DNA from: Quadrisphaera sp. RL12-1S
Lineage (GTDB): Bacteria; Actinomycetota; Actinomycetes; Actinomycetales; Quadrisphaeraceae
Direction of reading: 5' to 3'
NCBI RefSeq assembly: GCF_014270065.1
Contig: NZ_JACNME010000011.1
Span: forward strand, 62,001 to 126,000
Length of the DNA: 64,000 nucleotides
Within the stretch, counting starts at the first letter, position 1. Each line of letters starts with the position of its first letter. This document shows, one piece after another, positions 1-64,000 of this stretch. The notes under the pieces are model-generated. The model saw nothing but the letters and a program-made list of their open reading frames with translations, did no database searches and had not been told where the DNA came from. The position numbers were made by a program, and so were the translations under genes.

Positions 1-1828
1 GCCAGCCGTCGGTGGTGTTGTACAGGCACAGCAGGTCGCCCACGGGGTGGCGGCGCAGCACGGGCAGCACGCCCGGGTCGTGCAGCTCCAGCACCTGCGA
101 GGGCACCGAGGCGTGCAGGTGCGGCAGCGAGGCGCGCACCTGCGCCAGGTGGCGCACCCCGGCGAAGAGCCGCCCGGGCACGGTCGCCTCGTCGTGGCGG
201 GCGGCCAGGGCGCCCTCGTCCATCCACGGGCGGTGCGCCCAGCGGTTGTCGGCCTCGTGACCGGGCTCGGACGCCCACGCGTCGTCTCCCCGCAGGCCCA
301 GCTCGTCACCCATCCAGAGGACGGGGATGCCTCCCCAGCCCATGACCAGCGCGTGGCCGAGGAGCACCTTCGCGATCCCCGCCTCGACACCGGCGCGGTC
401 ACCGGCGACCTGCGCGTCCACGAGTCCGGTCAGGGCCGCCGTGGAGCCGGAGATGCGGCGGTCGCGGGTGACGGGGTTCTCCTGGAAGACCAGCCCCCGC
501 GCCGTCGACCCGGGGAAGGAGCCGCTGAACCAGTCGGACAGGAACGCCCGGTGGTCGAACCCGTTCAGGCCCACCGCGGCCGCGTCCTCGTCGCTGACGG
601 CCCAGCCGATGTCGTCGTGGCAGCGCACGTAGGTGATCCACGCCGAGCTGGTGGGCGCGGGGGGCAGCGAGCGCAGCGCGTGCGCGGCCAGGCGGGCGTC
701 CTGCGAGGCGATCATCGACCAGAACTGGACCATGAGCGTGTTGTGGTAGGCCAGGTCGGAGACCCGGCCGTGGTGCTCGCCCTGCCCCAGGTAGGCGACC
801 AGCTGCTGCGGCGAGACGATCGCCTCGGCCTTGAGGAGCACGCCGGGGCACACGACGCGGGTCAGGGCGCGCAGCACCTGGGTGAGGCTGTGGACCTCGG
901 GCTGGTTCTGGCAGTCGGTGCCCAGGCGCTTCCAGATGAAGGCGATGGCGTCCAGCCGGAGCACCTCGACACCGAGGTTGGCCAGGAAGAGCACGATCTC
1001 GGCGTACTCGACCAGCACGTCGGGGTTGGACCAGTCGACGTCCCACTGGAAGCTGTTGAAGGTGGTCCAGACCCACCCCTGGAGCTCCTCGTCCCAGGTG
1101 AAGTTGCCGGGCGCGAAGTCGGGGAAGACCTCCGGCAGCGTGCGCTCGTAGGCGTCGGGGACGGCGCGGTCGGGGTGGACGTGGAAGTAGGCGCGGTACC
1201 GGGGGTCGCCCTCGCGGGCCTTGCGGGCCCACTCGTGCTCGCGCGCCACGTGGTTGAGCACGAGGTCCAGCACGAGGGACGTCCCCTGGGCCCGCAGCGC
1301 GCGGGCCAGGTCGCGCAGGTCCTCGACGTCGCCGAGGTCGGGGCGCACCGCCCGGTAGTCGGCCACCGCGTAGCCGCCGTCGCTGTCACCCTCGCGGGGC
1401 TGCAGGACCGGCATGAGGTGGAGGTAGGTGACGCCCAGCTCGCGCAGGTGCTCCAGGCGCCCCCGGACCCCGCGCAGGTCCCGGGCGTACCGCTCGGTGT
1501 ACGCGGCGTACCCGAGCATGGACGGCTCCTGGAACCAGTCAGGTCGCAGGGTGCGGGCCAGGTCGAGGCGGTGCAGCTCCGGCTCGCGCTCGGCGTAGGC
1601 GGAGGCGGCGGCGCGCAGCAGGCGCCGCTCCGACGCGGCGGCGACCTCGGGTGCGTGGACGGCCGTCAGACCGGCCCGCAGGTCAGGCCACCAGCGCTCC
1701 ACGCGCAGGGAGAAGAGCTGGCGCCGCTCCTCGGACAGCCCGGCGAGCACGTCACCGGCGACCTCGCCCAGGAGCACCTGGAGCTCGCCGGCCCCGTCCC
1801 TGGAGCCGCCCACCTGCACCACGTCCAC
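1..1828 (-). CDS. amylosucrase (GH13), C-terminus cut by the left edge
   Basis: A GH13 transglucosidase of the amylosucrase type, which builds alpha-1,4-glucan from sucrose. The product matches the family over 609 codons, against about 640 in typical members, so only some 30 residues are missing beyond base 1. Family signatures include [12 protein letters not shown] and RCHDDIGW. The catalytic set is complete: nucleophile Asp293 in LRLDAIAF, acid/base Glu335 in KAEAIV, and transition-state Asp405 in HDDIGW, all at nearly the spacing of the Neisseria enzyme. The GTG start was chosen because GGAGG lies five bases upstream. No signal peptide is seen, so it is probably cytoplasmic. A sucrose or trehalose synthase-like relative is less likely given the amylosucrase-specific motifs. 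Confidence 0.9.
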
Positions 1829-1937
1829 CAACGCCTCCCGCTCGGCTGCGCCGGCCGCTGCGGCGCGGCCGACACGCTATCCATCGGCGCACCCGCGGCC
1901 CAGGTGGTGGGGAACCACCCGGGGGACCCCGAGCACG

Positions 1938-1971
1938 ACCGCAGCCCCACCCGTTCGGGTGGGGCTGCGGT
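1938..1971. terminator. strong hairpin between amylosucrase and the GlsB-type gene
   Basis: A perfect 16-bp inverted repeat (arm ACCGCAGCCCCACCCG, two-base centre). It lies downstream of the minus-strand gene ending at 2040 and upstream of the amylosucrase start, so it probably ends the 2040-2312 transcript. No U-tract is present, as is common in high-GC actinomycetes. Confidence 0.75.
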
Positions 1972-2039
1972 GGGCAGGGGACGCGCTCGGCTCGACGACC
2001 CCTCCAGGGCTGCGGCGCGGGGCGGTGCCCCGCGAGCCG

Positions 2040-2312
2040 TCAGGCGCGGCTGTGGCTGCGGCCGCGGGTGGCCTGGTAGATGGCCAGCACGATGATCGAG
2101 CCGATGATCGAGCCGATCCAGCTGGCGGGCTGGACGAAGCCCGTCCCGCCGCGGAAGAGGAGGTAGGCGAGGAAGCCGCCGACGAAGGAGCCGACGATGC
2201 CGAGCAGGAGCGTGCCGCCGACGCCCAGGCCGGAGCGGCCGGGCACGACCAGGCGCGCGATGTAGCCGGCGATGATGCCGATGATGATGAGGCCGATGAT
2301 GGTTCCGAGCAT
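2040..2312 (-). CDS. GlsB/YeaQ/YmgE family stress-response membrane protein
   Basis: A 90-residue integral membrane protein of the transglycosylase-associated (GlsB/YeaQ/YmgE) family. It opens with a hydrophobic, glycine-rich segment (LGTIIGLIIIGIIAGYIARL) followed by the family's GRSGLGVGGTLLLGIVGSF-type motif and a third hydrophobic helix near the C-terminus, for three predicted membrane segments. Family length is usually 80-90 residues, so it is complete. Members are commonly stress-induced, but the molecular role is not established. The ATG start sits behind a weak AGGG. It is transcribed away from the zinc regulator at 2448, with a 135-bp divergent promoter region between them. Confidence 0.85.
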   Translation of the reverse strand: MLGTIIGLIIIGIIAGYIARLVVPGRSGLGVGGTLLLGIVGSFVGGFLAYLLFRGGTGFVQPASWIGSIIGSIIVLAIYQATRGRSHSRA

Positions 2313-2447
2313 GGCGTCCGCCCTGGTGGAGAGTCGTTTTCTGGCGGTCTCGACGGTAGGCCCGCAGGCCGGTCCCGGCATCTCGAGATCGGGCCGGCGC
2401 CAGGTCGCCGGAGCCTGTCGCGCTGCTCGCGCGTGAGATGATGGACG

Positions 2448-2888
2448 GTGATGACCGAGGCAGCACCACCCCGCGACCGCCCTGCTCAGCGCCGCACCGG
2501 ACGCCAGCGGGCGGCGGTCGCCGCGATGCTCGACTCCGAGCCGAGCTTCACCTCGGCGCAGGACCTCTACGCCCGCCTGCGCGAGCAGGGCAACCCCATC
2601 GGCCTGGCCACCGTCTACCGCGCCCTGCAGGCGCTGGTGGAGGACGGCGAGGTGGACGTGCTGCGCACCGGGGAGGACGGCGAGGCGGTCTACCGCCGCT
2701 GCAGCACGGGGCACCACCACCACCTCGTCTGCCGCCGCTGCGGGCGCGCGGAGGAGGTCGAGGGCTCCGCCGTGGAGGCGTGGGCCCGCACCACGGCCGC
2801 GGCCCACGGCTTCACCGACGTCGACCACGTGGTGGAGATCTTCGGGACCTGCAGCGACTGCGCGCACGCGCAGCGCGACCAGTCCTGA
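2448..2888 (+). CDS. zur: Fur-family regulator, Zur type
   Basis: A metal-dependent repressor of the Fur superfamily, 145-146 residues, the usual length. An N-terminal winged helix covers about residues 15-85 (FTSAQDLYARLREQGNPIGLATVYRAL). The C-terminal dimerisation half has the metal motifs GHHHHLVC, CRRCG and CSDC, which form sensory and structural zinc sites. The Zur assignment rests on context: it is followed at once by znuA-znuC-znuB with a Zur-like operator between. A GATGAT hexamer five bases before the GTG suggests a leaderless start at 2448 (ATG at 2451 is the alternative). A general Fur or peroxide-sensing role is unlikely because a separate furA-katG pair exists at 36603. Confidence 0.88.
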   Translation: MMTEAAPPRDRPAQRRTGRQRAAVAAMLDSEPSFTSAQDLYARLREQGNPIGLATVYRALQALVEDGEVDVLRTGEDGEAVYRRCSTGHHHHLVCRRCGRAEEVEGSAVEAWARTTAAAHGFTDVDHVVEIFGTCSDCAHAQRDQS

Positions 2889-2973
2889 CAGCGGCCCGCG
2901 CGGCTCACGGGTGCAGCGCGGTGGACCCGCCGTGCGCGCGGCCACCCGTGACCCTCGGACCGCGCGCACGCTC

Positions 2974-2993
2974 TAGGATGAGAAGCGTTATCA
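2974..2993 (+). promoter_or_regulatory. Zur box overlapping the znuA -10 element
   Basis: The 15-mer TGAGAAGCGTTATCA at 2979-2993 is a near-palindrome (TGA-N9-TCA with GAA/TTA inner parts) close to the actinobacterial Zur consensus TGAAAATGATTTTCA. It touches a -10-like TAGGAT at 2974-2979 and lies 30 bases before the znuA start. A repressor bound here would block polymerase, so the layout fits zinc repression of znuACB. Confidence 0.75.
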
Positions 2994-3022
2994 GTCTTCT
3001 CCGCACCCCCTGGAGGCCCTCC

Positions 3023-3964
3023 GTGTCGTTCCCCCTGCGCCCGGGCGCCGCGCTCGTCGCCGGCGCCGCTCTCCTCGCCCTGACCGGGTGCGGCAGCAGC
3101 AGCACCGCGGCCGGCGCGCCGACGAGCTCCGCCGGGGGCAGCACGGCGTCGTCGGGGACCCTCCAGGTGGTGGCCTCCACGGACGTCTGGGGCGACGTGG
3201 CGAAGTCCGTCGGGGGCGACGCCGTGCAGGTGACCTCCTTCATCAGCGACCCCAGCCAGGACCCGCACTCCTACGAGGCCTCCGCGCGCAACCAGCTCGC
3301 TGTGAAGTCCGCCGCCGTGATCGTCGAGAACGGGGGCGGCTACGACGACTTCATGGAGAAGCTCGTCTCGGCCGCTGGCAGCACGGCTCCGGTCGTCAAC
3401 GCCGTGGACGTCTCCGGCAAGGCCACCTCCGCCGGGGACGAGCTGAACGAGCACGTCTGGTACGACCTGCCGACCACCGCCAAGGTGGCCGAGGCCATCG
3501 CCGAGCAGCTGGGGAAGGCCGACCCGGCGCAGGCGGCGACCTTCACCGCCAACGCCAAGGCCTTCGCCGACGGACTGGCCCCGCTCGAGGCGCAGGAGGC
3601 GCAGGTGGCCTCGAAGGCGGCGGGGACGAAGGTCGGCATCACGGAGCCCGTCCCGGACTACCTGCTGGAGGCGATGGGCCTGCAGGTCGCCACGCCCCCG
3701 GCGTTCTCCGAGGCCGTGGAGGAGGGCACCGACGTCTCCCCCGCCGTGCTGGCCCAGACCGAGGCCCAGTACACCGACAAGGAGGTGAGGGCGCTGGTCT
3801 ACAACGAGCAGACCACCGGCGCCGAGACCGACGCGGTGAAGGCCGCGGCCACCGCCGCGGGCATCCCGGTCGTCCCCGTCACCGAGACGCTGCCCGACGG
3901 TGACACCTACACCGCGTGGATGAGCGCCAACATCTCCGCCATCCGCACCGCCGTCGGGCTGTGA
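3023..3964 (+). CDS. znuA: zinc ABC transporter substrate-binding lipoprotein
   Basis: A cluster A-I metal-binding lipoprotein of 313 residues that captures zinc at the cell surface for ZnuBC. A signal peptide with lipobox LTGC ends near residue 22, followed by a Ser/Ala/Gly-rich linker and the two-lobed ZnuA fold. Candidate metal ligands are the His in DPHSYE, the His in NEHVWYD, and acidic residues nearer the C-terminus. The His-rich loop found in some ZnuA proteins is absent. The GTG start was chosen for TGGAGG seven bases upstream and because it puts the signal peptide at the N-terminus. The stop overlaps the znuC start (GTGA), so the genes are translationally coupled. A manganese SBP is possible but the Zur box favours zinc. 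Confidence 0.88.
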   Translation: MSFPLRPGAALVAGAALLALTGCGSSSTAAGAPTSSAGGSTASSGTLQVVASTDVWGDVAKSVGGDAVQVTSFISDPSQDPHSYEASARNQLAVKSAAVIVENGGGYDDFMEKLVSAAGSTAPVVNAVDVSGKATSAGDELNEHVWYDLPTTAKVAEAIAEQLGKADPAQAATFTANAKAFADGLAPLEAQEAQVASKAAGTKVGITEPVPDYLLEAMGLQVATPPAFSEAVEEGTDVSPAVLAQTEAQYTDKEVRALVYNEQTTGAETDAVKAAATAAGIPVVPVTETLPDGDTYTAWMSANISAIRTAVGL

Positions 3965-4818
3965 GCACCGGTCCGGCGCCCGGCCGCGGCCCGGTCCTCT
4001 CGCTGCGGGGGGCCGGGCTGCGCTACGGGGAGCACGAGGTCTGGCGGGACCTGGACCTCGACGTCCACCCCGGGGAGCTGGTCGCCGTGCTGGGGCCCAA
4101 CGGCTCGGGCAAGACGAGCCTCGTGCGCGCGGTGCTGGGCCAGCAGCCGCTCACGGACGGGAGCGTGGAGGTGCAGGGCCGTGCGCCGCGGGCGGGCTCG
4201 GCGTCCATCGGCTACGTGCCGCAGCAGCGCCTGATCGACCCCATGACGCCGCTGCGCGCGCGCGACCTGGTGCGTCAGGGCATCGACGGCCACCGGTGGG
4301 GCGTCCCGCTGCCGAGCAGGAAGGTGCGGACCCGCGTGGACGACCTCCTCGCCTCCGTCGGGGCGACCGCCTACGGCGACGTGCCCGTGGGCCTGCTGTC
4401 CGGCGGGGAGCAGCAGCGCATCCGCATCGCCCAGGCGGTCGCCACCGACCCGGCGCTCCTGCTGTGCGACGAGCCCCTGCTCTCCCTCGACCTGGCCCAC
4501 CAGCGCGAGGTGGTCGGGGTGGTCGACAGCCGGCGCCGCACCGGCACGGCCGTCCTCTTCGTGACCCACGAGATCAACCCCGTCCTCGACGTCGTCGACA
4601 AGGTCCTCTACCTGGCCCCGGCCGGCCACCGGGTCGGCACGCCCGACGAGGTGCTGACCTCGGAGTCGCTGACGGAGCTGTACGGCACCCGCGTGGAGGT
4701 CCTCCGGCACGCCGGCCGCGTGCTCATCGCCGCCACGGGCGAGCACGTCAGCCGCTACGGCACCCGGCCCTCCGCCGACCACGCCCACCACCCCCACGAC
4801 GAGGAGCGACCCGCATGA
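3961..4818 (+). CDS. znuC: zinc ABC transporter ATP-binding protein
   Basis: The ATPase subunit of the zinc importer, 285 residues. Walker A is GPNGSGKTS, the signature is LSGGEQQR, Walker B is LLLCDEP and the switch histidine is in VTHE. All are intact and in the usual order. The GTG start at 3961 overlaps the znuA stop by four bases and the gene's own stop overlaps znuB in ATGA, so znuA-C-B is one coupled operon. The C-terminal tail is His-rich (DHAHHPHDEE), which could buffer zinc near the transporter; that is inference. Confidence 0.9.
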   Translation: MSTGPAPGRGPVLSLRGAGLRYGEHEVWRDLDLDVHPGELVAVLGPNGSGKTSLVRAVLGQQPLTDGSVEVQGRAPRAGSASIGYVPQQRLIDPMTPLRARDLVRQGIDGHRWGVPLPSRKVRTRVDDLLASVGATAYGDVPVGLLSGGEQQRIRIAQAVATDPALLLCDEPLLSLDLAHQREVVGVVDSRRRTGTAVLFVTHEINPVLDVVDKVLYLAPAGHRVGTPDEVLTSESLTELYGTRVEVLRHAGRVLIAATGEHVSRYGTRPSADHAHHPHDEERPA

Positions 4819-5723
4819 GCTGGGACGCCGTCATCAACTTCGACGACTACTCGCGGCTGCTGCCGCTGGTCACCAACTCGCTGTGGGCGGCGGCCGCGCT
4901 CGGGCTGGTGGGCGGGCTCGTCGGGGTGCTCGTGACCGCCCGCGACATGGCCTTCGCCGTCCACGGGATCTCCGAGCTGAGCTTCGCGGGGGCGGCGGCC
5001 GCGCTGCTGGTCGGGGTCGACGTGGTGCTGGGGTCGGTGGTCGGCTCGCTGCTCGCCGCGGTGCTCATCGGGCTCCTGGGCGTGAGGGCCCGCGACAGGA
5101 ACTCGATCATCGGCGTCCTCATGCCGTTCGGGCTGGGGCTGGGCGTCCTCTTCCTGGCCCTGTACCCGGGGCGCTCGGCCAACAAGTTCGGCCTGCTCAC
5201 CGGCCAGGTCGTGGCCGTGGACGACCCGCAGCTGCTCACCATGCTCGCCACGGCCGCCGTGGTGCTGGCGGTCCTGGCCGTGGTGTGGCGGCCTCTGCTG
5301 TTCGCCAGCGTCGACCCCGCCGGCGCGGCGGCGCGCGGCGTGCCCGTGCGCGCCCTGTCGCTGGTCTTCATGGTGGTGCTCGGCCTCTCGGTGGCCATGG
5401 CGGTGCAGGTGGTGGGCGCGCTGCTGGTCCTCTCGCTGCTCATCACCCCGGCAGCCGCCGCCACCCGGGTGTCGGCCTCCCCGCTGTGGGTCCCCGTCCT
5501 CTCGGTGGCCTTCGCGGTCACCTCGGCCGTCGGCGGGATCCTGCTGGCTCTGGGGGGCACGGTGCCCATCAGCCCCTTCGTCACCACGATCTCGTTCGCC
5601 ATCTACGTGGTGTGCCGGGTGGTCGGCGCCCGCCGCGGCCGGCGCGGCTGGACCCGGCGCCGTCCCGCCCCCGCGCCCGCCGAGGCCGAGCAGCCGGCCG
5701 GGCTGGCCGGGTCGCCGGTCTGA
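4815..5723 (+). CDS. znuB: zinc ABC transporter permease
   Basis: The membrane subunit of the zinc importer (ABC-3 family), 302 residues with about eight hydrophobic segments. Typical features include an internal RDRNSIIGVLMPFGLGLGVLF stretch with the conserved small-residue pattern and the late LLVLSLLITPAAAA helix. The C-terminal 35 residues are an Arg/Pro-rich cytoplasmic tail. It starts inside the znuC stop and is followed by a strong hairpin, so it closes the operon. Confidence 0.9.
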   Translation: MSWDAVINFDDYSRLLPLVTNSLWAAAALGLVGGLVGVLVTARDMAFAVHGISELSFAGAAAALLVGVDVVLGSVVGSLLAAVLIGLLGVRARDRNSIIGVLMPFGLGLGVLFLALYPGRSANKFGLLTGQVVAVDDPQLLTMLATAAVVLAVLAVVWRPLLFASVDPAGAAARGVPVRALSLVFMVVLGLSVAMAVQVVGALLVLSLLITPAAAATRVSASPLWVPVLSVAFAVTSAVGGILLALGGTVPISPFVTTISFAIYVVCRVVGARRGRRGWTRRRPAPAPAEAEQPAGLAGSPV

Positions 5724-5733
5724 CGGCCTGACG

Positions 5734-5759
5734 GCCCGACGGCCTGTCGGCCGTCGGGC
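5734..5759 (+). terminator. znuACB operon terminator
   Basis: An 11-bp perfect stem (GCCCGACGGCC) with a TGTC loop starts ten bases after the znuB stop. It is placed to end the zinc operon before the methyltransferase gene. Confidence 0.7.
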
Positions 5760-5779
5760 GAGGGGGCAGGCTGGGCCCC

Positions 5780-6571
5780 GTGCTGGAGGTCCGCGGAGGT
5801 CTCGTGCGGCGGCTGCGGGCCGCCGGGTGCGTCTTCGCCGAGGAGGAGGCCGACCTCCTGCTCGCGCAGGCCAGCTCGGCCGGTGGCCTCGAGGCGCTGG
5901 TGCGTCGCCGCGAGGGCGGTGAGCCGCTGGAGCTGGTCCTGGGGTGGGCGGCCTTCGCGGGCCTGCGCGTGGGCACCGCCGCGGGGGTCTTCGTGCCGCG
6001 TCGGCGCAGCGAGCTGCTCGTGCGCGAGGGCCTCGGGGCCCTCGCCGGCGCGCACGCCGCCGTCGTCGTCGACCTGTGCTGCGGGACGGGCGCGGTGGGG
6101 CTGGCGGTGGCGGTCGCCGCCGCGCGCGCAGGGGTGGCCGTGCGGCTGCACGCCGCCGACGTCGACCCGCTGGCCACGGCCTGCGCCGCCCAGAACCTGC
6201 GGGACGTCCCCGGAGCGCAGGTGCACACCGGGGACCTCTTCGCGGCGCTGCCCGGCGCGCTGCGCGGTCGGGTGGACCTGCTGCTGGTCAACGCGCCCTA
6301 CGTGCCCACCGGGCGGGTGGCCCTCATGCCGCCGGAGGCCCGCGACCACGAGCCCCTGACCGCCCTGGACGGCGGGGCGGACGGCCTGGACGTGCACCGC
6401 CGGGTGGCGGCCGGTGCGGGGACCTGGCTCGCGCCCGGCGGGGCGCTGGTGCTGGAGACGAGCGAGCCGCAGGCCGCGGGGACGCTGGCCGCCTGCCGCG
6501 CCGGCGGGCTGAGCGCGACGGCCGTCCACGACGACGACCTGGAGGCGTCGTGCGTGCTCGCCAGGGCCTAG
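5780..6571 (+). CDS. putative N5-glutamine methyltransferase, PrmC/HemK-like
   Basis: A class I SAM-dependent methyltransferase of 263 residues resembling PrmC/HemK, which methylates the GGQ glutamine of release factors. Motif I is VVDLCCGTGAVGLAVA near residues 95-110. The substrate motif NPPY appears as NAPYVPTGRV, a conservative variant also seen in actinobacterial paralogues. The N-terminal helical part carries the family's GEPLELVLGWAAFAGL pattern. The changed NPPY motif suggests a paralogue ('putative protein N(5)-glutamine methyltransferase') rather than the housekeeping PrmC. The GTG start at 5780 has no clear ribosome site. It stands alone after the zinc terminator. Confidence 0.75.
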   Translation: MLEVRGGLVRRLRAAGCVFAEEEADLLLAQASSAGGLEALVRRREGGEPLELVLGWAAFAGLRVGTAAGVFVPRRRSELLVREGLGALAGAHAAVVVDLCCGTGAVGLAVAVAAARAGVAVRLHAADVDPLATACAAQNLRDVPGAQVHTGDLFAALPGALRGRVDLLLVNAPYVPTGRVALMPPEARDHEPLTALDGGADGLDVHRRVAAGAGTWLAPGGALVLETSEPQAAGTLAACRAGGLSATAVHDDDLEASCVLARA

Positions 6572-6584
6572 CCTGGCGAGCACC

Positions 6585-7967
6585 GTGACAGAGCTGCTCC
6601 TCCTGCTCACCGCCGCCGCGCTGGTCGTGGCCTGCGGGCTGTTCGTGGCCGCCGAGTTCTCGCTGCTCACGGTGGACCGGGCCACGGTCGAGCGGGACGC
6701 CGAGGGCGGAGACCGCCGCGCGGCGGGCACGCTGAGCGCGCTGCGCAGCCTGTCCACGCAGCTGTCGGGCGCCCAGGTGGGCATCACCATCACCAACCTC
6801 GCCATCGGCTACCTCGCCGAGCCGGCCGTCGGGCGGCTGGTGGCGCCGTGGCTCGAGGGCGCCGGCATCACCGGGGGCGCCGCGACCGCGACGTCGCTGG
6901 CGCTGGCCCTGGCGGTCTCGACGCTCGGCACCATGGTCTTCGGCGAGCTGGTGCCGAAGAACCTCGCCATCTCCCTGCCCTACGCCACCGCCTACGCGGT
7001 CCAGGGCTTCAGCCGGGGCTTCGCCCGGGGCATGGCCTGGCCCATCCGCGCCCTCAACGGGCTGGCCGACGCGGTGCTGCGGGGCGTCTTCCGCACCGAG
7101 CCGGCCGAGGAGCTGGCGTCCGCGCGCTCCGCCGACGAGCTGCTGTCCCTGGTCCGCCGCTCGGCGGAGCAGGGGACGCTGGAGGAGGAGACCGCGGCCC
7201 TCGTGCAGCGCACCCTGGCGTTCTCCGACCGCCGTGCCGTGGACGTCATGACCCCGCGGATCAGGGTCCGCACGCTCTCCGGAGACGACGACCTCACCGA
7301 GCTGGTGGCCGCCGTCCACGACTCCGGCCGCTCCCGCTTCCCCGTGACCGGCACCGACCAGGACGACGTGCTGGGCGTGGTGCACGCGCGCCAGGCCCTG
7401 CTGGTGCCACCGGAGGAGGCCGGGTCGGTCCTCCTGCGCGACGTGGCGGTGGAGCCCGCGCTGGTGCCGGAGACCCTCGAGCTGGACGAGCTGCTCGACC
7501 AGCTCAAGGACTCGCCGCTGCAGCTGGCGGTGGTGGTGGACGAGTACGGGGGCTTCGCGGGCGTGGTCACCTTCGAGGACCTCGTGGAGGAGATCGTCGG
7601 CGAGGTGGTCGACGAGCACGACGTGGTGACCTCCGCGGTGCGGGAGGACGGCGAGGGCGGCTGGCTGGTGTCCGGGCTGCTGCGCCCCGACGAGGTAGCG
7701 GCCGGCACCGGCGTGCACCTGCCCGAGCACCCCGACTACGAGACGGTGGCAGGCCTGGTGCTGCGCGAGCTGGGGCGCCTGCCCGAGGTCGGTGCGGTGA
7801 CCCGCGTGCCCGTCACCACCGACGACGTCGACGACGACGGGCTCCCCGTCGAGCGCTGGTGCGAGCTGCGCGTGGAGGCCCGTGACGGCCTGCGCCTGGA
7901 GGGCGTGCACCTGCGCCTGCTCGAGCCGGGCGCGGTGCCCCCCGGCGGCGCGGAGGACCAGCGGTGA
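6585..7967 (+). CDS. CNNM/CorC-HlyC family membrane protein (hemolysin family), first of a pair
   Basis: A 460-residue protein with the layout of CNNM-type ion transport proteins: an N-terminal DUF21/CNNM domain with about four membrane helices (residues 1-190, including VFGELVPKNLAI), a CBS pair (about 200-330, MTPRIRVRTL and DEYGGFAGVVTFEDLVEEIVGE) and a C-terminal CorC/HlyC domain. The family is linked to magnesium or cobalt handling; the old 'hemolysin' label has little functional support. The stop overlaps the next gene by four bases (GTGA), so the two homologues are co-translated and may form a heteromer. Confidence 0.87.
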   Translation: MTELLLLLTAAALVVACGLFVAAEFSLLTVDRATVERDAEGGDRRAAGTLSALRSLSTQLSGAQVGITITNLAIGYLAEPAVGRLVAPWLEGAGITGGAATATSLALALAVSTLGTMVFGELVPKNLAISLPYATAYAVQGFSRGFARGMAWPIRALNGLADAVLRGVFRTEPAEELASARSADELLSLVRRSAEQGTLEEETAALVQRTLAFSDRRAVDVMTPRIRVRTLSGDDDLTELVAAVHDSGRSRFPVTGTDQDDVLGVVHARQALLVPPEEAGSVLLRDVAVEPALVPETLELDELLDQLKDSPLQLAVVVDEYGGFAGVVTFEDLVEEIVGEVVDEHDVVTSAVREDGEGGWLVSGLLRPDEVAAGTGVHLPEHPDYETVAGLVLRELGRLPEVGAVTRVPVTTDDVDDDGLPVERWCELRVEARDGLRLEGVHLRLLEPGAVPPGGAEDQR

Positions 7968-9031
7968 GCGACGGGCTGGCCATCGTCCTGGCGCTGGTGC
8001 TGCTGGGCCTCAACGCCTTCTTCGTGGGCGCGGAGTTCGCGGTGATCTCCGCGCGGCGCTCCTCGGTCGAGCTGCTGGCCGCGGGCGGCAGCCGCGCGGC
8101 GCGCACCACCCTCAAGGCCATGGAGGACGTCACCTCCATGCTCTCCTGCGCCCAGCTGGGCATCACCCTGTGCTCCCTCGGCCTCGGCGCCGTGGGCGAG
8201 CCCGCCGTGGCCCACCAGCTGGAGCCGCTCTTCGCCGCCGTCGGCCTGCCGGAGGCGCTGGTGCACCCGGTGGCCTTCGCGATCGCGCTCGCCCTGGTGG
8301 TGACGGCGCACGTGGTGCTCGGCGAGGTGGTGCCCAAGAACCTCGCGCTGGCGGGCCCGGACCGCGCGGCGCTCGTGCTGGCGCCGCCGCTGCGGGCGCT
8401 GGCGATGGTGCTGCGCCCGGTGATCGCGGTCTCCAACGCCATCGCGAACCTCGCGCTGCGCCTGGTCAAGGTGGAGCCGAAGGGTGAGGTGACCAGCGCG
8501 TACACCCGTGAGGAGGTGGCCGGCCTGGTGGCCGAGGCCCGCTCGGAGGGCCTCCTGGAGGAGGACGTCGAGGAGCTGACCACCGCGGCGCTCGGCTTCG
8601 CCGACCGGACGGCCGCGGCGGTGCTGCTGCCGCTCGGCTCGCTGGCCACGCTGCCGCGCGGGGCCACCGTGGCGGCCGTGCAGGACGCCGCGGCCCGCAC
8701 CGGCTTCTCCCGCTTCCCGATCGACGACGGCGCGGGCGGCCTGTCCGGCTACGTGCACGTCAAGGACGTGCTCACGCTCGACCTGCGGGCCCGGGCGGCC
8801 CAGGTGCCCTCCCGCTACGTGCGCGACCTGGCGACCGTCTCCGACGACGACGCGCTGCGCCCGGTGCTCCGGCGCATGCAGGAGACCGGCGCGCACCTGG
8901 CGCGCGTGGAGGACGCCCACGGGCAGCTGCTGGGGGTGGCGACGCTCGAGGACGTGCTCGAGGAGCTGGTGGGCGAGGTGCGGGCGGGTGCCGCGGCGTC
9001 CGCCGCTCCCGTCCCGCGCGCCACGCGCTGA
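7964..9031 (+). CDS. CNNM/CorC-HlyC family membrane protein, second of the pair
   Basis: A 355-residue homologue of its upstream neighbour: the CNNM membrane domain (VVLGEVVPKNLALAG) and a CBS pair ending in VATLEDVLEELVGEV are present, but the C-terminal CorC/HlyC domain is missing, which is the usual state of the second gene in such actinobacterial tandems. The first CBS half is degenerate (LLPLGSLATL instead of MTPR). Ion transport is the family inference; the direction and ion are not shown by sequence. Confidence 0.87.
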   Translation: MSDGLAIVLALVLLGLNAFFVGAEFAVISARRSSVELLAAGGSRAARTTLKAMEDVTSMLSCAQLGITLCSLGLGAVGEPAVAHQLEPLFAAVGLPEALVHPVAFAIALALVVTAHVVLGEVVPKNLALAGPDRAALVLAPPLRALAMVLRPVIAVSNAIANLALRLVKVEPKGEVTSAYTREEVAGLVAEARSEGLLEEDVEELTTAALGFADRTAAAVLLPLGSLATLPRGATVAAVQDAAARTGFSRFPIDDGAGGLSGYVHVKDVLTLDLRARAAQVPSRYVRDLATVSDDDALRPVLRRMQETGAHLARVEDAHGQLLGVATLEDVLEELVGEVRAGAAASAAPVPRATR

Positions 9032-9100
9032 CGGCGCGTCGTGGTCATCGCCCCGGCGTGTCGCACGGGCGGGGCCCACCGCGTGAGGGAGCGTGGACGC

Positions 9101-9205
9101 GTGCTGCTCGCCCTCGGACTCCTGCCCTTCGTCGCGGCGCTCGTGTTCCTGCTCGACCTCATCGAGCGCCGGCTGCTCGTGGAGGCCCGCCCCCGCCGGC
9201 GGTGA
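9101..9205 (+). CDS. small single-helix membrane protein (34 aa)
   Basis: A short reading frame with a GTG start preceded by AGGGAG at nine bases. It encodes one hydrophobic helix (residues 1-20, LLALGLLPFVAALVFLL) followed by a charged tail ERRLLVEARPRRR. The pattern of one helix plus a basic C-terminus is typical of small membrane proteins. It lies 70 bases after the CNNM pair and converges with the GAF-ANTAR gene. No family is recognised and the size makes chance possible. Confidence 0.4.
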   Translation: MLLALGLLPFVAALVFLLDLIERRLLVEARPRRR

Positions 9206-9247
9206 GCCGGTGCGGGCCGCCGCCGCGTCGCCCGGGGAAGGCCGCCG

Positions 9248-9958
9248 TCACCAGCCGGTGTCGCGTCCCTGGGACACCGCCTCCACCACCTCGCCGGCCA
9301 GCTCGGCCAGCTTGCGGTTGGAGTCCTGGGAGCGCCGGGACAGCAGCGCGAAGGCCTGCTCGGGGGTGACCCTCCGCTGCACCGCGACGACGCCCTTGGC
9401 CTGCTCGATCACCGCTCGCGAGGCCATGGCCCGCTGCAGCTGCTCCGCGAGCTCGCGGGTGCTCTCCACCGCGAGGGCGTTGGTGAGGGCGATCGCGGCG
9501 TGCCCGGCGAAGACCGTGGCCACCTCGCGGGACTCCTCGCTCAGGACGCCCTCGCCGCCGGTGTCGTAGAGGTTCAGCGCCCCCACCGTGCGGCCTGGGA
9601 CGGCCAGGCCCACGGACAGCGTGGCGCGCACCCCGGCGCGGGCCGCCACCTCGGAGAACCCGGGGTAGGCCTGGTCGCCGAGGGAGGTGTTGCGGATGGC
9701 GATGGTCTGGCCGGACATCGCGGCGTCCATGCACGGGCCGAAACCGAGCTCGTACTGGCGCTCGTCCAGCTGCACGGCCAGGCTGCCGGTGAACGCCACG
9801 GACGTCGCGCGACGCCCCTGCACCAGCGTCACCGAGGCCTCGTCGACGCCCGGCACCGAGTCGCGGGCGAGCTCGGCGACGCGCTGGAGCACGGCGTTCA
9901 GCGGCGTCCTGTCGAGGAGGATCCTTCCCAGCTCGGCGTAGGCGACGTCGACCGACAT
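9248..9958 (-). CDS. GAF and ANTAR domain protein
   Basis: A 236-residue cytoplasmic regulator. Residues 15-165 form a GAF sensor domain (LGFGPCMDAAMSGQ and VGLAVPGRTVGALNLY motifs). Residues about 170-228 form an ANTAR RNA-binding domain (RAVIEQAKGVVAVQRRVTPE, then AFALLSRRSQDSNRKL). ANTAR proteins act as antiterminators that bind paired hexaloop RNA stems. The ATG start has GGAG five bases upstream. A second ANTAR protein is encoded at 33629. Its target transcript is not evident. Confidence 0.88.
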   Translation of the reverse strand: MSVDVAYAELGRILLDRTPLNAVLQRVAELARDSVPGVDEASVTLVQGRRATSVAFTGSLAVQLDERQYELGFGPCMDAAMSGQTIAIRNTSLGDQAYPGFSEVAARAGVRATLSVGLAVPGRTVGALNLYDTGGEGVLSEESREVATVFAGHAAIALTNALAVESTRELAEQLQRAMASRAVIEQAKGVVAVQRRVTPEQAFALLSRRSQDSNRKLAELAGEVVEAVSQGRDTGW

Positions 9959-10061
9959 GCAGGCTCCCCGTGGTGCTCGGCGCCCCCCGCTGGTCTCGAC
10001 GGGCGGTCGCCCAATCTAGTCGGGCAGCCCCGCGGTGGCGCGAGCGGACGGCACGCGACGA

Positions 10062-10106
10062 GGCGACCCCCGGTGGAGCGCCTCACGCACTCCACCGGGG
10101 GTCGCC
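10062..10106 (-). terminator. terminator of the 10129-11064 gene
   Basis: A perfect 17-bp stem (GGCGACCCCCGGTGGAG and its complement) with an 11-base loop lies 23 bases beyond the stop of the minus-strand gene at 10129. It is among the strongest hairpins in the window. Confidence 0.8.
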
Positions 10107-10128
10107 GGTCATCGGGGACGGGTGGCTG

Positions 10129-11064
10129 TCAGGAGCCCACGACCGGGGGCTGCTCGCCCTCGGCCGGCGCCGACGGAGCCGCCGGGGCCGTGGGCGCCTG
10201 GCCCTGCTGCTGGCCCTGCTGCTGGCCCTGCGGGGCGGCCGGGGCAGCCGGGGCAGCGCCCTTGCCGTCGGCCTTCGCGCCACCCTGCTCCTGGGCCGGG
10301 GCCGGCGGAGCCGCCGGACCGCCCTGGGCGGGGCCGCCCTGGGGCGGGGTCGGGGCCGTGGAGACCGAGGTCGCGTCCAGCGTGGTGCCGTCGCCGGCCA
10401 CGGAGCCCTCCGCGACGACGTGGGCGCCCACCACGAGGACGGTGGAGCGGTCGGACGTCGCCGGCTGGGCGGGGGCGGCGGGCTGGGAGCCCTTCTGGTC
10501 ACCCGAGGCCACCGGCGCGGAGGAGGCGGACGGCGCGGAGGAGGCGGACGGCGCAGAGGAGGCCGACGGCGCCGCGGGAGCGGCCGGCGCCGAGGGCTGG
10601 GAGCCCTCCTGGCCCGAGGGGGCCGCCGGGGGCGCCGGCGGCGTGGGCGCCGTGCTGTAGGTGGTGCTGCTGCCGGTGCTCACCGTCCGGGTGAAGCCGT
10701 CCTGGTCGACCAGGGTGAAGCCCGAGTCGGTGACCTCCTTGACGGTGCCGTCGAGGTGCGGCGCGTGCTGGCCCGCCGCGGGACCGGCAGCCGGGCCACC
10801 AGCGGCGGGGCCGCCGGCGGGACCGCCAGCGGGCGCCTGGCCCTGGGCGGAGGCGTCACCGGAGGGAGCGGCGGGCGCGCTGGCCGAGGTGGAGGCCGAC
10901 GGCGAGGTCGGCATCCCGTCGGCGAGGGCGAGACCCGCGCCGCCGACGGTCAGTCCGCCGGCCAGGGCGATGGCGAGGACCGTGCGACGGCCGCGGCGCG
11001 AGCGCCCGCCCTGGGCGGAGCTGGCGTCGGTGGGGATCCAGGTGGGCTGCGTGGGCTGGTTCAC
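10129..11064 (-). CDS. secreted or anchored Ala/Pro/Ser-rich protein with DUF5666-like segments
   Basis: A 311-residue low-complexity protein. After 35 polar residues comes a hydrophobic helix (VLAIALAGGLTVGGAGLALA), a signal peptide or anchor. The outside part alternates Ala/Pro/Gln/Ser-rich linkers with two short beta-rich segments (LDGTVKEVTDSGFTLVDQDG, and VLVVGAHVVAEGSVAGDGT) that resemble DUF5666 repeats; this is a weak resemblance judged by eye. Residues near the middle hold three copies of the hexapeptide SASSAP. The GTG start has TGGAGG six bases upstream. It is divergent from the two-component system at 11209, whose target it may be. Confidence 0.7.
   Translation of the reverse strand: MNQPTQPTWIPTDASSAQGGRSRRGRRTVLAIALAGGLTVGGAGLALADGMPTSPSASTSASAPAAPSGDASAQGQAPAGGPAGGPAAGGPAAGPAAGQHAPHLDGTVKEVTDSGFTLVDQDGFTRTVSTGSSTTYSTAPTPPAPPAAPSGQEGSQPSAPAAPAAPSASSAPSASSAPSASSAPVASGDQKGSQPAAPAQPATSDRSTVLVVGAHVVAEGSVAGDGTTLDATSVSTAPTPPQGGPAQGGPAAPPAPAQEQGGAKADGKGAAPAAPAAPQGQQQGQQQGQAPTAPAAPSAPAEGEQPPVVGS
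10509..10566. repeat. three in-frame 18-bp tandem copies (SASSAP)
   Basis: The minus-strand gene contains tandem 18-bp units read as GGCGCGGAGGAGGCGGAC on the plus strand. They encode SASSAP three times, the last copy with one base change. This is a slippage-prone linker in the secreted protein. Confidence 0.7.
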
Positions 11065-11208
11065 GATGTCCTCCAGAGGAGTCGTGGCCCGCCGGTTCAG
11101 CGGGACCTGACGACAACGCTGGGCGGCGGGTCTGAAGCCGACCTGAAGCGGAGGGGGCACCGCGCCGTCTTCAGCAGCCCCTCAGGCTGGGCCGACCAGA
11201 ATGGTCGT

Positions 11209-11883
11209 GTGCCCGCTCCCGCTGCTCGTGCCCTGGTCGTGGAGGACGACGCCTCCGTCCGCGACGCCCTCGTCGACGCCCTTCGCAGCGACGGCTTCGT
11301 GGTGGAGGCCCTCGCCGACGGCGAGGGCTTCGAGAGCGCCGTCGACGCCTTCCGGCCCGACGTCGCCCTGCTGGACGTCATGCTGCCGGGCCCGCGCGAC
11401 GGGTTCGCGCTGGCGCGCGCGCTGCGCGAGCGCAGCGACGCTGGCCTGCTCTTCCTCACCGCGCGCGACGCCGTGGACGACAGGCTGCGCGGGTTCTCCA
11501 CCGGCGCCGACGACTACGTGGTCAAGCCGTACGTGACGGCGGAGCTGCTGGCCCGCGTGCGCGCCCTGCTGCAGCGCCTCGGACGGGTCCCGTCCACGGT
11601 GCAGGTGGGGGACCTCGTGCTGGACGAGGCCTCGGCGGTGGCCACCCGCGGCGGGCAGGTGCTGGACCTCACGGGCACCGAGCACCGCCTGCTGGCCTAC
11701 CTCGTGGCCGGCCGGGGCCGCACGCTGAGCAAGACCCAGATCCTGACCCAGGTGTGGGGGTACGAGGACTACGACCCGAACCTCGTCGAGGTGCACGTCA
11801 GCGCCCTGCGCCGGAAGACCGAGGCCCACGGTCCGCGTCTGATCCACACCGTGCGCGGCCTCGGCTACGTGCTGCGGCCCTGA
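11209..11883 (+). CDS. OmpR/PhoB-family response regulator
   Basis: A 224-residue two-component response regulator. The receiver domain (residues 8-118) has the acidic pocket EDD at 12-14, phospho-acceptor Asp56 in LLDVMLPG, and Lys106 in DDYVVKPY. The C-terminal OmpR-type winged helix (about 130-222) has LTGTEHRLLAYL, QVWGYEDYDPNLVEVHVSALRRK and the closing IHTVRGLGYVL. The GTG start at 11209 lacks a ribosome site and may be leaderless. The stop overlaps the kinase start (TGATG). The divergent secreted protein at 10129 is a candidate target. Confidence 0.9.
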   Translation: MPAPAARALVVEDDASVRDALVDALRSDGFVVEALADGEGFESAVDAFRPDVALLDVMLPGPRDGFALARALRERSDAGLLFLTARDAVDDRLRGFSTGADDYVVKPYVTAELLARVRALLQRLGRVPSTVQVGDLVLDEASAVATRGGQVLDLTGTEHRLLAYLVAGRGRTLSKTQILTQVWGYEDYDPNLVEVHVSALRRKTEAHGPRLIHTVRGLGYVLRP

Positions 11884-13346
11884 TGCGCGCCCTGCAGCCC
11901 CTCGCCCGCCGCGAGCGCCTCAGCACCGGACCTGCCTCCCTGGCCGGCCGGGTCCGCTGGTCGGTGCTCGTGCTGCTGGCGCTGCTGCTGGTGGCGCTGT
12001 TCGTCGTCGTCGACGTCCTGCTGGTGGTGCGGCTGCGCTCCGACCTGCAGACGCGCCTGACCGACCGCGCCGCGCTGGCCCAGCAGCTGGACGGCTCGCT
12101 GTCCTCGCAGCAGCTGCTGGACAAGCTGCAGGGCGACGGGGTGCTGGGCGAGCTGTGCACCCAGGACCAGGGGTGCGTCAGCACGCCCGTGGCCCCGGCT
12201 CCCCCGGGCAGCTCGGGGACCGGTGGAGGCGACGAGGGGCCCGGGACGTCGCGAGGCCCCGCGGGCGGGCCGCCGGCCGGGCCGGGCGCCGCCGCCCAGG
12301 TGCAGCGCGAGGGCAGCAAGCTGTTCCTGGTCACCCAGCTGGCCAGCGGCGCCCAGCTGACGCTGTCCGTGGACGACTCCTACGTGGGCGAGGCGCTGAC
12401 CGGTCTCGTCGTCCTGGAGGTGCTCGGCGGGGCGGCGGGCCTGGTGGTGGCGTGGTTCGCGCTGGGCCGGGTGGTCGGCGTGGCGCTGCGGCCGCTGGAC
12501 GAGATGACGTCCGTGGCGCGCAGCATCGCTGCCGGTGACCGGGGGCGGCGCCTGGGGTCCGGGCGCTCGGACACCGAGCTGGGGCGCACCGCGCTGGCGT
12601 TCGACGCGATGATCGACGAGCTGGAGTCGGCCGTGGCCACCGCGGAGCGGTCCCAGCAGCAGATGCGCGCGTTCCTGTCCGACGCCTCCCACGAGCTGCG
12701 CACCCCGCTGGCCGGCTTCCAGGCCAGCGCGGAGAACCTCCTGCGCGACGACCCGGGCCGCGAGGACCGCGAGCGGGCGCTCGCGGCGATGGTGCGGGAG
12801 AGCACGCGGGCGTCGCGGCTGGTGGGAGACCTGCTCACCGCGGCCCGGCTGGAGGAGGGCGTCGAGCTGCAGCGCGCCGAGGTCGACGTCGTCGAGCTGG
12901 CGCGCCAGGAGGTGGAGCGACAGCGGCTCCTCGGCACCGGGACGACCTGGGGCGTGGAGGCGGCGGGGCCGCTGGTGGTGAGCTGCGACGCGGTGCGGGT
13001 GGGCCAGGTGCTCACCAACCTGCTCGACAACGCGCGCCGCGCCGTCGCCGGTGCGGGCTCGGTGGTGGTGTCGGTGGCCGCGCGGGAGGGCGAGGCCGTC
13101 CTCGAGGTGCGCGACACCGGTCCGGGCATCCCCGCCGACCAGCGCGAGCGGGTCTTCGAGCGGCTGGTGCGCCTGGACGCGGGCCGCGACCGGCGCTCCG
13201 GCGGTGCGGGGCTGGGCCTGGCGATCGCCCGCGCCATCGCCCGCGCTCACGGCGGGAACCTCGTGGCCGCCGACCCCGGCCGCAGCGCCGACGGGAAGGG
13301 ACCGGGCGCCGTCCTGCGGCTGACACTCCCCCTCACCTCCGTGTGA
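11883..13346 (+). CDS. sensor histidine kinase
   Basis: A 487-residue membrane kinase and cognate partner of the regulator it overlaps. Helix one is near residues 28-50, followed by an extracellular sensor of about 130 residues with a Gly/Pro-rich stretch and two cysteines in ELCTQDQGCVS that could form a disulfide. Helix two is near 178-200, then HAMP, dimerisation with phospho-acceptor His270 in SHELRTPLAGF, and the ATPase domain with N box (NLLDNARRAV), G1 (DTGPGIP) and G2 (GAGLGLAIARAI). All catalytic motifs are intact. The stimulus is not known. Confidence 0.9.
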   Translation: MRALQPLARRERLSTGPASLAGRVRWSVLVLLALLLVALFVVVDVLLVVRLRSDLQTRLTDRAALAQQLDGSLSSQQLLDKLQGDGVLGELCTQDQGCVSTPVAPAPPGSSGTGGGDEGPGTSRGPAGGPPAGPGAAAQVQREGSKLFLVTQLASGAQLTLSVDDSYVGEALTGLVVLEVLGGAAGLVVAWFALGRVVGVALRPLDEMTSVARSIAAGDRGRRLGSGRSDTELGRTALAFDAMIDELESAVATAERSQQQMRAFLSDASHELRTPLAGFQASAENLLRDDPGREDRERALAAMVRESTRASRLVGDLLTAARLEEGVELQRAEVDVVELARQEVERQRLLGTGTTWGVEAAGPLVVSCDAVRVGQVLTNLLDNARRAVAGAGSVVVSVAAREGEAVLEVRDTGPGIPADQRERVFERLVRLDAGRDRRSGGAGLGLAIARAIARAHGGNLVAADPGRSADGKGPGAVLRLTLPLTSV

Positions 13347-13388
13347 CCACGGGGGACGTCCGCAGCCGCTGCGCACGTCCCCCGTGGT
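13346..13388. terminator. bidirectional terminator between kinase and oxidoreductase genes
   Basis: A 14-bp perfect stem (ACCACGGGGGACGT) begins on the last base of the kinase stop codon and lies between two convergent genes, so it can serve both. Confidence 0.75.
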
Positions 13389-13409
13389 CGCGGGCCGAGA
13401 GCTGGCGGG

Positions 13410-14615
13410 TCAGGCGGTGGGCGGGTTCCCGAGGTCGCGGACCGGCAGGCGCTCCCCGCCGCGGCGCATCGACTCGTGCGCGACCACGCCGGGCAGGGTG
13501 TACCGCGCTGCGACCCAGGCGTTGACCGGCGGCAGCGTGCGGGTGTTCACCGCGGTGACGAAGTCGTCGACGAGGAGCTGGTGGCTGCCCTCGTGGCCGT
13601 TCGGCGCCCCGGCGAACTCCTGCGGCAGGCGCGCGACGTCGTGGACGGGCGCGTGCCCCGACACGAACGCCGCCCGCAGCTCGGGCGCCACGTGGGCGAG
13701 CGAGGGGTCGTCCTCGGAGACCGAGGCCTCGGAGTCGAGGTCGGCGGAGACGTCCTGCACGCCCTGCTTGTCCTGGAACAGCGACACCGTGGCCAGCTGC
13801 TCGAAGCTGGCGTCCGTGCCGAAGAACCGGAACCGCGACTCGCGCAGGTGCGAGGGGTAGCCCACGCGGCGCATCTCGTTGGTGCGCACCACGCCGCCGT
13901 CGGACAGCTCGAACAGCGCGGTGGCGTTGGAGACGTCGTTGTCGAACATCGACACGTCCCTGTCGAAGACGCCGTCGCCGCGGGTGTCGGCCACACCGAG
14001 GCAGCTCACCGACACCACGTGCGCGGCGTCGGTGTCGAGCGCACCGAGCACGCCGCCGAGGGCGTGGGTGGGGTAGAGCATGGGCGGGTAGGAGGCGGTG
14101 GCCTTCCAGCCCTCGCCGCCGGAGTAGCGGTAGGCGTCGTAGAAGCCCAGGTCCATGTCGTGGACGTAGTCGCCCTCGGCGTAGAACACCCGGCCGAAGG
14201 TCCCCTTCTCCACGTGGGAGCGGGCGTAGACGGTGGCCGGGTTGTAGTGGCTGGTCTCACCCATCATGTAGGTGAGGCCTGTCTCGGCCACGGCGTCGAC
14301 GATGGCGGCGATCTCGTCCTCGGTGATGGCCATGGGGACGGCGGAGTAGACGTGCTTGCCGGCGCGCAGCGCCTGCACGACCAGCGGGCCGTGGGTCCAG
14401 CGCTGGGTGAAGATCGCGACGGCGTCGACGTCGGAGGCGAGCGCGTCCTCGAAGGAGGCGAAGGTGCCGGCGAGGCCCTGCTCGGCCACCAGCGCCTCCG
14501 CCCGCTCGGGCAGCACGTCGGTGACGTGGACGTCGGAGACGCCGGGGTGGCGCCGGAAGAGCTCGGTGAAGGAGCCGGCGAACTGGCCGGCGCCGATGAC
14601 GGCGATCGAGAACAC
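13410..14615 (-). CDS. Gfo/Idh/MocA-family NAD(P)-dependent oxidoreductase
   Basis: A 401-residue sugar-type dehydrogenase. The N-terminal Rossmann fold begins IAVIGAGQFAGSF and includes the family's nicotinamide-side KHVYSAVPMAI (in place of the common EKP). The C-terminal half is the alpha/beta GFO_IDH_MocA C domain; the usual catalytic Lys/His pattern is altered, so the reaction is uncertain. It is the last gene of a minus-strand operon with a sugar ABC transporter, so it probably acts on the imported sugar or its oxidised derivative. The GTG start lies 80 bases beyond the binding-protein stop. Confidence 0.85.
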   Translation of the reverse strand: MFSIAVIGAGQFAGSFTELFRRHPGVSDVHVTDVLPERAEALVAEQGLAGTFASFEDALASDVDAVAIFTQRWTHGPLVVQALRAGKHVYSAVPMAITEDEIAAIVDAVAETGLTYMMGETSHYNPATVYARSHVEKGTFGRVFYAEGDYVHDMDLGFYDAYRYSGGEGWKATASYPPMLYPTHALGGVLGALDTDAAHVVSVSCLGVADTRGDGVFDRDVSMFDNDVSNATALFELSDGGVVRTNEMRRVGYPSHLRESRFRFFGTDASFEQLATVSLFQDKQGVQDVSADLDSEASVSEDDPSLAHVAPELRAAFVSGHAPVHDVARLPQEFAGAPNGHEGSHQLLVDDFVTAVNTRTLPPVNAWVAARYTLPGVVAHESMRRGGERLPVRDLGNPPTA

Positions 14616-14695
14616 GGGGGGTGGACCTCCGGGTCGTGGGGCCCCCGGTCGGGGCCTGCGGGTTCTGGGCGCTCACCGCGGCGAGCGGGGAGGGG

Positions 14696-16081
14696 CTACT
14701 GGAAGACGGCCTCGACGCGTCCGTTGACGGCGGTCAGCGAGGAGGCGGGGGCCTGCCCGCCGACCACCTGGTCCATCGCCGTCCCCATGATCGACTGGAC
14801 CTCGGAGGCCTGGAGGATCTCCGGGTAGGGGAACGTCTCGCCGTCGGCGATGGGGTCGGTGAACGCGGTGACGTCGAGGCCGGTCTTGGAGAGGGTCTCG
14901 ACGGCGGCGGGCGTCGTGGAGGCGATGGCGGGGAAGACGATCCCGCCGCGGGCGACGACGTCCTGGCAGGCGGGGCTGGCCAGGTAGCGCACCCACTTCC
15001 ACGCCGCGCCCTTGTTCTGGGACGTGGTGGAGATGGAGTCGCCCAGGGAGTTGGTCATCGTCTTGCGGCCCTCGGGGCCCACGGGGGTCTTGGCCACGGC
15101 GAGCTCGACGCCCTTGAGCTTGGAGTAGTTGGCGATGTTCCAGGAGCCGTTGGTGATGAGGGCGTACTTGCCGGCCTGCAGCTGCTGGTCCAGCGAGCCG
15201 CCCTGGGTGAGGGACAGCGGCGGCATGTAGCCCTTGTCGACGAGCCCGGTCCACCACGCGATGGCCTGCTGGAAGCGGGGGTCGTCGTAGTGGAAGGTCG
15301 TCCCCCACGCCTCGTCGATCGGAGACCACCCGGTGGTCTGGGTGAACCACGACCACTGCGTCTGCCCGAACGCCTCGCCGGAGTTCTCCAGGCCGAGGCC
15401 GTAGGTGGCGATCTTCGACCTGTCGAAGCCGGGCTCGTCGCCGCGCACGCCGTTGGTGTCGACGGTGAGGTGGGCGACGGCCTTCTCGAAGGTGCCGCCG
15501 TCGGTGGGGTTCCACGTCAGGGCGTTCATCTGCTCCGCCGTCAGGCCCGCCTTCGCGGCCATGTCGGCGTTGTAGAACATCCCGACGGTGTCGAAGTCCT
15601 TCGGGAGGCCGTACCGCTTGCCGTCCGGGCCGACCCAGAGCTCGGCGCTGCCCGGCACGTACTGGCCGAGGTCCAGGCCGGAGGAGGCCACCTGGGAGTC
15701 CAGGGGCTCGATGAGGCCGCGCGCGGCGAACTCCCCGAAGCGCGAGGTGTGGTCGACGAAGACGTCCGGCGCCGACCCGGCGACGAAGCCGGTGAAGAGC
15801 TTGTTCCAGTAGTCGTCCCACCCGAACTGCTCGATCTGCACGTCGACGTCGGGGTTGGCGGCGTGGAAGTCGGTGGCGCACTGCTGGTAGGCGGGCAGCT
15901 GGGCGGAGTCCCACATCCAGTAGGTGATGGTGCCGCTCTCCCCGTCCCCTCCCTGGTCCACGCCGTAGGAGGCGCAGCCGCTCACGGTCAGCGCGAGCGC
16001 GGCGGTGGCGGCGGCCAGCCCGGCCCGGAGGCGGCTCGGACGGCGGCGGGAACGGCGGGGGCTGGGTGCGGAGGTGCTCAT
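14696..16081 (-). CDS. sugar ABC transporter substrate-binding lipoprotein
   Basis: A family 1 extracellular solute-binding protein of 461 residues. An Arg-rich N-terminus, hydrophobic helix and lipobox LTVSGCAS mark it as a lipoprotein. The mature part begins GTITYWMWDSAQ, typical of CUT1 sugar-binding proteins, with W-rich ligand contacts such as FGWDDYWNKLF. It precedes the oxidoreductase and follows two permease genes; no ATPase is encoded here, so a shared MsiK-type ATPase elsewhere is likely, as is normal in actinomycetes. The divergent alpha-galactosidase-like enzyme suggests a galactoside or related oligosaccharide. Confidence 0.9.
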   Translation of the reverse strand: MSTSAPSPRRSRRRPSRLRAGLAAATAALALTVSGCASYGVDQGGDGESGTITYWMWDSAQLPAYQQCATDFHAANPDVDVQIEQFGWDDYWNKLFTGFVAGSAPDVFVDHTSRFGEFAARGLIEPLDSQVASSGLDLGQYVPGSAELWVGPDGKRYGLPKDFDTVGMFYNADMAAKAGLTAEQMNALTWNPTDGGTFEKAVAHLTVDTNGVRGDEPGFDRSKIATYGLGLENSGEAFGQTQWSWFTQTTGWSPIDEAWGTTFHYDDPRFQQAIAWWTGLVDKGYMPPLSLTQGGSLDQQLQAGKYALITNGSWNIANYSKLKGVELAVAKTPVGPEGRKTMTNSLGDSISTTSQNKGAAWKWVRYLASPACQDVVARGGIVFPAIASTTPAAVETLSKTGLDVTAFTDPIADGETFPYPEILQASEVQSIMGTAMDQVVGGQAPASSLTAVNGRVEAVFQ

Positions 16082-16091
16082 GTCGGGTGCC

Positions 16092-17051
16092 TCACTTGAT
16101 CCCGGAGAAGCCGATGGAGTCGACGATGCGCCGGCTGAAGACGGCGAAGAGGACGACGACGGGCAGCGCCGCCAGCAGCGTGGCGGCCATGAGGCCGGCC
16201 CAGTCAGGCGTGCCCTGCGGGGTCTGCGACCTGAAGACGCCCAGGCCCACGGTCAGCACGCGGACGCTGCGGTCGCTGGCCACCAGCAGCGGCCAGAAGT
16301 ACTCGTTCCAGGCCTGGATGTACTGCAGGATCGCCAGCGTGATGAGGGGCCCGGACGCCATGGGGGCGATGACCCGGAAGAAGCGGCGCACGGTGCCGGC
16401 GCCGTCGAGCACGGCGGCCTCCTCCACCTCGCGCGGGATGCCGAGGAAGAACTGCCGCAGGAAGAAGATGGCGAACGGCGTCATGAAGAAGAACGGCAGG
16501 ACGATCGCCGCGTAGGTGTTGAGCAGGCCCAGGTCCCGCATGAGCAGGAAGTTGGGCAGCTGCGTGAAGATCGGCGGCACCATGAGCGCGGTGAGGAAGA
16601 CGAAGAACACCGCGTCGCGCCCGGGCCAGCGCAGCCGGGCGAAGGCGTAGGCGGCCAGGGCGCCGAAGAAGACCTGGCCCGCGGTGATGAGCGTGGCCAC
16701 CAGCAGCGAGTTCAGCAGGTAGAGCCAGAAGTCGATGGCCGCGCCGGAGCCGCCCTGGGCCTGCGCCTGCGCCGTCGTCGACAGGCCGAGCACGCGCTCG
16801 AAGGCCCCGAAGGTGAACCCGACCGGCAGCGGCGAGGAGGGGTTGGTGGCCAGCTCGGTCCCGTTGGACAGCGCCGTGCGCAGCATCCAGTAGAAGGGGA
16901 ACAGCGTGACCAGCATGATCAGGACCAGCGTGGCCCAGGCGACGACGCGGCCGACGCCCACGCGGCGGTCGCGCGGGGCGCGCGCGGCGGTGGGTCCGCT
17001 CGCGCGGGTGGGGCCGGCGGCGGCCGGTTCGACGGGCGTGGTGACGGTCAC
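16092..17051 (-). CDS. carbohydrate ABC transporter permease (MalG type)
   Basis: A CUT1 inner-membrane permease of 319 residues with six predicted helices. The EAA loop reads EEAAVLDGAGTVRRFFRVIAP, which contacts the ATPase. The N-terminal 35 residues are an Ala/Pro-rich cytoplasmic extension. The GTG start was chosen for AGAGGAG eight bases upstream and for MalG-like length. The gene sits between the other permease and the binding protein in one operon. Confidence 0.9.
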   Translation of the reverse strand: MTVTTPVEPAAAGPTRASGPTAARAPRDRRVGVGRVVAWATLVLIMLVTLFPFYWMLRTALSNGTELATNPSSPLPVGFTFGAFERVLGLSTTAQAQAQGGSGAAIDFWLYLLNSLLVATLITAGQVFFGALAAYAFARLRWPGRDAVFFVFLTALMVPPIFTQLPNFLLMRDLGLLNTYAAIVLPFFFMTPFAIFFLRQFFLGIPREVEEAAVLDGAGTVRRFFRVIAPMASGPLITLAILQYIQAWNEYFWPLLVASDRSVRVLTVGLGVFRSQTPQGTPDWAGLMAATLLAALPVVVLFAVFSRRIVDSIGFSGIK

Positions 17052-17080
17052 GACGGGACTCCTCTGCTCCGGCTCGGGGT

Positions 17081-18007
17081 TCAGGCGAGGTCGGACTCGT
17101 TGGCGCGGGTGAGGCGCAGCTGGACGAACGCGACCGCGGCGAGGATCGCGAAGAGCACCACCGAGACCGCGGCGGCGTAGCCGAACTCCAGGCGCTGGAA
17201 GGCCAGGTCGAAGATGTAGTACTGGATCACCCGGCTCGCGTCCCCCGGCCCGCCGGAGGTGGTCACGGCCACGGTGTCGAACACCTGGAACGAGCCGGTG
17301 ACGGTGATGACCAGCACCAGGGCGAGCACGGGGCGCAGCAGCGGCAGCGTGATCGACCAGAACATGCGCCACTCGCTGGCGCCGTCGACCCGACCGGCCT
17401 CGTACAGGCCCTCGGGGATGGTCATGAGGCCGGCGAACACCAGCAGGGCCGTGTAGCCCATGTGCCGCCACACGTTGACCAGGGCGATGGTCGGCACCAC
17501 CCAGTCCTGCTCGCCGAAGAAGGGGATCGCGTCGAGCCCCAGGCCGGTGATCGCGGCGTTCACGATGCCGATCTGCGCGTCGAGCATCCAGTAGAAGAGC
17601 AGCGCCACGACGACGTTGGAGATGAGGAACGGCAGGACGACGACGCTGCGCACGAACACCGACCGGGTGACGCGCTGCAGCAGGACGGCGATGAGGACGG
17701 CGAGCACCGTCTGCACGACGATGTTGATGGCGACGTACTGCACCGTCACCTTCATGGCGTTCCAGAAGGTCTCGTCCGAGGCCATCCGCGCGTAGTTGTC
17801 CAGCCCGACGAACCGGGGGCGGCTGAAGAAGTCGTACTCGGTGAGGGAGAACCAGAGCCCGCGCAGGGTGGGCCAGAAGTAGAAGACGACGAAGCCCAGC
17901 AGGGCGGGGGCGATGAAGCCGACCGCCGCCAGGCCCTCCCGTGAGCTCCGCGGGGCGCGAGCGGGGGCCGGCGCGGTGCGCGGGGGCGAGGTGGTGCCTG
18001 CGGTCAC
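17081..18007 (-). CDS. sugar ABC transporter permease (MalF type)
   Basis: The second CUT1 permease, about 308 residues with six helices and EAA loop YEAGRVDGASEWRMFWSITLP. The first helix follows REGLAAVGFIAPALLGFVVFYFW-like residues near 30-50. Two starts are possible: GTG at 18019 without a ribosome site, and GTG at 18007 with GGAG six bases upstream, which is preferred. It is the first gene of the minus-strand transport operon and faces the ROK regulator across a 150-bp control region. Confidence 0.88.
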   Translation of the reverse strand: MTAGTTSPPRTAPAPARAPRSSREGLAAVGFIAPALLGFVVFYFWPTLRGLWFSLTEYDFFSRPRFVGLDNYARMASDETFWNAMKVTVQYVAINIVVQTVLAVLIAVLLQRVTRSVFVRSVVVLPFLISNVVVALLFYWMLDAQIGIVNAAITGLGLDAIPFFGEQDWVVPTIALVNVWRHMGYTALLVFAGLMTIPEGLYEAGRVDGASEWRMFWSITLPLLRPVLALVLVITVTGSFQVFDTVAVTTSGGPGDASRVIQYYIFDLAFQRLEFGYAAAVSVVLFAILAAVAFVQLRLTRANESDLA

Positions 18008-18058
18008 GGGGCTCTCCACGGCGGTGTGGTGGGGCGGGCGGGCCCGCTCGGGTGGTGA

Positions 18059-18081
18059 CTTGTTTCTACGGTGAAAGCAAG
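18059..18081. promoter_or_regulatory. candidate ROK operator between transporter and regulator
   Basis: An imperfect inverted repeat CTTG-TTTC / GAAAG-CAAG (18059-18081), with arms related after a one-base gap, sits between the divergent transporter and ROK genes and is AT-richer than its surroundings. ROK repressors typically bind AT-rich inverted repeats of this size. The link is inference. Confidence 0.45.
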
Positions 18082-18168
18082 TACCCCGTCAAGACCCCGT
18101 GGCGAACCGTTCGAAGACCATGGGTCAGGTTCTTCGGTTCCACCGGCGAAGTGAGTAGCCTCGGTGAC

Positions 18169-19338
18169 GTGACCAGCACCACCGCGGGAGCCGCAGCCCC
18201 GGCGTGGGCCCCGCTGACCGGCCCCGCGCACGACGTGGCCTTGGCGGTGCTCCTGGACGGCCCGCTGCCGCGCAGCGAGATCGCGCGTCGCCTCGGCCTG
18301 TCAGCCGGCACGCTGACGCGCCTGTCCAAGCCCCTGCTGGACAGCGGGCTCCTGGTGGAGACCGGGGGCGCCCACGCCCCGTCGGGCCACCCCACCCGCC
18401 CCCTCGACGTCGACGAGGACGCCCACCGCTTCGTGGGCGTCAAGCTCACCGAGCACACCGCCCACGTCGCGGTCACGGGCCTGCGCGCCCGCGTGGTGGC
18501 CTCCGACGAGACGCTGCTGCTCTCCACGGACCCGGCCGAGGTGGTGGCGACCGTCGCGCGGCTGGTGCGGACCGCGGTGGCCGCCGCGGGCGTCGACGGC
18601 TCGGTGCGCGCCGTGGGCATCAGCGTGGGCGGGCAGGTGGGGCCGGACGGGGTGGTGCTGGACGCCCGCTTCCTGCGCTGGCACGGGGTCGCCCTCGGGG
18701 ACCTCCTGGCCGAGGCGCTGGGCCTGCCCGTCGTCGTCGACAACGACCTGCTGTCCCTGTCCCGCGCCGAGCAGTGGTTCGGCGCGGCCCGCGGCTGCGA
18801 CCACTTCGCCGTCATCACCGTCGGCGAGGGCGTCGGCTACGCCTACGCGGTGCACGGCCAGGTGGTCGACGCCCCCGGAGCCGGGCTGGGGACGGTGGGG
18901 CACCTGCCGCTCGACCCGAACGGGCCGCTGTGCCGCCTGGGGCACGCCGGATGCGCCGACGCGATGCTCTCCACGGCCGCCATCACCACGCGCGCCTCGC
19001 TCGCGCACGGGCGCCAGCTGCACCGCGACGAGGTCTACGACCTCGCCGAGGCCGAAGACCCGGTGGCGCGGCGCGTCGTCGACGACTCCGCCCGCGCGCT
19101 GGGGCGGCTGGTGTCGCTCGTCGGCAACCTCGTCATGCCGCAGAAGGTCATCATCTCGGGCGAGGGGGTGCGCCTGGCCGAGGTCGGGGCGCACCCGCTG
19201 GCCGAGGCCATCGCCGCCGGCAGGGCCCCTCGGGCGGCCCCGCTGCCCGTGGAGGTGCACGTCACCGGGTTCACCGAGTGGGCGCGCGGCGCCGCGGTCA
19301 CCGCCATCCGCACCTTCGTGCTCGGCGAGGGGCGGTGA
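18169..19338 (+). CDS. ROK-family transcriptional regulator
   Basis: A 389-residue regulator with an N-terminal winged helix (about residues 18-75, SEIARRLGLSAGTLTRLSKPLL) and a C-terminal ROK sugar-kinase-like fold. The zinc motif usually written CxCGxxGC reads CRLGHAGC, so one cysteine is replaced by leucine; the preceding GH is kept. ROK proteins repress sugar operons and release DNA on binding the sugar. A -10-like TAGCCT ends seven bases before the GTG at 18169, suggesting a leaderless transcript; an in-frame GTG lies at 18151. The stop overlaps the next gene in GTGA. Confidence 0.88.
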   Translation: MTSTTAGAAAPAWAPLTGPAHDVALAVLLDGPLPRSEIARRLGLSAGTLTRLSKPLLDSGLLVETGGAHAPSGHPTRPLDVDEDAHRFVGVKLTEHTAHVAVTGLRARVVASDETLLLSTDPAEVVATVARLVRTAVAAAGVDGSVRAVGISVGGQVGPDGVVLDARFLRWHGVALGDLLAEALGLPVVVDNDLLSLSRAEQWFGAARGCDHFAVITVGEGVGYAYAVHGQVVDAPGAGLGTVGHLPLDPNGPLCRLGHAGCADAMLSTAAITTRASLAHGRQLHRDEVYDLAEAEDPVARRVVDDSARALGRLVSLVGNLVMPQKVIISGEGVRLAEVGAHPLAEAIAAGRAPRAAPLPVEVHVTGFTEWARGAAVTAIRTFVLGEGR

Positions 19339-21038
19339 CGACGACGGGTGCCGCCGCCCTGGAGCGGGCGGTGGCCGCTCCGGACCTCGTGCGCGCCCAG
19401 GTCGGGGTGCGCGACCGGTTCGGCCCGCCGCGCGCCGTCGGCGTGCGCGTCGACCTCACCACCGAGCCCGGTGGCCGCGCGCTGCGCGTGGACGTCACCG
19501 CCGACCGCGTCAGCCGGGTGGCGCTGCGCTGGTCCCGGCCGCTGCCCGGGGGCGTGCGGGTGCTCGGGGACGCCTGGGAGCGCTCCTACGGCGACCTGGC
19601 GTGGCAGGGCCTCGTGCCCGAGCGGCCGCTGCCGTGGACGGTGCTGCTGCACGACCCGCGCACCGGCTCCACCGAGGGGTGGGGCGTGCGGGTGCGCGGC
19701 GCCGCGCTGGCGTTCTGGACCGCCGACCCCGGCGGGCTCACCCTGTGGCTCGACCTGCGCAGCGGCGGGGCGCCCGTGGAGCTGGCCGGCAGGACGACGA
19801 CGGCCGCCGTCGTCGTGTCCGCGCGCGCGGAGGGGGGCCGGCCGGACGGCGGTGGTGGCGCCTTCGCCGCGCAGCGGGCGCTGGCGCACCTGCAGTGCCC
19901 GGACCCGCTGCTGCCGACGACGCCGCTGGTGGGGGCCAACAACTGGTACTACGCGTACGGGCGGGGCTTCGGGCTGGAGGCCGTGGTCCGCGACGCGCGC
20001 ACCGTCTCGGACCTCGCCGGCGACCACCCCGTGCGGCCGTTCGGCGTCATCGACGACGGCTGGTCGGTCGGCGGGGTCGCCGACGGGCGCCAGGCCTCCG
20101 GCGGCCCGTGGGACGCCGGGCGCCCGCAGACCTTCCCCGACCTCGCCGAGGCGGCCGCGGCGGTCCGCGCCCAGGGGGCCCGGCCCGGGCTCTGGTACCG
20201 CCCGCTCCTGCGCCGCGAGCGGCCCGACGGCGCGCTGGCGGGTGCGCTGGCCCAGGCGGTGGGCGCGGGGACGGGCGCTCCGGGGCAGCGGCAGGACGGC
20301 TGGGCGCTCGACCCCAGCCACGCGTCCGTGCTCGACCTGGTCCGCGAGGACGTCTCCCGCATCCGCGGCTGGGGGTTCGAGCTGCTCAAGCACGACTTCT
20401 CCACCTACGACCTGCTCGGCCGCTGGGGCCCGGCGATGGGCGCCTCCCCCGCCGCCGACGGACCGGCGCTGGCCGACCCGTCGGCGACGACGGCGGAGGC
20501 GCTGGTGGGCTTCTACCGCGCCGTCCGGGAGGCCGCCGGCGACGTCGTCGTCCTGGGGTGCAACACCGTCGGCCACCTCGCGGCGGGGCTCGAGCACGCC
20601 CAGCGCACCGGTGACGACACCTCCGGGCTCACGTGGTCCCGCACGCGACGCACCGGGGTGAACACCCTCGCGTTCCGGCTGGCGCAGCACGGCGCGCTGT
20701 TCACCGTCGACGCCGACTGCGTGCCCGCCACACCCGGCACGCCGTGGGAGCAGAACCGGCAGCTGCTCGACCTCGTGGCGCGCTCGGGCACGGCGCTGTT
20801 CGTCTCGGTGGACCCGGCCACCCGGACCGACGCCGTGGACTCCGCCCTCGCCGCCGCGCTGCGCCTGGCGCTGGACGCAGGCGTCCCGGGCGGCGTGGAG
20901 CCGCTGGACTGGTTCGACACCACCACGCCCCAGCGCTGGCGCAGCGGCACCGGCGAGCCAGCGGAGGAGCTGGACCTGCAGTGGGGCGAGGAGCTCGGCG
21001 CCGACCCCTTCGAGCACACCGAGCCCCCACCTCCGTGA
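19335..21038 (+). CDS. GH36-type alpha-galactosidase-like glycoside hydrolase
   Basis: A 567-residue cytoplasmic glycosidase of the alpha-galactosidase clan (GH36/GH27 fold). It contains an N-terminal beta-rich part, then NNWYYAYG, the barrel segment PFGVIDDGWSVG, nucleophile-type Asp354 in LLKHDFSTYD, and acid/base candidates Asp427/428 in TGDDTSGLTW. It is shorter than many GH36 enzymes (about 700) and lacks an obvious signal peptide, so it probably splits an imported galactoside. It is translationally coupled to the ROK regulator, which ties it to the transporter operon opposite. The exact linkage is not determined. Confidence 0.78.
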   Translation: MTTTGAAALERAVAAPDLVRAQVGVRDRFGPPRAVGVRVDLTTEPGGRALRVDVTADRVSRVALRWSRPLPGGVRVLGDAWERSYGDLAWQGLVPERPLPWTVLLHDPRTGSTEGWGVRVRGAALAFWTADPGGLTLWLDLRSGGAPVELAGRTTTAAVVVSARAEGGRPDGGGGAFAAQRALAHLQCPDPLLPTTPLVGANNWYYAYGRGFGLEAVVRDARTVSDLAGDHPVRPFGVIDDGWSVGGVADGRQASGGPWDAGRPQTFPDLAEAAAAVRAQGARPGLWYRPLLRRERPDGALAGALAQAVGAGTGAPGQRQDGWALDPSHASVLDLVREDVSRIRGWGFELLKHDFSTYDLLGRWGPAMGASPAADGPALADPSATTAEALVGFYRAVREAAGDVVVLGCNTVGHLAAGLEHAQRTGDDTSGLTWSRTRRTGVNTLAFRLAQHGALFTVDADCVPATPGTPWEQNRQLLDLVARSGTALFVSVDPATRTDAVDSALAAALRLALDAGVPGGVEPLDWFDTTTPQRWRSGTGEPAEELDLQWGEELGADPFEHTEPPPP

Positions 21039-21050
21039 TCGTGGGCGGGG

Positions 21051-22145
21051 TCATCCGCAGGTGAGGGCGACCTGCCGCACGAGCCACCCCGCGGTGCCGT
21101 ACGGCGTCCCGTCGCCGTTGCTGCCGCTGCTGATGTCGTAGGTCGTGCTGCCCTGGGCCGCGCCGCCGTCCACCGGCTCCTCGCTGCTGAGCACGACGGC
21201 GCTCTGGGAGCCGTCTCCCGCCGCGGAGCAGTCGATGCGCGCGGTGAGCATCAGCTCCTGCGCCCCACCGGGCTGCAGGACGAGCGGCAGCTGCGGCGAG
21301 GAGGTCACCGAGACGCCGCCGGACGCGCGGGCCGTGATCCGCACCGGCGCCCCGGGGGCGGCACCGTTGACCAGGTCGACGCGGAGCCGCCCGTCGGGCA
21401 GCCACGTGTAGGAGGCCTGCGGCACGCCGGGTCCGCTGTCGGGGTGGCAGGCCCAGGTGAGCTCGGCGGCCAGGCGGCGGGCCTCGTCGGCCGCGAGTGG
21501 CAGCCGCACGCGGCGGCTCTCCTGGGCCCGGTCCCCGTCCGGGGCGGGCGCCGCGTCCACCACGACCGCCGCGGGCTCGGCCTCCTCGGTGCTGGGCGCC
21601 CCGTCCGGGTCCTGCGCGGGCACGTCCTGGCAGCGCACCTCGAGCGCCGCCTGCACCGAGAGCGCGCTCCCGGGGGCGACCGTCACGGGCACGGGGGTGC
21701 CAGCGCTGCCCGCCGACAGGCGGAACCGGCCGACGTGGGGCGCCTCGAGCGCCACGAGGCGGGCGCTGACGGGCTGCCCCGAGGTGTTGACCAGCGGCAC
21801 CGAGGCCGTGGCCAGCTGCAGGTCACCGCTCGACGAGATGGAACCGTCCAGGCTCACCGCCCCCGTGCGCAGCGCCGTGTCGAGCCGCAGCTCCCGCTCG
21901 GCCTGCGACGCGCGGGCGTCCGCGTGCAGCGTGCCGAGCAGAGCACCGACCAGGGCGACCACCCCGAGGAGTCCGACCGCGAGCAGGCGACGGCGCGGCC
22001 CGCCTCCCGCCGGGTGGCCCTCGTCGTCGTCCTCGTCCTGGTCCGGGGCTCCCGGAGAGCCCCCGTCGAGGGCGTGCTCGTCGAGGTCGTGGACGTCGTC
22101 CTCGCCGGTGTGCTGCCCCGGCGCCCGCGACCGGCCGCTGATCAC
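21051..22145 (-). CDS. membrane-anchored protein of unknown function
   Basis: No family recognised. The 364-residue product has a strongly acidic N-terminal 50 residues (EDDVHDLDEHALDG, DQDEDDDEGH), one hydrophobic helix at about 54-72 (LLAVGLLGVVALVGALLG), and a long beta-rich exterior with four scattered cysteines (VRCQD, WACHPD, RIDCSA, ALTCG at the C-terminus) that could pair as disulfides. The exterior looks like two similar Ig-like modules, each ending in a Cys-containing strand. It is convergent with the glycosidase gene by 12 bases. Confidence 0.6.
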   Translation of the reverse strand: MISGRSRAPGQHTGEDDVHDLDEHALDGGSPGAPDQDEDDDEGHPAGGGPRRRLLAVGLLGVVALVGALLGTLHADARASQAERELRLDTALRTGAVSLDGSISSSGDLQLATASVPLVNTSGQPVSARLVALEAPHVGRFRLSAGSAGTPVPVTVAPGSALSVQAALEVRCQDVPAQDPDGAPSTEEAEPAAVVVDAAPAPDGDRAQESRRVRLPLAADEARRLAAELTWACHPDSGPGVPQASYTWLPDGRLRVDLVNGAAPGAPVRITARASGGVSVTSSPQLPLVLQPGGAQELMLTARIDCSAAGDGSQSAVVLSSEEPVDGGAAQGSTTYDISSGSNGDGTPYGTAGWLVRQVALTCG

Positions 22146-22189
22146 GTCCGGACCCTAGCCGCGCCGGCCGCCGCCGGTGGCGCGTCGCC

Positions 22190-23671
22190 TCAGGGCGCGG
22201 GGCGGGCGACGACGAGGAGCGTCAGGTCGTCGACGGGTCCGCCCGCGACGTGGTCCGTGACAGCGGCGGTCACAGCGGCCACGGTGCGGTGCGCGGCGTC
22301 GGGAGCGAGCCGGTCCTGTTCGCCCAGGCCGGCCAGGAGCTCCAGCAGGCCCTGCTCGTCGAGCTGCCGGCCGCGGGGGTCGGTGGCCTCGGTGACGCCG
22401 TCGGTGTAGAGGACGAGCTGGTCTCCTGGCCCCAGCTCCACCTCGACCTGGGCCACCTCCACCTCGGCGAAGGGGCCGAGCAGCGTGCCGGGGCTGCCGA
22501 CCAGGCGGGGGGCCCCGCGGGCCGGCAGGAGCACCGGCTGCGGATGACCCGCCAGCGCCAGGGTGACGACGGCCCGAGCTGCGTCCGAGGCGGCCCGCTC
22601 CTCCACGGGCAGGGCGACGGCGGCCACGGTCGCGAACCGGTCGTCGAGGGCCTCGTGCACCGCACCGCCGACCGCCGTGAGCAGGTCCGCCGGCTCGCCG
22701 TGGGTGGTCGCGGCGCCCCGCAGCGCCCAGCGCAGGGCGCTCGTGCTGGCGGCCGCGCGGGGCCCCCGCCCCGAGACGTCACCGATGACCACGTACCAGG
22801 ACCCGCCGGCGCCGGCAGGGCCGGCGAAGACGTCGAAGAAGTCACCGCTGACCGCGCCCCGGCGGCCGTCGGTGCTGGTGGCGGGCTGGTAGCCGGTGGC
22901 CACGCTCCAGCCGTGGAGGTCCGGGAGGGAGGAGGGGACGAGGCTGGCCTGCACGGCGCGGGCGGTCTGGTCGAGCTCGTCGGCGAGGGCGGCCCGGGCG
23001 CGCCGCACCGCGGCGTAGGGGGTCATGTCGCGCTGGACCGCGACGTAGTGCACCGGGGCCCCGTCGGCGCCGAGCACGGGCGAGAGCGCCAGCTCGTTGA
23101 CGAACAGCTGGCCGTCGGCGCGCCGGTTCACCAGGACCACCTCGCCGGCCTCCCCCGCGGCGAGCAGGTCGCGGATGCGCTGGACGGCGGCCGCGACCTC
23201 CGCGGAGGTGGTGCCCAGCGCGTCGAGCTCAGCGTCCGCGGCGGGCTCGAGCAGGCCGTCGTGCAGGAACCGGCAGTTGCGCCCCAGCACGGACTCCTCG
23301 GAGTAGCCGGTGGTGCGGGTGAAGGCGGGGTTGACGTAGACGATCGGAGAGTCCGGCGCCCGGACGTCGGCCACGCAGACGGACTGGTCCACGGCGTCCA
23401 GCACCGACCACGCCGCGGCCGGTGCCCGGCCGGGCACCGCGCTGCGCGCGGCGGTGCGGTGGGCCGGCGGGGTGGAGTCGGTGAGGTCGCGCAGCTGGGC
23501 CAGCGCCGCCAGCGGCAGGCGCACCAGCTCCTTGCGCACCTCGTCGGGCAGCCCGGTGAAGGGGGGGACGGCGGGGCCGGCGTCGACGCGCTCCAGGACG
23601 GCCTCCACCGCGGGGGCGCTGACGCTCCAGCGCTGGGCCCAGGCGCGCAGCCCAGGGCGGTCGGTCGGCAC
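22190..23671 (-). CDS. LOV-domain SpoIIE/PP2C phosphatase (blue-light sensor)
   Basis: A 493-residue cytoplasmic protein. Residues 1-85 are an all-helical N-terminal region. Residues about 90-205 are a LOV-type PAS domain: NPAFTRTTGY, then GRNCRFL with flavin-adduct Cys133, the flavin-binding Asn in VNRRADG and VNELALSP, and the signalling Gln in VAVQRDM. Residues about 240-490 are a SpoIIE-type PP2C phosphatase with SGDFFDVF, VIGDVSGRG and LYTDGVTEA metal-site motifs. Blue light would change phosphatase activity on an anti-sigma antagonist; the STAS protein at 33068 is one candidate. The start is GTG. Confidence 0.88.
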   Translation of the reverse strand: MPTDRPGLRAWAQRWSVSAPAVEAVLERVDAGPAVPPFTGLPDEVRKELVRLPLAALAQLRDLTDSTPPAHRTAARSAVPGRAPAAAWSVLDAVDQSVCVADVRAPDSPIVYVNPAFTRTTGYSEESVLGRNCRFLHDGLLEPAADAELDALGTTSAEVAAAVQRIRDLLAAGEAGEVVLVNRRADGQLFVNELALSPVLGADGAPVHYVAVQRDMTPYAAVRRARAALADELDQTARAVQASLVPSSLPDLHGWSVATGYQPATSTDGRRGAVSGDFFDVFAGPAGAGGSWYVVIGDVSGRGPRAAASTSALRWALRGAATTHGEPADLLTAVGGAVHEALDDRFATVAAVALPVEERAASDAARAVVTLALAGHPQPVLLPARGAPRLVGSPGTLLGPFAEVEVAQVEVELGPGDQLVLYTDGVTEATDPRGRQLDEQGLLELLAGLGEQDRLAPDAAHRTVAAVTAAVTDHVAGGPVDDLTLLVVARPAP

Positions 23672-23739
23672 CGGGTCAGGCTAGTGGGGGCTCCCACCAG
23701 CGGCGACGTGGAGACGGTGCCGGCCGACCGCCCGCGGGC

Positions 23740-24867
23740 TCAGGCGAGCAGCGCGGCGGCGTCTCCCAGCGGGAGGCCGTGGGCGGCGGCGACCGGGGCG
23801 CTGAGGAGCTGCCCGTCGAGCGTGGTCAGCCCCTTCGCCAGCGGCGGGGAGGCCTGGGCAGCGCCGCGCACGCCGAGGTCGGCCACCCGCACGAGGTGGG
23901 GCAGCGTGGCCGAGGTCAGCGCCAGGGTGGACGTGCGCGCCACCGCCCCGGGGATGTTGGCCACGCAGTAGTGGACGACGCCCTCCTCCACGTACGTCGG
24001 GTGGGCGTGCGTGGTGGGGCGGCTGGTCTCGAAGCAGCCGCCCTGGTCGATGGCGATGTCGACGGCGACGCTGCCGGGGCGCATCGAGGCGATCATCTCG
24101 CGGCTCACGAGCTTGGGGGCCTTGGCGCCGGGGACGAGCACGGCGCCGATGAGGACGTCGGACTCGGCCACGTACTGGGCCAGCCGCGTGCGGTTGGGCG
24201 TGACGAGGTCGAGGCGGCCCTCGAAGACGTCGGACAGGTAGGCCAGGCGCGAGGGGTTGGTGTCGAAGACCCGGACGATGGCCCGCATCCCGACGGCGAT
24301 CTTGGCGGCCTCGGTGCCGGAGACGCCGCCGCCGATGATGGTGACCCTGGCCGCGGGCGTGCCGGGGACGCCCCCCAGCAGCACCCCCGACCCGCCCGCG
24401 GGGCTCTCGAGGTGGTGCGCCGCGGCCTGCACGGCCATGCGGCCGGCGACCTCGCTCATGGGGGTGAGCAGCGGGAGGCGGCCGTCGGGGGTCTGGACCG
24501 TCTCGTAGGCGATGGAGTCGATGCGGCGCGCGAGGAGGAAGTCGGTCAGCGGCCGGTCGGCCGCGAGGTGCAGGTAGGTGAAGAGCTGCTGGCCCTCGCG
24601 GAACCGGTGGTACTCGGACTCGACGGGCTCCTTGACCTTCACGATGAGGTCCGCGGCGGCGAAGACGGCGTCGGCGCCGTCCACCACCTCGGCCCCGGCG
24701 GCGGCGAACTCGGCGTCGCTGAAGCGCGACCCCGCTCCCGCACCGGCCTGCACGAGCACGCGGTGGCCGTGGTGGACCAGCTCGGCGGCGCCGTCCGGCT
24801 GCAGCGCGACCCGGTTCTCGTTGTCCTTGACCTCGGTCGGAACGCCGACCACGAGCCGTGCTGACAC
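23740..24867 (-). CDS. ald: alanine dehydrogenase
   Basis: Alanine dehydrogenase, 375 residues (family about 371), which converts L-alanine and NAD to pyruvate, ammonia and NADH. The N-terminus VGVPTEVKDNENRVAL is diagnostic, with Lys/His catalytic region LFTYLHLAAD, the NAD-binding VTIIGGGVSGTEAA, and the late VDIAIDQGGCFE. GTG start with AGGAGG six bases upstream. It is divergent from an Lrp/AsnC regulator of the AldR type, with a perfect hairpin between, which points to local alanine-responsive control. Confidence 0.93.
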   Translation of the reverse strand: MSARLVVGVPTEVKDNENRVALQPDGAAELVHHGHRVLVQAGAGAGSRFSDAEFAAAGAEVVDGADAVFAAADLIVKVKEPVESEYHRFREGQQLFTYLHLAADRPLTDFLLARRIDSIAYETVQTPDGRLPLLTPMSEVAGRMAVQAAAHHLESPAGGSGVLLGGVPGTPAARVTIIGGGVSGTEAAKIAVGMRAIVRVFDTNPSRLAYLSDVFEGRLDLVTPNRTRLAQYVAESDVLIGAVLVPGAKAPKLVSREMIASMRPGSVAVDIAIDQGGCFETSRPTTHAHPTYVEEGVVHYCVANIPGAVARTSTLALTSATLPHLVRVADLGVRGAAQASPPLAKGLTTLDGQLLSAPVAAAHGLPLGDAAALLA

Positions 24868-24888
24868 GCGGGACCTCCTGCTCCGCAG

Positions 24889-24907
24889 GCACCGGACGTT
24901 CCGGTGC
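24889..24907. promoter_or_regulatory. dyad in the ald/Lrp intergenic region
   Basis: An 8-bp perfect inverted repeat GCACCGGA-CGT-TCCGGTGC lies 22 bases before the ald start and extends imperfectly on both sides. It could be an Lrp/AldR site or a leader hairpin in the ald mRNA. Confidence 0.45.
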
Positions 24908-24973
24908 TGCTCCTGCTCGAAGGTCGCAGGATCCTCGGAGCACCACCAGCACTCATGAAGCATCGTCGGCACA

Positions 24974-25471
24974 ATGGGCGGCATGGCGAACGACCATCGG
25001 TCCAGGGCCGCACTGAACGACGTCGACAGGACGATCGTCGAGGTGCTGCGGCGCGACGCCCGCACCCCCGGCGCCGAGCTGGCCCGCCGGGCCGGCGTCG
25101 CACCCTCCACGGCCTCGGTGCGCCTGCGCGACCTCGAGCGCCGAGGGGTGATCACCGGCTACCACGCGACGGTCGACCTGGACTCCGTCGGCGCGTCGCT
25201 GCAGGCCATGGTGGCGGTGCGCCTGCACGGCGGCGCCAGGGGCAGGCTGAGGGAGTTCACCGAGCACGTCAGGGCGCTGCCGGGCGTGCTCAGCGTCTTC
25301 TTCCTCGGCGGCGAGGAGGACTTCCTGCTGCACGTGGCCACCGCCGACTCCGCGGCGCTGCGCGACCTGGTGGCCGACGGCCTCTCCACGCGGGCGGAGG
25401 TCTCCTCCACCCGCACCAGCATCATCTTCGAGCACACCCGCGGCACGGGCGCTGCCGTGCCGCGGGTGTGA
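24974..25471 (+). CDS. Lrp/AsnC-family regulator, AldR-like
   Basis: A 165-residue amino-acid-responsive regulator: an N-terminal helix-turn-helix (residues 14-62, LNDVDRTIVEVLRRDARTPGAELARR) and a RAM ligand domain (about 75-150, ending in TSIIFEHTR). Its position divergent from ald matches AldR of mycobacteria, which activates ald in the presence of alanine; that assignment is by context. Starts at 24974 and 24983 (both ATG) are possible; no ribosome site precedes either. Confidence 0.88.
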   Translation: MGGMANDHRSRAALNDVDRTIVEVLRRDARTPGAELARRAGVAPSTASVRLRDLERRGVITGYHATVDLDSVGASLQAMVAVRLHGGARGRLREFTEHVRALPGVLSVFFLGGEEDFLLHVATADSAALRDLVADGLSTRAEVSSTRTSIIFEHTRGTGAAVPRV

Positions 25472-25492
25472 CCCAGCCCGGAGGGCTGCTCG

Positions 25493-25510
25493 ACCGGCTG
25501 GTCAGCCGGT
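25493..25510. terminator. short convergent hairpin between the Lrp gene and ppc
   Basis: A 7-bp stem ACCGGCT with GGTC loop spans the end of ppc (stop at 25502-25504) in the 30-base gap between convergent genes. It is a weak candidate bidirectional terminator. Confidence 0.4.
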
Positions 25511-28225
25511 GTTGCGCATCCCCGCGGCGATGCCGTTGATGGTGAGCAGGAGCGCCCGCTGCAGGCTCGGGTCGGTCTCCCCGCGGCGGTAGCGGCCCAG
25601 CAGCTCGGTCTGCAGGTGGTGCAGCGGCTCCAGGTAGTTCTCGCGCACCTCCAGGGTGGTGCGCAGCGCGGGCTCCCGGTCCAGCAGCGCGCTGTCGCCG
25701 GTGACGGCGAGCACCTGCTGCACGGTGAGCTCGAACTCCTCCCGCACCACGTCGAGCAGGCCGCGCAGCGGCTCGGGCGCGAGGTCGACGTAGGCGGCGG
25801 CGATGTCGAGGTCGGTCTTGACCAGCGTCATCGACACGTTGCCGAGGAAGGTGCGGAAGAAGCGCCACTGCTCGTACATCTCGCGCAGCACGTCCCGGGC
25901 GCCCTCGTCGGCGTCGAGGACGGCCTTGAGGCCCGACCCCACGCCGAACCAGCCCGGCACGATCTGGCGGGACTGGGTCCACCCGAACACCCACGGGATG
26001 GCCCGCAGGTCCTCGATGCCGCCGCCGCCGGGCCGCTTGGAGGGGCGGGAGCCCACGTTGAGGGCCCCGAGCAGGTCCACCGGGGTGGCGGTGAGGAAGT
26101 ACTCGGTGACGCCGTCGGCCTCCACCAGCGCCCGGTACCTGTCGTGCGCGGCGCGGGCGAAGCCGTCCACCAGGGCGTCCCAGCGCTCGCCCTGCTCGGG
26201 GGTGCGCCGGTCCGTGCGGTGCAGCACGCTCGCCTCGATCGTCGCGGCCAGCGTCAGCTCGAGGTTCTGCCGCGCCAGCTGCGGCAGGGCGTACTTGTCG
26301 CTGATCACCTCGCCCTGCTCGGTGATCTTCACCTCGCCGTCGACCGTGCCCGAGGGCAGCGCCATGATCGCGTCGTAGGTGGGGCCGCCGCCACGACCCA
26401 CGGAGCCGCCGCGGCCGTGGAAGAAGCGCAGCCTGACCCCGAAGCGGCGCGCCACGTCCCGGGCCCGGCGCTGGGCCAGCTGGATCTGCCACTGCGACGC
26501 GGCGATGCCGCCGGCCTTGTTGGAGTCGGAGTAGCCGAGCATGACCTCCTGCACGTCGCCGCGCAGGCGCACCAGCTCGCGGTAGGAGGGGTCGGACAGC
26601 AGCGAGGTGAGGATGCGCTCGGTCTGCTCCAGCTCCACCACGGTCTCGAGCAGCGGCACGAAGTCGAGCCGGGCGACACCCGCGGTGAGGTCCACCAGGC
26701 CGGCCTCGCGGGCCAGCACCACGGCAGCGAAGACGTCGTCGGCGTCGTGGGTCATCGAGATGATGTAGCTCTCGACGACGCGCCGGCCGAGGGAGTCTTG
26801 CGCCCAGCGGATGGCGTCGAAGGCCCCGGCGGTGGTCGCCGCCTCCCCCTCCAGCGGCAGCGGCGGGAGGGCCAGCGGGCGCGGCGACGCGAGCTCGCGG
26901 GAGAGCACCTCCAGGCGCTGGGGCTGGGTCAGCCCCGCGTAGGGCGAGCCCAGCTCGCCGTCGCGGCCCGCCAGCCGGTCGAGCAGGGCCCCGACCGCGG
27001 CGTGGTGCTTGGCGGAGTGCTCGCGCACGTCGAGGGTGGCCAGCACCAGGCCCGTGGCGGCCACCGTGCGGACCAGGCGCTCGGCCTCACCGGAGGCCAC
27101 CAGCTCGCCCTGGTGGGCCTTCACCGAGGCGTGGAGCAGCATGAGGTCGGACAGCAGCTCGGTGTCGTCGGAGTAGCAGCGGCCCGGGACGTGGGCGGTG
27201 CCCGCCGCGAGGCGCTCCTCGGTCAGCGCCAGGCGCACGTCGATGCAGGTGAGGAACAGCCGGTACGGCTCCTGCACGTTCAGCCGGCGGTAGCGCGGCT
27301 CCACCTCGGGCAGGGACTCGATGAGCTCCTTGGTGCGCGCGGCCAGCTCCGGGGAGACGGGGCTCACCGCCTCGCTCACCGACAGGTCGCGGCGCAGCTC
27401 GTCGACCTTCGTGCGCAGCAGGCGGATGCCGTGGCGGGCCTGCAGGGCCAGCACCTCGCGCGTGGTCTGCGGGGTGACGAAGGGGTTGCCGTCGCGGTCT
27501 CCGCCCACCCAGGAGCCGAAGCGCAGGGGGCTGACGTCCGGCGGCAGGGCGACCCCGTGGTCGGCGAGCCGGTCGCGCAGCTCCTCCAGCACGTCCGGGA
27601 GCGCGGCGCTGGAGAGGCCCTCCAGGTAGTAGACGACGTTGCGGGCCTCGTCGATGGGCTGCGGCGGCTCCACGCGCAGCTCGTCGGTCAGCCACAGGAG
27701 CTCGACGGCCTCCGCGAGGCGGCGCGTGCGGCGGGGGCTGTCGGGCTCCTCCAGGAGCGAGGCCACGCGGCGCAGCTTGTCGATGGTCGAGCGGCGCGCC
27801 ACCTCGGTGGGGTGGGCGGTGAAGACGGGCCGCACGGCGACGTCCTCCATGATCGCGCCGAGCTCGGCGGCGTCGACCCCGGCGGCGGCGATGCGCCCGA
27901 GCGCCTGCTCGAGCCAGCCGCCGGCGGTGTCCTGCTCCTCGCGCAGGGCGCGGCCGCGGTGCACCTGCTCGGTGGTGTTGGCCAGGTGGAAGTAGGCGGT
28001 GAAGGCCCGCACCAGCCGCGTCACGGTCTCGAGGTCGAACCCGGGCAGCTCGGTGAGGGTGTGCTCCTTGGCGTGGGCGCGCACCCGCTCGACGAGCTCC
28101 AGCAGCTCGGGGCCCTCGTGGCGGGCCAGCGTCTCGCCCAGCATGGTGGTCACGAGGCGGATGTCACGGCGCAGCGCGTCCAGCGCGGGCCCGGGGGTCG
28201 AGTCGGCGTCCGGCCTGGTGGTCAT
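25502..28225 (-). CDS. ppc: phosphoenolpyruvate carboxylase
   Basis: Full-length PEP carboxylase (907 residues), which makes oxaloacetate from PEP and bicarbonate to refill the TCA cycle. Active-site motifs are intact: catalytic His in VFTAHPTEVARR, GYSDSNKAGGIAASQ, the FHGRGGSVGRGGGPTYDA loop, and the C-terminal INGIAAGMRNTG. It is a single-gene unit convergent with the Lrp gene. The start ATG (MTTRPDADS) gives the normal N-terminal extension. Confidence 0.95.
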   Translation of the reverse strand: MTTRPDADSTPGPALDALRRDIRLVTTMLGETLARHEGPELLELVERVRAHAKEHTLTELPGFDLETVTRLVRAFTAYFHLANTTEQVHRGRALREEQDTAGGWLEQALGRIAAAGVDAAELGAIMEDVAVRPVFTAHPTEVARRSTIDKLRRVASLLEEPDSPRRTRRLAEAVELLWLTDELRVEPPQPIDEARNVVYYLEGLSSAALPDVLEELRDRLADHGVALPPDVSPLRFGSWVGGDRDGNPFVTPQTTREVLALQARHGIRLLRTKVDELRRDLSVSEAVSPVSPELAARTKELIESLPEVEPRYRRLNVQEPYRLFLTCIDVRLALTEERLAAGTAHVPGRCYSDDTELLSDLMLLHASVKAHQGELVASGEAERLVRTVAATGLVLATLDVREHSAKHHAAVGALLDRLAGRDGELGSPYAGLTQPQRLEVLSRELASPRPLALPPLPLEGEAATTAGAFDAIRWAQDSLGRRVVESYIISMTHDADDVFAAVVLAREAGLVDLTAGVARLDFVPLLETVVELEQTERILTSLLSDPSYRELVRLRGDVQEVMLGYSDSNKAGGIAASQWQIQLAQRRARDVARRFGVRLRFFHGRGGSVGRGGGPTYDAIMALPSGTVDGEVKITEQGEVISDKYALPQLARQNLELTLAATIEASVLHRTDRRTPEQGERWDALVDGFARAAHDRYRALVEADGVTEYFLTATPVDLLGALNVGSRPSKRPGGGGIEDLRAIPWVFGWTQSRQIVPGWFGVGSGLKAVLDADEGARDVLREMYEQWRFFRTFLGNVSMTLVKTDLDIAAAYVDLAPEPLRGLLDVVREEFELTVQQVLAVTGDSALLDREPALRTTLEVRENYLEPLHHLQTELLGRYRRGETDPSLQRALLLTINGIAAGMRNTG

Positions 28226-28285
28226 GGGGACATCGTGGCCGCTGCGCGCGCTCCGCGGGGCCCCGGGGGTCCCGATCGGGGCCTG

Positions 28286-29122
28286 TCAGGACGGCGGCGC
28301 GGTGGCGGTGAGGCGCGAGGCGACCGCGTCCAGGCGCGGCTCGTCCACGGCTCCCCCGGACAGGTGCGCCGCGTCCTGCCGCTCGGCGTGCGGCGCCGCG
28401 GCCCGCTCCACGGCCTCCAGGGCCGTGGCCAGGCAGCGCGACCACGGCGTCGAGCGCGCGCCCGACGCCACCGGGGCGTCCACGAGGTGGAGCGCCTCGG
28501 ACAGCTCCGCCGGGAAGTGCCAGGCGGTCAGCGCGGCCGCCGAGACCTCGGTGTGGCACACGCCGAAGGCGGCGCGCTCGGCGCCGAGCAGCCCGCGGCG
28601 CCCGCCGCGGCGCACGCCGTCGTCGTCCAGCAGGGACCGGTAGGCGGCCGGGTCGTGGTGCGCCAGCACCGCCCGGCCCAGGCCCGCCAGCAGCCCCAGG
28701 CAGAACGCGTCGGGAGCAGGCACGCCCAGCAGGGGGGCGAGCTCGCTGCTGGCCACCGCGGCGGCCTCGGAGCGGGCCCAGGCGTCGTCGGGCAGGACCC
28801 CCTCGGCGTCAGCACCGGCGGCCGCCGTGGCGGCCATCGCGCGCACCGCGGCGAAGCCGACCACCGTGACCGCGAACGGCACCGTGCGCACGCGGCCGCT
28901 GAGCCCGTAGAAGGTGCTGTTGGCCAGGCGCGTGACGCGGGCGGTCAGCGCCACGTCCCCCACCAGGACGGCCGCGAGCTCGGCAGACCCCACGGAGCTG
29001 TCACCGGTCATGGTCACCAGGCGAGCAGCCACCGGTCTGCGGGAGGCCAGGTCGTCGACGACGTCGACGAGGGCCGCCAGCGCCGCCTCGGTGCGCTCCA
29101 GGGCGTCCTCGGGGTCGCTCAC
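28286..29122 (-). CDS. HDOD-domain protein
   Basis: A 278-residue cytoplasmic signalling protein with an HDOD domain over about residues 20-210 (VALTARVTRLANSTFYG, LLAGLGRAVLAH). HDOD domains resemble HD phosphodiesterases but lack the catalytic HD pair, so binding or scaffolding is more likely than catalysis. The GTG start overlaps the stop of the GGDEF-EAL gene by four bases, so the two are made together and the HDOD protein probably works in the same cyclic-di-GMP pathway. Confidence 0.8.
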   Translation of the reverse strand: MSDPEDALERTEAALAALVDVVDDLASRRPVAARLVTMTGDSSVGSAELAAVLVGDVALTARVTRLANSTFYGLSGRVRTVPFAVTVVGFAAVRAMAATAAAGADAEGVLPDDAWARSEAAAVASSELAPLLGVPAPDAFCLGLLAGLGRAVLAHHDPAAYRSLLDDDGVRRGGRRGLLGAERAAFGVCHTEVSAAALTAWHFPAELSEALHLVDAPVASGARSTPWSRCLATALEAVERAAAPHAERQDAAHLSGGAVDEPRLDAVASRLTATAPPS

Positions 29123-31368
29123 GGCGCACCCGGCCCGCGACGAGCGGGGTGGACGTCGCGGCGCCAGACCACGAGCTCCTCGGGCGTCATGGCGTGCGCG
29201 TACAGCCACCCCTGCACGAGGTCGGCACCCAGGGCGCGCAGGGCGCGCGCCTGCTCGGGGTGCTCGACGCCCTCGGCCACGGCCGTCAGCCCCAGGCTCC
29301 GCGCGAGCCCGATCACCGCCGAGGCCACCTCGGGGTGCCCGTCGTGGAGCTCCTGCACGAACGAGCGGTCCACCTTGAGGTAGTCCACGGGGAGCTGGCG
29401 CAGGTAGGCCAGCGAGGAGTAGCCGGTGCCGAAGTCGTCCAGGGCCACCGCCACACCCATCGCGCGCAGCCGCAGCAGCCGGTCGCGACTGGCGTCGCGG
29501 TCGTGCACGAGGGCGGTCTCGGTGACCTCCAGGCACAGCCGGGAGGCGGCCATCCCGGTGCGCGCGAGCACCCGGGCGACGTCGTCGACCACACCGCGCG
29601 AGGACAGCTGGATGGCCGAGAGGTTGACGTTGACCTTGAGGGGGGCGGCCGCGCCCAGGTCCGCGCACCAGCGGACCATCTGCGAGCAGGCCTCCTCCAG
29701 CACGAACAGGCCCAGCTCCTCCACGAGGCCGTTGGCCTCGGCGACGCGGACCAGCTGCTCGGGGGGCACCGCGCCGCGCAGCGGGTGGTCCCAGCGCACC
29801 AGCGCCTCCACCGCGGGCAGGGCGCCGGGGTCGCGCAGGTCGACGACGGGCTGGTAGGCCACGCGCAGAGCACGGTCGCGCAGGGCCCGCTGCAGGTCGA
29901 TGGTCAGGGCCAGCGCGTCGTGGGCCTCGTCGCGCGCCGCGGCGTCGCACAGCGCCACCCGGTTGCGGCCCGCGGCCTTGGCCCGGTACATGGCGATGTC
30001 GCAGTCCTGCAGCAGCTGCTCGGCGCCCCCGTGGTGCGCCGCGGCCCGGGCGACGCCGATGCTGGCGGTCGCGCTGAACGGCAGCCCGTCCACCACGAGC
30101 GCCTCGCCCAGCCGCGCCAGCAGCGCCTCCCCCACCGCGAGCGCGGCGGCGTCGTCCCGGGAGCCCTCCAGGAGCACCACGAACTCGTCGCCGCCCCAGC
30201 GGGCCACGAGGTCTCCGGGGCGCACGGCGGAGCGGAGCCTCTCGGCCACGGCGACCAGCAGGCGGTCGCCGCTCTCGTGGCCCAGGCTGTCGTTGACCAC
30301 CTTGAAGTTGTCGAGGTCGAGGAACATGCAGGTCATCGGCGACTCGTCGGGGCCGGCGCCGTCCGCGGCGCGCAGGCGGGCCGTGACCTCCTCCTCCAGG
30401 GCGGTGCGGTTGGGCAGTCCCGTCAGCGCGTCGTGGCGGGCCTGGTGGGCCAGCTGCTGCTCGAAGGCCCGGCGGTCGGTGAAGTCCTCGACGGTGCCCA
30501 CGAACCCGGCGCCGTGCCCCGGGCTGGTCGCCGGGGCGAGGCGCACGAGCACCCACCGCTCCTGCCCGTCGGAGCGGACCAGGCGGACCTCCGCCTGGGC
30601 GGGCTCCCCCGCGAGCGCCCTCTCGGCGCACGCGAGCACCTCGGGCAGGTCGTCCCCGCGCACGGAGCTGGTCCAGGCCAGGCCGAGCAGCTGCTCGTGC
30701 GGCTGGCCGAGGAGCTGGCTGAAGGCGTCGTTCACGTGGGCGAGGCGCAGCCCCGCCTCCGAGATGATGGTGGGGACCGGGCTGTGGCGGACGAGGGTGT
30801 CGAAGCGGCGCTCCTGGGCGCTGGCCTGCTCCTGGGCGAGGCGCTCGCTGGGCGTGCCCGAGCGCACCAGCACGAGGGTCCACAGCCCGGTGGCGGGTGA
30901 GGGGATGCTCAGCAGCTCCACCGCGGTGGTGTCGCCGGCGGCCGTCCGCACCACCACCGGTGCGCGGGCGGACCGCGTGGGGCGCAGCACCTCCGGTCGG
31001 AGCTCGCCGGCGCCCGGGGGCACGAGGAAGCTGCCGACCTCGCGTCCGACGACCTCCGCCACGTCGGTGCGCAGCAGGTCCCCGAGCGCCCCGTTGGCCC
31101 ACTCGACCACGGCGCGGTCCAGGGAGGCGGCGCCCTCCGGGCGCGACACGACGAGCGTGGCGCGCGTCGAGGCGAGGCTCGCGTCGAGCACCGCGCGGCG
31201 GGTCCGCTCGTCAGCGGGCAGCGAGACCGGGGTGGGGGTGGGCGCTCCCGCGGGGAGTGCCTCGGGACGGGGACGGGGCGGGGCGGGGAGCTCTTCCGCG
31301 CCCGGAGCGGGCGCCGGGTGCCGGGCGGGCGCGACGACGGCGGTCTGCCGCTGCTCGCTGCCGCGCAT
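29119..31368 (-). CDS. PAS-GGDEF-EAL cyclic-di-GMP enzyme
   Basis: A 749-residue signalling protein. Residues 1-55 are Pro/Ala-rich. Then come a degenerate PAS-like segment (about 60-175), a clear PAS domain (about 185-305, HSPVPTIISEAGLRLAHVNDAF), GGDEF (about 315-475) with the intact active motif RWGGDEFVVLLEG, and EAL (about 490-735) with the intact VEALVRWDHP, DDFGTGYSSLAYL and KVDRSFV. Both cyclase and phosphodiesterase activities are therefore possible. No membrane helices are seen. It is the first gene of a two-gene unit with the HDOD protein. Confidence 0.9.
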   Translation of the reverse strand: MRGSEQRQTAVVAPARHPAPAPGAEELPAPPRPRPEALPAGAPTPTPVSLPADERTRRAVLDASLASTRATLVVSRPEGAASLDRAVVEWANGALGDLLRTDVAEVVGREVGSFLVPPGAGELRPEVLRPTRSARAPVVVRTAAGDTTAVELLSIPSPATGLWTLVLVRSGTPSERLAQEQASAQERRFDTLVRHSPVPTIISEAGLRLAHVNDAFSQLLGQPHEQLLGLAWTSSVRGDDLPEVLACAERALAGEPAQAEVRLVRSDGQERWVLVRLAPATSPGHGAGFVGTVEDFTDRRAFEQQLAHQARHDALTGLPNRTALEEEVTARLRAADGAGPDESPMTCMFLDLDNFKVVNDSLGHESGDRLLVAVAERLRSAVRPGDLVARWGGDEFVVLLEGSRDDAAALAVGEALLARLGEALVVDGLPFSATASIGVARAAAHHGGAEQLLQDCDIAMYRAKAAGRNRVALCDAAARDEAHDALALTIDLQRALRDRALRVAYQPVVDLRDPGALPAVEALVRWDHPLRGAVPPEQLVRVAEANGLVEELGLFVLEEACSQMVRWCADLGAAAPLKVNVNLSAIQLSSRGVVDDVARVLARTGMAASRLCLEVTETALVHDRDASRDRLLRLRAMGVAVALDDFGTGYSSLAYLRQLPVDYLKVDRSFVQELHDGHPEVASAVIGLARSLGLTAVAEGVEHPEQARALRALGADLVQGWLYAHAMTPEELVVWRRDVHPARRGPGAP

Positions 31369-31643
31369 CGCCGTCCTCCCCGGGTGGCGCCGCGGGGTGC
31401 GGCGCTCACTCCCTCCATCGGCGCCGGGGCGCGGGTCTTGACGGTCCGGGGTGGAGCAAGAGGAGGACCGACCACCGCCGCGGACGCCGGCGCACCGCCC
31501 GCCCGGGGTGCGGGGCCCGCGTGCCGCGCCTACCGTCGAGCACGGTCGACGCCACGGCCGCCATGGTCCGCCGCAGCCCGCTCCCGCGGGTCTCGCACGC
31601 CGCCGTCGCGCGCTGCGCGGACCACCCGTCCCGAGGGGGACCC

Positions 31644-32561
31644 GTGTTCCGCTACTCCCACCAGCTGCAGTTCTCCGCGAAGCCCGAGAAGCCCGACGCT
31701 CTGTACGCGATGAAGGTGCAGGAGCTCATCGGCGGTCAGTTCGGTGAGATGACCGTGATGATGCAGTACCTGTTCCAGGGCTTCAACTGCCGCATGCCCG
31801 GCAAGTACAAGGACATGATCATGGACATCGGGACCGAGGAGATCGGCCACGTGGAGATGCTCTCCACCCTGGTCGCCCGCCTCCTGGAGGGCGCTCCCGC
31901 CGAGGTGACCGAGGAGGCCGTGGCCGCCAACCCGGTGCTCGCCGCCGTCATCGGCGGGCAGAACCCCCAGCAGGCCATCGTCGCCGGAGGCGGCGCGATG
32001 CCCACCAACAGCCAGGGCGTGCCGTGGAACGCCGGCTACGTCGTCGCCTCGGGGAACCTCCTGACCGACTTCCGCTCCAACGTCGCCGCCGAGGCCCAGA
32101 GCCGGCTGCAGACGTCCCGCCTGTACGGGATGACCGACGACCCGGGCGTCAAGGAGATGCTGCAGTTCAACCTCGCGCGGGACACCTTCCACCAGCAGCA
32201 GTGGCTGCTCGGCATCCAGCAGCTGGTGGACGACGGTCTGGCCGACGCGCTGGAGGACTCCCGCGGCAGCGAGGAGGACCAGCGGCACAACCACACCTTC
32301 TGGTCCTTCGCGCTCGACGGGAGCGCGGCCGGCGAGGGCCGCTGGGCGTCCGGGCCCTCGCTCGTGGGCGAGCAGCCGATCGAGCACCTCGCCGAACCCC
32401 CGTTCCTCACCGACGACGACGGGCTGCTGCCCCCGCCGGACCCGGCGCTGTTCTCCACCTACGACGGCGACCAGGGCCCGGGCGCGCCCGGTGACGCCGC
32501 GGGCGCCCGCGCGCAGGGCACGAAGGGCGTGGCCACCAAGATCAAGGACGCGCTGACCTGA
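31644..32561 (+). CDS. manganese catalase
   Basis: Non-haem, dimanganese catalase (KatN type), 305 residues, which breaks down hydrogen peroxide. The four-helix ferritin-like core holds the metal ligands: Glu in KVQELIGGQFGEM, Glu and His in GTEEIGHVEML, a later Glu in NVAAEAQSRL, and His in RDTFHQQQW. The C-terminus has an acidic tail ending in a basic stretch. GTG start preceded by GAGGGGGA. The 275-bp upstream region contains a -10-like TACCGT at about 31529, implying a leader near 100 bases. The window also encodes KatG, so the strain has two unrelated peroxide-removing enzymes. Confidence 0.9.
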   Translation: MFRYSHQLQFSAKPEKPDALYAMKVQELIGGQFGEMTVMMQYLFQGFNCRMPGKYKDMIMDIGTEEIGHVEMLSTLVARLLEGAPAEVTEEAVAANPVLAAVIGGQNPQQAIVAGGGAMPTNSQGVPWNAGYVVASGNLLTDFRSNVAAEAQSRLQTSRLYGMTDDPGVKEMLQFNLARDTFHQQQWLLGIQQLVDDGLADALEDSRGSEEDQRHNHTFWSFALDGSAAGEGRWASGPSLVGEQPIEHLAEPPFLTDDDGLLPPPDPALFSTYDGDQGPGAPGDAAGARAQGTKGVATKIKDALT

Positions 32562-32592
32562 GGACCGTCGTGAGGGCGCAGAGGACGACGAG

Positions 32593-33042
32593 GTGAGCGT
32601 GCGGCAGCGCTGGGTGGCGGCGGCACCCGAGGCCGTCTGGGCGCAGCTGGCCGACGGCTGGCGCTACGCCGAATTCGTGGTGGGCAGCGCCCACGTGAGA
32701 CGGGTCGAGCAGGGCTGGCCACGGCCGGGCGCCTCCATCCACCCGGTGGTCGGCGCCTGGCCCCTGCTGCGGCGCGGCCGCACCACGAGCGAGGAGGCCG
32801 AGGCCCCCCGTCGCCTGGTGCTCACCGCGCGCAGCTGGCCGCTGGGCGGGGCGAGGGTGGTCTTCGGCCTGCTCCCCCGCGACGGCGGCACGCTGGTGCG
32901 GCTGTCCGAGGACGCCGTCGAGGGGCCGGGGCGCCTGGTGCCCCGGCCCCTGCGGAACCCGTTGATCGGGGCGCGCAACGCCCAGACGCTGGCGCGCCTC
33001 GACGGTCTGGCGGTCGCCCGAGGCGCCGGCCGACGGGACTGA
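32593..33042 (+). CDS. SRPBCC-family (polyketide cyclase/START-like) protein
   Basis: A 149-residue protein with the helix-grip fold of the SRPBCC superfamily: an N-terminal VRQRWVAAAPEAVWAQLADGWRY start and repeated beta strands with W residues, a hydrophobic-ligand or co-factor binding scaffold without a predictable ligand. GTG start, 31 bases after the catalase stop on the same strand, so it could be co-transcribed. Confidence 0.75.
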   Translation: MSVRQRWVAAAPEAVWAQLADGWRYAEFVVGSAHVRRVEQGWPRPGASIHPVVGAWPLLRRGRTTSEEAEAPRRLVLTARSWPLGGARVVFGLLPRDGGTLVRLSEDAVEGPGRLVPRPLRNPLIGARNAQTLARLDGLAVARGAGRRD

Positions 33043-33067
33043 CCCGTCCCCCGGGCGGTGCCGCTCC

Positions 33068-33529
33068 TCATCGAGCTGCGGGCCGCCCGGGCGTCGAGGG
33101 GGTGGGCGGGGCTGCGACACCCGGCTCGCGGAGCAGCACCGCCTCCTCGCGCGGCCCGGCCCGCAGCTCCTGGGGTCCGAGCCCGCTGCACCGCAGGAGG
33201 TCGAGCAGGCGCAGCACCGCGGCGCTCGGGTGCACCACCAGCAGGGACCCCGCGGGACTGGCCAGCTCCAGGAGGGCGCGCAGCCCGGCGACGTCCACGA
33301 AGGTCACGCCGGCGGCCTCGACGGTCGCGCGCTGCCCGTGGCGGTCGAGCAGGCCGTGCACCGACCGCAGCTGCGCTGCGGCGGAGACGTCGACCTCACC
33401 GCTCAGCACGACGACCGGGCGGCCGGCGGACCAGCGGAGGACGACCGTGGGCGCGGCGACGCGACCTCCACCGGCACCGGTCGGGAGAGAGCGGGGACGG
33501 TCGGGGGGTGTGCTGTCCAGGTGCGCCAC
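33068..33529 (-). CDS. STAS-domain anti-sigma factor antagonist-like protein
   Basis: A 153-residue protein with a STAS domain over about residues 28-120 (VVVLSGEVDVSAAAQLRSV, then FVDVAGLRALLELA). The usual phospho-acceptor serine in the DSSGL motif is replaced by Val-Ala (FVDVAGLRAL), so classical kinase-phosphatase switching may be lost. It could still bind a partner such as the LOV phosphatase or an RsbW-type kinase. It has a GTG start and is convergent with the SRPBCC gene. Confidence 0.8.
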   Translation of the reverse strand: MAHLDSTPPDRPRSLPTGAGGGRVAAPTVVLRWSAGRPVVVLSGEVDVSAAAQLRSVHGLLDRHGQRATVEAAGVTFVDVAGLRALLELASPAGSLLVVHPSAAVLRLLDLLRCSGLGPQELRAGPREEAVLLREPGVAAPPTPSTPGRPAAR

Positions 33530-33628
33530 GCGGGCCTCGCCGGGGGGGGTCGTCCTGGGCCGTTTCGTCGACCTCGGCCCACGGTAGGCCGGTCGGCCCC
33601 CGGTGACAACGGGTGCCAGGGTGGAGGG

Positions 33629-34285
33629 GTGCAGCGCAGCGCCACCTCACCGGAGCTGGCCCTGTGCGCCGCGGTGGAACCGGTGGTCGGGTGGGACCGC
33701 GTCACCGTCTCCGTCGTCGTCGACGACCAGCGCCGGCTCCCCCTGACGGGCTCGGACATCGCGCTGCAGCGGTTCAACAACTTCCAGGAGAGCCTGGCGC
33801 AGGGTCCGTGCAGCGACGCCCTCCAGTGCCGCGCGCCGGTGCTGGTGGACGACCTGCGCGCCGGGGGCAGCCCCTGGCAGCTGCTGCTCAGCTGCGCTCC
33901 GGCGGACTTCCCGGTGCGCTCCACCGCGTCCCTGCCGCTGCTGGGTCCCGGCCCGGAACGGGTGGCGCTGGGCGTGCTGTCGGTGGGCAGGGACCGCGTG
34001 GCGCCCTTCACCGGCGAGCAGGTGGGGGTCCTGCAGCGCCTGGCCGACGTGCTGGCGCGGCTGCTGCTGGCCCGCAGCTCGCGCGGGGACCTGCTCGTCG
34101 ACGTCGCCCCCGACGACCTGCCGGTGCTGCTCGGCATGCTGCGGGTGCGCCTCACCGTCGACGAGGCCGACGCCCTCGCGCTGGTGCGCGGCTACGCCTT
34201 CGCCGCCGGCACGACCATCCACGAGGTCGCCGCCGACGTCCTGGCCGGCCGGCTCGACCTGGACGACCTCGACCTGGGCCGCTGA
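33629..34285 (+). CDS. GAF-ANTAR domain antiterminator-like protein
   Basis: A 218-residue protein with a GAF-type sensor (about residues 8-145, LAQGPCSDALQCRAPVLVDDL) and a C-terminal three-helix ANTAR-type segment (about 160-212, LGMLRVRLTVDEADALALVRG, then AAGTTIHEVAADVL). It shares the layout of the protein at 9248 but is diverged. The GTG at 33629 is taken because the GAF domain begins directly after it. It ends before a strong hairpin. Confidence 0.75.
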   Translation: MQRSATSPELALCAAVEPVVGWDRVTVSVVVDDQRRLPLTGSDIALQRFNNFQESLAQGPCSDALQCRAPVLVDDLRAGGSPWQLLLSCAPADFPVRSTASLPLLGPGPERVALGVLSVGRDRVAPFTGEQVGVLQRLADVLARLLLARSSRGDLLVDVAPDDLPVLLGMLRVRLTVDEADALALVRGYAFAAGTTIHEVAADVLAGRLDLDDLDLGR

Positions 34286-34314
34286 CGGGCGGTCGACCGA
34301 GCCGGTGGAGCACG

Positions 34315-34346
34315 ACCGCGCCCCGGCCGGGTGGCCGGGGCGCGGT
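34315..34346. terminator. convergent terminator between the ANTAR gene and katG
   Basis: A perfect 14-bp stem (ACCGCGCCCCGGCC, GGGT loop) between the convergent ends of the ANTAR gene and katG, able to stop transcription from both sides. Confidence 0.8.
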
Positions 34347-34384
34347 GCGCTGGTGGGCCGCTGCGGGTGCGCAGCGGCTCGCCG

Positions 34385-36610
34385 TCAGGCGTGCAGGTCG
34401 AAGCGGTCCAGCTCCATGACCTTCTGCCAGGCCTTCGCGAAGTCCGCGGCGAACAGCTCCGCGGCGTCGTCGGAGGAGTACACCTCGACCATGCCGCGCA
34501 GCACGGAGTGGGAGCCGAAGACCAGGTCGGCGGCGGTGGCGGTGCGCGCCACGGAGCCGTCGGCGGTGACGCCCTCGTAGACGCCCTCGGCGTCCTTCGA
34601 GGTGCGCCACTGCACGCCCAGGTCGAGCAGGGTGGTGAAGAAGTCCTGCGAGAGGACGCCCACCCGGTCGGTGAACACGCCGTGCTGGGTGCCACCGGTG
34701 TTCGCTCCGAGCACGCGCAGGCCGCCGACGAGCACGGTCAGCTCCTTGGCGGTCAGGCCCAGCAGGTAGGCCTTGTCCACGAGGAGGTGCTCGGCGTGCA
34801 CCTTGGTGCGGGGGTCGATCCAGCTGCGGAAGCCGTCGGCCCGGGGCTCGAGCCACGCGAAGTTCTCGACGTCGGTCTGCTCCTGGCTGGCGTCGGTGCG
34901 GCCGGGGGTGAAGCCCACCGACACCGGCGCGCCGGCGTCGGCCGCGGCCTTCTCCACGGCGGCGGTGCCGCCGAGCACGATGACGTCGGCCAGGGAGACC
35001 TTCGCCCCGGTGGCCTGCTCGAACTCGCCCTTGACGCGCTCGAGCACCGGCAGCACCTCGGCGACGCCGGCGTTGACGGCCCAGCTGATCTGGGGCTCCA
35101 GCCGGATGCGGGCGCCGTTCGCACCGCCGCGCTTGTCGGTGTCCCGGTAGGAGGCCGCGGCCGACCAGGCGGTGTGCACGAGCTGGGAGACGCTCAGCCC
35201 GGAGCCGAGCAGGCGGGCCTTGAGGTCGGCGACCTGCGCGTCGGTGACCAGCTCGTGGTCGACGGCGGGCACCGGGTCCTGCCAGAGCAGCTCCTCGGCG
35301 GGGACGTCCGGGCCCAGGTAGCGGGTGCGCGGGCCCATGTCGCGGTGGAGCAGCTTGAACCAGGCGCGGGCGTACTGGTCGGCGAAGTAGGCCGGGTCGT
35401 CGCGGAACTTCACCATGACCTCGTGGTAGGCCGGGTCGGCCAGGAGCGCGAGGTCGCTGGTGAGCATGATCGGGTTGTTCTTCTTGCCCGGGACGTGGGC
35501 GTCCGGCACGAGGTCCGCCGCGGCGCCGTCCTTGGGCTTCCACTGCTTGGCGCCGGCGGGGCTCTCGGTGAGCTCCCACTCGTAGCTGAACATCGTCTCG
35601 ACGTAGCTGTTGTCCCACTGCGTGGGCGTGGGGGTCCAGGCGCCCTCGAGGCCGCTGGTGATGGTGTCGGCGCCCTTGCCGGTCCCGAACTGGTTCTTCC
35701 AGCCCAGCCCGTTCCCGTGCACCGGGCAGCCCTCGGGCTCCTTGCCCACCAGGGCGGCGTCACCGGCGCCGTGCACCTTGCCGAAGGTGTGGCCACCGGC
35801 GATGAGCGCGACGGTCTCGGTGTCGTTCATCCCCATGCGACCGAACGTCACGCGGATGTCGTGGGCCGAGCCGAGCGGGTCGGGCTGGCCCTGCGGGCCC
35901 TCGGGGTTGACGTAGATGAGGCCCATGGTCACCGCGGCCAGCGGGCCCTGCTCGAGGTCGAGCGGGGTGTCGGGGCCGGCGTAGCGGTCGTTGGTCAGCC
36001 AGTCGTCCTCGGGGCCCCAGAAGGTCTCCTCGGGCTGCCAGGTGTCGGCGCGGCCGAAGGCGAAGCCGAAGGTCGGCAGGCCCATGTCGTCGTGGGCGAC
36101 GTTGCCGGCGAGCACCAGCAGGTCGGCCCAGGAGAGCTTGCGGCCGTACTTCTGCTTGATCGGCAGCAGCAGGCGGCGGGCCTTGTCGAGGTTGGCGTTG
36201 TCGGGCCAGCTGTTGAGCGGGGCGAAGCGCTGCGCGCCCTGGCCGCCGCCGCCGCGCCCGTCGGCGATGCGGTACGTGCCGGCGGCGTGCCACGACATGC
36301 GGATGAACAGCGGGCCGTAGTGGCCCCAGTCCGCCGGCCACCAGTCCTGGGAGGTCTTCATGAGCTCGGCGAGGTCGCGCTTGACCGCGGCCACGTCGAG
36401 CTTCGCGAACTCGGCGGCGTAGTCGAAGTCCGCGCCGAGCGGGTCGGACTCGCGGGCCGTCCGGTTGAGCACGGACAGGTCGACCTGGTCTGGCCACCAG
36501 TCCTGCACGCGGCGCGGGTGGTCCGTCACCGGCGTCGGCGGCTTGATGGCCGGGTTCTCGCTCTCGCTGGTGCTGGCGGTGTTCGCCTTCTCCTGCGCGG
36601 TGTCAGTCAC
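34385..36610 (-). CDS. katG: catalase-peroxidase
   Basis: Bifunctional haem catalase-peroxidase, 741 residues. Distal haem residues are in [11 protein letters not shown], the proximal His is in [12 protein letters not shown], and the Tyr of the Met-Tyr-Trp adduct is in [11 protein letters not shown]. Both tandem peroxidase halves are present. The GTG start lies eight bases inside the furA stop, so translation is coupled and peroxide control through FurA is expected. The C-terminus faces a strong terminator. Confidence 0.95.
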
Positions 36611-37142
36611 GGTGTGCCTCTCTGGTGGCGGGACCTTGCTGTGGCCTGGACGCGGTGGTGGGGGTGCTCGCCGGTTCGGCGCGGCCGGCGGCGGCGCACG
36701 TCGGGCAGGTCCCCCAGAAGGTGACCTCGGCCTCGTCGAGCAGGTAGCCGGCGGCCGGGTCGGTGCCGTCCGCGCAGGGCCCCGGCAGGAGGCAGGGGGC
36801 CTCGCCGAGGACGCAGTCGACGTCGGTGATGGACCCGCAGGTCCGGCACACGAGGTGGTGGTGGTTGTCAGCGACCCGCGCCTCGTAGCGGACCACGGAG
36901 CCGCGCGGCTGGAGGCGCCGCACCACGCCGGCGTCGGCCAGCACGCGCAGCGCGTCGTAGACGGCCTGGTGCGACAGCGACGGCAGCCGCGTGCGCGCCG
37001 CGGCGATGAGGGTCTCGGTGGTCGCGTGGGGGTGGTCCCCGACGGCGTCGAGCACGGCCAGCCGCGGCCGCGTCACGCGCAGCCCGGCGTCGCGCAGGGT
37101 GCGCTCACCCGGCCCACGCTCGCGATCCCCGTCGGTCGGCAC
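36603..37142 (-). CDS. furA: Fur-family regulator of katG (FurA/CatR type)
   Basis: A 179-residue Fur-family repressor that probably senses peroxide and controls furA-katG. An N-terminal winged helix (residues about 20-85, [20 protein letters not shown], then [14 protein letters not shown]) is followed by metal motifs [12 protein letters not shown] and CPTC, with additional cysteines in [14 protein letters not shown]. The GTG at 37142 was chosen because a complete promoter ends seven bases upstream, giving a leaderless start. The stop overlaps katG. Confidence 0.9.
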
Positions 37143-37149
37143 AGCACCG

Positions 37150-37178
37150 ATCCTGGCCACCGTTCCTGAACGAGTCAA
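37150..37178 (-). promoter_or_regulatory. leaderless furA-katG promoter with operator palindrome
   Basis: Reading the minus strand: TTGACT (37178-37173), a 17-base spacer, CAGGAT (37155-37150), then seven bases to the GTG. The spacer contains the palindrome CGTTC-AG-GAACG (37161-37172), placed where a bound FurA would block polymerase. Spacing is ideal for a sigma-70 type promoter. Confidence 0.75.
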
Positions 37179-37213
37179 GATCTGAGGTCGACCTCGGGGT
37201 GGACTCCCCGTGA

Positions 37214-37268
37214 CCGCACGACTCCCGCACGACTCCCGCACGGCTCCCGCACGGCTTCCGCACGGCCC
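37214..37268. repeat. five tandem 11-bp repeats
   Basis: Five head-to-tail copies of CCGCACGRCTC (the last two end CTT and CCC). They lie between the furA promoter and the 37330 gene. The 11-bp period is about one DNA turn. They are outside any well-supported coding sequence. Confidence 0.75.
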
Positions 37269-37329
37269 CCCGGGAGGAGGACGCGCGCCGCCCTTCCCCG
37301 GTCACCGCCCCGCACCTACCGTGATCGGC

Positions 37330-37959
37330 GTGAGCGACCCGGCCGAGCCCGTCCTCGACGCCGCGGCCACCCTCGGCGTCCCCACCACCGGCCGCGAGCC
37401 GCGCGAGCTCTCGGCCCGGATGGCCGCCGAGGCCGTGCGCAAGGTGCACGCCCTGCCCGAGGTGCCCGCGGACGCCCCGCTGGAGCCGCACCCCGACGCC
37501 AGGGCGCCGGGCGCCAACTTCGTGGACGTCCGCGACGACCACTCCCACCCGCGGTACTGGGTGGGCATGTCAGGAGAGGTGGTGGCCGCGGACGGCGCCC
37601 CGGGCCGGGGCCCCGGCGCGGGTCCGCGGCTGCGGTGGGCCCGGGCGCGCTACGCCGCCGCGGTGGAGGCGGTGCGCCTGCGCGACCGGGTGCCGGTGAG
37701 CACCGAGCTGTTCGCGACGCCCGACCCCTTCGTGGACGGCGCCTTCTTCGTGCACGAGACGCCCACGGCCGGCACCGGAGCGGTGCGCTGGGTGGACGCG
37801 TCGGGCGGGGCGCACGACGGGTACCGCGTGCTCGACGGCGCGCCCCGCTGGGAGGAGGGCACGGTGGCGGCGCGCCGCGAGGCGCTGCGCGCCCAGCCCA
37901 CCACCGCCGTCCTCCTCGACGACGAGCCGCGGCGCTCCGCGCCGGCCGACACCCGCTGA
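37330..37959 (+). CDS. hypothetical protein (209 aa)
   Basis: No family recognised. The product is soluble, rich in Ala, Arg, Asp and Pro, with no signal peptide or membrane helix. A mid-region reads NFVDVRDDHSHPRYWVGMSG and later FVDGAFFVHETPTAGTGAVRWVDA, with several aromatic residues suggesting a folded beta-rich domain. A TACCGT hexamer at 37317-37322 seven bases before GTG 37330 suggests a leaderless promoter; GTG 37321 is an in-frame alternative. It is divergent from furA. Confidence 0.6.
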   Translation: MSDPAEPVLDAAATLGVPTTGREPRELSARMAAEAVRKVHALPEVPADAPLEPHPDARAPGANFVDVRDDHSHPRYWVGMSGEVVAADGAPGRGPGAGPRLRWARARYAAAVEAVRLRDRVPVSTELFATPDPFVDGAFFVHETPTAGTGAVRWVDASGGAHDGYRVLDGAPRWEEGTVAARREALRAQPTTAVLLDDEPRRSAPADTR

Positions 37960-37981
37960 CGCCCGCCGGCGGGCGGGCGGC

Positions 37982-38869
37982 TCACGTCCGGTCGGCCACC
38001 GCCGGGGCACCGGCCAGGACGCGCAGGACGGCGGGCGCCTGCTCGCCCGACCTGTGGACGAGCAGCAGCCGGGTCTGCAGCGCGACGTCGGCGAGCCTGG
38101 TGAAGCGGACGCCGGGCACCGCGAGGACCGCGACGCTCTCCGGCACGAGGGCCACGGCGGTACCGGCCCCGACCAGCGCGAGGGCCGCGAGGTAGTCGCG
38201 CACGGCGACCACGCGCGGCGGCGCCAGGCCCCCGGCCGCGGCCACCGCGGTGACCTCGTCGCGGGCGTCGTGCGCCTCCCCGAACGACGGGACGGCGAAG
38301 CGCTCCCCCGCCAGCGCCGCCGCGGCCACGGGCCCGGTGCCGCGGTGCCCCACCGGGACGGCGAGCACCACGTCCTCGGTGAGGACCACGCGGCCCACCA
38401 GGCCGGCGGGCAGCTCGGGCCGCTCCCGCAGCAGGCCGACGTCGATCCGGCCCACCTGCAGCGCCTCGACCTGCTCGGGCGTGGCCATCTCCTCGACGGC
38501 GACCTCCACCTCGGGCGCGGAGGCGACGTGGGCGACGGTGTCGGCGAGCACGCCCGAGCACGCGGCGGAGGCGACGTAGCCGACCCGGACCCTGCCGAGG
38601 CGTCCCTCGCCGGCGGCGCGGCCGACCGCCTCGGCCTGCTCCACGGCGAGCAGCACCCGCCGCGCCTCCGGGAGGAACACCTCACCGGCGGCGGTCAGCC
38701 GCGGGGTGGCGCGGCGTCCCCGCTCCAGCAGCCGCACCCCGAGGTGCTCCTCCAGGGCCTTGACCTGGGCGCTGACGTTCGAGGTGGCGGTCTGCAGGCC
38801 CTCGGCGGCGCGGGCGAAGTGCTGCTGCTCGACCACCGCCACGAAGGTCCTCAGCCAGCGCAGGTCCAC
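37982..38869 (-). CDS. LysR-family transcriptional regulator
   Basis: A 295-residue LysR regulator: N-terminal helix-turn-helix (residues 1-60, LRWLRTFVAVVEQQHFARAA, then TSNVSAQVKALEEHLG) and a periplasmic-binding-type effector domain (about 90-290, GRVRVGYVASAACSGVLAD). GTG start with GGAGG seven bases upstream. It follows the acyl-CoA dehydrogenase gene on the same strand by 28 bases, so it is the last gene of the glutarate-type operon and the likely regulator of it; glutarate or a CoA ester as effector is inference. Confidence 0.9.
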   Translation of the reverse strand: MDLRWLRTFVAVVEQQHFARAAEGLQTATSNVSAQVKALEEHLGVRLLERGRRATPRLTAAGEVFLPEARRVLLAVEQAEAVGRAAGEGRLGRVRVGYVASAACSGVLADTVAHVASAPEVEVAVEEMATPEQVEALQVGRIDVGLLRERPELPAGLVGRVVLTEDVVLAVPVGHRGTGPVAAAALAGERFAVPSFGEAHDARDEVTAVAAAGGLAPPRVVAVRDYLAALALVGAGTAVALVPESVAVLAVPGVRFTRLADVALQTRLLLVHRSGEQAPAVLRVLAGAPAVADRT

Positions 38870-38897
38870 CCGTGCGCCTCCGCCCCGCCCGTCCGGC

Positions 38898-40127
38898 TCA
38901 CCGGAAGGCGGGGATGCCGGTGATGCGCTGTCCGAGCACGAGGGTGTGCACCTCGTCGGTGCCCTCGTAGGTGCGCACGCTCTCGAGGTTGTTCGCGTGG
39001 CGCAGCGCTGCGTGGTCGAGCGTGATGCCGTTGCCGCCCAGCACGGTGCGCGCCTCGCGGCAGACCTCGATGGCGGTGCGGGTGTTGTCCAGCTTGCCCA
39101 CCGAGATCTGGTGCGGCTCCAGGGCGCCGGCGTCCTTGAGGCGGCCCAGGTGCAGGGCCAGCAGCCAGCCCTTCTCGATGCCGACGGCCATGTCCGCGAG
39201 CTTCTTCTGCGTGAGCTGGTACCCGGCCAGCGGCTTGCCGAACTGCTGGCGCTGCAGGGAGTACCGCAGCGCCTCCAGGTAGCTGTCCCGCGCGGCACCG
39301 AGCACGCCCCAGGAGATGCCGTAGCGGGCCTCGTTGAGGCAGGAGAACGGGCCGGACAGTCCGCGGGCGCCCGGCAGGAGGGCGTCCGCGGGCAGGCGGA
39401 CGTCGTCGAAGGTGAGGTCGCACTGCACCGAGGCGCGCATCGACAGCTTCGCCGGGATCGGGGTGGCGGTGAAGCCGGGGGTGTCGGTGGGCACCAGGAA
39501 GCCGCGCACGCCCTCGTCGGTGGCGGCCCAGACGACGGCGACGTCGGCGATGCTGGCCAGGCCGATCCAGCGCTTGGCGCCGTTCAGGACCCAGTCAGCC
39601 CCCTCGCCGGCGCCGTCGCGGCGGGCGGAGGTCTTCATGGATCCGGGGTCGGAGCCGGCGGTGGGCTCGGTGAGGCCGAAGCAGCCGATGAGGCGACCAG
39701 CGGCCATGCCGGGCAGCCACTGGGCCTTCTGCTCGGCCGAGCCGTGCTTGGCGATGGCGCTCATGGCCAGGGAGCCCTGCACGCTGACGGCGGTGCGCAA
39801 CCCGGAGTCGCCGGCTTCCAGCTCCAGGGCCGCCAGGCCGTACTCGACCGCGCTGCGCCCGGGGCAGCCCTCCTCGCGCAGGTGCATGCCGAGCAGGCCG
39901 AGCTCGCCCAGGCGGGGCATGAGCTCGCGGGGGAAGTGGGCGTTCTCGAACCACTCGGCGATGTGGGGGCGCACCTCGGCGTCGACGAACGCGGCCACGC
40001 GCTCGCTGACGGCGCGCTCCTCTGGGGAGAGCAGCCCCTCCAGGCCCAGCAGGTGCGGGCGCGGCCCGGGCGGCGTCGCCGCGGCGCCGGTGGTCGAGGT
40101 GGCGGGACGGTCCAGGGTGCTGCTCAT
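38898..40127 (-). CDS. acyl-CoA dehydrogenase, glutaryl-CoA dehydrogenase-like
   Basis: A 409-residue FAD enzyme. The catalytic Glu motif YEGTDEVHTLVLGQRITG is close to the glutaryl-CoA dehydrogenase pattern YEGT(x)2(I/V)H, and the substrate/FAD segments CFGLTEPTAGSDPGSM and KRWIGLASIADV are conserved. It would turn glutaryl-CoA into crotonyl-CoA with CO2 release. Its partner immediately upstream is a CoA-transferase, and the two genes share one base (TGATG), which supports a glutarate activation-oxidation pathway, for example from lysine breakdown. The electron acceptor ETF is not encoded here. Confidence 0.88.
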   Translation of the reverse strand: MSSTLDRPATSTTGAAATPPGPRPHLLGLEGLLSPEERAVSERVAAFVDAEVRPHIAEWFENAHFPRELMPRLGELGLLGMHLREEGCPGRSAVEYGLAALELEAGDSGLRTAVSVQGSLAMSAIAKHGSAEQKAQWLPGMAAGRLIGCFGLTEPTAGSDPGSMKTSARRDGAGEGADWVLNGAKRWIGLASIADVAVVWAATDEGVRGFLVPTDTPGFTATPIPAKLSMRASVQCDLTFDDVRLPADALLPGARGLSGPFSCLNEARYGISWGVLGAARDSYLEALRYSLQRQQFGKPLAGYQLTQKKLADMAVGIEKGWLLALHLGRLKDAGALEPHQISVGKLDNTRTAIEVCREARTVLGGNGITLDHAALRHANNLESVRTYEGTDEVHTLVLGQRITGIPAFR

Positions 40128-41338
40128 CACGGCTCCAGGGGGTCGGTGGGAACGCTGTGCACGGGTGGCGCGAGCCACGCCCGTAGGGCGGCGTCGTGCT
40201 GGCCGAGCGCGGGTGGCGCGCGGCGGGGCTGGGGCGGCGAGGGGCTCACCCGCACCGGCGCGCGGACCTGGCGGCCGACCACGCGACCGTCGTCGTCGAC
40301 GACGTCCAGGACGGGCTCGAGCCCGAGGCGCTCGGCCAGGCGCAGCCCCTCGGCGACGGTGGCCACCCGGCCCGCGGGGACGCGGGCCGCCACGAGGCGC
40401 TGCTCCCAAGCGGCGGCGGGCTCCCGCGCGAGCCGCTCCTCGAGCACCGCCCGCAGCTGCGGGCGGTGGCGGACGCGGTCGGCGTTGGTGGTGAACCGGG
40501 GGTCGTCGGCCAGCCCGGGCAGGCCCAGCTCGGCCGCCATCCTGCTGAACATCGCGTCGGTGCCGCAGGCCACGGCCAGCGGGCCGTCGGCGCAGTCGAG
40601 CAGCTCGTAGGGGGCGATGGAGGGGTGGTGGCTGCCGCTGCGCACCGGGTCGATACCGGCCCCGACGAAGGACTGCACCTGGTTGACCAGGGCCGCCTGC
40701 AGGCTGGACAGCAGGTCGACCTCGACGTGCCCGCCGCGGCCCGTGACGCCCCGGCGCACCAGCGCCGCGAGGGCCCCGAGGGCGGCGTCCTTGCCGCACA
40801 GGACGTCGACGACGGCGACGCCGACCTTCGAGGGCGGGCCGTCGGCCTCGCCCGTGATGTGCATGAGGCCGCCGAGCGCCTGGACCACGAAGTCGTAGCC
40901 GGGCACCGCCGCCCCGCCCGCCGTCCCGAACCCGCTGATGGAGACGGTGACGAGGCGGGGGTTGGCGCGACGGAGGCCCTCCAGGCCCAGGCCGAGCCCG
41001 TCGAGGGCGCCGGGGGTGAAGTTCTGGACCAGGACGTCGGCGCGCAGGGCGAGCTCGCGGGCGAGCCCCTGGTCGCCGGGGTCGGCCAGGTCGAGGCAGA
41101 GCGACTCCTTGTTGCGGTTGACGCTCTCGAAGTACGTGGTGCCCGTGGCGCTGAAGGGCGGCCCCCACCGGCGCGTCTCGTCACCGGCGCCCGGGCGCTC
41201 CACCTTGACGACGCGGGCGCCGAGGTCGGCCAGGTGCATCGTGGCCAGCGGTCCCGCCAGGACGCGGGAGAAGTCCGCGACGAGCACGCCGTCCAGCGGC
41301 AGCCCGGCGCTCGACCCAGCCGGCTCGTCCTCGAGCAC
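40127..41338 (-). CDS. CaiB/BaiF family CoA-transferase (glutarate CoA-transferase candidate)
   Basis: A class III CoA-transferase of 403 residues. N-terminal motif GVLVADFSRVLAGPLATMHLADLGARV is typical, and the catalytic Asp is expected in KVGVAVVDVLCG. By context it moves CoA, probably from succinyl-CoA, to glutarate for the glutaryl-CoA dehydrogenase encoded next. The GTG at 41338 was chosen for GAGG five bases upstream; the frame stays open to GTG 41401. It is the first gene of the operon, behind a dyad at 41434-41459. Confidence 0.87.
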   Translation of the reverse strand: MLEDEPAGSSAGLPLDGVLVADFSRVLAGPLATMHLADLGARVVKVERPGAGDETRRWGPPFSATGTTYFESVNRNKESLCLDLADPGDQGLARELALRADVLVQNFTPGALDGLGLGLEGLRRANPRLVTVSISGFGTAGGAAVPGYDFVVQALGGLMHITGEADGPPSKVGVAVVDVLCGKDAALGALAALVRRGVTGRGGHVEVDLLSSLQAALVNQVQSFVGAGIDPVRSGSHHPSIAPYELLDCADGPLAVACGTDAMFSRMAAELGLPGLADDPRFTTNADRVRHRPQLRAVLEERLAREPAAAWEQRLVAARVPAGRVATVAEGLRLAERLGLEPVLDVVDDDGRVVGRQVRAPVRVSPSPPQPRRAPPALGQHDAALRAWLAPPVHSVPTDPLEP

Positions 41339-41433
41339 GCCCACCTCGCACACCCCTCGCGCACCGCGCGGCGACCGGGGTGCGCCGCGCTCGGGGACCA
41401 CTGTGGCAGCGTCCCGTCTCGCAGCACAAGAGT

Positions 41434-41459
41434 CTGTTCTGACCGGTTCTGGAGAACAG
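41434..41459. promoter_or_regulatory. dyad CTGTTCT-N12-AGAACAG upstream of the glutarate operon
   Basis: A perfect 7-bp inverted repeat spaced by 12 bases, with an extra direct half-site (GTTCTG twice) inside. It lies about 100 bases before the CoA-transferase start. Size and spacing suit a LysR-type site for the operon's own regulator; unproven. Confidence 0.5.
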
Positions 41460-41509
41460 TCGTCCGTACCGCGACGCGGTCAGGGCGCCCTCAGGACGCG
41501 TGCAGGGCG

Positions 41510-43468
41510 TCAGACCGTGAAGCGTCCGACCAGGTCCTGCATGCGGTCGGCGGTGGCGCTGACCTGGCTGACGGAGGTGGCGGTCTGGGCGGCGCTGGCG
41601 CGCATGCTCTCGGCGGCGCGTGCCACTTCCTGGATGGTGTCGGCGATGGCGCGGGTGGCTGAGGCGGCGCGGGTGACGCCGGTGGCGATCTCGGCGGTGA
41701 CCGCGGTCTGCTCTTCCACGGCGCTGGCCACGGTGGTCTGGATGCCGTCCAGGGTGCCGACCACGGTGCCGATGGTGGTCACCGAGGTGGAGGCGGAGCC
41801 GACGTCGCTGAGCAGGCGGGTGATGCGCTGTTCGATGTCGTCGGTGGCTCGGGAGGTCTGCACCGACAGGTCCTTGACCTCTCCGGAGACCACCGCGAAG
41901 CCCTTGCCGGCCTCTCCGGCGCGGGCGGCTTCGATGGTGGCGTTCAGGGCCAGCAGGTTGGTCTGCTGGGCGATGCCGGTGATGGTGGCCACGATGGCGC
42001 CGATCTCGGTGGAGCTGGTGGACAGGGCCTCGAAGACGGCTTCGGTGGAGGTGGAGACCTCCACGGCTTCGCCGGCGATGCGGGCGGCTTCGTGGGTGCC
42101 GCGGGCGATCTCGGCGATGGAGGCGCCCATCTCTTCGGCGGCGGCGGCGATGGTGGTGACTTCGGCGCTGGCGGCGCCGGCTTGGTCGGCGACGTCGGTG
42201 CAGCGGGTGGCGGAGGCGTCGATGTCGGTGGTCAGGGCGCGGTTGGTGGTGTCCAGGGCGCTGGCGGCGCGGTGCAGGGCGCTGGCTTCGGTGGTGATGT
42301 CGCGCACGGTGGTGGCGATGGTGTCGGTGAAGCGGTTGAAGGCGGCGGCGAGCTGGCCGAGCTCGTCGCGGCGGGTGGCGTCCACGCGGCGGGTGAGGTC
42401 GCCGTCGCCGTCGGCGATGTCGACGAGGCTGTCGCGCAGGGCGCGCACGGGGCGGGCCAGTCCGCCGCCGATCCACCAGGTCAGTGCGCCGGCCAGGGCG
42501 ACGGCGACCAGGCCCACCAGCACGATGGTCCAGGTGAGGCGGGTCACCCCGGCCATGACGGAGCTCTCCGGAGCCGCTACCACCAGCGACCACGTCTGCC
42601 CTTCGGTGATGACCACCGGGGCCGCCACGGCCAGGGCGGTGGTGCCCAGCGTCGCGTCGGTGTCGGTGCCCTGCGCGGCGCGCCCGGTGGTGACGGCGCG
42701 CTTCGCCAGCTGGGCGGCCATGCCCGCGGCCGGCTTGTTGACGGCGGCCTCCTGCGGGCTGGTGACCACGGTGCCCTGGTCGGTGACGAGCGTGGCGTAG
42801 CCGTCGCCGTAGGGCTTGATGGCGTTCAGCCGCGCAGAGAGGTCGGTCAGGGCCAGGTCCGCGGTGACCACGCCGAGGAACTTCCCGTCCTGCAGGATGG
42901 GAGCTGCAGCGGTGATCATGAGGACGTCCTTGCCGCCGACCGCGTAGCTGTAGGGCTCGGTGACGTACGGCTTGAGAGTCTTCTTGGGGATCCAGTACCA
43001 GCTGGACTTGCTGGGGTCCTGGTAGTCCGTCAGCGGCGTCACGGAGATCTTGTCGCCGTCGCGGAACCGGTACGGGATGAACCGGCCCGTGGCGTCGCTC
43101 TGGGGGTCCGTGACGTGCTGGGCGTCCACGTCGAAGGCTCCGGGCTCCCAGCCGGTTCCCATCCCGAAGAACGTCGGGTGGGCTGCCAGCGTGGTGTCCA
43201 GCACCTGGGACAGGCCCTGGCGGGTGGCGCTGCCGTCGGCGTGCAGCGTCTGCATGGTGCCGGCCAGGTCGCTGACCACCTGCACCGCACCGACCAGGTC
43301 CCGCTGGACGCCGGCGGCGCTCTGGGCCGCCAGCGCGTCCGTGTAGCTCTGGGCCTGCTCGCGCCCGAGCGCGGTGCTGCGCAGGGCCACGACCGTGACC
43401 AGCGCCGCCAGCATGACCACCGTCATCGCCATGAAGCGGATGACGAGCTGTCCCCGGATGCCGCGCAC
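41510..43468 (-). CDS. methyl-accepting chemotaxis protein
   Basis: A membrane chemoreceptor of about 652 residues. Helix one ([21 protein letters not shown]) is followed by a roughly 290-residue extracellular dCache-type sensor ([26 protein letters not shown], with [20 protein letters not shown]), helix two, HAMP, and the signalling domain with the conserved hairpin [20 protein letters not shown]. The start is uncertain: GTG 43468 has AGGG eight bases upstream; GTG 43522 adds 18 residues without a ribosome site. Its presence implies the host is flagellated. No che genes are near. Confidence 0.9.
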
Positions 43469-43604
43469 AGTGACCGCCCTGCCTTCGACGTCGCTCGGGG
43501 CTGTCGCTCCAGCCCTCCGCACCTGTCATCGGCAGCGCCGGGCCGCGCTGTAGGGCGCCGCGGTCGTGACGTGGCTCGAGGCCACCGACTGGCGCATGAC
43601 GCAA

Positions 43605-43640
43605 AGGCCCCCGACCAGCCGTAGAGCTGGTCGGGGGCCT
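43605..43640 (-). terminator. tRNA-Arg terminator left at the element junction
   Basis: A perfect 15-bp stem (AGGCCCCCGACCAGC) with loop CGTAGA, 21 bases beyond the 3' end of the tRNA remnant on the minus strand. It is the natural terminator of the original tRNA gene and is still on the chromosomal side. Confidence 0.85.
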
Positions 43641-43660
43641 GTGCGTCGCTGTCTCAACGA

Positions 43661-43702
43661 GCGGGCCCGGCAGGACTCGAACCTGCAACCTTCTGATCCG
43701 TA
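43661..43702 (-). tRNA. 3' half of tRNA-Arg at the element's left end (att site)
   Basis: On the minus strand the sequence runs CTACGGATCAGAAGG (anticodon loop and 3' anticodon arm, anticodon ACG), then T-arm GCAGGTTCGAGTCCTGC, then acceptor strand CGGGCCC and discriminator G at 43662. The 5' half is absent: instead of the expected 5' stem bases the sequence becomes CGTCATCC. This is a tRNA gene cut at the anticodon loop, the classical crossover position of tyrosine integrases. An intact copy should stand at the other end of the element, outside the window. The fragment itself is not a functional tRNA gene. Confidence 0.85.
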
Positions 43703-43917
43703 GGGATGACGCCTGGTGTCCGGTCACGTCCGGCCAGATGGCGCACGTTCCTGAGCAGCGGTTTCGTCTCGCGCCACCGTCCGCCTGGTCCACCTGGTGA
43801 GGGCTCGTGCGCGCACGTCCGCGGCTGATGTTGGCGCGGTGTGAGCGCACGAGCCCCTCCCCCGCGGTCGGTGGTGGCGATGACGCCTGCCCCGATCCCA
43901 CCGCGCCAGGAGCCCTC
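43703..43917. other. left-end non-coding region of the element
   Basis: Between the att remnant and the replication-type gene. It holds a perfect 12-bp inverted repeat GGGCTCGTGCGC (43801-43812 / 43845-43856, 32 bases apart), a short direct repeat of GTCCGG near 43718-43733, and two copies of GATGACGCCTG (43705-43715, 43879-43889). It probably contains the rep promoter and may hold recombination or origin sites. Confidence 0.5.
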
Positions 43918-44991
43918 ATGACCGACCGGTCGACCGAACCAGCCCCACCGAACGAGCCCGCCGTCGACGCCCTCGTCGTCGAGGACCAGCTCTTCTCGAT
44001 CGTCCCTGAGTGGGTCATCGAGGCCGACATCAGCGACCCCGCCTTCCGTCTCTACGCCCTGCTGCTCCGGTACGGCAACGGCAGCGGCGTCCGCATGCCC
44101 TCCCGCGCCACCCTCGCTGAGCGGCTGCACCGCTCCACGGACGCCGTCGACCGCGCGCTGCGCAACCTCGAGGAGAAGGGCCTCGTCGTCATCGAGCGGC
44201 GACGCCGCGGCGGAGTCAACCTCTCCAACCTCTACTACCTGCGCACCGCTCGCCCTGCTGCCGTCGACGGGCCTGATGGAGAGGGGGGTAGCCGCTCTTC
44301 TGCGGCCACTCCTCCCAGTACGTCTGGCGATCAGGCCACTCCCCCGCGGCAGAACCCGCCGGTCACAGCAGGGGGTGGCCGCACTTCTGCGGCTACTGGC
44401 CGCGAAACTGCGGCGGGGGTGGCCGCAGATCTGCGGCCCGACCCAGAGATCTCTACCCAGAGAAGTTCTCCTCCTCCCCCTCCATCCCCCGCACCGAGCG
44501 CCTCCCAGCGCGCTGCGCGGGAGGAGGAGGTGGAGTTCCTCCACAGCCTCAACATCGACCCCCAGGGAGGCCTGGACGTCATCGTCGAGATGTGCGCAGC
44601 GTCCCGCACCGCCCACGGACTCGGCACCGCGTGCTGGCAGGCGCCGCACCTGCTCGCCGCCCTGGAACTCGCCGTGCGACGGCGGCTGTGGCCGGCGCGC
44701 TTCGCCGCCACGGCGCTGCTGAAAGTCGCAGCGGACCCGGCCACCCGTTCCCCCATGCGCCTAGCCGAGGCGGGACCGTGGTGGGACGAGGCGTCCAAGC
44801 CCGAGCACGCCTCCGGCCTCAGCGCCGAGGACGTCGACGCCCTCGAAGCCCGGCTGCAGGCACTCGACGGTGGTCGGATGGCGCTGCAGCAGCAGGCTCG
44901 CGCCGAGCTGACGCAGGAGAGCATGCCGCTGACGCGCACCACGGTGCTGCGTCGCGCCTGCGAGATCCTCGATCGGCGGGCGGCCTCATGA
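43918..44991 (+). CDS. winged-helix replication-initiator-like protein of the element
   Basis: A 357-residue protein. Residues about 25-110 form a winged helix (FRLYALLLRYGNGSGVRMPSRATLAERL, then DAVDRALRNLEEKGLVVI) like those of plasmid or ICE replication and helix-turn-helix proteins. A Ser/Thr/Pro-rich linker (about 115-200) is encoded by DNA that carries four dyad repeats. The C-terminal 150 residues are helical. ATG start with AGGAG six bases upstream. Being first after the att site and next to mobilisation genes suggests a role in replication or control of the excised element; no Rep catalytic motif is visible. Confidence 0.6.
   Translation: MTDRSTEPAPPNEPAVDALVVEDQLFSIVPEWVIEADISDPAFRLYALLLRYGNGSGVRMPSRATLAERLHRSTDAVDRALRNLEEKGLVVIERRRRGGVNLSNLYYLRTARPAAVDGPDGEGGSRSSAATPPSTSGDQATPPRQNPPVTAGGGRTSAATGRETAAGVAADLRPDPEISTQRSSPPPPPSPAPSASQRAAREEEVEFLHSLNIDPQGGLDVIVEMCAASRTAHGLGTACWQAPHLLAALELAVRRRLWPARFAATALLKVAADPATRSPMRLAEAGPWWDEASKPEHASGLSAEDVDALEARLQALDGGRMALQQQARAELTQESMPLTRTTVLRRACEILDRRAAS
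44290..44438. repeat. four iteron-like dyads inside the replication-type gene
   Basis: Four 18-bp units with the form RGCCGCNNNNCTGCGGCN: 44290-44307, 44377-44394, 44398-44415 and 44421-44438. The last, GGCCGCAGATCTGCGGCC, is a perfect palindrome. The last three start 21 and 23 bases apart, about two DNA turns. They fall in the low-complexity linker of the encoded protein, so the DNA pattern rather than the protein seems to be conserved. Confidence 0.75.
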
Positions 44992-45074
44992 GCGCCCCGG
45001 CAGCGCTCATGGCCCTGCCCTGTCGGCCGGAGCCGGCGGCCGCTGCTGGCGTCGGAAGGGCGGGAGCAAGATAT

Positions 45075-45093
45075 GCATCTGGTACCCAGATGC
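45075..45093. promoter_or_regulatory. candidate oriT hairpin upstream of the mobilisation genes
   Basis: A perfect 8-bp inverted repeat GCATCTGG-TAC-CCAGATGC in a relatively AT-rich patch (AAGATAT precedes it), in the 217-base gap between the replication-type gene and mobC. A hairpin next to the nic site and directly upstream of mobC-relaxase is the usual position of oriT. Nothing else supported is seen in this gap. Confidence 0.45.
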
Positions 45094-45208
45094 GTCGTCG
45101 CTGCCGCGCCGGGGTCCGCTCGCCGCGCCTCGCGGGCCCCAGCGGGGGCGACGTCGACCGGGCGCGGTCGTCGTCATGGGCTAGCGCCGGGTGGGGCAGG
45201 TGCGCGCG

Positions 45209-45664
45209 GTGAGCGCCGACCTGCAGCGTCCTGGTCGGGCACGTCGGTACACCCGCGCCCGCGACCGGCAGGTCAAGTTCCGGGCCACGGCCGAGGAGTA
45301 CGCGCTGCTGACCGAGGCCGCTCGCTCGGCGGGACTGACGCCATCGGGGTACGCCGCCGAGGCAGCACTGGCCGCTGCCCGGGGTGTGCGGGCACCGTCG
45401 CTGACTCCGGTCCGTGAAGCTCTGGTGGAGCTCATGGCCGCCCGTACGCAGGTGCGCCGGGTCGCGGTGAACGTCAACCAGGCCGTCAGGGTGCTGAACG
45501 CCACGGGAGAAGCGCCGGAGTGGCTGGCCGCCGCGGTCACCATCACCGACCGCGCCGTTGAGCGCCTCGATGGGGCGGCTGCCGAGCTGGTCCAAGCCGC
45601 GCGACGCTCTCAGCGCTCGGCGACCGCTCCCCCGCTGGCGCTGACCGCACGGGAGGGGGCGTGA
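45209..45664 (+). CDS. MobC-like mobilisation (relaxosome) protein
   Basis: A 151-residue basic protein with a ribbon-helix-helix-type N-terminal domain (residues about 15-55, RQVKFRATAEEYALLTEAAR, then GLTPSGYAAEAAL) and a helical C-terminus (VRRVAVNVNQAVRVLNATGE) typical of MobC accessory proteins. These bind oriT beside the relaxase. Its stop overlaps the relaxase start by four bases (GTGA). The GTG at 45209 is chosen for length and the GCAGG upstream; GTG 45191 is in frame. Confidence 0.8.
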   Translation: MSADLQRPGRARRYTRARDRQVKFRATAEEYALLTEAARSAGLTPSGYAAEAALAAARGVRAPSLTPVREALVELMAARTQVRRVAVNVNQAVRVLNATGEAPEWLAAAVTITDRAVERLDGAAAELVQAARRSQRSATAPPLALTAREGA

Positions 45665-46677
45665 TTGGCAAGGTCGTCCGCGGCAACGACATCGGCGGGC
45701 TGCTGCGCTACCTGTTCGGTCCCGGCCGGGCCGACGAGCACATCAACCCCCATGTCGTGGCGGCATGGGACGACGGCGTGGTCGCCGCCCACACTCCGGG
45801 GAACGACCCGCGACTCAAGCGCCTGACGGCCCTGCTAGAGCAGCCCCTGGCCGCGCTCGACAACCGCCCCTCACCCGCGGTGTAGCACTGCCCTCTGCGC
45901 ACGGCCCCGGGAGATCGAGAGCTGACGGAGGCTGAGTGGGCTGACATGGCTGCCGAGGTGCTGCACCAGACGGGTCTGGCCCCTCGGGGTGACCTCACCG
46001 GATGCCGGTGGGTGGCTGTTCGCCATGCCGACGACCACATCCACCTCGCCGTCACGCTCGCGCGGCAGGACGGACGGCGGGCCCGCGCGTCCCATGACTA
46101 CGCGCGGCTCGGCGCGGCGTGCCGGACGGTGGAGGAGCGGTACGGGCTGACGGTGACACCGGCCCGGGACCGGACGGCACCGAAGCGGCCTACGCGGGCG
46201 GAGAACGAGAAGGCTGCGAGACAAGGGCGCGCGGAGACGCCGCGGCAGCGGCTGCGTCGGGAAGTCCGGAGGGCGGCGCTGGGCAGCAGTGACCTTGGCG
46301 GCTTCCTCCAGCAGCTGGAGGCGGCAGGGCTGCAGGTCCGCCTGCGCCACAGCGGGCTGGACCCAACCACGGTCACGGGCTACTCCGTTGCGGATCCAGG
46401 AAACCAGACGGCAGCCGGCGACCTTGTCTGGTTCGGCGGCGGCAAGCTGGCGCCGCACCTTTCCCTACGTCGTCTTGTTTCGAGTTGGAACACAGTCCCG
46501 CTAGTGACGACACCGACAGTCTCCACGACACTGCAGCGTCGCGACCTATCACTGGCTAGGGTTTTAAAGCTTACGTCGCAGGTCGTGGCGAGCGCTGAAC
46601 GTGGCAATCTCGCTGCAGGCTCAGCCCTGGCCGCTACAGCGCTCCTCAGGTCCGGCGCCCTGCGTCGTCGGCAATGA
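45661..46677 (+). pseudogene. MOBP-type relaxase interrupted by an in-frame amber codon
   Basis: A relaxase/mobilisation nuclease that would nick and lead the DNA during conjugation. Residues 1-74 (IGKVVRGNDIGGLLRYLFGP, then ADEHINPH) end at TAG 45883-45885. The same frame continues without any shift: HCPLRTAPGDRELTEAEW, then GLAPRGDLTGCRWVAVRHAD with the metal histidines in RHADDHIHLAV. Relatives have Trp at the stop, in V-W-H-C, so TGG to TAG explains it. The C-terminus ends 339 codons from the start, shorter than usual (about 500), and its last 60 codons use AT-richer codons, as if truncated by the cargo insertion. It is probably inactive unless TAG is read through. Confidence 0.85.
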
Positions 46678-46782
46678 TGACCCCTTCATCGGTCAAGAAA
46701 CACGATAAAGCCGAAGGTGTGGCGAGTCTGACCAAGAGAAACTTTCTCACCAGGCATCCCGCCGAGATGGCCGGCAGAACAT

Positions 46783-47994
46783 TCAATGCTCTAGACGTTG
46801 GCAGGCGCAAGCGACGTCTGAGGGAGTTGTCATCGAACTAACATGCTTCAACTCGGCCGAGCCATAGTCGCTTGTTGCATATCGCTTCAGAAAATCCTCA
46901 TAGGCCTTCATCTGCGATAGGTACTTTTTGTCCGGACAGGCCTTTCCGCTGGTGCTCTTAAACTCAATTAGATGCACCCTGGAAACATTTCCATATGAGG
47001 CGAGCATAACATCGAATCGACGACCCGCCGCCCGCTCCGGACCTTGCGTGCCACGAAGCCTCGAGAGATGATCAACGCAAAATTTCTTAAGTCCCCCCTG
47101 GCCGGGCGGCGGCACCATTTCGCGGTCCTCCGCGCCAAGGATCCAATAGTCGCGATCCTCGGCCGAATCATGACTCCTGTAGTCGAGGTCACCCTCGACC
47201 AATACATGATGAGGGACATACTGCGCAAGCAAATTGCGTAGATGGCTAACCTGGTTGCGGGTGGTAATGAGTACACGTAGCCAGAGGTTCTGCTCGTACT
47301 CAACCAGGCCAAGCGAGTCCGACAAGGCTGACTCTTGATGTGCCTTATGGCAAGCCATCACCGCCTCGGCATAACTATACGAATCAGCCGGCCAAGCATC
47401 TCCTGCCGTTTCCAATATCGCGTCAAATCCTTGACTGTCAATCAGGTGCTCGAAGCCGCGCGGCCCCGCTTCGCCATCCGCCTGAGCGCGCCGGGCCAGG
47501 ATAAGTACGGACGCCACCCTTGCGGTTGCGACGACCAAGCCAACATCTCCCTGAATTTCCGCGCCAAGATGAATGTGGCCCGTCACGAACCCTGGGTCTT
47601 GGCCTCGAATGAAACCTTGCACGACGTCCTCAGCCAAGGAACCCACGAGGACGTGTTCAGATAACACCTCTGGATAATTTGATCCGGCAGCCGGCCCACC
47701 CAACTTGGTGCTCTCGTCACGGGCCTGCCTCAGGAACCTGGCCGCAGCACCTGGGGCGGAGGTAAGCGTCTTGGCCCGCAGGGGGTTGGGCCAAACGACC
47801 TGGATGGGGGGATGCGATTGACTCACTAGGGGTGACAGTCGACTTCGGAGGCCGGGGGGGAGAGAATTGATGCCAACAGTCTGCAACTCTCGCTGAAATT
47901 GATGAATCCAGTTGGCGCTCCCTCCCGAGTAGTCGGCAAATTGCGCGCGCCGAATCCATTCTCGGAGCTGCTGATCCGCGCGCACGGTCGGCAT
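46783..47994 (-). CDS. PD-(D/E)XK nuclease-like protein, partner of the GHKL ATPase
   Basis: No named family recognised. A 403-residue soluble protein. Its C-terminal 80 residues carry the pattern of a PD-(D/E)XK nuclease: Asp328 in RRFDVML, Glu344-x-Lys346 in VHLIEFKST, and Gln361 with Tyr365 in YLSQMKAYEDFL. The first 320 residues are of unknown fold, mainly helical with few long hydrophobic runs. ATG start with AGGGAG eight to nine bases upstream. It begins 46 bases after the GHKL gene stop on the same strand, so they form one transcript. Codon use is clearly AT-richer than the flanks. A nuclease-type effector or subunit of a defence system is inferred from motif and context. Confidence 0.7.
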   Translation of the reverse strand: MPTVRADQQLREWIRRAQFADYSGGSANWIHQFQRELQTVGINSLPPGLRSRLSPLVSQSHPPIQVVWPNPLRAKTLTSAPGAAARFLRQARDESTKLGGPAAGSNYPEVLSEHVLVGSLAEDVVQGFIRGQDPGFVTGHIHLGAEIQGDVGLVVATARVASVLILARRAQADGEAGPRGFEHLIDSQGFDAILETAGDAWPADSYSYAEAVMACHKAHQESALSDSLGLVEYEQNLWLRVLITTRNQVSHLRNLLAQYVPHHVLVEGDLDYRSHDSAEDRDYWILGAEDREMVPPPGQGGLKKFCVDHLSRLRGTQGPERAAGRRFDVMLASYGNVSRVHLIEFKSTSGKACPDKKYLSQMKAYEDFLKRYATSDYGSAELKHVSSMTTPSDVACACQRLEH

Positions 47995-48040
47995 TCTCGA
48001 GACTCCCTATCCGTCGGGGTTTAGCAAATAGGTTGCAATG

Positions 48041-50101
48041 CTACTCGTTGACGAGCGCCGCCAATATAGGCAAGCCCAGCTTGTCGAAAAAGGCCCTATT
48101 CCTCTCAGTCGCTGAGTTAACGAGCCCGTCGAAACTGATCACTTCAATGTAGGCGCGGTGGCGATCATTGAATCCGAAGTAGCCGAGATTGTCATGAGTA
48201 GGGCGCAGATTTGACACGTCGCACCTCTCGATCATTTTCTCGGTAAGGTCCGCGATGATGTAACAGAAAGCGGGGGGCTCATGCGTCGGCGGGATGGGCC
48301 TGCCCGCCGCCGTCTTTACTCCACCCTCTCGAATTCTTTTCACGTAGTCCAGGCACTGCGTAATGGGGTTCTTGTCCTCAGTTGCATCCTTGCGCATTGG
48401 ACGTTTGATCTCAACGACTACAATTGAAGTTAGCGGCAGCCTCTGACCCTCGGCTGCCAATACTGGCGCATCGACTAATCTCGTGGCCACAATGTCAGGT
48501 TCGGTTGTGGAGTCCGACATGGTGATGGGCATGCTGCGAAGCGTCTTATCTGACGCGAGGTAGTCGTGAAAGGCCAGTCGCTCATCGACAATCCATAGAT
48601 TCGAACCATCCATAGCGAACTCACTGGAGTCCTTCCGCATGGGAACGATGAGTGAGTGGATCGCGTCTTCACGGCTGTACCTACCCTCTTGATCGGCCCG
48701 GATCAACCTCGCCAGGAGGTCAAGAACCGTGCGTCGTCGTGACACGTAGGCAGCCAAGTCCGACTGATTGATTTCACTAACCGTCGAGAGATAGTCCGCC
48801 AAGCGTTCCGGATAATCTTCGCTAGCACCGGCATCCGCCTCAGCGAAAATTTCCTGTCCGCGAGCCAAAGCCTCAGATTCAATTCTCTGCAGATGCCCAT
48901 GCAGCTGCATCTCTAGTTCATGATCTTTGATCGCCGGATCTACGGTGACCCCACGCTCTTCGATCTGCCTCAAGATTGGCCGATACCGCGGCGCCCGTTG
49001 ACTAACATAAGCATGGACACGCTCCTTTCCCTGCTCTTTAGCCAAGCGCAGAGACTCCTGCAAAATATCGCCAACCTCAAGAAGAACGGCGGCCCTAATC
49101 TCTTCTAGAGTCGGATCGCCCGCAAAAGCCTGACCGGCGACGCGGTCCGCGATGTCGAAGGCCGTCCTGTCCGAACGTACGCGCCCGTCAAGGTAGTCAG
49201 AAGTCAGGTAGCAGGCATAGACAAAGTCACCAGATCTAGAATTCTTGAGCTTTCCATGGAGGCCCGGCAATTTGCCGTTGAGACTCTCATCAAGCACCAC
49301 CCGACTTCCCGCACACCAATAAAGACGCGGCAGCGCATTTCGAGTCGACGGCTTGAGTCGGAGGTTGAGCATCTCGAAAGCCCGCTCCCCCACCTCAATT
49401 CTCGAACGAGAGAAGTCTGAATCGACGAAGTCATCCATTAGATCAACAAGAGCAATCGACTCGTCGTCATCCTTGATGACCATCGTAGGCGCACCGCCAG
49501 CCCGCAGGAAGTACCAAATGCAGTGCTCGAAGACTTCGCGCGCGATAGCGTCAACCCCCTTGGGGGCCTGCTGCTGAAACGACTTCTTGAAGCCGTCAAG
49601 ACTTACGACCGTTCCTGGCTGTGTGAGTGCGTCGATCTCACTGTCATGTTCCACCTCCCGCTCAATAGAGAAGCGGAACCGCCGTCCTTTGAGGCTGCCG
49701 CTCTCGTCTTTGAAAGTGCTGTGGATTGAAACCCTATCAAAGGCCTTGAGCCACAGAAGGCGCCCTACTCCTCGGCAACCAAGGTTCGATTTGAAGTCAC
49801 TGTCGAGTGTTTCGAAAGACAGCATGTTCTCTCTTGTGAATCCGACCCCGTCGTCTTGAACACTGAAGCCTGTGATCGGCTTCAACGGGGTGCGCCCAGG
49901 GCCGGTCTGGCCGAGGTCGAGCTCGTCTTGAAGATCACGGTGCACCTGGACCTCAATGTGCCCCGGTGTAGCCGCCCCCTCTGGTCGAGCGTCGATCGCC
50001 TGGATGGCGTTCACGATCGCCTCTTGGAGGGGAAGGAGGGCGTGGCTCTTCGGCAGGCTCGTGTTGCGAACACGGCCCGCGAGGGAGGTCGTCAGCGCCA
50101 T
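48041..50101 (-). CDS. GHKL ATPase fused to a PD-(D/E)XK nuclease-like domain
   Basis: A 686-residue protein. The N-terminal part has the GHKL (MutL/Hsp90/MORC-type) ATP site: Glu27 and Asn31 in LQEAIVNAIQAI, the Asp-x-Gly-x-Gly box in VQDDGVGF (Asp84, Gly85, Gly87), and the glycine-rich lid GCRGVGR (108-114). A long middle region (about 200-525) is helical. The C-terminal domain shows Asp536 in TTEPDIVA, Glu564-x-Lys566 in VVVEIKRP, and Gln582 in ITQCLDYVKRI, a complete PD-(D/E)XK set. ATG start with AGGAGGGGAG directly upstream; the frame stays open to 50221. It lacks a methyltransferase partner. It is lower in GC than the element around it. Confidence 0.8.
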   Translation of the reverse strand: MALTTSLAGRVRNTSLPKSHALLPLQEAIVNAIQAIDARPEGAATPGHIEVQVHRDLQDELDLGQTGPGRTPLKPITGFSVQDDGVGFTRENMLSFETLDSDFKSNLGCRGVGRLLWLKAFDRVSIHSTFKDESGSLKGRRFRFSIEREVEHDSEIDALTQPGTVVSLDGFKKSFQQQAPKGVDAIAREVFEHCIWYFLRAGGAPTMVIKDDDESIALVDLMDDFVDSDFSRSRIEVGERAFEMLNLRLKPSTRNALPRLYWCAGSRVVLDESLNGKLPGLHGKLKNSRSGDFVYACYLTSDYLDGRVRSDRTAFDIADRVAGQAFAGDPTLEEIRAAVLLEVGDILQESLRLAKEQGKERVHAYVSQRAPRYRPILRQIEERGVTVDPAIKDHELEMQLHGHLQRIESEALARGQEIFAEADAGASEDYPERLADYLSTVSEINQSDLAAYVSRRRTVLDLLARLIRADQEGRYSREDAIHSLIVPMRKDSSEFAMDGSNLWIVDERLAFHDYLASDKTLRSMPITMSDSTTEPDIVATRLVDAPVLAAEGQRLPLTSIVVVEIKRPMRKDATEDKNPITQCLDYVKRIREGGVKTAAGRPIPPTHEPPAFCYIIADLTEKMIERCDVSNLRPTHDNLGYFGFNDRHRAYIEVISFDGLVNSATERNRAFFDKLGLPILAALVNE

Positions 50102-50233
50102 GATGTCTCCCCTCCTAGCGTTTGGCGCGACCCTATCGACGGGCACTGACTGCGCCGGGGCGCGAGTGGCTTCGAGGGCCCAGTGGCTCTTCCTGGCGGC
50201 CCTCGACGCCCGCCTGACCACCGCACGAGGACC
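50102..50233 (-). promoter_or_regulatory. upstream region of the ATPase-nuclease cassette
   Basis: A 132-base gap between DUF4913 and the GHKL gene. On the minus strand a -10-like TAGGGT lies about 30 bases before the ATG; no convincing -35 is seen. The cassette may have its own promoter or be read from the secretion operon upstream. Confidence 0.35.
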
Positions 50234-50647
50234 CTAGAGCTCGTGGCGCTCTGGTGAGCAACTCACGAACGGCCCTCTTGCTCCGAGCAGGACAAGCAGT
50301 TGGGGATCAAGAAAGTTGTGGAACCAGGTGGAGAGCCCGAGCGCCGGGTCGCGGCGGAGAGCCTTCCACGAGCACCACAGAGCATCGAGCCGCACGACGG
50401 CCTCGCGGTGCTCTTGCCACTTGGAGCACCATCGAAACTCTCCACCCAGCGGGCGCCAGAAGGTGGCGCAGAAGTAGTCATGGACCCAGCTGTCAAGGTC
50501 GGGGTAGTCCTGCTCGCCCGTTGCGGCAACGCTTGAGCGGCCGCCGAGACTGGCGTCGGTGAGTGCGGCCTCGTCTGCGCGAAGCTCCAGCCGTGCCAGC
50601 CGGGAGTCGACTTCGGCCTGCCACCGCTCACTGTGCACATCGGTCAT
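50234..50647 (-). CDS. DUF4913 protein
   Basis: A 137-residue protein of the DUF4913 family, found almost only in actinobacterial conjugative elements next to the coupling protein gene. Conserved features: WVHDYFCATFWRPLGGEFRWC, HREAVVRLDALWCSWKAL, STWFHNFLDPQL and GPFVSCSPERH at the C-terminus. The start ATG overlaps the coupling-protein stop (ATGA), so it is translated with it. Function unknown; probably a transfer accessory. It ends with TAG. Confidence 0.85.
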   Translation of the reverse strand: MTDVHSERWQAEVDSRLARLELRADEAALTDASLGGRSSVAATGEQDYPDLDSWVHDYFCATFWRPLGGEFRWCSKWQEHREAVVRLDALWCSWKALRRDPALGLSTWFHNFLDPQLLVLLGARGPFVSCSPERHEL

Positions 50648-52395
50648 CGGTCGCCTCGGCGAGCCGACTCCTCGTAGTAGGGCTCCAGACGCACCTGGGC
50701 CACCCGCAGGCCGGTGGCCAGCAGGAGCGCCGTCCCCTTCGGCATCGCCCGCAGGTCCTCAGGAGGTAGTAGCCGCTGGCGGCGCAGGGAGGTCGTCACC
50801 GACCGCGATGCGCGCTGACGTCCGTCTCCGCCGCCGTCGGCGTAGGAGCGCACCGCGACGTCGTGCTCACCCACCAGGCGGCTGACGTCCTCGGCGAACT
50901 TGGCGTCATCGATCCCTGCACCAACGAGCTTCACCGTGGCCGCCGACCACAGCGAGTCCATGCCGGCCTCGCCCCAGACGCGGACGCCCTGGCGGTAGGA
51001 CTGCAACACCGTCAGTGGCACCACGCCGCGCGACCCGAGGTGGGAGTACAGGTCCGGCAGGTCGGCGATCTTGCAGATGTTCGCCGCCTCATCCAGCACG
51101 ACGACCAGCGGCGGATCGAGTCGCGCACCGGCGGACCGCTCCGCAGCGCGGATGCCGTCGTGCATCAGCCGGTCCACCAACGCGGCCACCAGCGGCGCCG
51201 CGGTCCCGGCACCGTTCTTGGACAATAGATGCAGCGTCTGCCGCGACGTGACGAACGCAGCGGTGTTGAACTCCTCGCCCCCCGTGGCGCCGCTAATCCG
51301 TGGTGGCACCAACCAGCGCATGATGACCGGGTCCCGCAGCGCGGAGGCAGCGGTGCGTGCGGTCTCATAGACCCCGTCACGGGTCTCGACGGCGCCGTTC
51401 TGCCATCCGACGACCGCAGCGGCCGCCGCATGGTGGCCGTGCGCGCGCAGGAGGTTGGCCGCCGTTAAGACGGCGGGCTCGGTGAGTGACTCGTAGACCT
51501 CCGGCAGCGATCGCTCTGACAGGGCAGCAGCCATCAGGAGGTTGGCGAGCAGGTCGCGGGCTGCGCTGGACCAGAGGTCGCGCCCGTCGTTGTCACCGCG
51601 GATCTCGGTGATGAAGTGCCCGGCCAGCCGGGTCGCCTCTTCGACGGTGGTGACCCCACGCAGAGGGTCCCACCACATCGCCTGCGTCTGCCCGATCACG
51701 CCTTGGGGGTCGAAGACCCATACCCGCTCACCGGTCTAGGCGGCCCGCTCGGCGGCGGTGGCCTCCCATAGGTCCGGCTTGATCGAGGTCGCCAGGACCG
51801 GGCCAGGGGCGTTACGGACGATCGGCACCGTCAGCGTCGTCGTCTTGCCGGCCCGGGGCGCCATCACCGCCAGCAGCACGTCCTCCCACGACGCCCGCAG
51901 CCGCGGACCGCGAGGTACGAGCACGCCTAGCGCCAGGCCGACGTCATCAGCAGTCACGTCGCGTTCGGGCAGCTGCGCCAGCGACCGGCGCAGGCGTCGA
52001 GCTCGCTCCTTCGCGGGGGCCGGGGTGAGCGGCGCCACCTCGTTCGCCTGCGCAAGGCCCTCGACGGGGGCGAGCACTCGCCGGCCCAGGACCGTGAGCG
52101 CCATTCCTGCCGCAGTCACGAGGGCAAGGAGCAGGAGGCTCACGACGACAACGGCCCACGTCGGTGTCCCCGGCCACACCGCCTCGACGCCGTCACCAAC
52201 CAGGAGCCGCACGAAGTTGACGCCGAACGGCGGTGACATCCACCCGTTCCCAGCGAGCCAGGACGCCGTCGTCCCGGCCAGCCGTACCAGCCATGCGAGC
52301 CCGACAATGCCCCACACGACTCCCAGCAGGGCCATCGGCAGGCCGAGCCCAGGCGCTGCAGCGCCGCGGGGCTCCAGGGCGCGGGTCACGCGCAC
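50644..52395 (-). pseudogene. VirD4/TraG-type coupling protein interrupted by an in-frame amber codon
   Basis: The type IV coupling protein that would carry the relaxase-DNA complex to the secretion channel. Codons before the stop encode two membrane helices (about 20-40 and 78-103) and Walker A in MAPRAGKTTTL; the frame then meets TAG at 51736-51738 and continues in the same frame with GERVWVFDPQGVIGQTQAMW. Later parts are intact: LVVVLDEAANICKIADLPDL (Walker B) and VPLTVLQSYRQGVRVWGE. CAG or CGG is the expected codon at the stop. Without readthrough the ATPase would be cut just after Walker A. The GTG start is at 52395; its stop overlaps DUF4913. Confidence 0.85.
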
Positions 52396-52556
52396 AGCCC
52401 GCGCTGGCGACCGAACAGCCAGTCACGACCCCGACACAAGCGCGAGGCCCTCGGCGCCCTGCCGCCCAGAGTGCTCGGGCGCGCTGGCATTGAGCACGAC
52501 ACCATCGCAACGCAGCCCATGATCGTTAAGGTGCCTAGGGCCTGAGTCGAGCACCG

Positions 52557-52597
52557 CTGGGCGGGCGGACGACCTGCCTGGCCCCCCGCCCACCCAG
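52557..52597 (-). terminator. hairpin after the 84-residue gene
   Basis: A 12-bp stem (CTGGGCGGGCGG / CCGCCCACCCAG, one mismatch) just beyond the stop of the minus-strand gene at 52606. The remaining gap to the coupling protein (52396-52556) shows no gene. Confidence 0.5.
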
Positions 52598-52605
52598 AGA
52601 GTCCG

Positions 52606-52860
52606 CTACGCGGCGTCGACCGTGTCCCGAAGGGCCTCAGCCGCCTCGACCGCCATGTCGTGCTCGTGGCGCTCCAGGTCGCCATCGTGAAGCTCCGACA
52701 GCACAGAACCGGTGACGGGGTCGGTGAAGACGGCGGAGCGACGCAGATACCGGCTTCCGCAGTGTTCACAGTCGTCGACGACCTCAGATAGTTCGACGGA
52801 TGGAATCTTCGCTGCGTCAAGCCCGCCAAATAACTCGGGAGTGTGCACAATAATCCCCAT
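52606..52860 (-). CDS. small hypothetical protein with a CxxC motif (84 aa)
   Basis: No family recognised. The product is acidic and soluble, with one CEHCGSRYLRRS motif near residue 35 that could bind zinc with other ligands, and a helical, Glu-rich C-terminus (DLERHEHDMAVEAAEALRD). The ATG at 52860 lies just after a perfect AT-rich palindrome, which suggests autoregulation or control by a repressor. It sits alone between the coupling protein and the VirB4-like gene, and may be a small regulator of transfer; that is inference. Confidence 0.55.
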   Translation of the reverse strand: MGIIVHTPELFGGLDAAKIPSVELSEVVDDCEHCGSRYLRRSAVFTDPVTGSVLSELHDGDLERHEHDMAVEAAEALRDTVDAA

Positions 52861-52868
52861 CGTAGTAT

Positions 52869-52881
52869 TTGTATGATACAA
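52869..52881. promoter_or_regulatory. AT-rich palindrome TTGTAT-G-ATACAA
   Basis: A perfect 13-bp palindrome eight bases upstream of the 84-residue gene, in one of the few AT-rich spots of the element. It has the form of a small-repressor operator overlapping a promoter. Confidence 0.55.
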
Positions 52882-53002
52882 GCAACACTATTCCTGTGCG
52901 GCCCGCGCTGGCCAGGCTTGTCGCCTGTTCGGCGCAACGGCGGGAGCAGCGACTCGCAGCACGCCCTGGCTAAGAAAGCGCCGCAATCACTCGACACGGC
53001 TC

Positions 53003-54577
53003 TCAACTGAAGAGCGCCGGCTCGTCGACCGACGTCGGCCGACCGGTGGGGCGCACGGCGCTATCGGTGTCGTACAGCCGCGCTTCGTCGCCGACGTACT
53101 CCAGCTCTACGGGGATGCCGACCCGCTGCCCGGTCTTGATGAGGTACTTCCCCCGCCCGGGGTGGCGAGCGCCGGCCTGCCAGGACTCCGGCGCCGACCA
53201 GGATGCGACCATCGCCCGCTCCTTGTCTGACAGCGGCACCACCGCCGAGACCGCGTCCAGCTCCCGCGGCGGCAGCCCGGCCAGCACGGTGACCGCGTTG
53301 CGCTCGACGAACCCGCGGGCCTTGGCCCGGTCCTCCTCGGTCGGCAGCGCGGAGAGGTCGTCGAGGGAGTGCGTCGCCATCGCGTGAGCGACGTCGCGGC
53401 CCCGGTAGACCCGGGTGAGCGCGTCAGCGTGGTCGACCAGCCCGGGCGCTCCCCGCAGGGCCCGCCACAGCTCGTCCATGACGGCGAAGTACTTGCGCCG
53501 CGGCGCCAGCCCGGCCTCGGCCAGTGCGGTGGAGGCGTCTATGGTCGCGAAGCCGTAGGACCAGGTCGACAGCATCGCCGCGGCGACCAGGGTGTCCCCG
53601 GAGGCAGCGACCGCGGAGATGTCGACGCTGACCGCCGGCGCTTTCAGGTCGATGGGCTGCGTCGTGGGCCCGTCGAAGACGCCCCTGAGAGAGCCCTCGC
53701 ACAGCAGCGCCAGGGTCTGGCGCAGCTCTTTGGTCTCGGCGCGGTAGGCGTCGTGGTCGTCGAGCTCGGAGGCGGCGACGAGCCGGTCGGGGCCCTCGCG
53801 GACCACTTTGAGCACCTCGGGGATCGTCGGGGACATCTCCTGGCGCTGCGCCGCGGTCATGCCCGCGGGGAGGCGACCGCGGGGCTTGCGGTCGGTGAGC
53901 AGGTCGACGGCCGCGCCCAGGACGACCTCCTCGCCGTTGGTCATCCCGCCGTGGCGGCGGACCAGGGAGCACAGCGCGAGGGTCGCCGACAGGCGCCGTC
54001 CGCGGACCTCCAGGCGCAGCCGGTCAGCAGCCTCCCCGCTGAGCTGGCTGAGCGCTGAGCCCAGCGGCCCGGCGTCCAAGGGGTTGATGCGGTCCAGGCC
54101 CCGTCCGACGCGGATGACCTGCCCGCCGGCGGCCTCGACGATGGCGGAGTAGTCCGGCTTCAGGTCACCCAGGAACAGCGGCCGCACGCCGAAGGCCATG
54201 AGCCCGCGGGCCAGGCGCTTCAGCGCCGCGGACTTTCCGGTCCCGGGCTGGCCGAGCAGCGTCAGCCCGCGGTTGGTGACCAGGCCGGCCTCGAGCCAGG
54301 CGAAGGGGTCCAGGCAGACGACCTCGCCCCACATCATGTGGCGCCCGAAAGGCACCCCGACCGACGGCGCCCCGGAGCCGGCGACGAAGGGGAACAGGCC
54401 GCAGGCCTGCACGGTGGTGGCCTGATACTCCGGGGCGACGCCGGCGTGGGCGAGTCGCCCGGCGCCGCGGTCGCGCCAGCCCCAGGCGGGGGCGACGACG
54501 TCGGGCAGCGCCGGCCGGGCTGCCGCGCGGGCCGCCCTCGCCGTCGTCCTGCTCTCTCGACGGACGGCGCGGCTCAT
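53003..54577 (-). CDS. VirB4/TraC-like conjugation ATPase
   Basis: A 524-residue ATP-binding protein of the actinobacterial conjugation type that powers the type IV channel. Walker A is GQPGTGKSAALKRL near residue 110, with the following FLGDLKPDYSAIVEAAGGQ and GRGLDRINPLDAG typical of VirB4-like proteins. Walker B is seen in KYFAVMDELWRAL, followed by ATHSLDDLSAL. The ATG at 54577 overlaps the SCO6880 stop (ATGA). Unlike the relaxase and coupling protein, it has no premature stop. Confidence 0.85.
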   Translation of the reverse strand: MSRAVRRESRTTARAARAAARPALPDVVAPAWGWRDRGAGRLAHAGVAPEYQATTVQACGLFPFVAGSGAPSVGVPFGRHMMWGEVVCLDPFAWLEAGLVTNRGLTLLGQPGTGKSAALKRLARGLMAFGVRPLFLGDLKPDYSAIVEAAGGQVIRVGRGLDRINPLDAGPLGSALSQLSGEAADRLRLEVRGRRLSATLALCSLVRRHGGMTNGEEVVLGAAVDLLTDRKPRGRLPAGMTAAQRQEMSPTIPEVLKVVREGPDRLVAASELDDHDAYRAETKELRQTLALLCEGSLRGVFDGPTTQPIDLKAPAVSVDISAVAASGDTLVAAAMLSTWSYGFATIDASTALAEAGLAPRRKYFAVMDELWRALRGAPGLVDHADALTRVYRGRDVAHAMATHSLDDLSALPTEEDRAKARGFVERNAVTVLAGLPPRELDAVSAVVPLSDKERAMVASWSAPESWQAGARHPGRGKYLIKTGQRVGIPVELEYVGDEARLYDTDSAVRPTGRPTSVDEPALFS

Positions 54578-56130
54578 GCGAGCACCCGCCCAGCGACGTG
54601 TGCGGGGTGCAGCCCCGCGGGCAGCGTGGTGGCGAAACCGAGGGCTTGGGAGCCCCACAGCCGGCGCAGCCGGACCTTGGACTGGTCGGCCCGGGCCTCG
54701 GTGTCGGCGATCGCCGCGGCCAGCGCCGTCGGGTCGTCCCCGTCCAGCACCGTCGTCGTGACGTACAAGCTCATGAGCACGACCCCGGCCCCGAGCGCCT
54801 CCTCACGGGCCGCTGCCACGGCGCGTTCGCGGTCGGCGATGTCGCGGGCCGTCGCGTCGCGACCCTGGCTGCGCCGGTAGGCGTCGCGGAACGCGGCAGC
54901 GTTCACCTGGCTCTCCAGCACCCGGGCCGCGGCGCCTGCGGGCAGCGGCCGGAACAGCAGAGTGACCCGGCGCGGGAACCGCCCCGGGGAGAGCAGCCGA
55001 GTGAGCACGTTGGCGGTGACCTGCTGGCGGGGTGCCTCGTGCCAGGCCCAGGAGACCGAGGTGCCGGAGTCGTGGCGGTAGGTGCCCCAGCTGTCCTCGG
55101 CGGCCACCGGGCCGGCCTCGCCCCAGGCGAGCAGCGGGCAGGTGCCCGCGCCGGAGGAGGAGGGGAGGGCGTCGTCGAGCAGGGCGTTGACGTCGCCGCG
55201 GCTGGCGGGGTCGAACGCGGTGCGCACCGTGCCGGCGAGCTCGGCGGCACTGGCCCGACCGAGGACGGTGACGCCGCACTCCCCGAGCGCGGCCTCCATG
55301 CCGGTCAGGGCGCGGGCGACCTCGGCGGTGCGGTCGGCGAGGTCAGGCAGCCGCTCGCCGGCGCGGGAGGGGTCGAAGGTGATGGAGACGCGGGTGTCGA
55401 CGTCGGCGGCCGCCGCGGGCGAGCGCAGGATCAGGTCGCGCAGCAATGCGAGGACGTCGGCGGGTGCGTCCGGGTGCAGCCGGGAGGCGACGTTGCGGGC
55501 CAGCGTCGAGCCCGGCTCCGGTGCGGTGTCGACGGTGACGGCGACCCAGGCCACCAGCGGGTCGAAGCCGCGCGAGGCCAGCCAGGAGTGCCACGAGGCG
55601 ACCCACCCGTCAGCGGCGTCGCTGTCGACCAACCACGTCGAGGACGACGCGCAGCGCAGCGTGGCGGTGAGCATCCCGGAGCGCTCGTCATGCACCAGCC
55701 CGAACGCCCCGCCGCGACCGTCGGCCACGGACAGCAGCCGCGTCGTGGCCAGGGCTCCGGGGAGCTGCCAGGCAGAGGGGTGCTCGACGACGACGCCTGA
55801 CCGCAGGCTGGTGTACCCGCGCATCCGCGCCCAGGTGAACTGCCCGCGGCGCAGGGCGACGTCGGTCAGCGGGGCGCCGTCGAACCGCGCAACGGTCAGG
55901 GCCGCGACGAGCGCGCAGGGCAGCGCGACGACGATCCCAGCCCGCGCGGAGGTGCTGAGCGCCAGCAGCGGCAGCACGATGCACGCCAGGACGACGGCGG
56001 TGGCGAGGGCGCCGAGGCCGAACAGGCCGATGCCGCGGGTACGGCGCCAGCCGCTGTAGGTGCGTGGTGGCTGCGCCGCCATCGAGGCCGTCGACGTCGT
56101 CGTGTGCGGTCGCATGGCGGTGGTGCTCAT
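54574..56130 (-). CDS. SCO6880-family conjugation protein
   Basis: A 518-residue membrane-associated protein of the SCO6880 family, which occurs directly upstream of the VirB4-like ATPase in actinobacterial type IV clusters. Two hydrophobic helices lie near residues 35-80 (GLFGLGALATAVVLACIVLP), in a PrgI-like position; the rest is cytoplasmic and resembles the N-terminal half of VirB4 (VNAAAFRDAYRRSQGRDATAR). With the downstream gene it may form a split VirB3/VirB4 unit; this is inference. Both its ends overlap neighbours by four bases. Confidence 0.82.
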   Translation of the reverse strand: MSTTAMRPHTTTSTASMAAQPPRTYSGWRRTRGIGLFGLGALATAVVLACIVLPLLALSTSARAGIVVALPCALVAALTVARFDGAPLTDVALRRGQFTWARMRGYTSLRSGVVVEHPSAWQLPGALATTRLLSVADGRGGAFGLVHDERSGMLTATLRCASSSTWLVDSDAADGWVASWHSWLASRGFDPLVAWVAVTVDTAPEPGSTLARNVASRLHPDAPADVLALLRDLILRSPAAAADVDTRVSITFDPSRAGERLPDLADRTAEVARALTGMEAALGECGVTVLGRASAAELAGTVRTAFDPASRGDVNALLDDALPSSSGAGTCPLLAWGEAGPVAAEDSWGTYRHDSGTSVSWAWHEAPRQQVTANVLTRLLSPGRFPRRVTLLFRPLPAGAAARVLESQVNAAAFRDAYRRSQGRDATARDIADRERAVAAAREEALGAGVVLMSLYVTTTVLDGDDPTALAAAIADTEARADQSKVRLRRLWGSQALGFATTLPAGLHPAHVAGRVLA

Positions 56131-57383
56131 CGGTTCTCTCCTGCGGAGGTGTTGGTCATGGCGCCGCCGGCGATGTGGCTGGCGGCGACGGTCGCGTCGT
56201 AGGCGCCCTTGGCGGCCGCGACGCCTGCACCGGCGACCCCGCCAGCGGCACCGGCGCCCGTCGAGCTGCTCGCCGCCGTGGACGCAGCACCAGCGCTGGT
56301 ACCGGACACCGTGGAGGACGCAGCGGTGGTCGAGGCGGCCCCGCTGGCCGCACCGCTCGCCCCACCGCCGGAACTGCCAGGCGCTGCGTAGGCCGACGTC
56401 GCTGCCGGACCGAGGTCGGCCTTCATCTGCGTGGCGTGAGCACCCGCGTCACCACCGGAGCCCGAGCCCGCACCACGGAGTGCCGAGACCCCCTGTGCGC
56501 CGGCGGCGGCGAGTGACAGCGTCGTCGACAGGCCGCGGCTCGGGCCGCCGCTGTCTCCGGTGGCCCAGCTGAAGAACCGCATGAGCACCGGTAGGGCCAC
56601 GACGCTCATCACGATCATCGACAGGCCGACGATGACGGTGCGCGGGTCACCACCGGCCTGCAAGGAACCCTCCGGCCCGGCCGTCATGCGCAGCGCGACG
56701 GCGTACACGAGGGCTGCGACGGGCTTGTAGGCGATCAGCGCCAGCATCCAGGCGAGCACCTTGCCCAGCCACGGTCGTCCGTAGCCGGTGACGTTGCGGG
56801 CGGCGGCGAGCACCAGCAGACCGGCGAGGACGACGACGGCGCCCTCGCGGAACATCATCAGCACGGCCTGGATGAGGCCGGCGAGCATGACGAGCAGGCC
56901 GATGACGATGGCTGCACCGGCGGAGTTGATGCCCTGCAGCCCGGCCAGGGCCACGAGGCGCTCGACGACCTGGCCGCTGGCGGCACGGTCGAGCACCCAG
57001 GAGGAGAAGTCGTCTCCGGCGCGCAGCGCCAGGGCGGAGCCCGTGATGCCGACGGCGGCCCACAGCGCGAGGGTGACGAGCCCGCGGCCGATGTCGAGCA
57101 GCGGGTCCAGGCGGTGGGTGATCGCCATGCGCACGCCCTGCCAGGTCACACCTGCGGCGGCGATGACGAGGGAGAGCCACCAGACGTCATCGCGGATGGC
57201 CAGGGCGGGGGAGTTCGCGACGTCGATGGCGGGTACCTCGACCCACCAGCCGATGGTGGTCTTGATGACCCAGGTCGCGCCTTCGCGCATGGCGTCGGCG
57301 AAGGAGTTGCCGAGGCTGGCGGTCGCCGCGTCTGCGACGGCCCCGACCACGCAGGCAGGCGGGTTGAGCGGGTCACACGGCAT
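56127..57383 (-). CDS. TrbL/VirB6-like conjugal transfer membrane protein
   Basis: A 418-residue polytopic membrane protein with about six or seven helices between residues 65 and 290 and a long Ala/Ser/Gly-rich hydrophilic C-terminus (about 300-418). This matches the TrbL/VirB6 inner-membrane channel component. It begins MPCDPLNPPACVVGAVADAA, a start often seen in actinobacterial homologues. The start shares one base with the stop of the upstream gene (TGATG), inside the secretion operon. Confidence 0.75.
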   Translation of the reverse strand: MPCDPLNPPACVVGAVADAATASLGNSFADAMREGATWVIKTTIGWWVEVPAIDVANSPALAIRDDVWWLSLVIAAAGVTWQGVRMAITHRLDPLLDIGRGLVTLALWAAVGITGSALALRAGDDFSSWVLDRAASGQVVERLVALAGLQGINSAGAAIVIGLLVMLAGLIQAVLMMFREGAVVVLAGLLVLAAARNVTGYGRPWLGKVLAWMLALIAYKPVAALVYAVALRMTAGPEGSLQAGGDPRTVIVGLSMIVMSVVALPVLMRFFSWATGDSGGPSRGLSTTLSLAAAGAQGVSALRGAGSGSGGDAGAHATQMKADLGPAATSAYAAPGSSGGGASGAASGAASTTAASSTVSGTSAGAASTAASSSTGAGAAGGVAGAGVAAAKGAYDATVAASHIAGGAMTNTSAGENR

Positions 57384-58243
57384 CAGTTGTCACCTCCCAC
57401 CGCGGGCTGGGCGGGGTCGAAGACCGTGATGCCTGCGGGGACGTCAGGCAGCTGGGCGACGACGCTGTTCCAGGAGCCGGCGCTGGGGGCTAGCAGGTGC
57501 CAGTCGTCGTCCTGCCAGGTCATGACGACATCGACGCTGAAGACCTGCCGCGAGCCATCCGCCGCCGCGGCGGTCAGGACGAGCTGCACGTGCCGGTTAC
57601 CGGCAGGTAGCTGCTCGACGTGGTAGCCGATCAGCCTGGCGTCACCCGCGGGCAGCGCCTGGCCGTCGCGGAGACCGGCCTGGACGCGAGCCTCGGCGTA
57701 GTCCTTCTCGACAGCGGCGTGCAGAGCCTGGCGGGCGGGTCCGGTGACCTGCTTCTCCAGGGCGGGACGGAAGGTGGTCGAGCCGGCTGTGGGGCCGGCG
57801 GCCCAGGAGATGTGGATGGCCGCCAAGACGGCGCCGAAGTCGGTTTTGCTGTACCCGACGTCGAGGGGGCCGTCGTGGCGGGTCGGTCCGGCGGTGGCCG
57901 AGACGGGCAGCGGGGTGCCCTGGTGGTCGACCCAGCTGAGGTCGCTCGTCGTTGTCGACGGCGCCGGGGACAGCTTCGGTGGGGTGGGTGCGGTGCTCTC
58001 CGGCGCGGTCACGCGAGGCGGACCATCGGCGCCGGGACCGTCGTCGAGGACGTTCCAAGCGGTCAGGGCCGTCGCGGGGAAGATGGCGGCGATGGTCGCC
58101 AGGACGGCGATCTGCCGACGTCGCCGCCGGTTCTGCAGTCGGGCCGGGTGGTGGGCGCGAGAGGCAGCGGCCCACCCGGTGCGGGGCGCGGCTGGATGCG
58201 CGCCAGGGGTGCGTCGTGGTGGTGGCACCAGCGGGGTGGCCAT
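57383..58243 (-). CDS. single-pass conjugation protein, VirB8-like candidate
   Basis: A 286-residue protein with a basic cytoplasmic N-terminus (LQNRRRRRQ), one membrane helix at about 45-63 (IAVLATIAAIFPATALTAW), a Pro/Thr-rich linker, and a C-terminal globular domain (about 120-280) with alternating strands such as VQLVLTAAAADGSRQVFSVDVVMTW-like residues. That topology fits VirB8/TcpC-type scaffold proteins; homology is inferred from layout and operon position only. Confidence 0.6.
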   Translation of the reverse strand: MATPLVPPPRRTPGAHPAAPRTGWAAASRAHHPARLQNRRRRRQIAVLATIAAIFPATALTAWNVLDDGPGADGPPRVTAPESTAPTPPKLSPAPSTTTSDLSWVDHQGTPLPVSATAGPTRHDGPLDVGYSKTDFGAVLAAIHISWAAGPTAGSTTFRPALEKQVTGPARQALHAAVEKDYAEARVQAGLRDGQALPAGDARLIGYHVEQLPAGNRHVQLVLTAAAADGSRQVFSVDVVMTWQDDDWHLLAPSAGSWNSVVAQLPDVPAGITVFDPAQPAVGGDN

Positions 58244-58513
58244 TCAGACCACCGCCCCGACGATGGCGGCGGAGAACGCGATGACCGTGAGCCCGCCGAG
58301 CACCCATGGGATGCCCGCTGCGCCGTCGGCGGCGACCGCGGAGCGGTTGCGTCGCCCGATCATCATCATGATCCCGCAGATCAGCAGGCCAGCGACGCCG
58401 GCGACCAGGCCGCCCCACTTCAGCCAGCCGAGCAGGGTGTTGACCGCGTCACCGAGCCCTGGTGGGGCCACGGGGGCGGGGTTGGGGATGGTGGCGGTCA
58501 GCAGCCAGCTCAC
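58244..58513 (-). CDS. small two-helix membrane protein, VirB2/pilin-like candidate
   Basis: An 89-residue protein with two hydrophobic helices (about 32-52 and 66-88) joined by a short basic loop MMIGRRNRSA. The N-terminal 25 residues are Pro-rich. The size and two-helix hairpin match VirB2/TrbC pilin-like subunits or the analogous small protein in actinobacterial systems. The GTG overlaps the stop of the ParA-like gene (GTGA). It lies in the secretion operon. Confidence 0.6.
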   Translation of the reverse strand: MSWLLTATIPNPAPVAPPGLGDAVNTLLGWLKWGGLVAGVAGLLICGIMMMIGRRNRSAVAADGAAGIPWVLGGLTVIAFSAAIVGAVV

Positions 58514-59103
58514 GAGGCAGTCCCTTCCTGCTGGCGTCGCTGAGCTCTGCTCGTGGCGACGGGGGCGGGCTCGACCGCGGCCACGAGCCGGGCCACGGCC
58601 TTGACGTAGGAGGCGGAGGGGCTGCGGTGGTCGCTCGCCTCGTAGCGCCACCGCTGGACGTGCGGGACCTCGGTGATGGAAGCGACGAAGACGCTGAGCG
58701 CGCGTACTCGGGCTCGCGCTCCGAGTGGCTCCTGTCCGCGTCCGTCGCGCACCAGAGCGAGGTGGATCGCGGGTGCGGAGGTGACGCTGGTCAGGCGTCG
58801 CACCGCGTGAGTCGCGGCGATGACGCCGTCCACGGTCGCAGCGGCGACCACGACGCAGTGAGCGGTGCCGTGCACTGCGACAGGCGTGAGGTCGACCTCC
58901 CGGTAGGTGTCGGGCAGATGGGCGGCCAGGGTGCTGGCTCCACTGCCGCCGTGGGCGCTGACCAGGGCGACGTCGGTCGTGGTCGGTGTTGCTGAGGAAG
59001 GTTCGGGGCTGCCAGCCGGGAAGGCGGCTGGGCCGTCGAGGGGCGCGGGTGCGGGTGGCGCCACGGCATCGGGAGCCGTCGTCATCATCACTGTGGTTGT
59101 CAT
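58510..59103 (-). CDS. ParA/MinD-like protein with a reduced P-loop
   Basis: A 197-residue protein. After a Pro/Ala-rich N-terminus, ALVSAHGGSGASTLAAHLP looks like a deviant Walker A (K of GKST replaced by A), followed by strands and helices in a MinD/ParA-like order. The missing lysine makes normal ATP hydrolysis doubtful. It is the first gene of the minus-strand secretion operon, just behind a dyad at 59115. A DNA- or membrane-positioning role in transfer is possible. Confidence 0.6.
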   Translation of the reverse strand: MTTTVMMTTAPDAVAPPAPAPLDGPAAFPAGSPEPSSATPTTTDVALVSAHGGSGASTLAAHLPDTYREVDLTPVAVHGTAHCVVVAAATVDGVIAATHAVRRLTSVTSAPAIHLALVRDGRGQEPLGARARVRALSVFVASITEVPHVQRWRYEASDHRSPSASYVKAVARLVAAVEPAPVATSRAQRRQQEGTAS

Positions 59104-59114
59104 TGGACAGACAC

Positions 59115-59128
59115 CTCATTCACATGAG
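59115..59128. promoter_or_regulatory. dyad CTCAT-TCAC-ATGAG at the head of the secretion operon
   Basis: A perfect 5-bp inverted repeat with a four-base centre, 11 bases before the first secretion gene and in the 163-base divergent region with the 59267 gene. The surroundings (GAGTTGATAG) are AT-richer than average. A repressor site controlling transfer genes in both directions is plausible. Confidence 0.4.
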
Positions 59129-59266
59129 TTGATAGCCGGACGCTACAACGCCACTCCGGCGATGTCACGCGCCCCGCACCGCCCCGACCAGCGATCACCG
59201 CGATCTGTGGACGGCGCGCTACGTCCTGCCCACCTGTGGAAACACCCTGTGGAAACGAGGCCCGCC

Positions 59267-59650
59267 ATGACGACCCCCACCACTTCCGAGGCCACCGAGC
59301 TGACCGAGGGCCCAACCACCGAGATCGCGCTCAAGGCGGCGCGGCAGCTGCTCACCGCGCTCGCCCAGCACGGGCGCGACGAAGGTGAGCGCACCCGCGC
59401 CGAAATCGCCCTGGCCCACCTCGACGACGTCTGGCCCCTGCCCGTGCCCGTCAACACAGCGGATGTCGAGGACATCGACGAGCGCGGCGCCCTCCTGCTC
59501 GACGAAGCGATGAGCGCCCTGGTCACCGTCGTCGCCACAGCCCCGGAGGCGCAAGCGCGTGCCCGCGGGCTGCGCGCGCTGGAGCTGCTCACCTCCACCC
59601 TCGAGTTGCCCGGCGACATGCCCCCTGGCACTCCTCCGGCGCAGCAGTGA
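59267..59650 (+). CDS. hypothetical element protein (127 aa)
   Basis: No family recognised. A soluble, acidic, largely helical protein with no signal peptide: KAARQLLTALAQHGRDEGER and ALLLDEAMSALVTVVATAPE suggest two long helices. ATG start; it shares the divergent promoter region with the secretion operon. Its stop overlaps the next gene by four bases (GTGA), so the two are probably made together. Confidence 0.6.
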   Translation: MTTPTTSEATELTEGPTTEIALKAARQLLTALAQHGRDEGERTRAEIALAHLDDVWPLPVPVNTADVEDIDERGALLLDEAMSALVTVVATAPEAQARARGLRALELLTSTLELPGDMPPGTPPAQQ

Positions 59651-60933
59651 ACGTCGCCGACACCCTCGGCGACCTCACCGGGCAGCTCGCCGGTCTCTAC
59701 ACCCAGCGCGGCCCCACCGTCACGAACGACCTCGACGTCGACGCCGCCCTGCACGGCCGCTCCGCCGTGCTCGCCCTGACGCGTGAGCTGCTCTTCTGGG
59801 GCACTCGGCTGCGCGAGGGCAGCCGGCCCACGCTGGTCGACGCCGAGACCAAACCCGCCCACGGCCTGGCCTGGCACCTGGCGCGGCATCCCATTCCCGA
59901 GGCCACGCGCTCGCCGATGGAGGTCGCCGCACTCGCTGCCCCCGGTTCGGCTGCCGAACGATGGGAGAGCGTCGCCACGCAGGCGACGCTCGCGCAGACG
60001 CAGTGGGACGCCACCCCCTCCAGCCGGCCGATGGGAGCTGCGGTGAAGACCGTCGTCGCCGACGCCACCGTGCTCGCCCTCAGCGTCAGCCACCTCGACC
60101 AGCGCCTCGCCACGACCGCGGCGGCCAGCGGACGCCTCGACGTCGCCGAGGCGCTCACCTCACAGGCGGTGCACGGCCTGCGCATCAGCGCCGAGGCGAC
60201 GCTTCGCCACCTCGCCAAGGCCGAGCTGCCCGCCTGGCGCGCCGAGGTCCCACTCCGCCGACCACGACTCGAGGTCTTGCCGATGCGCAGCCCGGCCGAC
60301 GTCCCCCGCGGACTGGCCCGCCTCATGTCGCTGCTGGACGCCGGGACCACTGTCGATCCGCGCCACCTGCACCTGGTGGTGCGTGGGCAGGAGCGGATCG
60401 CCACCGCTCTCAGTCGGGACTGCACCGCGCTGTGGCGCACCACAGCCGACCCGGCCGTCTTCGACGCCGGACGGCGCCTCACCGAGCTGCGCCTATCGCT
60501 GCAGCAAGCCGGACCGGCACTGCGCAAGGACATCGGCACCATCGAGCCGACCGACGCCAGGCCCCTGCTGCAGGTCAACGAGTGCCTGCGCGCCCTGACC
60601 TTCTCCCTGCCGCAGACCCTTCGCGAGGCACGACAGCGCGCCGAGCTGGTCGCCGACCAGGCCTCCACCCTGCTCTACAGCGTCGAAGCGGTCGGATCCT
60701 GCGTCCGCGCCCAGGTCACCGGCCGACGATGGCTGGCCGCGCACTGGAACGACGACGAGACCCACCAGTCCTGGCACAGGGTCGACCGGCTCGACCACTC
60801 GCGCATCGGGCCTCTCCTCGCCCTTGGGGAGACCGCTCTGGACCTGCTGACCCGACCAGCAGCGCTCGCTGCGATGTCGGCGCCCCAGCCGGCGGTGACG
60901 CAGTCCGCCAGCCGCTCACACGCCCTGGCCTGA
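59647..60933 (+). CDS. hypothetical element protein (428 aa)
   Basis: No family recognised. An all-helical soluble protein with repeated Ala/Leu-rich heptad-like stretches (for example VALSVSHLDQRLATT-type segments and QTLREARQRAELVADQAST) and no catalytic motif. The pattern resembles helical proteins common in actinobacterial conjugative elements. It is translationally coupled to the preceding gene and followed 60 bases later by the secreted glycosidase. Confidence 0.6.
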   Translation: MNVADTLGDLTGQLAGLYTQRGPTVTNDLDVDAALHGRSAVLALTRELLFWGTRLREGSRPTLVDAETKPAHGLAWHLARHPIPEATRSPMEVAALAAPGSAAERWESVATQATLAQTQWDATPSSRPMGAAVKTVVADATVLALSVSHLDQRLATTAAASGRLDVAEALTSQAVHGLRISAEATLRHLAKAELPAWRAEVPLRRPRLEVLPMRSPADVPRGLARLMSLLDAGTTVDPRHLHLVVRGQERIATALSRDCTALWRTTADPAVFDAGRRLTELRLSLQQAGPALRKDIGTIEPTDARPLLQVNECLRALTFSLPQTLREARQRAELVADQASTLLYSVEAVGSCVRAQVTGRRWLAAHWNDDETHQSWHRVDRLDHSRIGPLLALGETALDLLTRPAALAAMSAPQPAVTQSASRSHALA

Positions 60934-60993
60934 GCGCTTCCTCACCCCATCTGCCGATTCAGCCGTCCACACCCGACAAGGGGAGCCATTGCC

Positions 60994-62418
60994 ATGCCCA
61001 AGCACCGTCAGCCCACCCCGGCCACCCGTCGAGCGCGACCCGCCCTGGTCACCCTCGGAGCGCTCACGCTCCTGTGCACCGCCACCGGCGTCGCACTGGC
61101 CGCAACGAACGCCGCCGAGCCGTCACCGATTCCCTCGACGGTGGCGACGACGGTCGCGCCGACGCGTGACGCGACTGAACAACCCACCGCAACGACGACG
61201 AGCGCCCCCACGAGCAACCAGACCGACACCCCGGCCAACCCGGCCAACCCGGCCACCTCGGCCACCTCGGCCACCCCGGCCACCCCGGCCACCCCGAGGA
61301 CGCAGGCCGGCGACGGCCAGACATGGCTGTCCGGCGCCTCCGGCGACGGTGCTGCCGACGGAACCCTCGGCCGGTGGCGCAGTGACCCCGTCGGCATCGT
61401 CGGCACCTGGGCCGACCAGGGCGACAACCAGACCCAGCTGTACGCCATCGCCCCCGGCGGGGAGGTCGCCGACTTCAATGGCGCGATCGACATCGCCCCC
61501 GGTGGCCTGCTCGAGGGCGACACCTGGGCCGCGGCCGCCACCGGCTCCTACGACGACCGCTGGCGACAGTCCTTGACGCGGATGGCGGCGCTGCGCGCCG
61601 GCAAGGGCACCACCTACATCCGGCCCTTCCACGAGTTCAACCTCGGCGGCGCCTACCCCTGGGCTGTCACCCCCGACCAGGCCAGCGACTTCACCACCGC
61701 CTGGAAGCGGTACCGCGCCATCCAGCAGCACGTGTTCCCCGATGCCAAGCTCGTCTACGGCGTCAACGTCACCAGCTCGGGCACCGACCTGGACTGGCGC
61801 ACCACGTGGCCCGGCGCAGGGCAGGCTGACGTCCTGGGCGTCGACTCCTACAACGGCTGGCCGACCATCACGACGGCGGCCGAATTCGACAAGCAGCTCG
61901 ACGCCCGAGGCGCCGATGGCATTCCCGTCGGGCTGAACGCCTACAGCGACCAGGCCAAGACGTGGGGCGTCCCTCTGGCGGTCCCGGAGTGGTCCGGCCG
62001 CGCCGAGATGGGCGACGAGCCCGCGTACGTGACGGGGATGGTCGACTGGTTCGCCGAGCACGCCGGTCACGGACCGGGCCAGCTCGTCTACGAGATCCTC
62101 TTCAATGCCCCGCAGGACGACGGGAACTTCCAGCTTTTCGCTGACGACTCGAGGATGCCCGCGTCTGCACAGGCGTACGTCGACGCGGTCGCGTCCACCG
62201 AGGCGGGCCGCGCAGCCGACGACTCCTCGTCATCGGGTGAGTCGACCGCGGAGCAGAACGAGGACCCGCAGCCGGCGCCCTCCACGGCCGGGACCGCCAC
62301 CGCGACTACCGAGCCGAGCCGGCCGATGAAGGACGCGGACACTCCCGCTTCGCAGGCCGACGTCGACGAGCTCGTGGCGCGGCTTGACGTGCTTTTGGAC
62401 CGTCTCGAGCAAACTTGA
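60994..62418 (+). CDS. secreted GH26-type glycoside hydrolase
   Basis: A 474-residue exported protein. A signal peptide (residues 1-36, ARPALVTLGALTLLCTATGV) is followed by a Thr/Pro/Ala linker with tandem PAN/PAT/SAT triplets. The catalytic domain (about 110-385) has the GH26 acid/base Glu in YIRPFHEFN and the nucleophile Glu in LAVPEWSGR, so a beta-mannanase or related endoglycosidase is likely. The last 85 residues are a Ser/Glu/Pro-rich linker and a short coiled coil (ADVDELVARLDVLLDRLEQT). As element cargo beside secretion genes it may either act on polysaccharide outside or locally open the cell wall; the first is better supported. Confidence 0.75.
   Translation: MPKHRQPTPATRRARPALVTLGALTLLCTATGVALAATNAAEPSPIPSTVATTVAPTRDATEQPTATTTSAPTSNQTDTPANPANPATSATSATPATPATPRTQAGDGQTWLSGASGDGAADGTLGRWRSDPVGIVGTWADQGDNQTQLYAIAPGGEVADFNGAIDIAPGGLLEGDTWAAAATGSYDDRWRQSLTRMAALRAGKGTTYIRPFHEFNLGGAYPWAVTPDQASDFTTAWKRYRAIQQHVFPDAKLVYGVNVTSSGTDLDWRTTWPGAGQADVLGVDSYNGWPTITTAAEFDKQLDARGADGIPVGLNAYSDQAKTWGVPLAVPEWSGRAEMGDEPAYVTGMVDWFAEHAGHGPGQLVYEILFNAPQDDGNFQLFADDSRMPASAQAYVDAVASTEAGRAADDSSSSGESTAEQNEDPQPAPSTAGTATATTEPSRPMKDADTPASQADVDELVARLDVLLDRLEQT
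61231..61293 (+). repeat. seven tandem 9-bp units in the GH26 linker
   Basis: Seven consecutive 9-bp copies of YCGGCCAMC in the reading frame, encoding (PAN)2, PAT, (SAT)2, (PAT)2. Copy number can change by slippage without shifting the frame. Confidence 0.85.
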
Positions 62419-62439
62419 CACCTCGCACGATCGTCCTAG

Positions 62440-62775
62440 GTGTCGGTGGCCGGGGCAAGCATCGCGCCCGTGGCCGGAGGGATGGCGAAGGAGAGTGCAC
62501 CGCTGCCCGCGTGAATTGTCGCCGCCAACACGGAGCGACGGCTCGCGGCAGAGAAGGCGATGCGCCAGCGGCGACCGCCGGGCAACCCGTTCGTGTGGGT
62601 GGTCGGCTCGGAGGCTGACTACCCGGGGATCGTGGTCGATCGTCGCCGCGTCGGTGCCGGCTGGCAGATCTACGTGGCCTAGCCCTCACCGCGGCACGAG
62701 CTGATGCAGCAGTGGCTCGATGCCGAGCAACTGCTGCCCTACGAGAGTCCGCGGGCGAGTCCGTCGGCATCGTGA
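62440..62775 (+). pseudogene. decayed small gene with two in-frame stops
   Basis: One reading frame from GTG 62440 to TGA 62773-62775 (about 111 codons) is broken by TGA 62512-62514 and TAG 62680-62682. The parts read as coherent protein: NTERRLAAEKAMRQRRPPG, NPFVWVVGSEADYPGIVV, GAGWQIYVA, then HELMQQWLDAEQLLPYES after the second stop. CGA to TGA and TGG or CAG to TAG would explain both. No family recognised. The ending TGA overlaps an ATG at 62775. Confidence 0.55.
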
Positions 62776-63086
62776 TGACGCCTGCAGGAGGCGCCCCCCC
62801 CGGGGGGGCCTCCGGCGCAGTCGGCGGGTTGGTGCAGCGGCTCACCGTGCGACGCCCGGGGCGCGTCCCGACGACGGTCGAGGCGGCTCACCAGCGGTGG
62901 TCCGTCGCCGAAGACCAACCACGAAGAGGGAGTGGGGTGACCGGGCGGTTGATCCAGGAGCGGCACGATCCTGCTCGGCCGGGCCCGTCACGAGAGCGGC
63001 CCAGGCACTACGCGCTGTATCGTACGACGCACCCAGGTGAGACGGACCACCGAACAGGGCAAATGCGACTCGAGCACGCGGTGTGA
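62775..63086 (+). CDS. doubtful hypothetical protein (103 aa)
   Basis: An open frame starting on the last base of the decayed gene's stop (TGATG). The product is basic and of low complexity at first (a C8G7 tract encodes Gly/Ala/Pro), then RWSVAEDQP and RHYALYRTTHPGETDH. No family, signal peptide or membrane helix. Coupling to the upstream frame is the only support; it may be part of the same decayed region. Confidence 0.25.
   Translation: MTPAGGAPPGGASGAVGGLVQRLTVRRPGRVPTTVEAAHQRWSVAEDQPRRGSGVTGRLIQERHDPARPGPSRERPRHYALYRTTHPGETDHRTGQMRLEHAV
62786..62813. repeat. C8G7 homopolymer dyad
   Basis: Eight C followed by seven G flanked by GGAGGCG and CCTCC, forming a long near-perfect hairpin. It may be a terminator or a slippage hot spot and is prone to sequencing error. 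Confidence 0.6.
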
Positions 63087-63301
63087 CGAGAACCGGTCCG
63101 AGGGCGTCTAGCCCGTCCGCTCAGCGGTCGTCAACGAGACGATCTCCGGAGCATGATCTCCATCCGGTCGCGAAGATCTAACGGCCAGATGATCGATCAT
63201 GCCGTCGCCGCCGCGACGAGGCATCGCAGCAGTCGCTGCCCCATAGGGCAGCCACCCAGTCGATGTCCGCCTGACGAGCAGCTCGGAAGGGGATGGGAGC
63301 C
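63087..63301. other. non-coding gap
   Basis: No gene is supported here. Short AT-richer spots occur (for example near 63170-63200, GAAGATCTAACGG and GATGATCGATCATG, the latter containing a GATCGATC dyad), which may hold the promoter of the 63302 gene. Confidence 0.4.
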
Positions 63302-63688
63302 ATGGGCGTAGCGATAGCTCTGTACGAGGACCAGCCCTCACAACCGCATCCCAACTCCCTGAAACGCAAGAAGCGCCTCACCCGGGCAGAGATCCGAGAC
63401 AAGAACCGTCAACCGGGGGCGGTGGCCCACCTCGACGACGAGGAGACGCTGTCACGCTTCGTAGCGGACGCAAACACCCATGGGCAGCCGATGCTCTCGC
63501 GGTGGACGCCGTTCGGACGGAGCTGGTACCACCCGCCTGAGGAGGTCGCGGTGATCGCTGTTGAAGTAGCAAGGGCCCTTGCAGTCGCAGAGCCTGGAAG
63601 CGACACCGCGAGGATGTTGGAGGACCTACTCGGCTTGGCCAGGCGCGCAGTTGCCGAGGGCTTGTACATGGCGGTACTTCCGGACTAG
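63302..63688 (+). CDS. hypothetical protein (128 aa)
   Basis: No family recognised. A soluble protein: a basic N-terminal part (LKRKKRLTRAEIRDKN), a middle with FGRSWYHPPEEVAVIAVEV, and an amphipathic helical C-terminus (TARMLEDLLGLARRAVAEGL). ATG 63302 is preferred with AAGGGG nine bases upstream; ATG 63293 is in frame. Codon use is mixed, unlike the GC-extreme chromosome, so it probably belongs to the element. Confidence 0.5.
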   Translation: MGVAIALYEDQPSQPHPNSLKRKKRLTRAEIRDKNRQPGAVAHLDDEETLSRFVADANTHGQPMLSRWTPFGRSWYHPPEEVAVIAVEVARALAVAEPGSDTARMLEDLLGLARRAVAEGLYMAVLPD

Positions 63689-63831
63689 AGCTCCCATAGC
63701 CATTGATCCGCTGCTCGCGACACCAGCGGGTAGCGCTAGCGGTCCAACCGCCGTGGATGAGGGCGATGGTGAAGTTCGATAAGCGATCCCCATCCGTACT
63801 CTCCCGACGAGATGCCGAGTCGCGCAGTGGG

Positions 63832-64000
63832 TCACGCCGCGAGGTCGAGCCCACGGAGCGCCTCACGCAACTGCTTCAGGTGAGCCGCTGGTGCTTCGAC
63901 CATCGGAGAGCGCACCGCGGCGTGCGCAATCACCCCAGCTGCCACTAGGGCTGCCTTGGCCATCACCGCCGGCGGTGAGGTCCGCAGCAGGGCCTCAGCC
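63832..64000 (-). CDS. DHDPS/DapA-family protein, C-terminal fragment (cut by right edge)
   Basis: An open minus-strand frame of 55 codons ending in TGA at 63832-63834. It reads TSPPAVMAKAALVAAGVIAH, then SPMVEAPAAHLKQLREALRG, which matches the C-terminal helices of the dihydrodipicolinate synthase / N-acetylneuraminate lyase superfamily (a P-x-x-x-K-A-A-L helix, then R-x-P and L-x-x-L-R-x-A-L). The catalytic part lies outside the window, so substrate cannot be judged. Whether it is cargo or chromosome cannot be told here. The 143 bases between it and the 63302 gene show nothing clear. Confidence 0.5.
   Translation of the reverse strand, partial: AEALLRTSPPAVMAKAALVAAGVIAHAAVRSPMVEAPAAHLKQLREALRGLDLAA

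Follow-up and report, generated by a model that had tools for sequence, protein, structure and literature searches.

Positions 43661-43703 of the window (the whole 64,000-nt stretch analyzed here, C11:62001-126000) are very probably the attL site of a T4SS-type ICE that a tyrosine integrase inserted into a tRNA-Arg(ACG) gene. Four features of such an island were found: a displaced tRNA fragment, a regenerated tRNA at the opposite end, an integrase gene adjoining the att site and an empty site in relatives.

A half-tRNA and its intact counterpart

Read on the minus strand, the 43-nt sequence at 43661-43703 is CTACGGATCAGAAGGTTGCAGGTTCGAGTCCTGCCGGGCCCGC. It corresponds to the 3' half of tRNA-Arg(ACG), beginning with the first anticodon-loop base and running to the tRNA 3' end. 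ARAGORN did not call a tRNA at these positions, and the 5' half is therefore absent. The initial annotation had described a 3' half only, at 43661-43702; the description holds, although the fragment ends one base further on, at 43703. It had also placed the break at the anticodon loop, correctly, as the repeat has its inner edge at C32, the first anticodon-loop base. Compared with the corresponding half of the intact tRNA-Arg(ACG) gene (C14:28858-28931), the fragment carries a single-base difference (GGGCCCGC vs GGGCGCGC). The changed base is absent from all other aligned copies in the genus and would disrupt pairing with the tRNA 5' half in the acceptor stem; such a change would be expected once selection on the fragment had ceased.

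An Rfam search at the gathering threshold gave no match. With up to 3 mismatches allowed, its 22-base core was found at one place in the window and at none in 100 shuffles. At the same tolerance the 43-mer was found at two places among all 27 contigs of the 4.62-Mb assembly, namely in the window and at C14:28858-28900 with one mismatch. Behind the fragment lies a hairpin with a 16-bp GC-rich stem inside a 6-bp outer stem, and the folded stretch that contains it has z = -5.5. This had been taken for the terminator of the tRNA gene. The hairpin is indeed strong, but it lacks a strong T run and was not listed in a terminator scan.

The fragment belongs to an imperfect direct repeat that reaches ~35 bp beyond the tRNA 3' end and is common to the right end on C14. 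Its inner limit on the plus strand is CCGTAG, the anticodon-loop edge; inward of this, attL runs on as GGATGACGCC and attR as the tRNA 5' half. The intact tRNA-Arg(ACG) was called by ARAGORN as a 74-nt gene on the minus strand of C14, ~110 bp from the end of an intact gene for a tyrosine integrase (C14:27548-28747, 399 aa) with Phage_integrase (PF00589, 1.2e-21), Arm-DNA-bind_4 and Phage_int_SAM_3 domains. A gene for a small HTH_17 protein of the excisionase type directly precedes the integrase gene. A search for repeats common to both element ends that could serve as integrase arm sites (12-mers, 1 mismatch) found none.

An intact minus-strand tRNA-Arg with the repeat and an integrase gene had been predicted for the far end of the element. 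All of these exist, but on C14 and not on the same contig. No second copy of the repeat was found on C11, searched to its end, because the contig stops at window coordinate 72,132 (C11 134,132), 8.1 kb past the window. The lack of a second copy on the contig, which the initial annotation would have counted against its own proposal, is therefore one of form only. There is no exact overlap between the ends of C11 and C14, and each of these ends falls in a region that has a close duplicate at another place in the assembly. At 98% identity, the final 242 bases of C11 match the opening 242 bases of C21 in reverse orientation, and this match probably explains the break in C11. The left boundary of the element is set to the base, and its other end has been located despite the broken assembly.

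These ends would be accounted for if a tyrosine integrase recombined a circular element, which brought its own version of the tRNA 3' half, with the chromosomal tRNA-Arg(ACG) gene, the exchange falling within the repeat that is bounded on its inner side by the anticodon loop. The version brought by the element would then have completed the tRNA at the right end, beside the integrase gene, while the chromosome's own 3' half and hairpin would have remained at the left end.

Empty and occupied sites in related genomes

In two genomes of the same genus (G001 and G002) the left flank from the window, an intact tRNA and the right flank from C14 are contiguous. The joined host flanks align over the junction as one block, at 83% for G002 and 78% for G001. 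G002 is matched, by its SCO6880 hits among other things, to a record titled 'Streptomyces sp. NP160'; as it was grouped here in the genus of the Quadrisphaera genomes, the record name looks wrong.

Two further genomes carry a sister element at the same tRNA-Arg(ACG) site. In Q. granulorum DSM 44889 (G003) the half-tRNA lies on C18 with the same inner junction, and the intact tRNA and integrase gene lie on C19; the integrase is 97% identical to that on C14. In Quadrisphaera sp. INWT6 (G004) the sister element is complete on one contig (C5), at about 57.8 kb, with the half near 146,661, a left module at 146.6-164.8 kb, an integrase module at 199.1-204.3 kb and the intact tRNA at about 204,444-204,517. 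Directly left of the half-tRNA in G004 is a degraded integrase C-terminus (C5:146232-146541), the vestige of an element that occupied this site before. A fourth element, of about 66 kb, occupies tRNA-Arg(TCT) in G002, which is split at the same 5' edge of the anticodon loop. Its half (C57:1089-1132) and intact copy are on one contig, the latter just past an integrase gene (66,225-67,415) whose product is 64% identical. Several genomes thus share the split-tRNA arrangement, which affects two different tRNA-Arg genes: the ACG site is occupied in three genomes and empty in two, and the TCT site is occupied in one.

Integration is thus supported by the empty sites in two relatives and by the sister elements contained in a single contig in two genomes (G004 and G002). 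Since the G003 sister element has the same inner junction and matches most of the next 19 kb, the half-tRNA is the true end of the element. The proposal that the half-tRNA marks the element's left border, made at the outset from the window itself, is borne out by these empty sites, sister elements and the matching G003 junction.

Two observations speak against assigning C11 and C14 to a single element. The ends lie on different contigs here, with the middle outside the assembly, and the remnant in G004 shows that a leftover piece of another element's integrase gene can occupy the tRNA-Arg(ACG) site. Elements might have accreted in tandem at the tRNA, so that C11 would carry the left part of one and C14 the integrase end of another; several elements are known to be stacked at one tRNA-Arg in Streptomyces (PMC9513070). 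A third copy of the repeat would then be expected, however, and the assembly has only two. G004 and G002 each pair one left module with one integrase module on a single contig, and G003 holds the same two halves as this genome. We consider accretion improbable and infer that the ends on C11 and C14 belong to one and the same element. There is hardly any likelihood that the half-tRNA is an old relic of a vanished element, unconnected with the adjacent conjugation genes: its changed base and the stops in two transfer genes would suit a relic, but the match to G003 and the open integrase and other examined conjugation genes would not.

Conjugation genes and comparison with known elements

Judged from sequence, the element is a T4SS-type ICE. 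Its assembled parts, 28.4 kb on C11 and 28.9 kb on C14, set a minimum size of about 57 kb. The features of its left end are listed in Table 1. Homology of the left module to G003, G004 and G002 extends to about 63,059. This module and an integrase-bearing right module of about 5.5 kb are kept across the sister elements, and the compared parts of the middle gave no match between them. Relatives of the SCO6880-family protein were found on 448 plasmid records, and the genera that came up most often there are actinobacterial; a literature search for SCO6880 together with conjugation found no paper. The membrane protein encoded next to it may, by its position, be VirB6-like. None of the left-module proteins scanned had a Pfam match to an FtsK/SpoIIIE-type translocase.

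Table 1. Features at the left end of the element (window coordinates).
Feature	Position	Strand	Basis
attL core: 3' half of tRNA-Arg(ACG), displaced, with its edge at the anticodon loop	43661..43703	-	repeat search, alignment, ARAGORN
Hairpin 3' of the tRNA end, chromosomal side; also behind the intact tRNA at empty sites	43598..43646	-	
Imperfect direct repeat common to the right end (C14:28822-28900), 78 bp, 93.7%	43626..43703	-	
Left portion of the element as far as the window reaches; extends to contig end (72,132)	43704..64000	.	homologous left module in G003, G004, G002
HTH_36 protein, first element gene	43918..44991	+	Pfam; conserved in sister elements
NikA-like mobilization accessory protein	45191..45664	+	PF21983
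MobA/VirD2-type relaxase gene, in-frame TAG at 45883-45885	45661..46677	+	PF03432
VirD4/TraG-type coupling protein gene, in-frame TAG at 51736-51738	50644..52395	-	PF12696, PF10412, PF02534
VirB4-type ATPase, weak family match only	53003..54658	-	no Pfam match; NCBIfam matches below cut-off only; 95-97% identical in sister elements
SCO6880-family protein of actinobacterial conjugation modules	54574..56130	-	NF042935, 5.6e-137
Conserved transfer-module membrane protein	56127..57383	-	conserved in sister elements; no family match

The relaxase and coupling-protein genes of this copy appear to be broken by their in-frame TAG codons. No stop interrupts the aligned parts of the homologues in G002, G003 and G004, and the open reading frames of the integrase gene and the other backbone genes checked are uninterrupted. 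Because both genes hold a stop, this copy is probably incapable of self-transfer. It should still be able to excise; most likely, as read from this one assembly, it can be excised by its own integrase yet would not be transferred without help in trans. Either TAG codon may be a sequencing error. Recoding of TAG is unlikely to be the cause of both stops, as the sister residues at these positions differ (W and S).

The arrangement of half-tRNA and element is common and well understood, and the mechanism is a textbook one. A regenerated tRNA together with a displaced 3' fragment defines tRNA-targeting islands, and in the Islander survey 3760 of 3919 islands had 3' fragments and about half (2083) had anticodon-centred sites (PMC4383910). 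The Quadrisphaera element shares with these islands the tyrosine integrase, the regenerated tRNA at one end, the displaced 3' fragment at the other and the anticodon-centred site, and its att anatomy shows no difference from theirs. T4SS-type ICEs are also known in Actinobacteria, with 17 putative elements (PMC3218068), and they likewise combine an integrase, a coupling protein, a relaxase and a VirB4-type ATPase, the last being a weak match in the Quadrisphaera element. That survey covered MOBF (TrwC) relaxases only, whereas the relaxase of the Quadrisphaera element is of the MobA/VirD2 type, and unlike those elements this copy has two interrupted transfer genes. AICEs (PMC3218068, PMC9513070) resemble it in their tyrosine integrase, in tRNA-Arg as a common site and in the presence of related elements at different sites through divergent integrases. 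They move double-stranded DNA by one FtsK-like protein, however, whereas the Quadrisphaera element has T4SS-type components and a relaxase.

The element is therefore of a known kind, and apparently an undescribed and defective member of it. A literature search for Quadrisphaera with 'integrative' gave nothing relevant by title or abstract and no description of the element. We suggest, tentatively, that these elements may form a Quadrisphaera ICE family with one conjugation backbone, in which divergence of the integrase would have switched the target between the ACG and TCT tRNA-Arg genes at the same anticodon-loop edge. The copy described here would have been stranded by the stops in its relaxase and coupling-protein genes, with its catabolic cargo kept. 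This small set of occupied and empty sites offers a way to examine how related integrases choose a tRNA site and how an ICE decays.

Cargo and inserted genes

The cargo on C14 (1-23 kb) comprises genes for an ABC transporter, an amino-acid permease, a glutamate-type dehydrogenase, two aldehyde dehydrogenases, a class III aminotransferase, an acyl-CoA dehydrogenase and a family III CoA-transferase, a set suggestive of amine or amino-acid catabolism. Within the transfer module in the window is a low-GC insert (46460-50255, ~56-61% vs ~73%) that the elements of G003 and G004 lack. It holds two minus-strand genes (46783-47994 and 48041-50221), one with a weak HATPase match, and these are possibly a defence-type pair; searches of Pfam, NCBIfam and PADLOC assigned the insert to no family at threshold.

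On the chromosomal side, an acyl-CoA dehydrogenase and CoA-transferase gene pair adjoins attL (38897-41306). An 87% identical copy of this pair lies in the element cargo in the same orientation (C14:20532-22995), and recombination between the two copies would remove the left end of the element.

Follow-up and report, generated by a model that had tools for sequence, protein, structure and literature searches.

We analysed a window of 64,000 nucleotides, meaning the whole stretch of DNA under study, from the draft genome of a Quadrisphaera sp. (G000:C11:62001-126000; 4.62 Mb in 27 contigs, completeness 100, contamination 0.36). The window carries an integrated island that was compared with its counterparts in the nearest relatives possessing the element, namely Quadrisphaera granulorum DSM 44889 (G003), Quadrisphaera sp. 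INWT6 (G004) and a third genome, G002. The record of G002 (locus L093) is labelled 'Streptomyces sp. NP160', which is probably wrong, as the genome search places it in Quadrisphaera. One island end is marked by an attachment-site repeat at 43630-43705 on the minus strand, a 3′ piece of tRNA-Arg(ACG), of which 73 of the 76 bases align to the end of the tRNA-Arg(acg) gene on another contig (G000:C14:28827-28900; 74 columns, 94.6% identity). On C14, an intact tRNA-Arg gene (28859-28931) lies beside a match to PF00589 (28151-28669), representing a tyrosine integrase. In G004, both island ends reside on the same contig (146.6 and 204.5 kb, ~58 kb apart), and the sequence flanking the island on C14 is colinear with this genome. 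By analogy with G004, the two ends of a single island very probably lie on contigs C14 and C11. To the left of the island, the chromosome is colinear with G003 and G004.

The region adjoining the repeat encodes on the plus strand an intact helix-turn-helix protein (43807-44991), an intact NikA/MobC-like relaxosome accessory protein (45191-45664) and a MOBP-like relaxase (45661-46677). The genes for transfer follow on the minus strand: an intact DUF4913 protein (50234-50647), a type IV coupling protein of the TraD/TraG/VirD4 type (50644-52395), an intact VirB4-like ATPase (53003-54658) with 95-97% identity to the three close relatives, and an intact SCO6880-family transfer protein (54574-56130). 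They are accompanied by an intact polytopic channel protein (56127-57383), regarded as VirB6/TrbL-like from its position and character without a family match, and an intact small pilin-like protein (58244-58510) with a weak TrbC/VirB2 match below the cut-off. The VirB4, SCO6880, VirB6-like and pilin genes share 90-99% identity with those of G002-G004. Two small genes of unassigned function are located on the plus strand, one of 127 codons that is intact (59267-59650) and one at 62482-62775. A 91-codon gene at 52606-52881 has a match in G003 only.

Between the relaxase and the DUF4913 gene, the window contains an accessory low-GC cargo of two genes (46783-50221, minus strand). No homologue of them was found in the relatives' loci, where other cargo sits, and neither PADLOC nor Pfam provided a confident name; a weak HATPase match was seen. 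In G003 the same slot harbors a Lamassu-like set (L035:11287-14973) with strong LmuA and LmuB and weak LmuC matches, and in G004 it harbors unnamed genes (L038:6819-9600). The slot thus looks like a hot spot for defence genes. Closely related transfer genes are associated with both tRNA-Arg(ACG) and tRNA-Arg(TCT) (43630-43705 versus L037:1089-1132 and L034:5510-5553), which suggests that integration modules have been exchanged.

The coupling-protein frame runs from 52395 to 50644 and comprises 584 codons including the final stop. Its sole internal stop is codon 220 (51736-51738), which reads CTA on the plus strand and TAG on the minus strand and splits the gene into 219 and 363 codons. A lone amber codon after the Walker A motif, as described in the initial annotation, was thereby confirmed. 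The TAG lies 36 codons after the Walker A lysine (codon 184) and ahead of the Walker B stretch, which starts with codon 431. The part 3′ of the TAG matches PF12696, PF10412 and PF02534 (the TraG-D_C, TrwB and T4SS-DNA_transf families). Reinitiation beyond the stop was considered and rejected: the first listed in-frame start, a GTG at 51699, follows 12 codons downstream and by eye lacks a clear ribosome-binding site, and a protein starting there would leave Walker A on the other fragment.

A second amber codon in a core transfer gene, likewise claimed before, is present in the relaxase at 45883-45885, codon 75 of 338. It falls between Y17, which we take to be the tyrosine motif, and a HADDHIH stretch, presumably metal-binding, that starts at residue 122. 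The third interrupted gene is the small gene at 62482-62775, which is open over 96-98 codons in all five relatives examined and in the window contains a TGA at codon 11 (62512-62514) and a TAG at codon 67 (62680-62682). Further substitutions adjoin these stops, which argues against single base-call errors.

The initial annotation had expected Gln or Arg in place of the amber codon, which was not borne out by the relatives. At the coupling-protein site a serine is encoded in all four close copies (TCG, TCG, TCC and TCT), i.e. in G002, G003, G004 and a second copy on contig C6 of the same genome. Four more distant copies differ (Asp twice, Glu and Arg once each), so this column is variable. At the relaxase site, TGG (Trp) is found in 5/5 relatives that align there.

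Altogether, four nonsense codons affect three of 16 conserved island genes, defined as genes kept in at least one of G002-G004 (~4,900 codons, without the two cargo genes). Only genes with a confirmed frame were counted, as a stop-to-stop census misassigns frames in overlapping high-GC ORFs. In the other 13 conserved genes, including the open channel genes, no internal stop or frame change was seen. The island retains attachment repeats in a tRNA gene, an integrase beside the intact tRNA, and a VirB4-type ATPase with channel genes in open frames. The coupling-protein gene is present with a TAG between Walker A and Walker B, and the relaxase gene is present with a TAG as codon 75; because a working relaxase is missing, we filed the island as a degenerate integrative and conjugative element (ICE).

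Searches of the genome for spare copies, covering PF03432 (MOBP) and PF08751 (MOBF) relaxases and TraG-D_C proteins, yielded only the TAG-interrupted PF03432 relaxase, no PF08751 match, and two TraG-D_C loci, the gene at 50644-52395 and the broken copy on C6. The latter belongs to a ~10-kb remnant from the same family of elements (L033/L034, G000:C6:75445-85553) located between tRNA-Arg(tct) and its repeat. Its coupling protein contains a TAG six codons upstream of the window's TAG site and two frame changes, codons 1-240 of its VirB4 gene are missing, and the remnant yielded no match to a relaxase.

We then asked how TAG is read in this host. None of the 45 tRNA places found by Rfam, all of which were read by ARAGORN, has a CUA anticodon; the Rfam search threshold bounds this count, and a divergent suppressor tRNA could fall below it. 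Release factor RF1 is present above its cut-off. A pattern search for suppressors returned three places, none of them a suppressor tRNA. Two on C6 resembling CUA turned out to be tRNA-Arg(tct) according to ARAGORN, with the frame off by one, and its attachment-site copy; the third is not a tRNA by ARAGORN. Outside the Rfam set, ARAGORN proposed a tRNA-Ser(gct) in the window (16239-16318, minus strand), which is probably spurious; a different tRNA-Ser(gct) lies on C14. TAG is also the predicted end of the DUF4913 gene and of one cargo gene of the island, and the relaxase of G002 ends in TAG. Among the single-step stops expected from the affected codons TAG is the commonest, accounting for 54-60%, and at least three TAGs among four stops are expected with a probability of 0.37-0.48; three TAGs and one TGA were observed. 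A stop mutation in a GC-rich genome is thus expected to appear as a lone TAG, for which recoding is not required.

To estimate the age of the lesions, substitution rates were compared. The coupling-protein part 3′ of the stop displayed dN/dS values of 0.06-0.09 versus G002-G004, compared with 0.06-0.08 among those three. Lineage-specific nonsynonymous and synonymous changes in the coupling protein were 15:48 in the window and 37.3:117.7 summed over the three relatives; in the relaxase they were 4:14 in the window and 2:10, 10:27 and 3:11 in the others. For the coupling protein, a simple counting model limits the unconstrained share of the terminal branch to at most ~8-9% (one-sided 95%). Since dN/dS is unrelaxed in the interrupted genes, the loss is most likely recent. 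A recent horizontal spread of the element was considered as well. Synonymous distances to the three relatives were 0.23-0.28 for VirB4 and 0.49-0.56 for the coupling protein, and flanking chromosomal ORFs showed a median dS of 0.46 versus G003 and 0.43 versus G004 (15 ORFs per comparison, ORFs of at most 60% identity dropped). As the element's dS is not clearly below that of the flanking ORFs, this idea was dropped.

The distribution of the stops was compared with chance. If four nonsense codons were scattered at random across the 16 genes, they would strike both the relaxase and the coupling protein with a probability of ~0.08 and affect no more than three genes with a probability of 0.41. 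These figures were calculated with 4,896 codons, the gene at 59267-59650 being taken as 139 codons, while the true sum is ~4,884. Together with the third gene and its two stops, the value of ~0.08 means that the relaxase/coupling-protein pair needs no special selection. We therefore rejected the idea that the pair of ambers reflects selection, given that an unrelated island gene carries two nonsense codons as well. The proposal that transfer had been lost, perhaps by selection to fix the element in its host, is retained in its first part, as both DNA-processing genes are cut and neither an intact spare in the families searched nor a suppressor tRNA was found; its second part is not supported. 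Drift rather than selection appears to be behind the loss.

Damage to coupling proteins was also scored among homologues, covering stops, frame changes and the Walker A lysine in 84 proteins, made up of the 80 best among 171 from the species collection and four further loci from this study. Three of the five Quadrisphaera copies are damaged compared with 0/79 other homologues (p = 1e-4). The three lesions differ: the TAG in the window, the TAG plus two frame changes in C6, and a Lys184 to Glu exchange in G002 (L037:8401-10137, also in L093), where the Walker A sequence GKT has become GET at a position occupied by lysine in the other 83 coupling proteins. All lesions map within codons 175-220 except one frame change near codon 452. 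When subjected to the same screen, 14 of 70 VirB4 loci and 5 of 64 SCO6880 loci were flagged, in most cases, we believe, owing to stops where the alignments with distant homologues end. A frame change is present in two VirB4 genes (L098 and that of C6), so channel genes are subject to lesions too. Among the ~150 coupling-protein matches listed from an order-wide search (396 genomes), 6 contain internal stops (hand count), three of these from the window's own genome. Among the relaxase matches listed, four have internal stops: the window's gene with its TAG and three fragments (28-38% identity) interrupted by TAG or TGA. A distant coupling-protein homologue from a separate set (L197, G171:C6:246577-247977) has a lone TGA in this same region after Walker A, at a position that is apparently Trp elsewhere. 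The excess of coupling-protein damage in Quadrisphaera copies is a weak pattern and serves as a lead only.

Several explanations other than plain loss of transfer were weighed against these data. That TAG is a sense codon in the host or on the element is suggested by nothing but its share of three among the four internal stops, which is the majority expected anyway; it is exceedingly improbable and was rejected on the basis of the tRNA set without a CUA anticodon, the presence of RF1, the one internal TGA and the predicted gene ends at TAG in the DUF4913 and cargo genes. With the genome in draft form (27 contigs), an error of sequencing or assembly at one or both codons would be conceivable. 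It is nevertheless made very improbable by the number of separate nonsense codons, four within a single island next to 13 clean conserved genes, by the completeness and contamination values and by the extra substitutions beside the stops of the third gene. Only slightly more credible is a leaky read-through of both UAGs, which would supply some full-length coupling protein and relaxase and permit transfer at a low rate. Occasional read-through would give purifying selection of the kind seen in the unrelaxed dN/dS of both genes, and the best argument for it comes from a Frankia element for which excision is reported although its integrase gene contains an in-frame stop (Faln1739; PMC3218068). 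On the other hand, read-through would be needed in two genes simultaneously, in a host with RF1 and no suppressor tRNA found, and two different stop codons interrupt the third gene. Moreover, the close relatives have no stop at either site, which means that the stops are not a conserved regulatory device.

A different proposal is that selection has repeatedly favoured loss of the coupling ATPase, with retention of the channel, in this family of Quadrisphaera ICEs. The three different lesions in five Quadrisphaera copies and their concentration, with one exception, in codons 175-220 point in this direction. Yet the window copy is an ascertained case and that of C6 belongs to a remnant; without both, the comparison falls to 1/3 versus 0/79 (p = 0.037). 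The coupling proteins of G003 and G004 are intact, and channel genes were flagged in the same screen, among them the two VirB4 genes with a frame change. We consider this proposal unlikely, although it deserves more weight than read-through. Slightly less likely again is its extension, according to which the coupling ATPase is repeatedly lost by different mutations with the channel remaining under purifying selection, so that the channel may serve the host or the element in some way independent of DNA export. Alternatively, loss of the coupling protein might protect donors, e.g. from phages that use the coupling protein.

Taken together, the results make it very likely that a tRNA-Arg ICE in Quadrisphaera sp. 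has recently lost self-transfer by point mutation and now decays. According to this model, the TAG would end the coupling protein after 219 residues and part Walker A from Walker B, so that no complete ATPase could be made to pass the relaxase-DNA complex on to the channel. The relaxase would be cut after 74 residues, ahead of the HADDHIH metal-binding stretch. The element's own proteins would then neither nick nor pump it, leaving a resident, decaying island. Transfer itself appears to be truly lost. This is ordinary mobile-element decay and no new genetic code. The island offers a snapshot of a conjugative element ceasing to move, with nonsense codons in the DNA-processing genes and channel genes that are seemingly untouched. 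The sister species G003 and G004, in which the coupling-protein and relaxase genes are open at the same tRNA site, provide a good comparison set.

A literature search over titles and abstract openings retrieved no title on this Quadrisphaera element. T4SS-based ICEs integrated in tRNA genes are known from Actinobacteria, as described in parts of PMC3218068. The Quadrisphaera island resembles them in its attachment to a tRNA gene with an integrase alongside, its relaxase, its VirD4-type coupling protein and its VirB4-like ATPase. It differs in that the survey, as outlined in those parts, targeted MOBF relaxases, whereas the relaxase here is MOBP-like, and in that the relaxase and coupling-protein genes are interrupted. 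The same paper contains an account of the Frankia AICE Faln1739, whose int gene has an in-frame TAA and for which excision was detected without a suppressor tRNA, as if the interrupted gene were still functional. Both cases share a lone in-frame stop in a gene of an actinobacterial mobile element without a suppressor tRNA. In contrast to Faln1739, where the TAA lies in the integrase gene of an element that excises, the Quadrisphaera stops are TAGs in the relaxase and coupling-protein genes. Loss of conjugation genes from mobile elements is common according to a review (PMC11389934). Like the non-autonomous elements treated there, the Quadrisphaera island derives from a conjugative ancestor shedding part of its transfer genes; unlike them, it has suffered this loss via point nonsense codons, in both the relaxase and the coupling protein.
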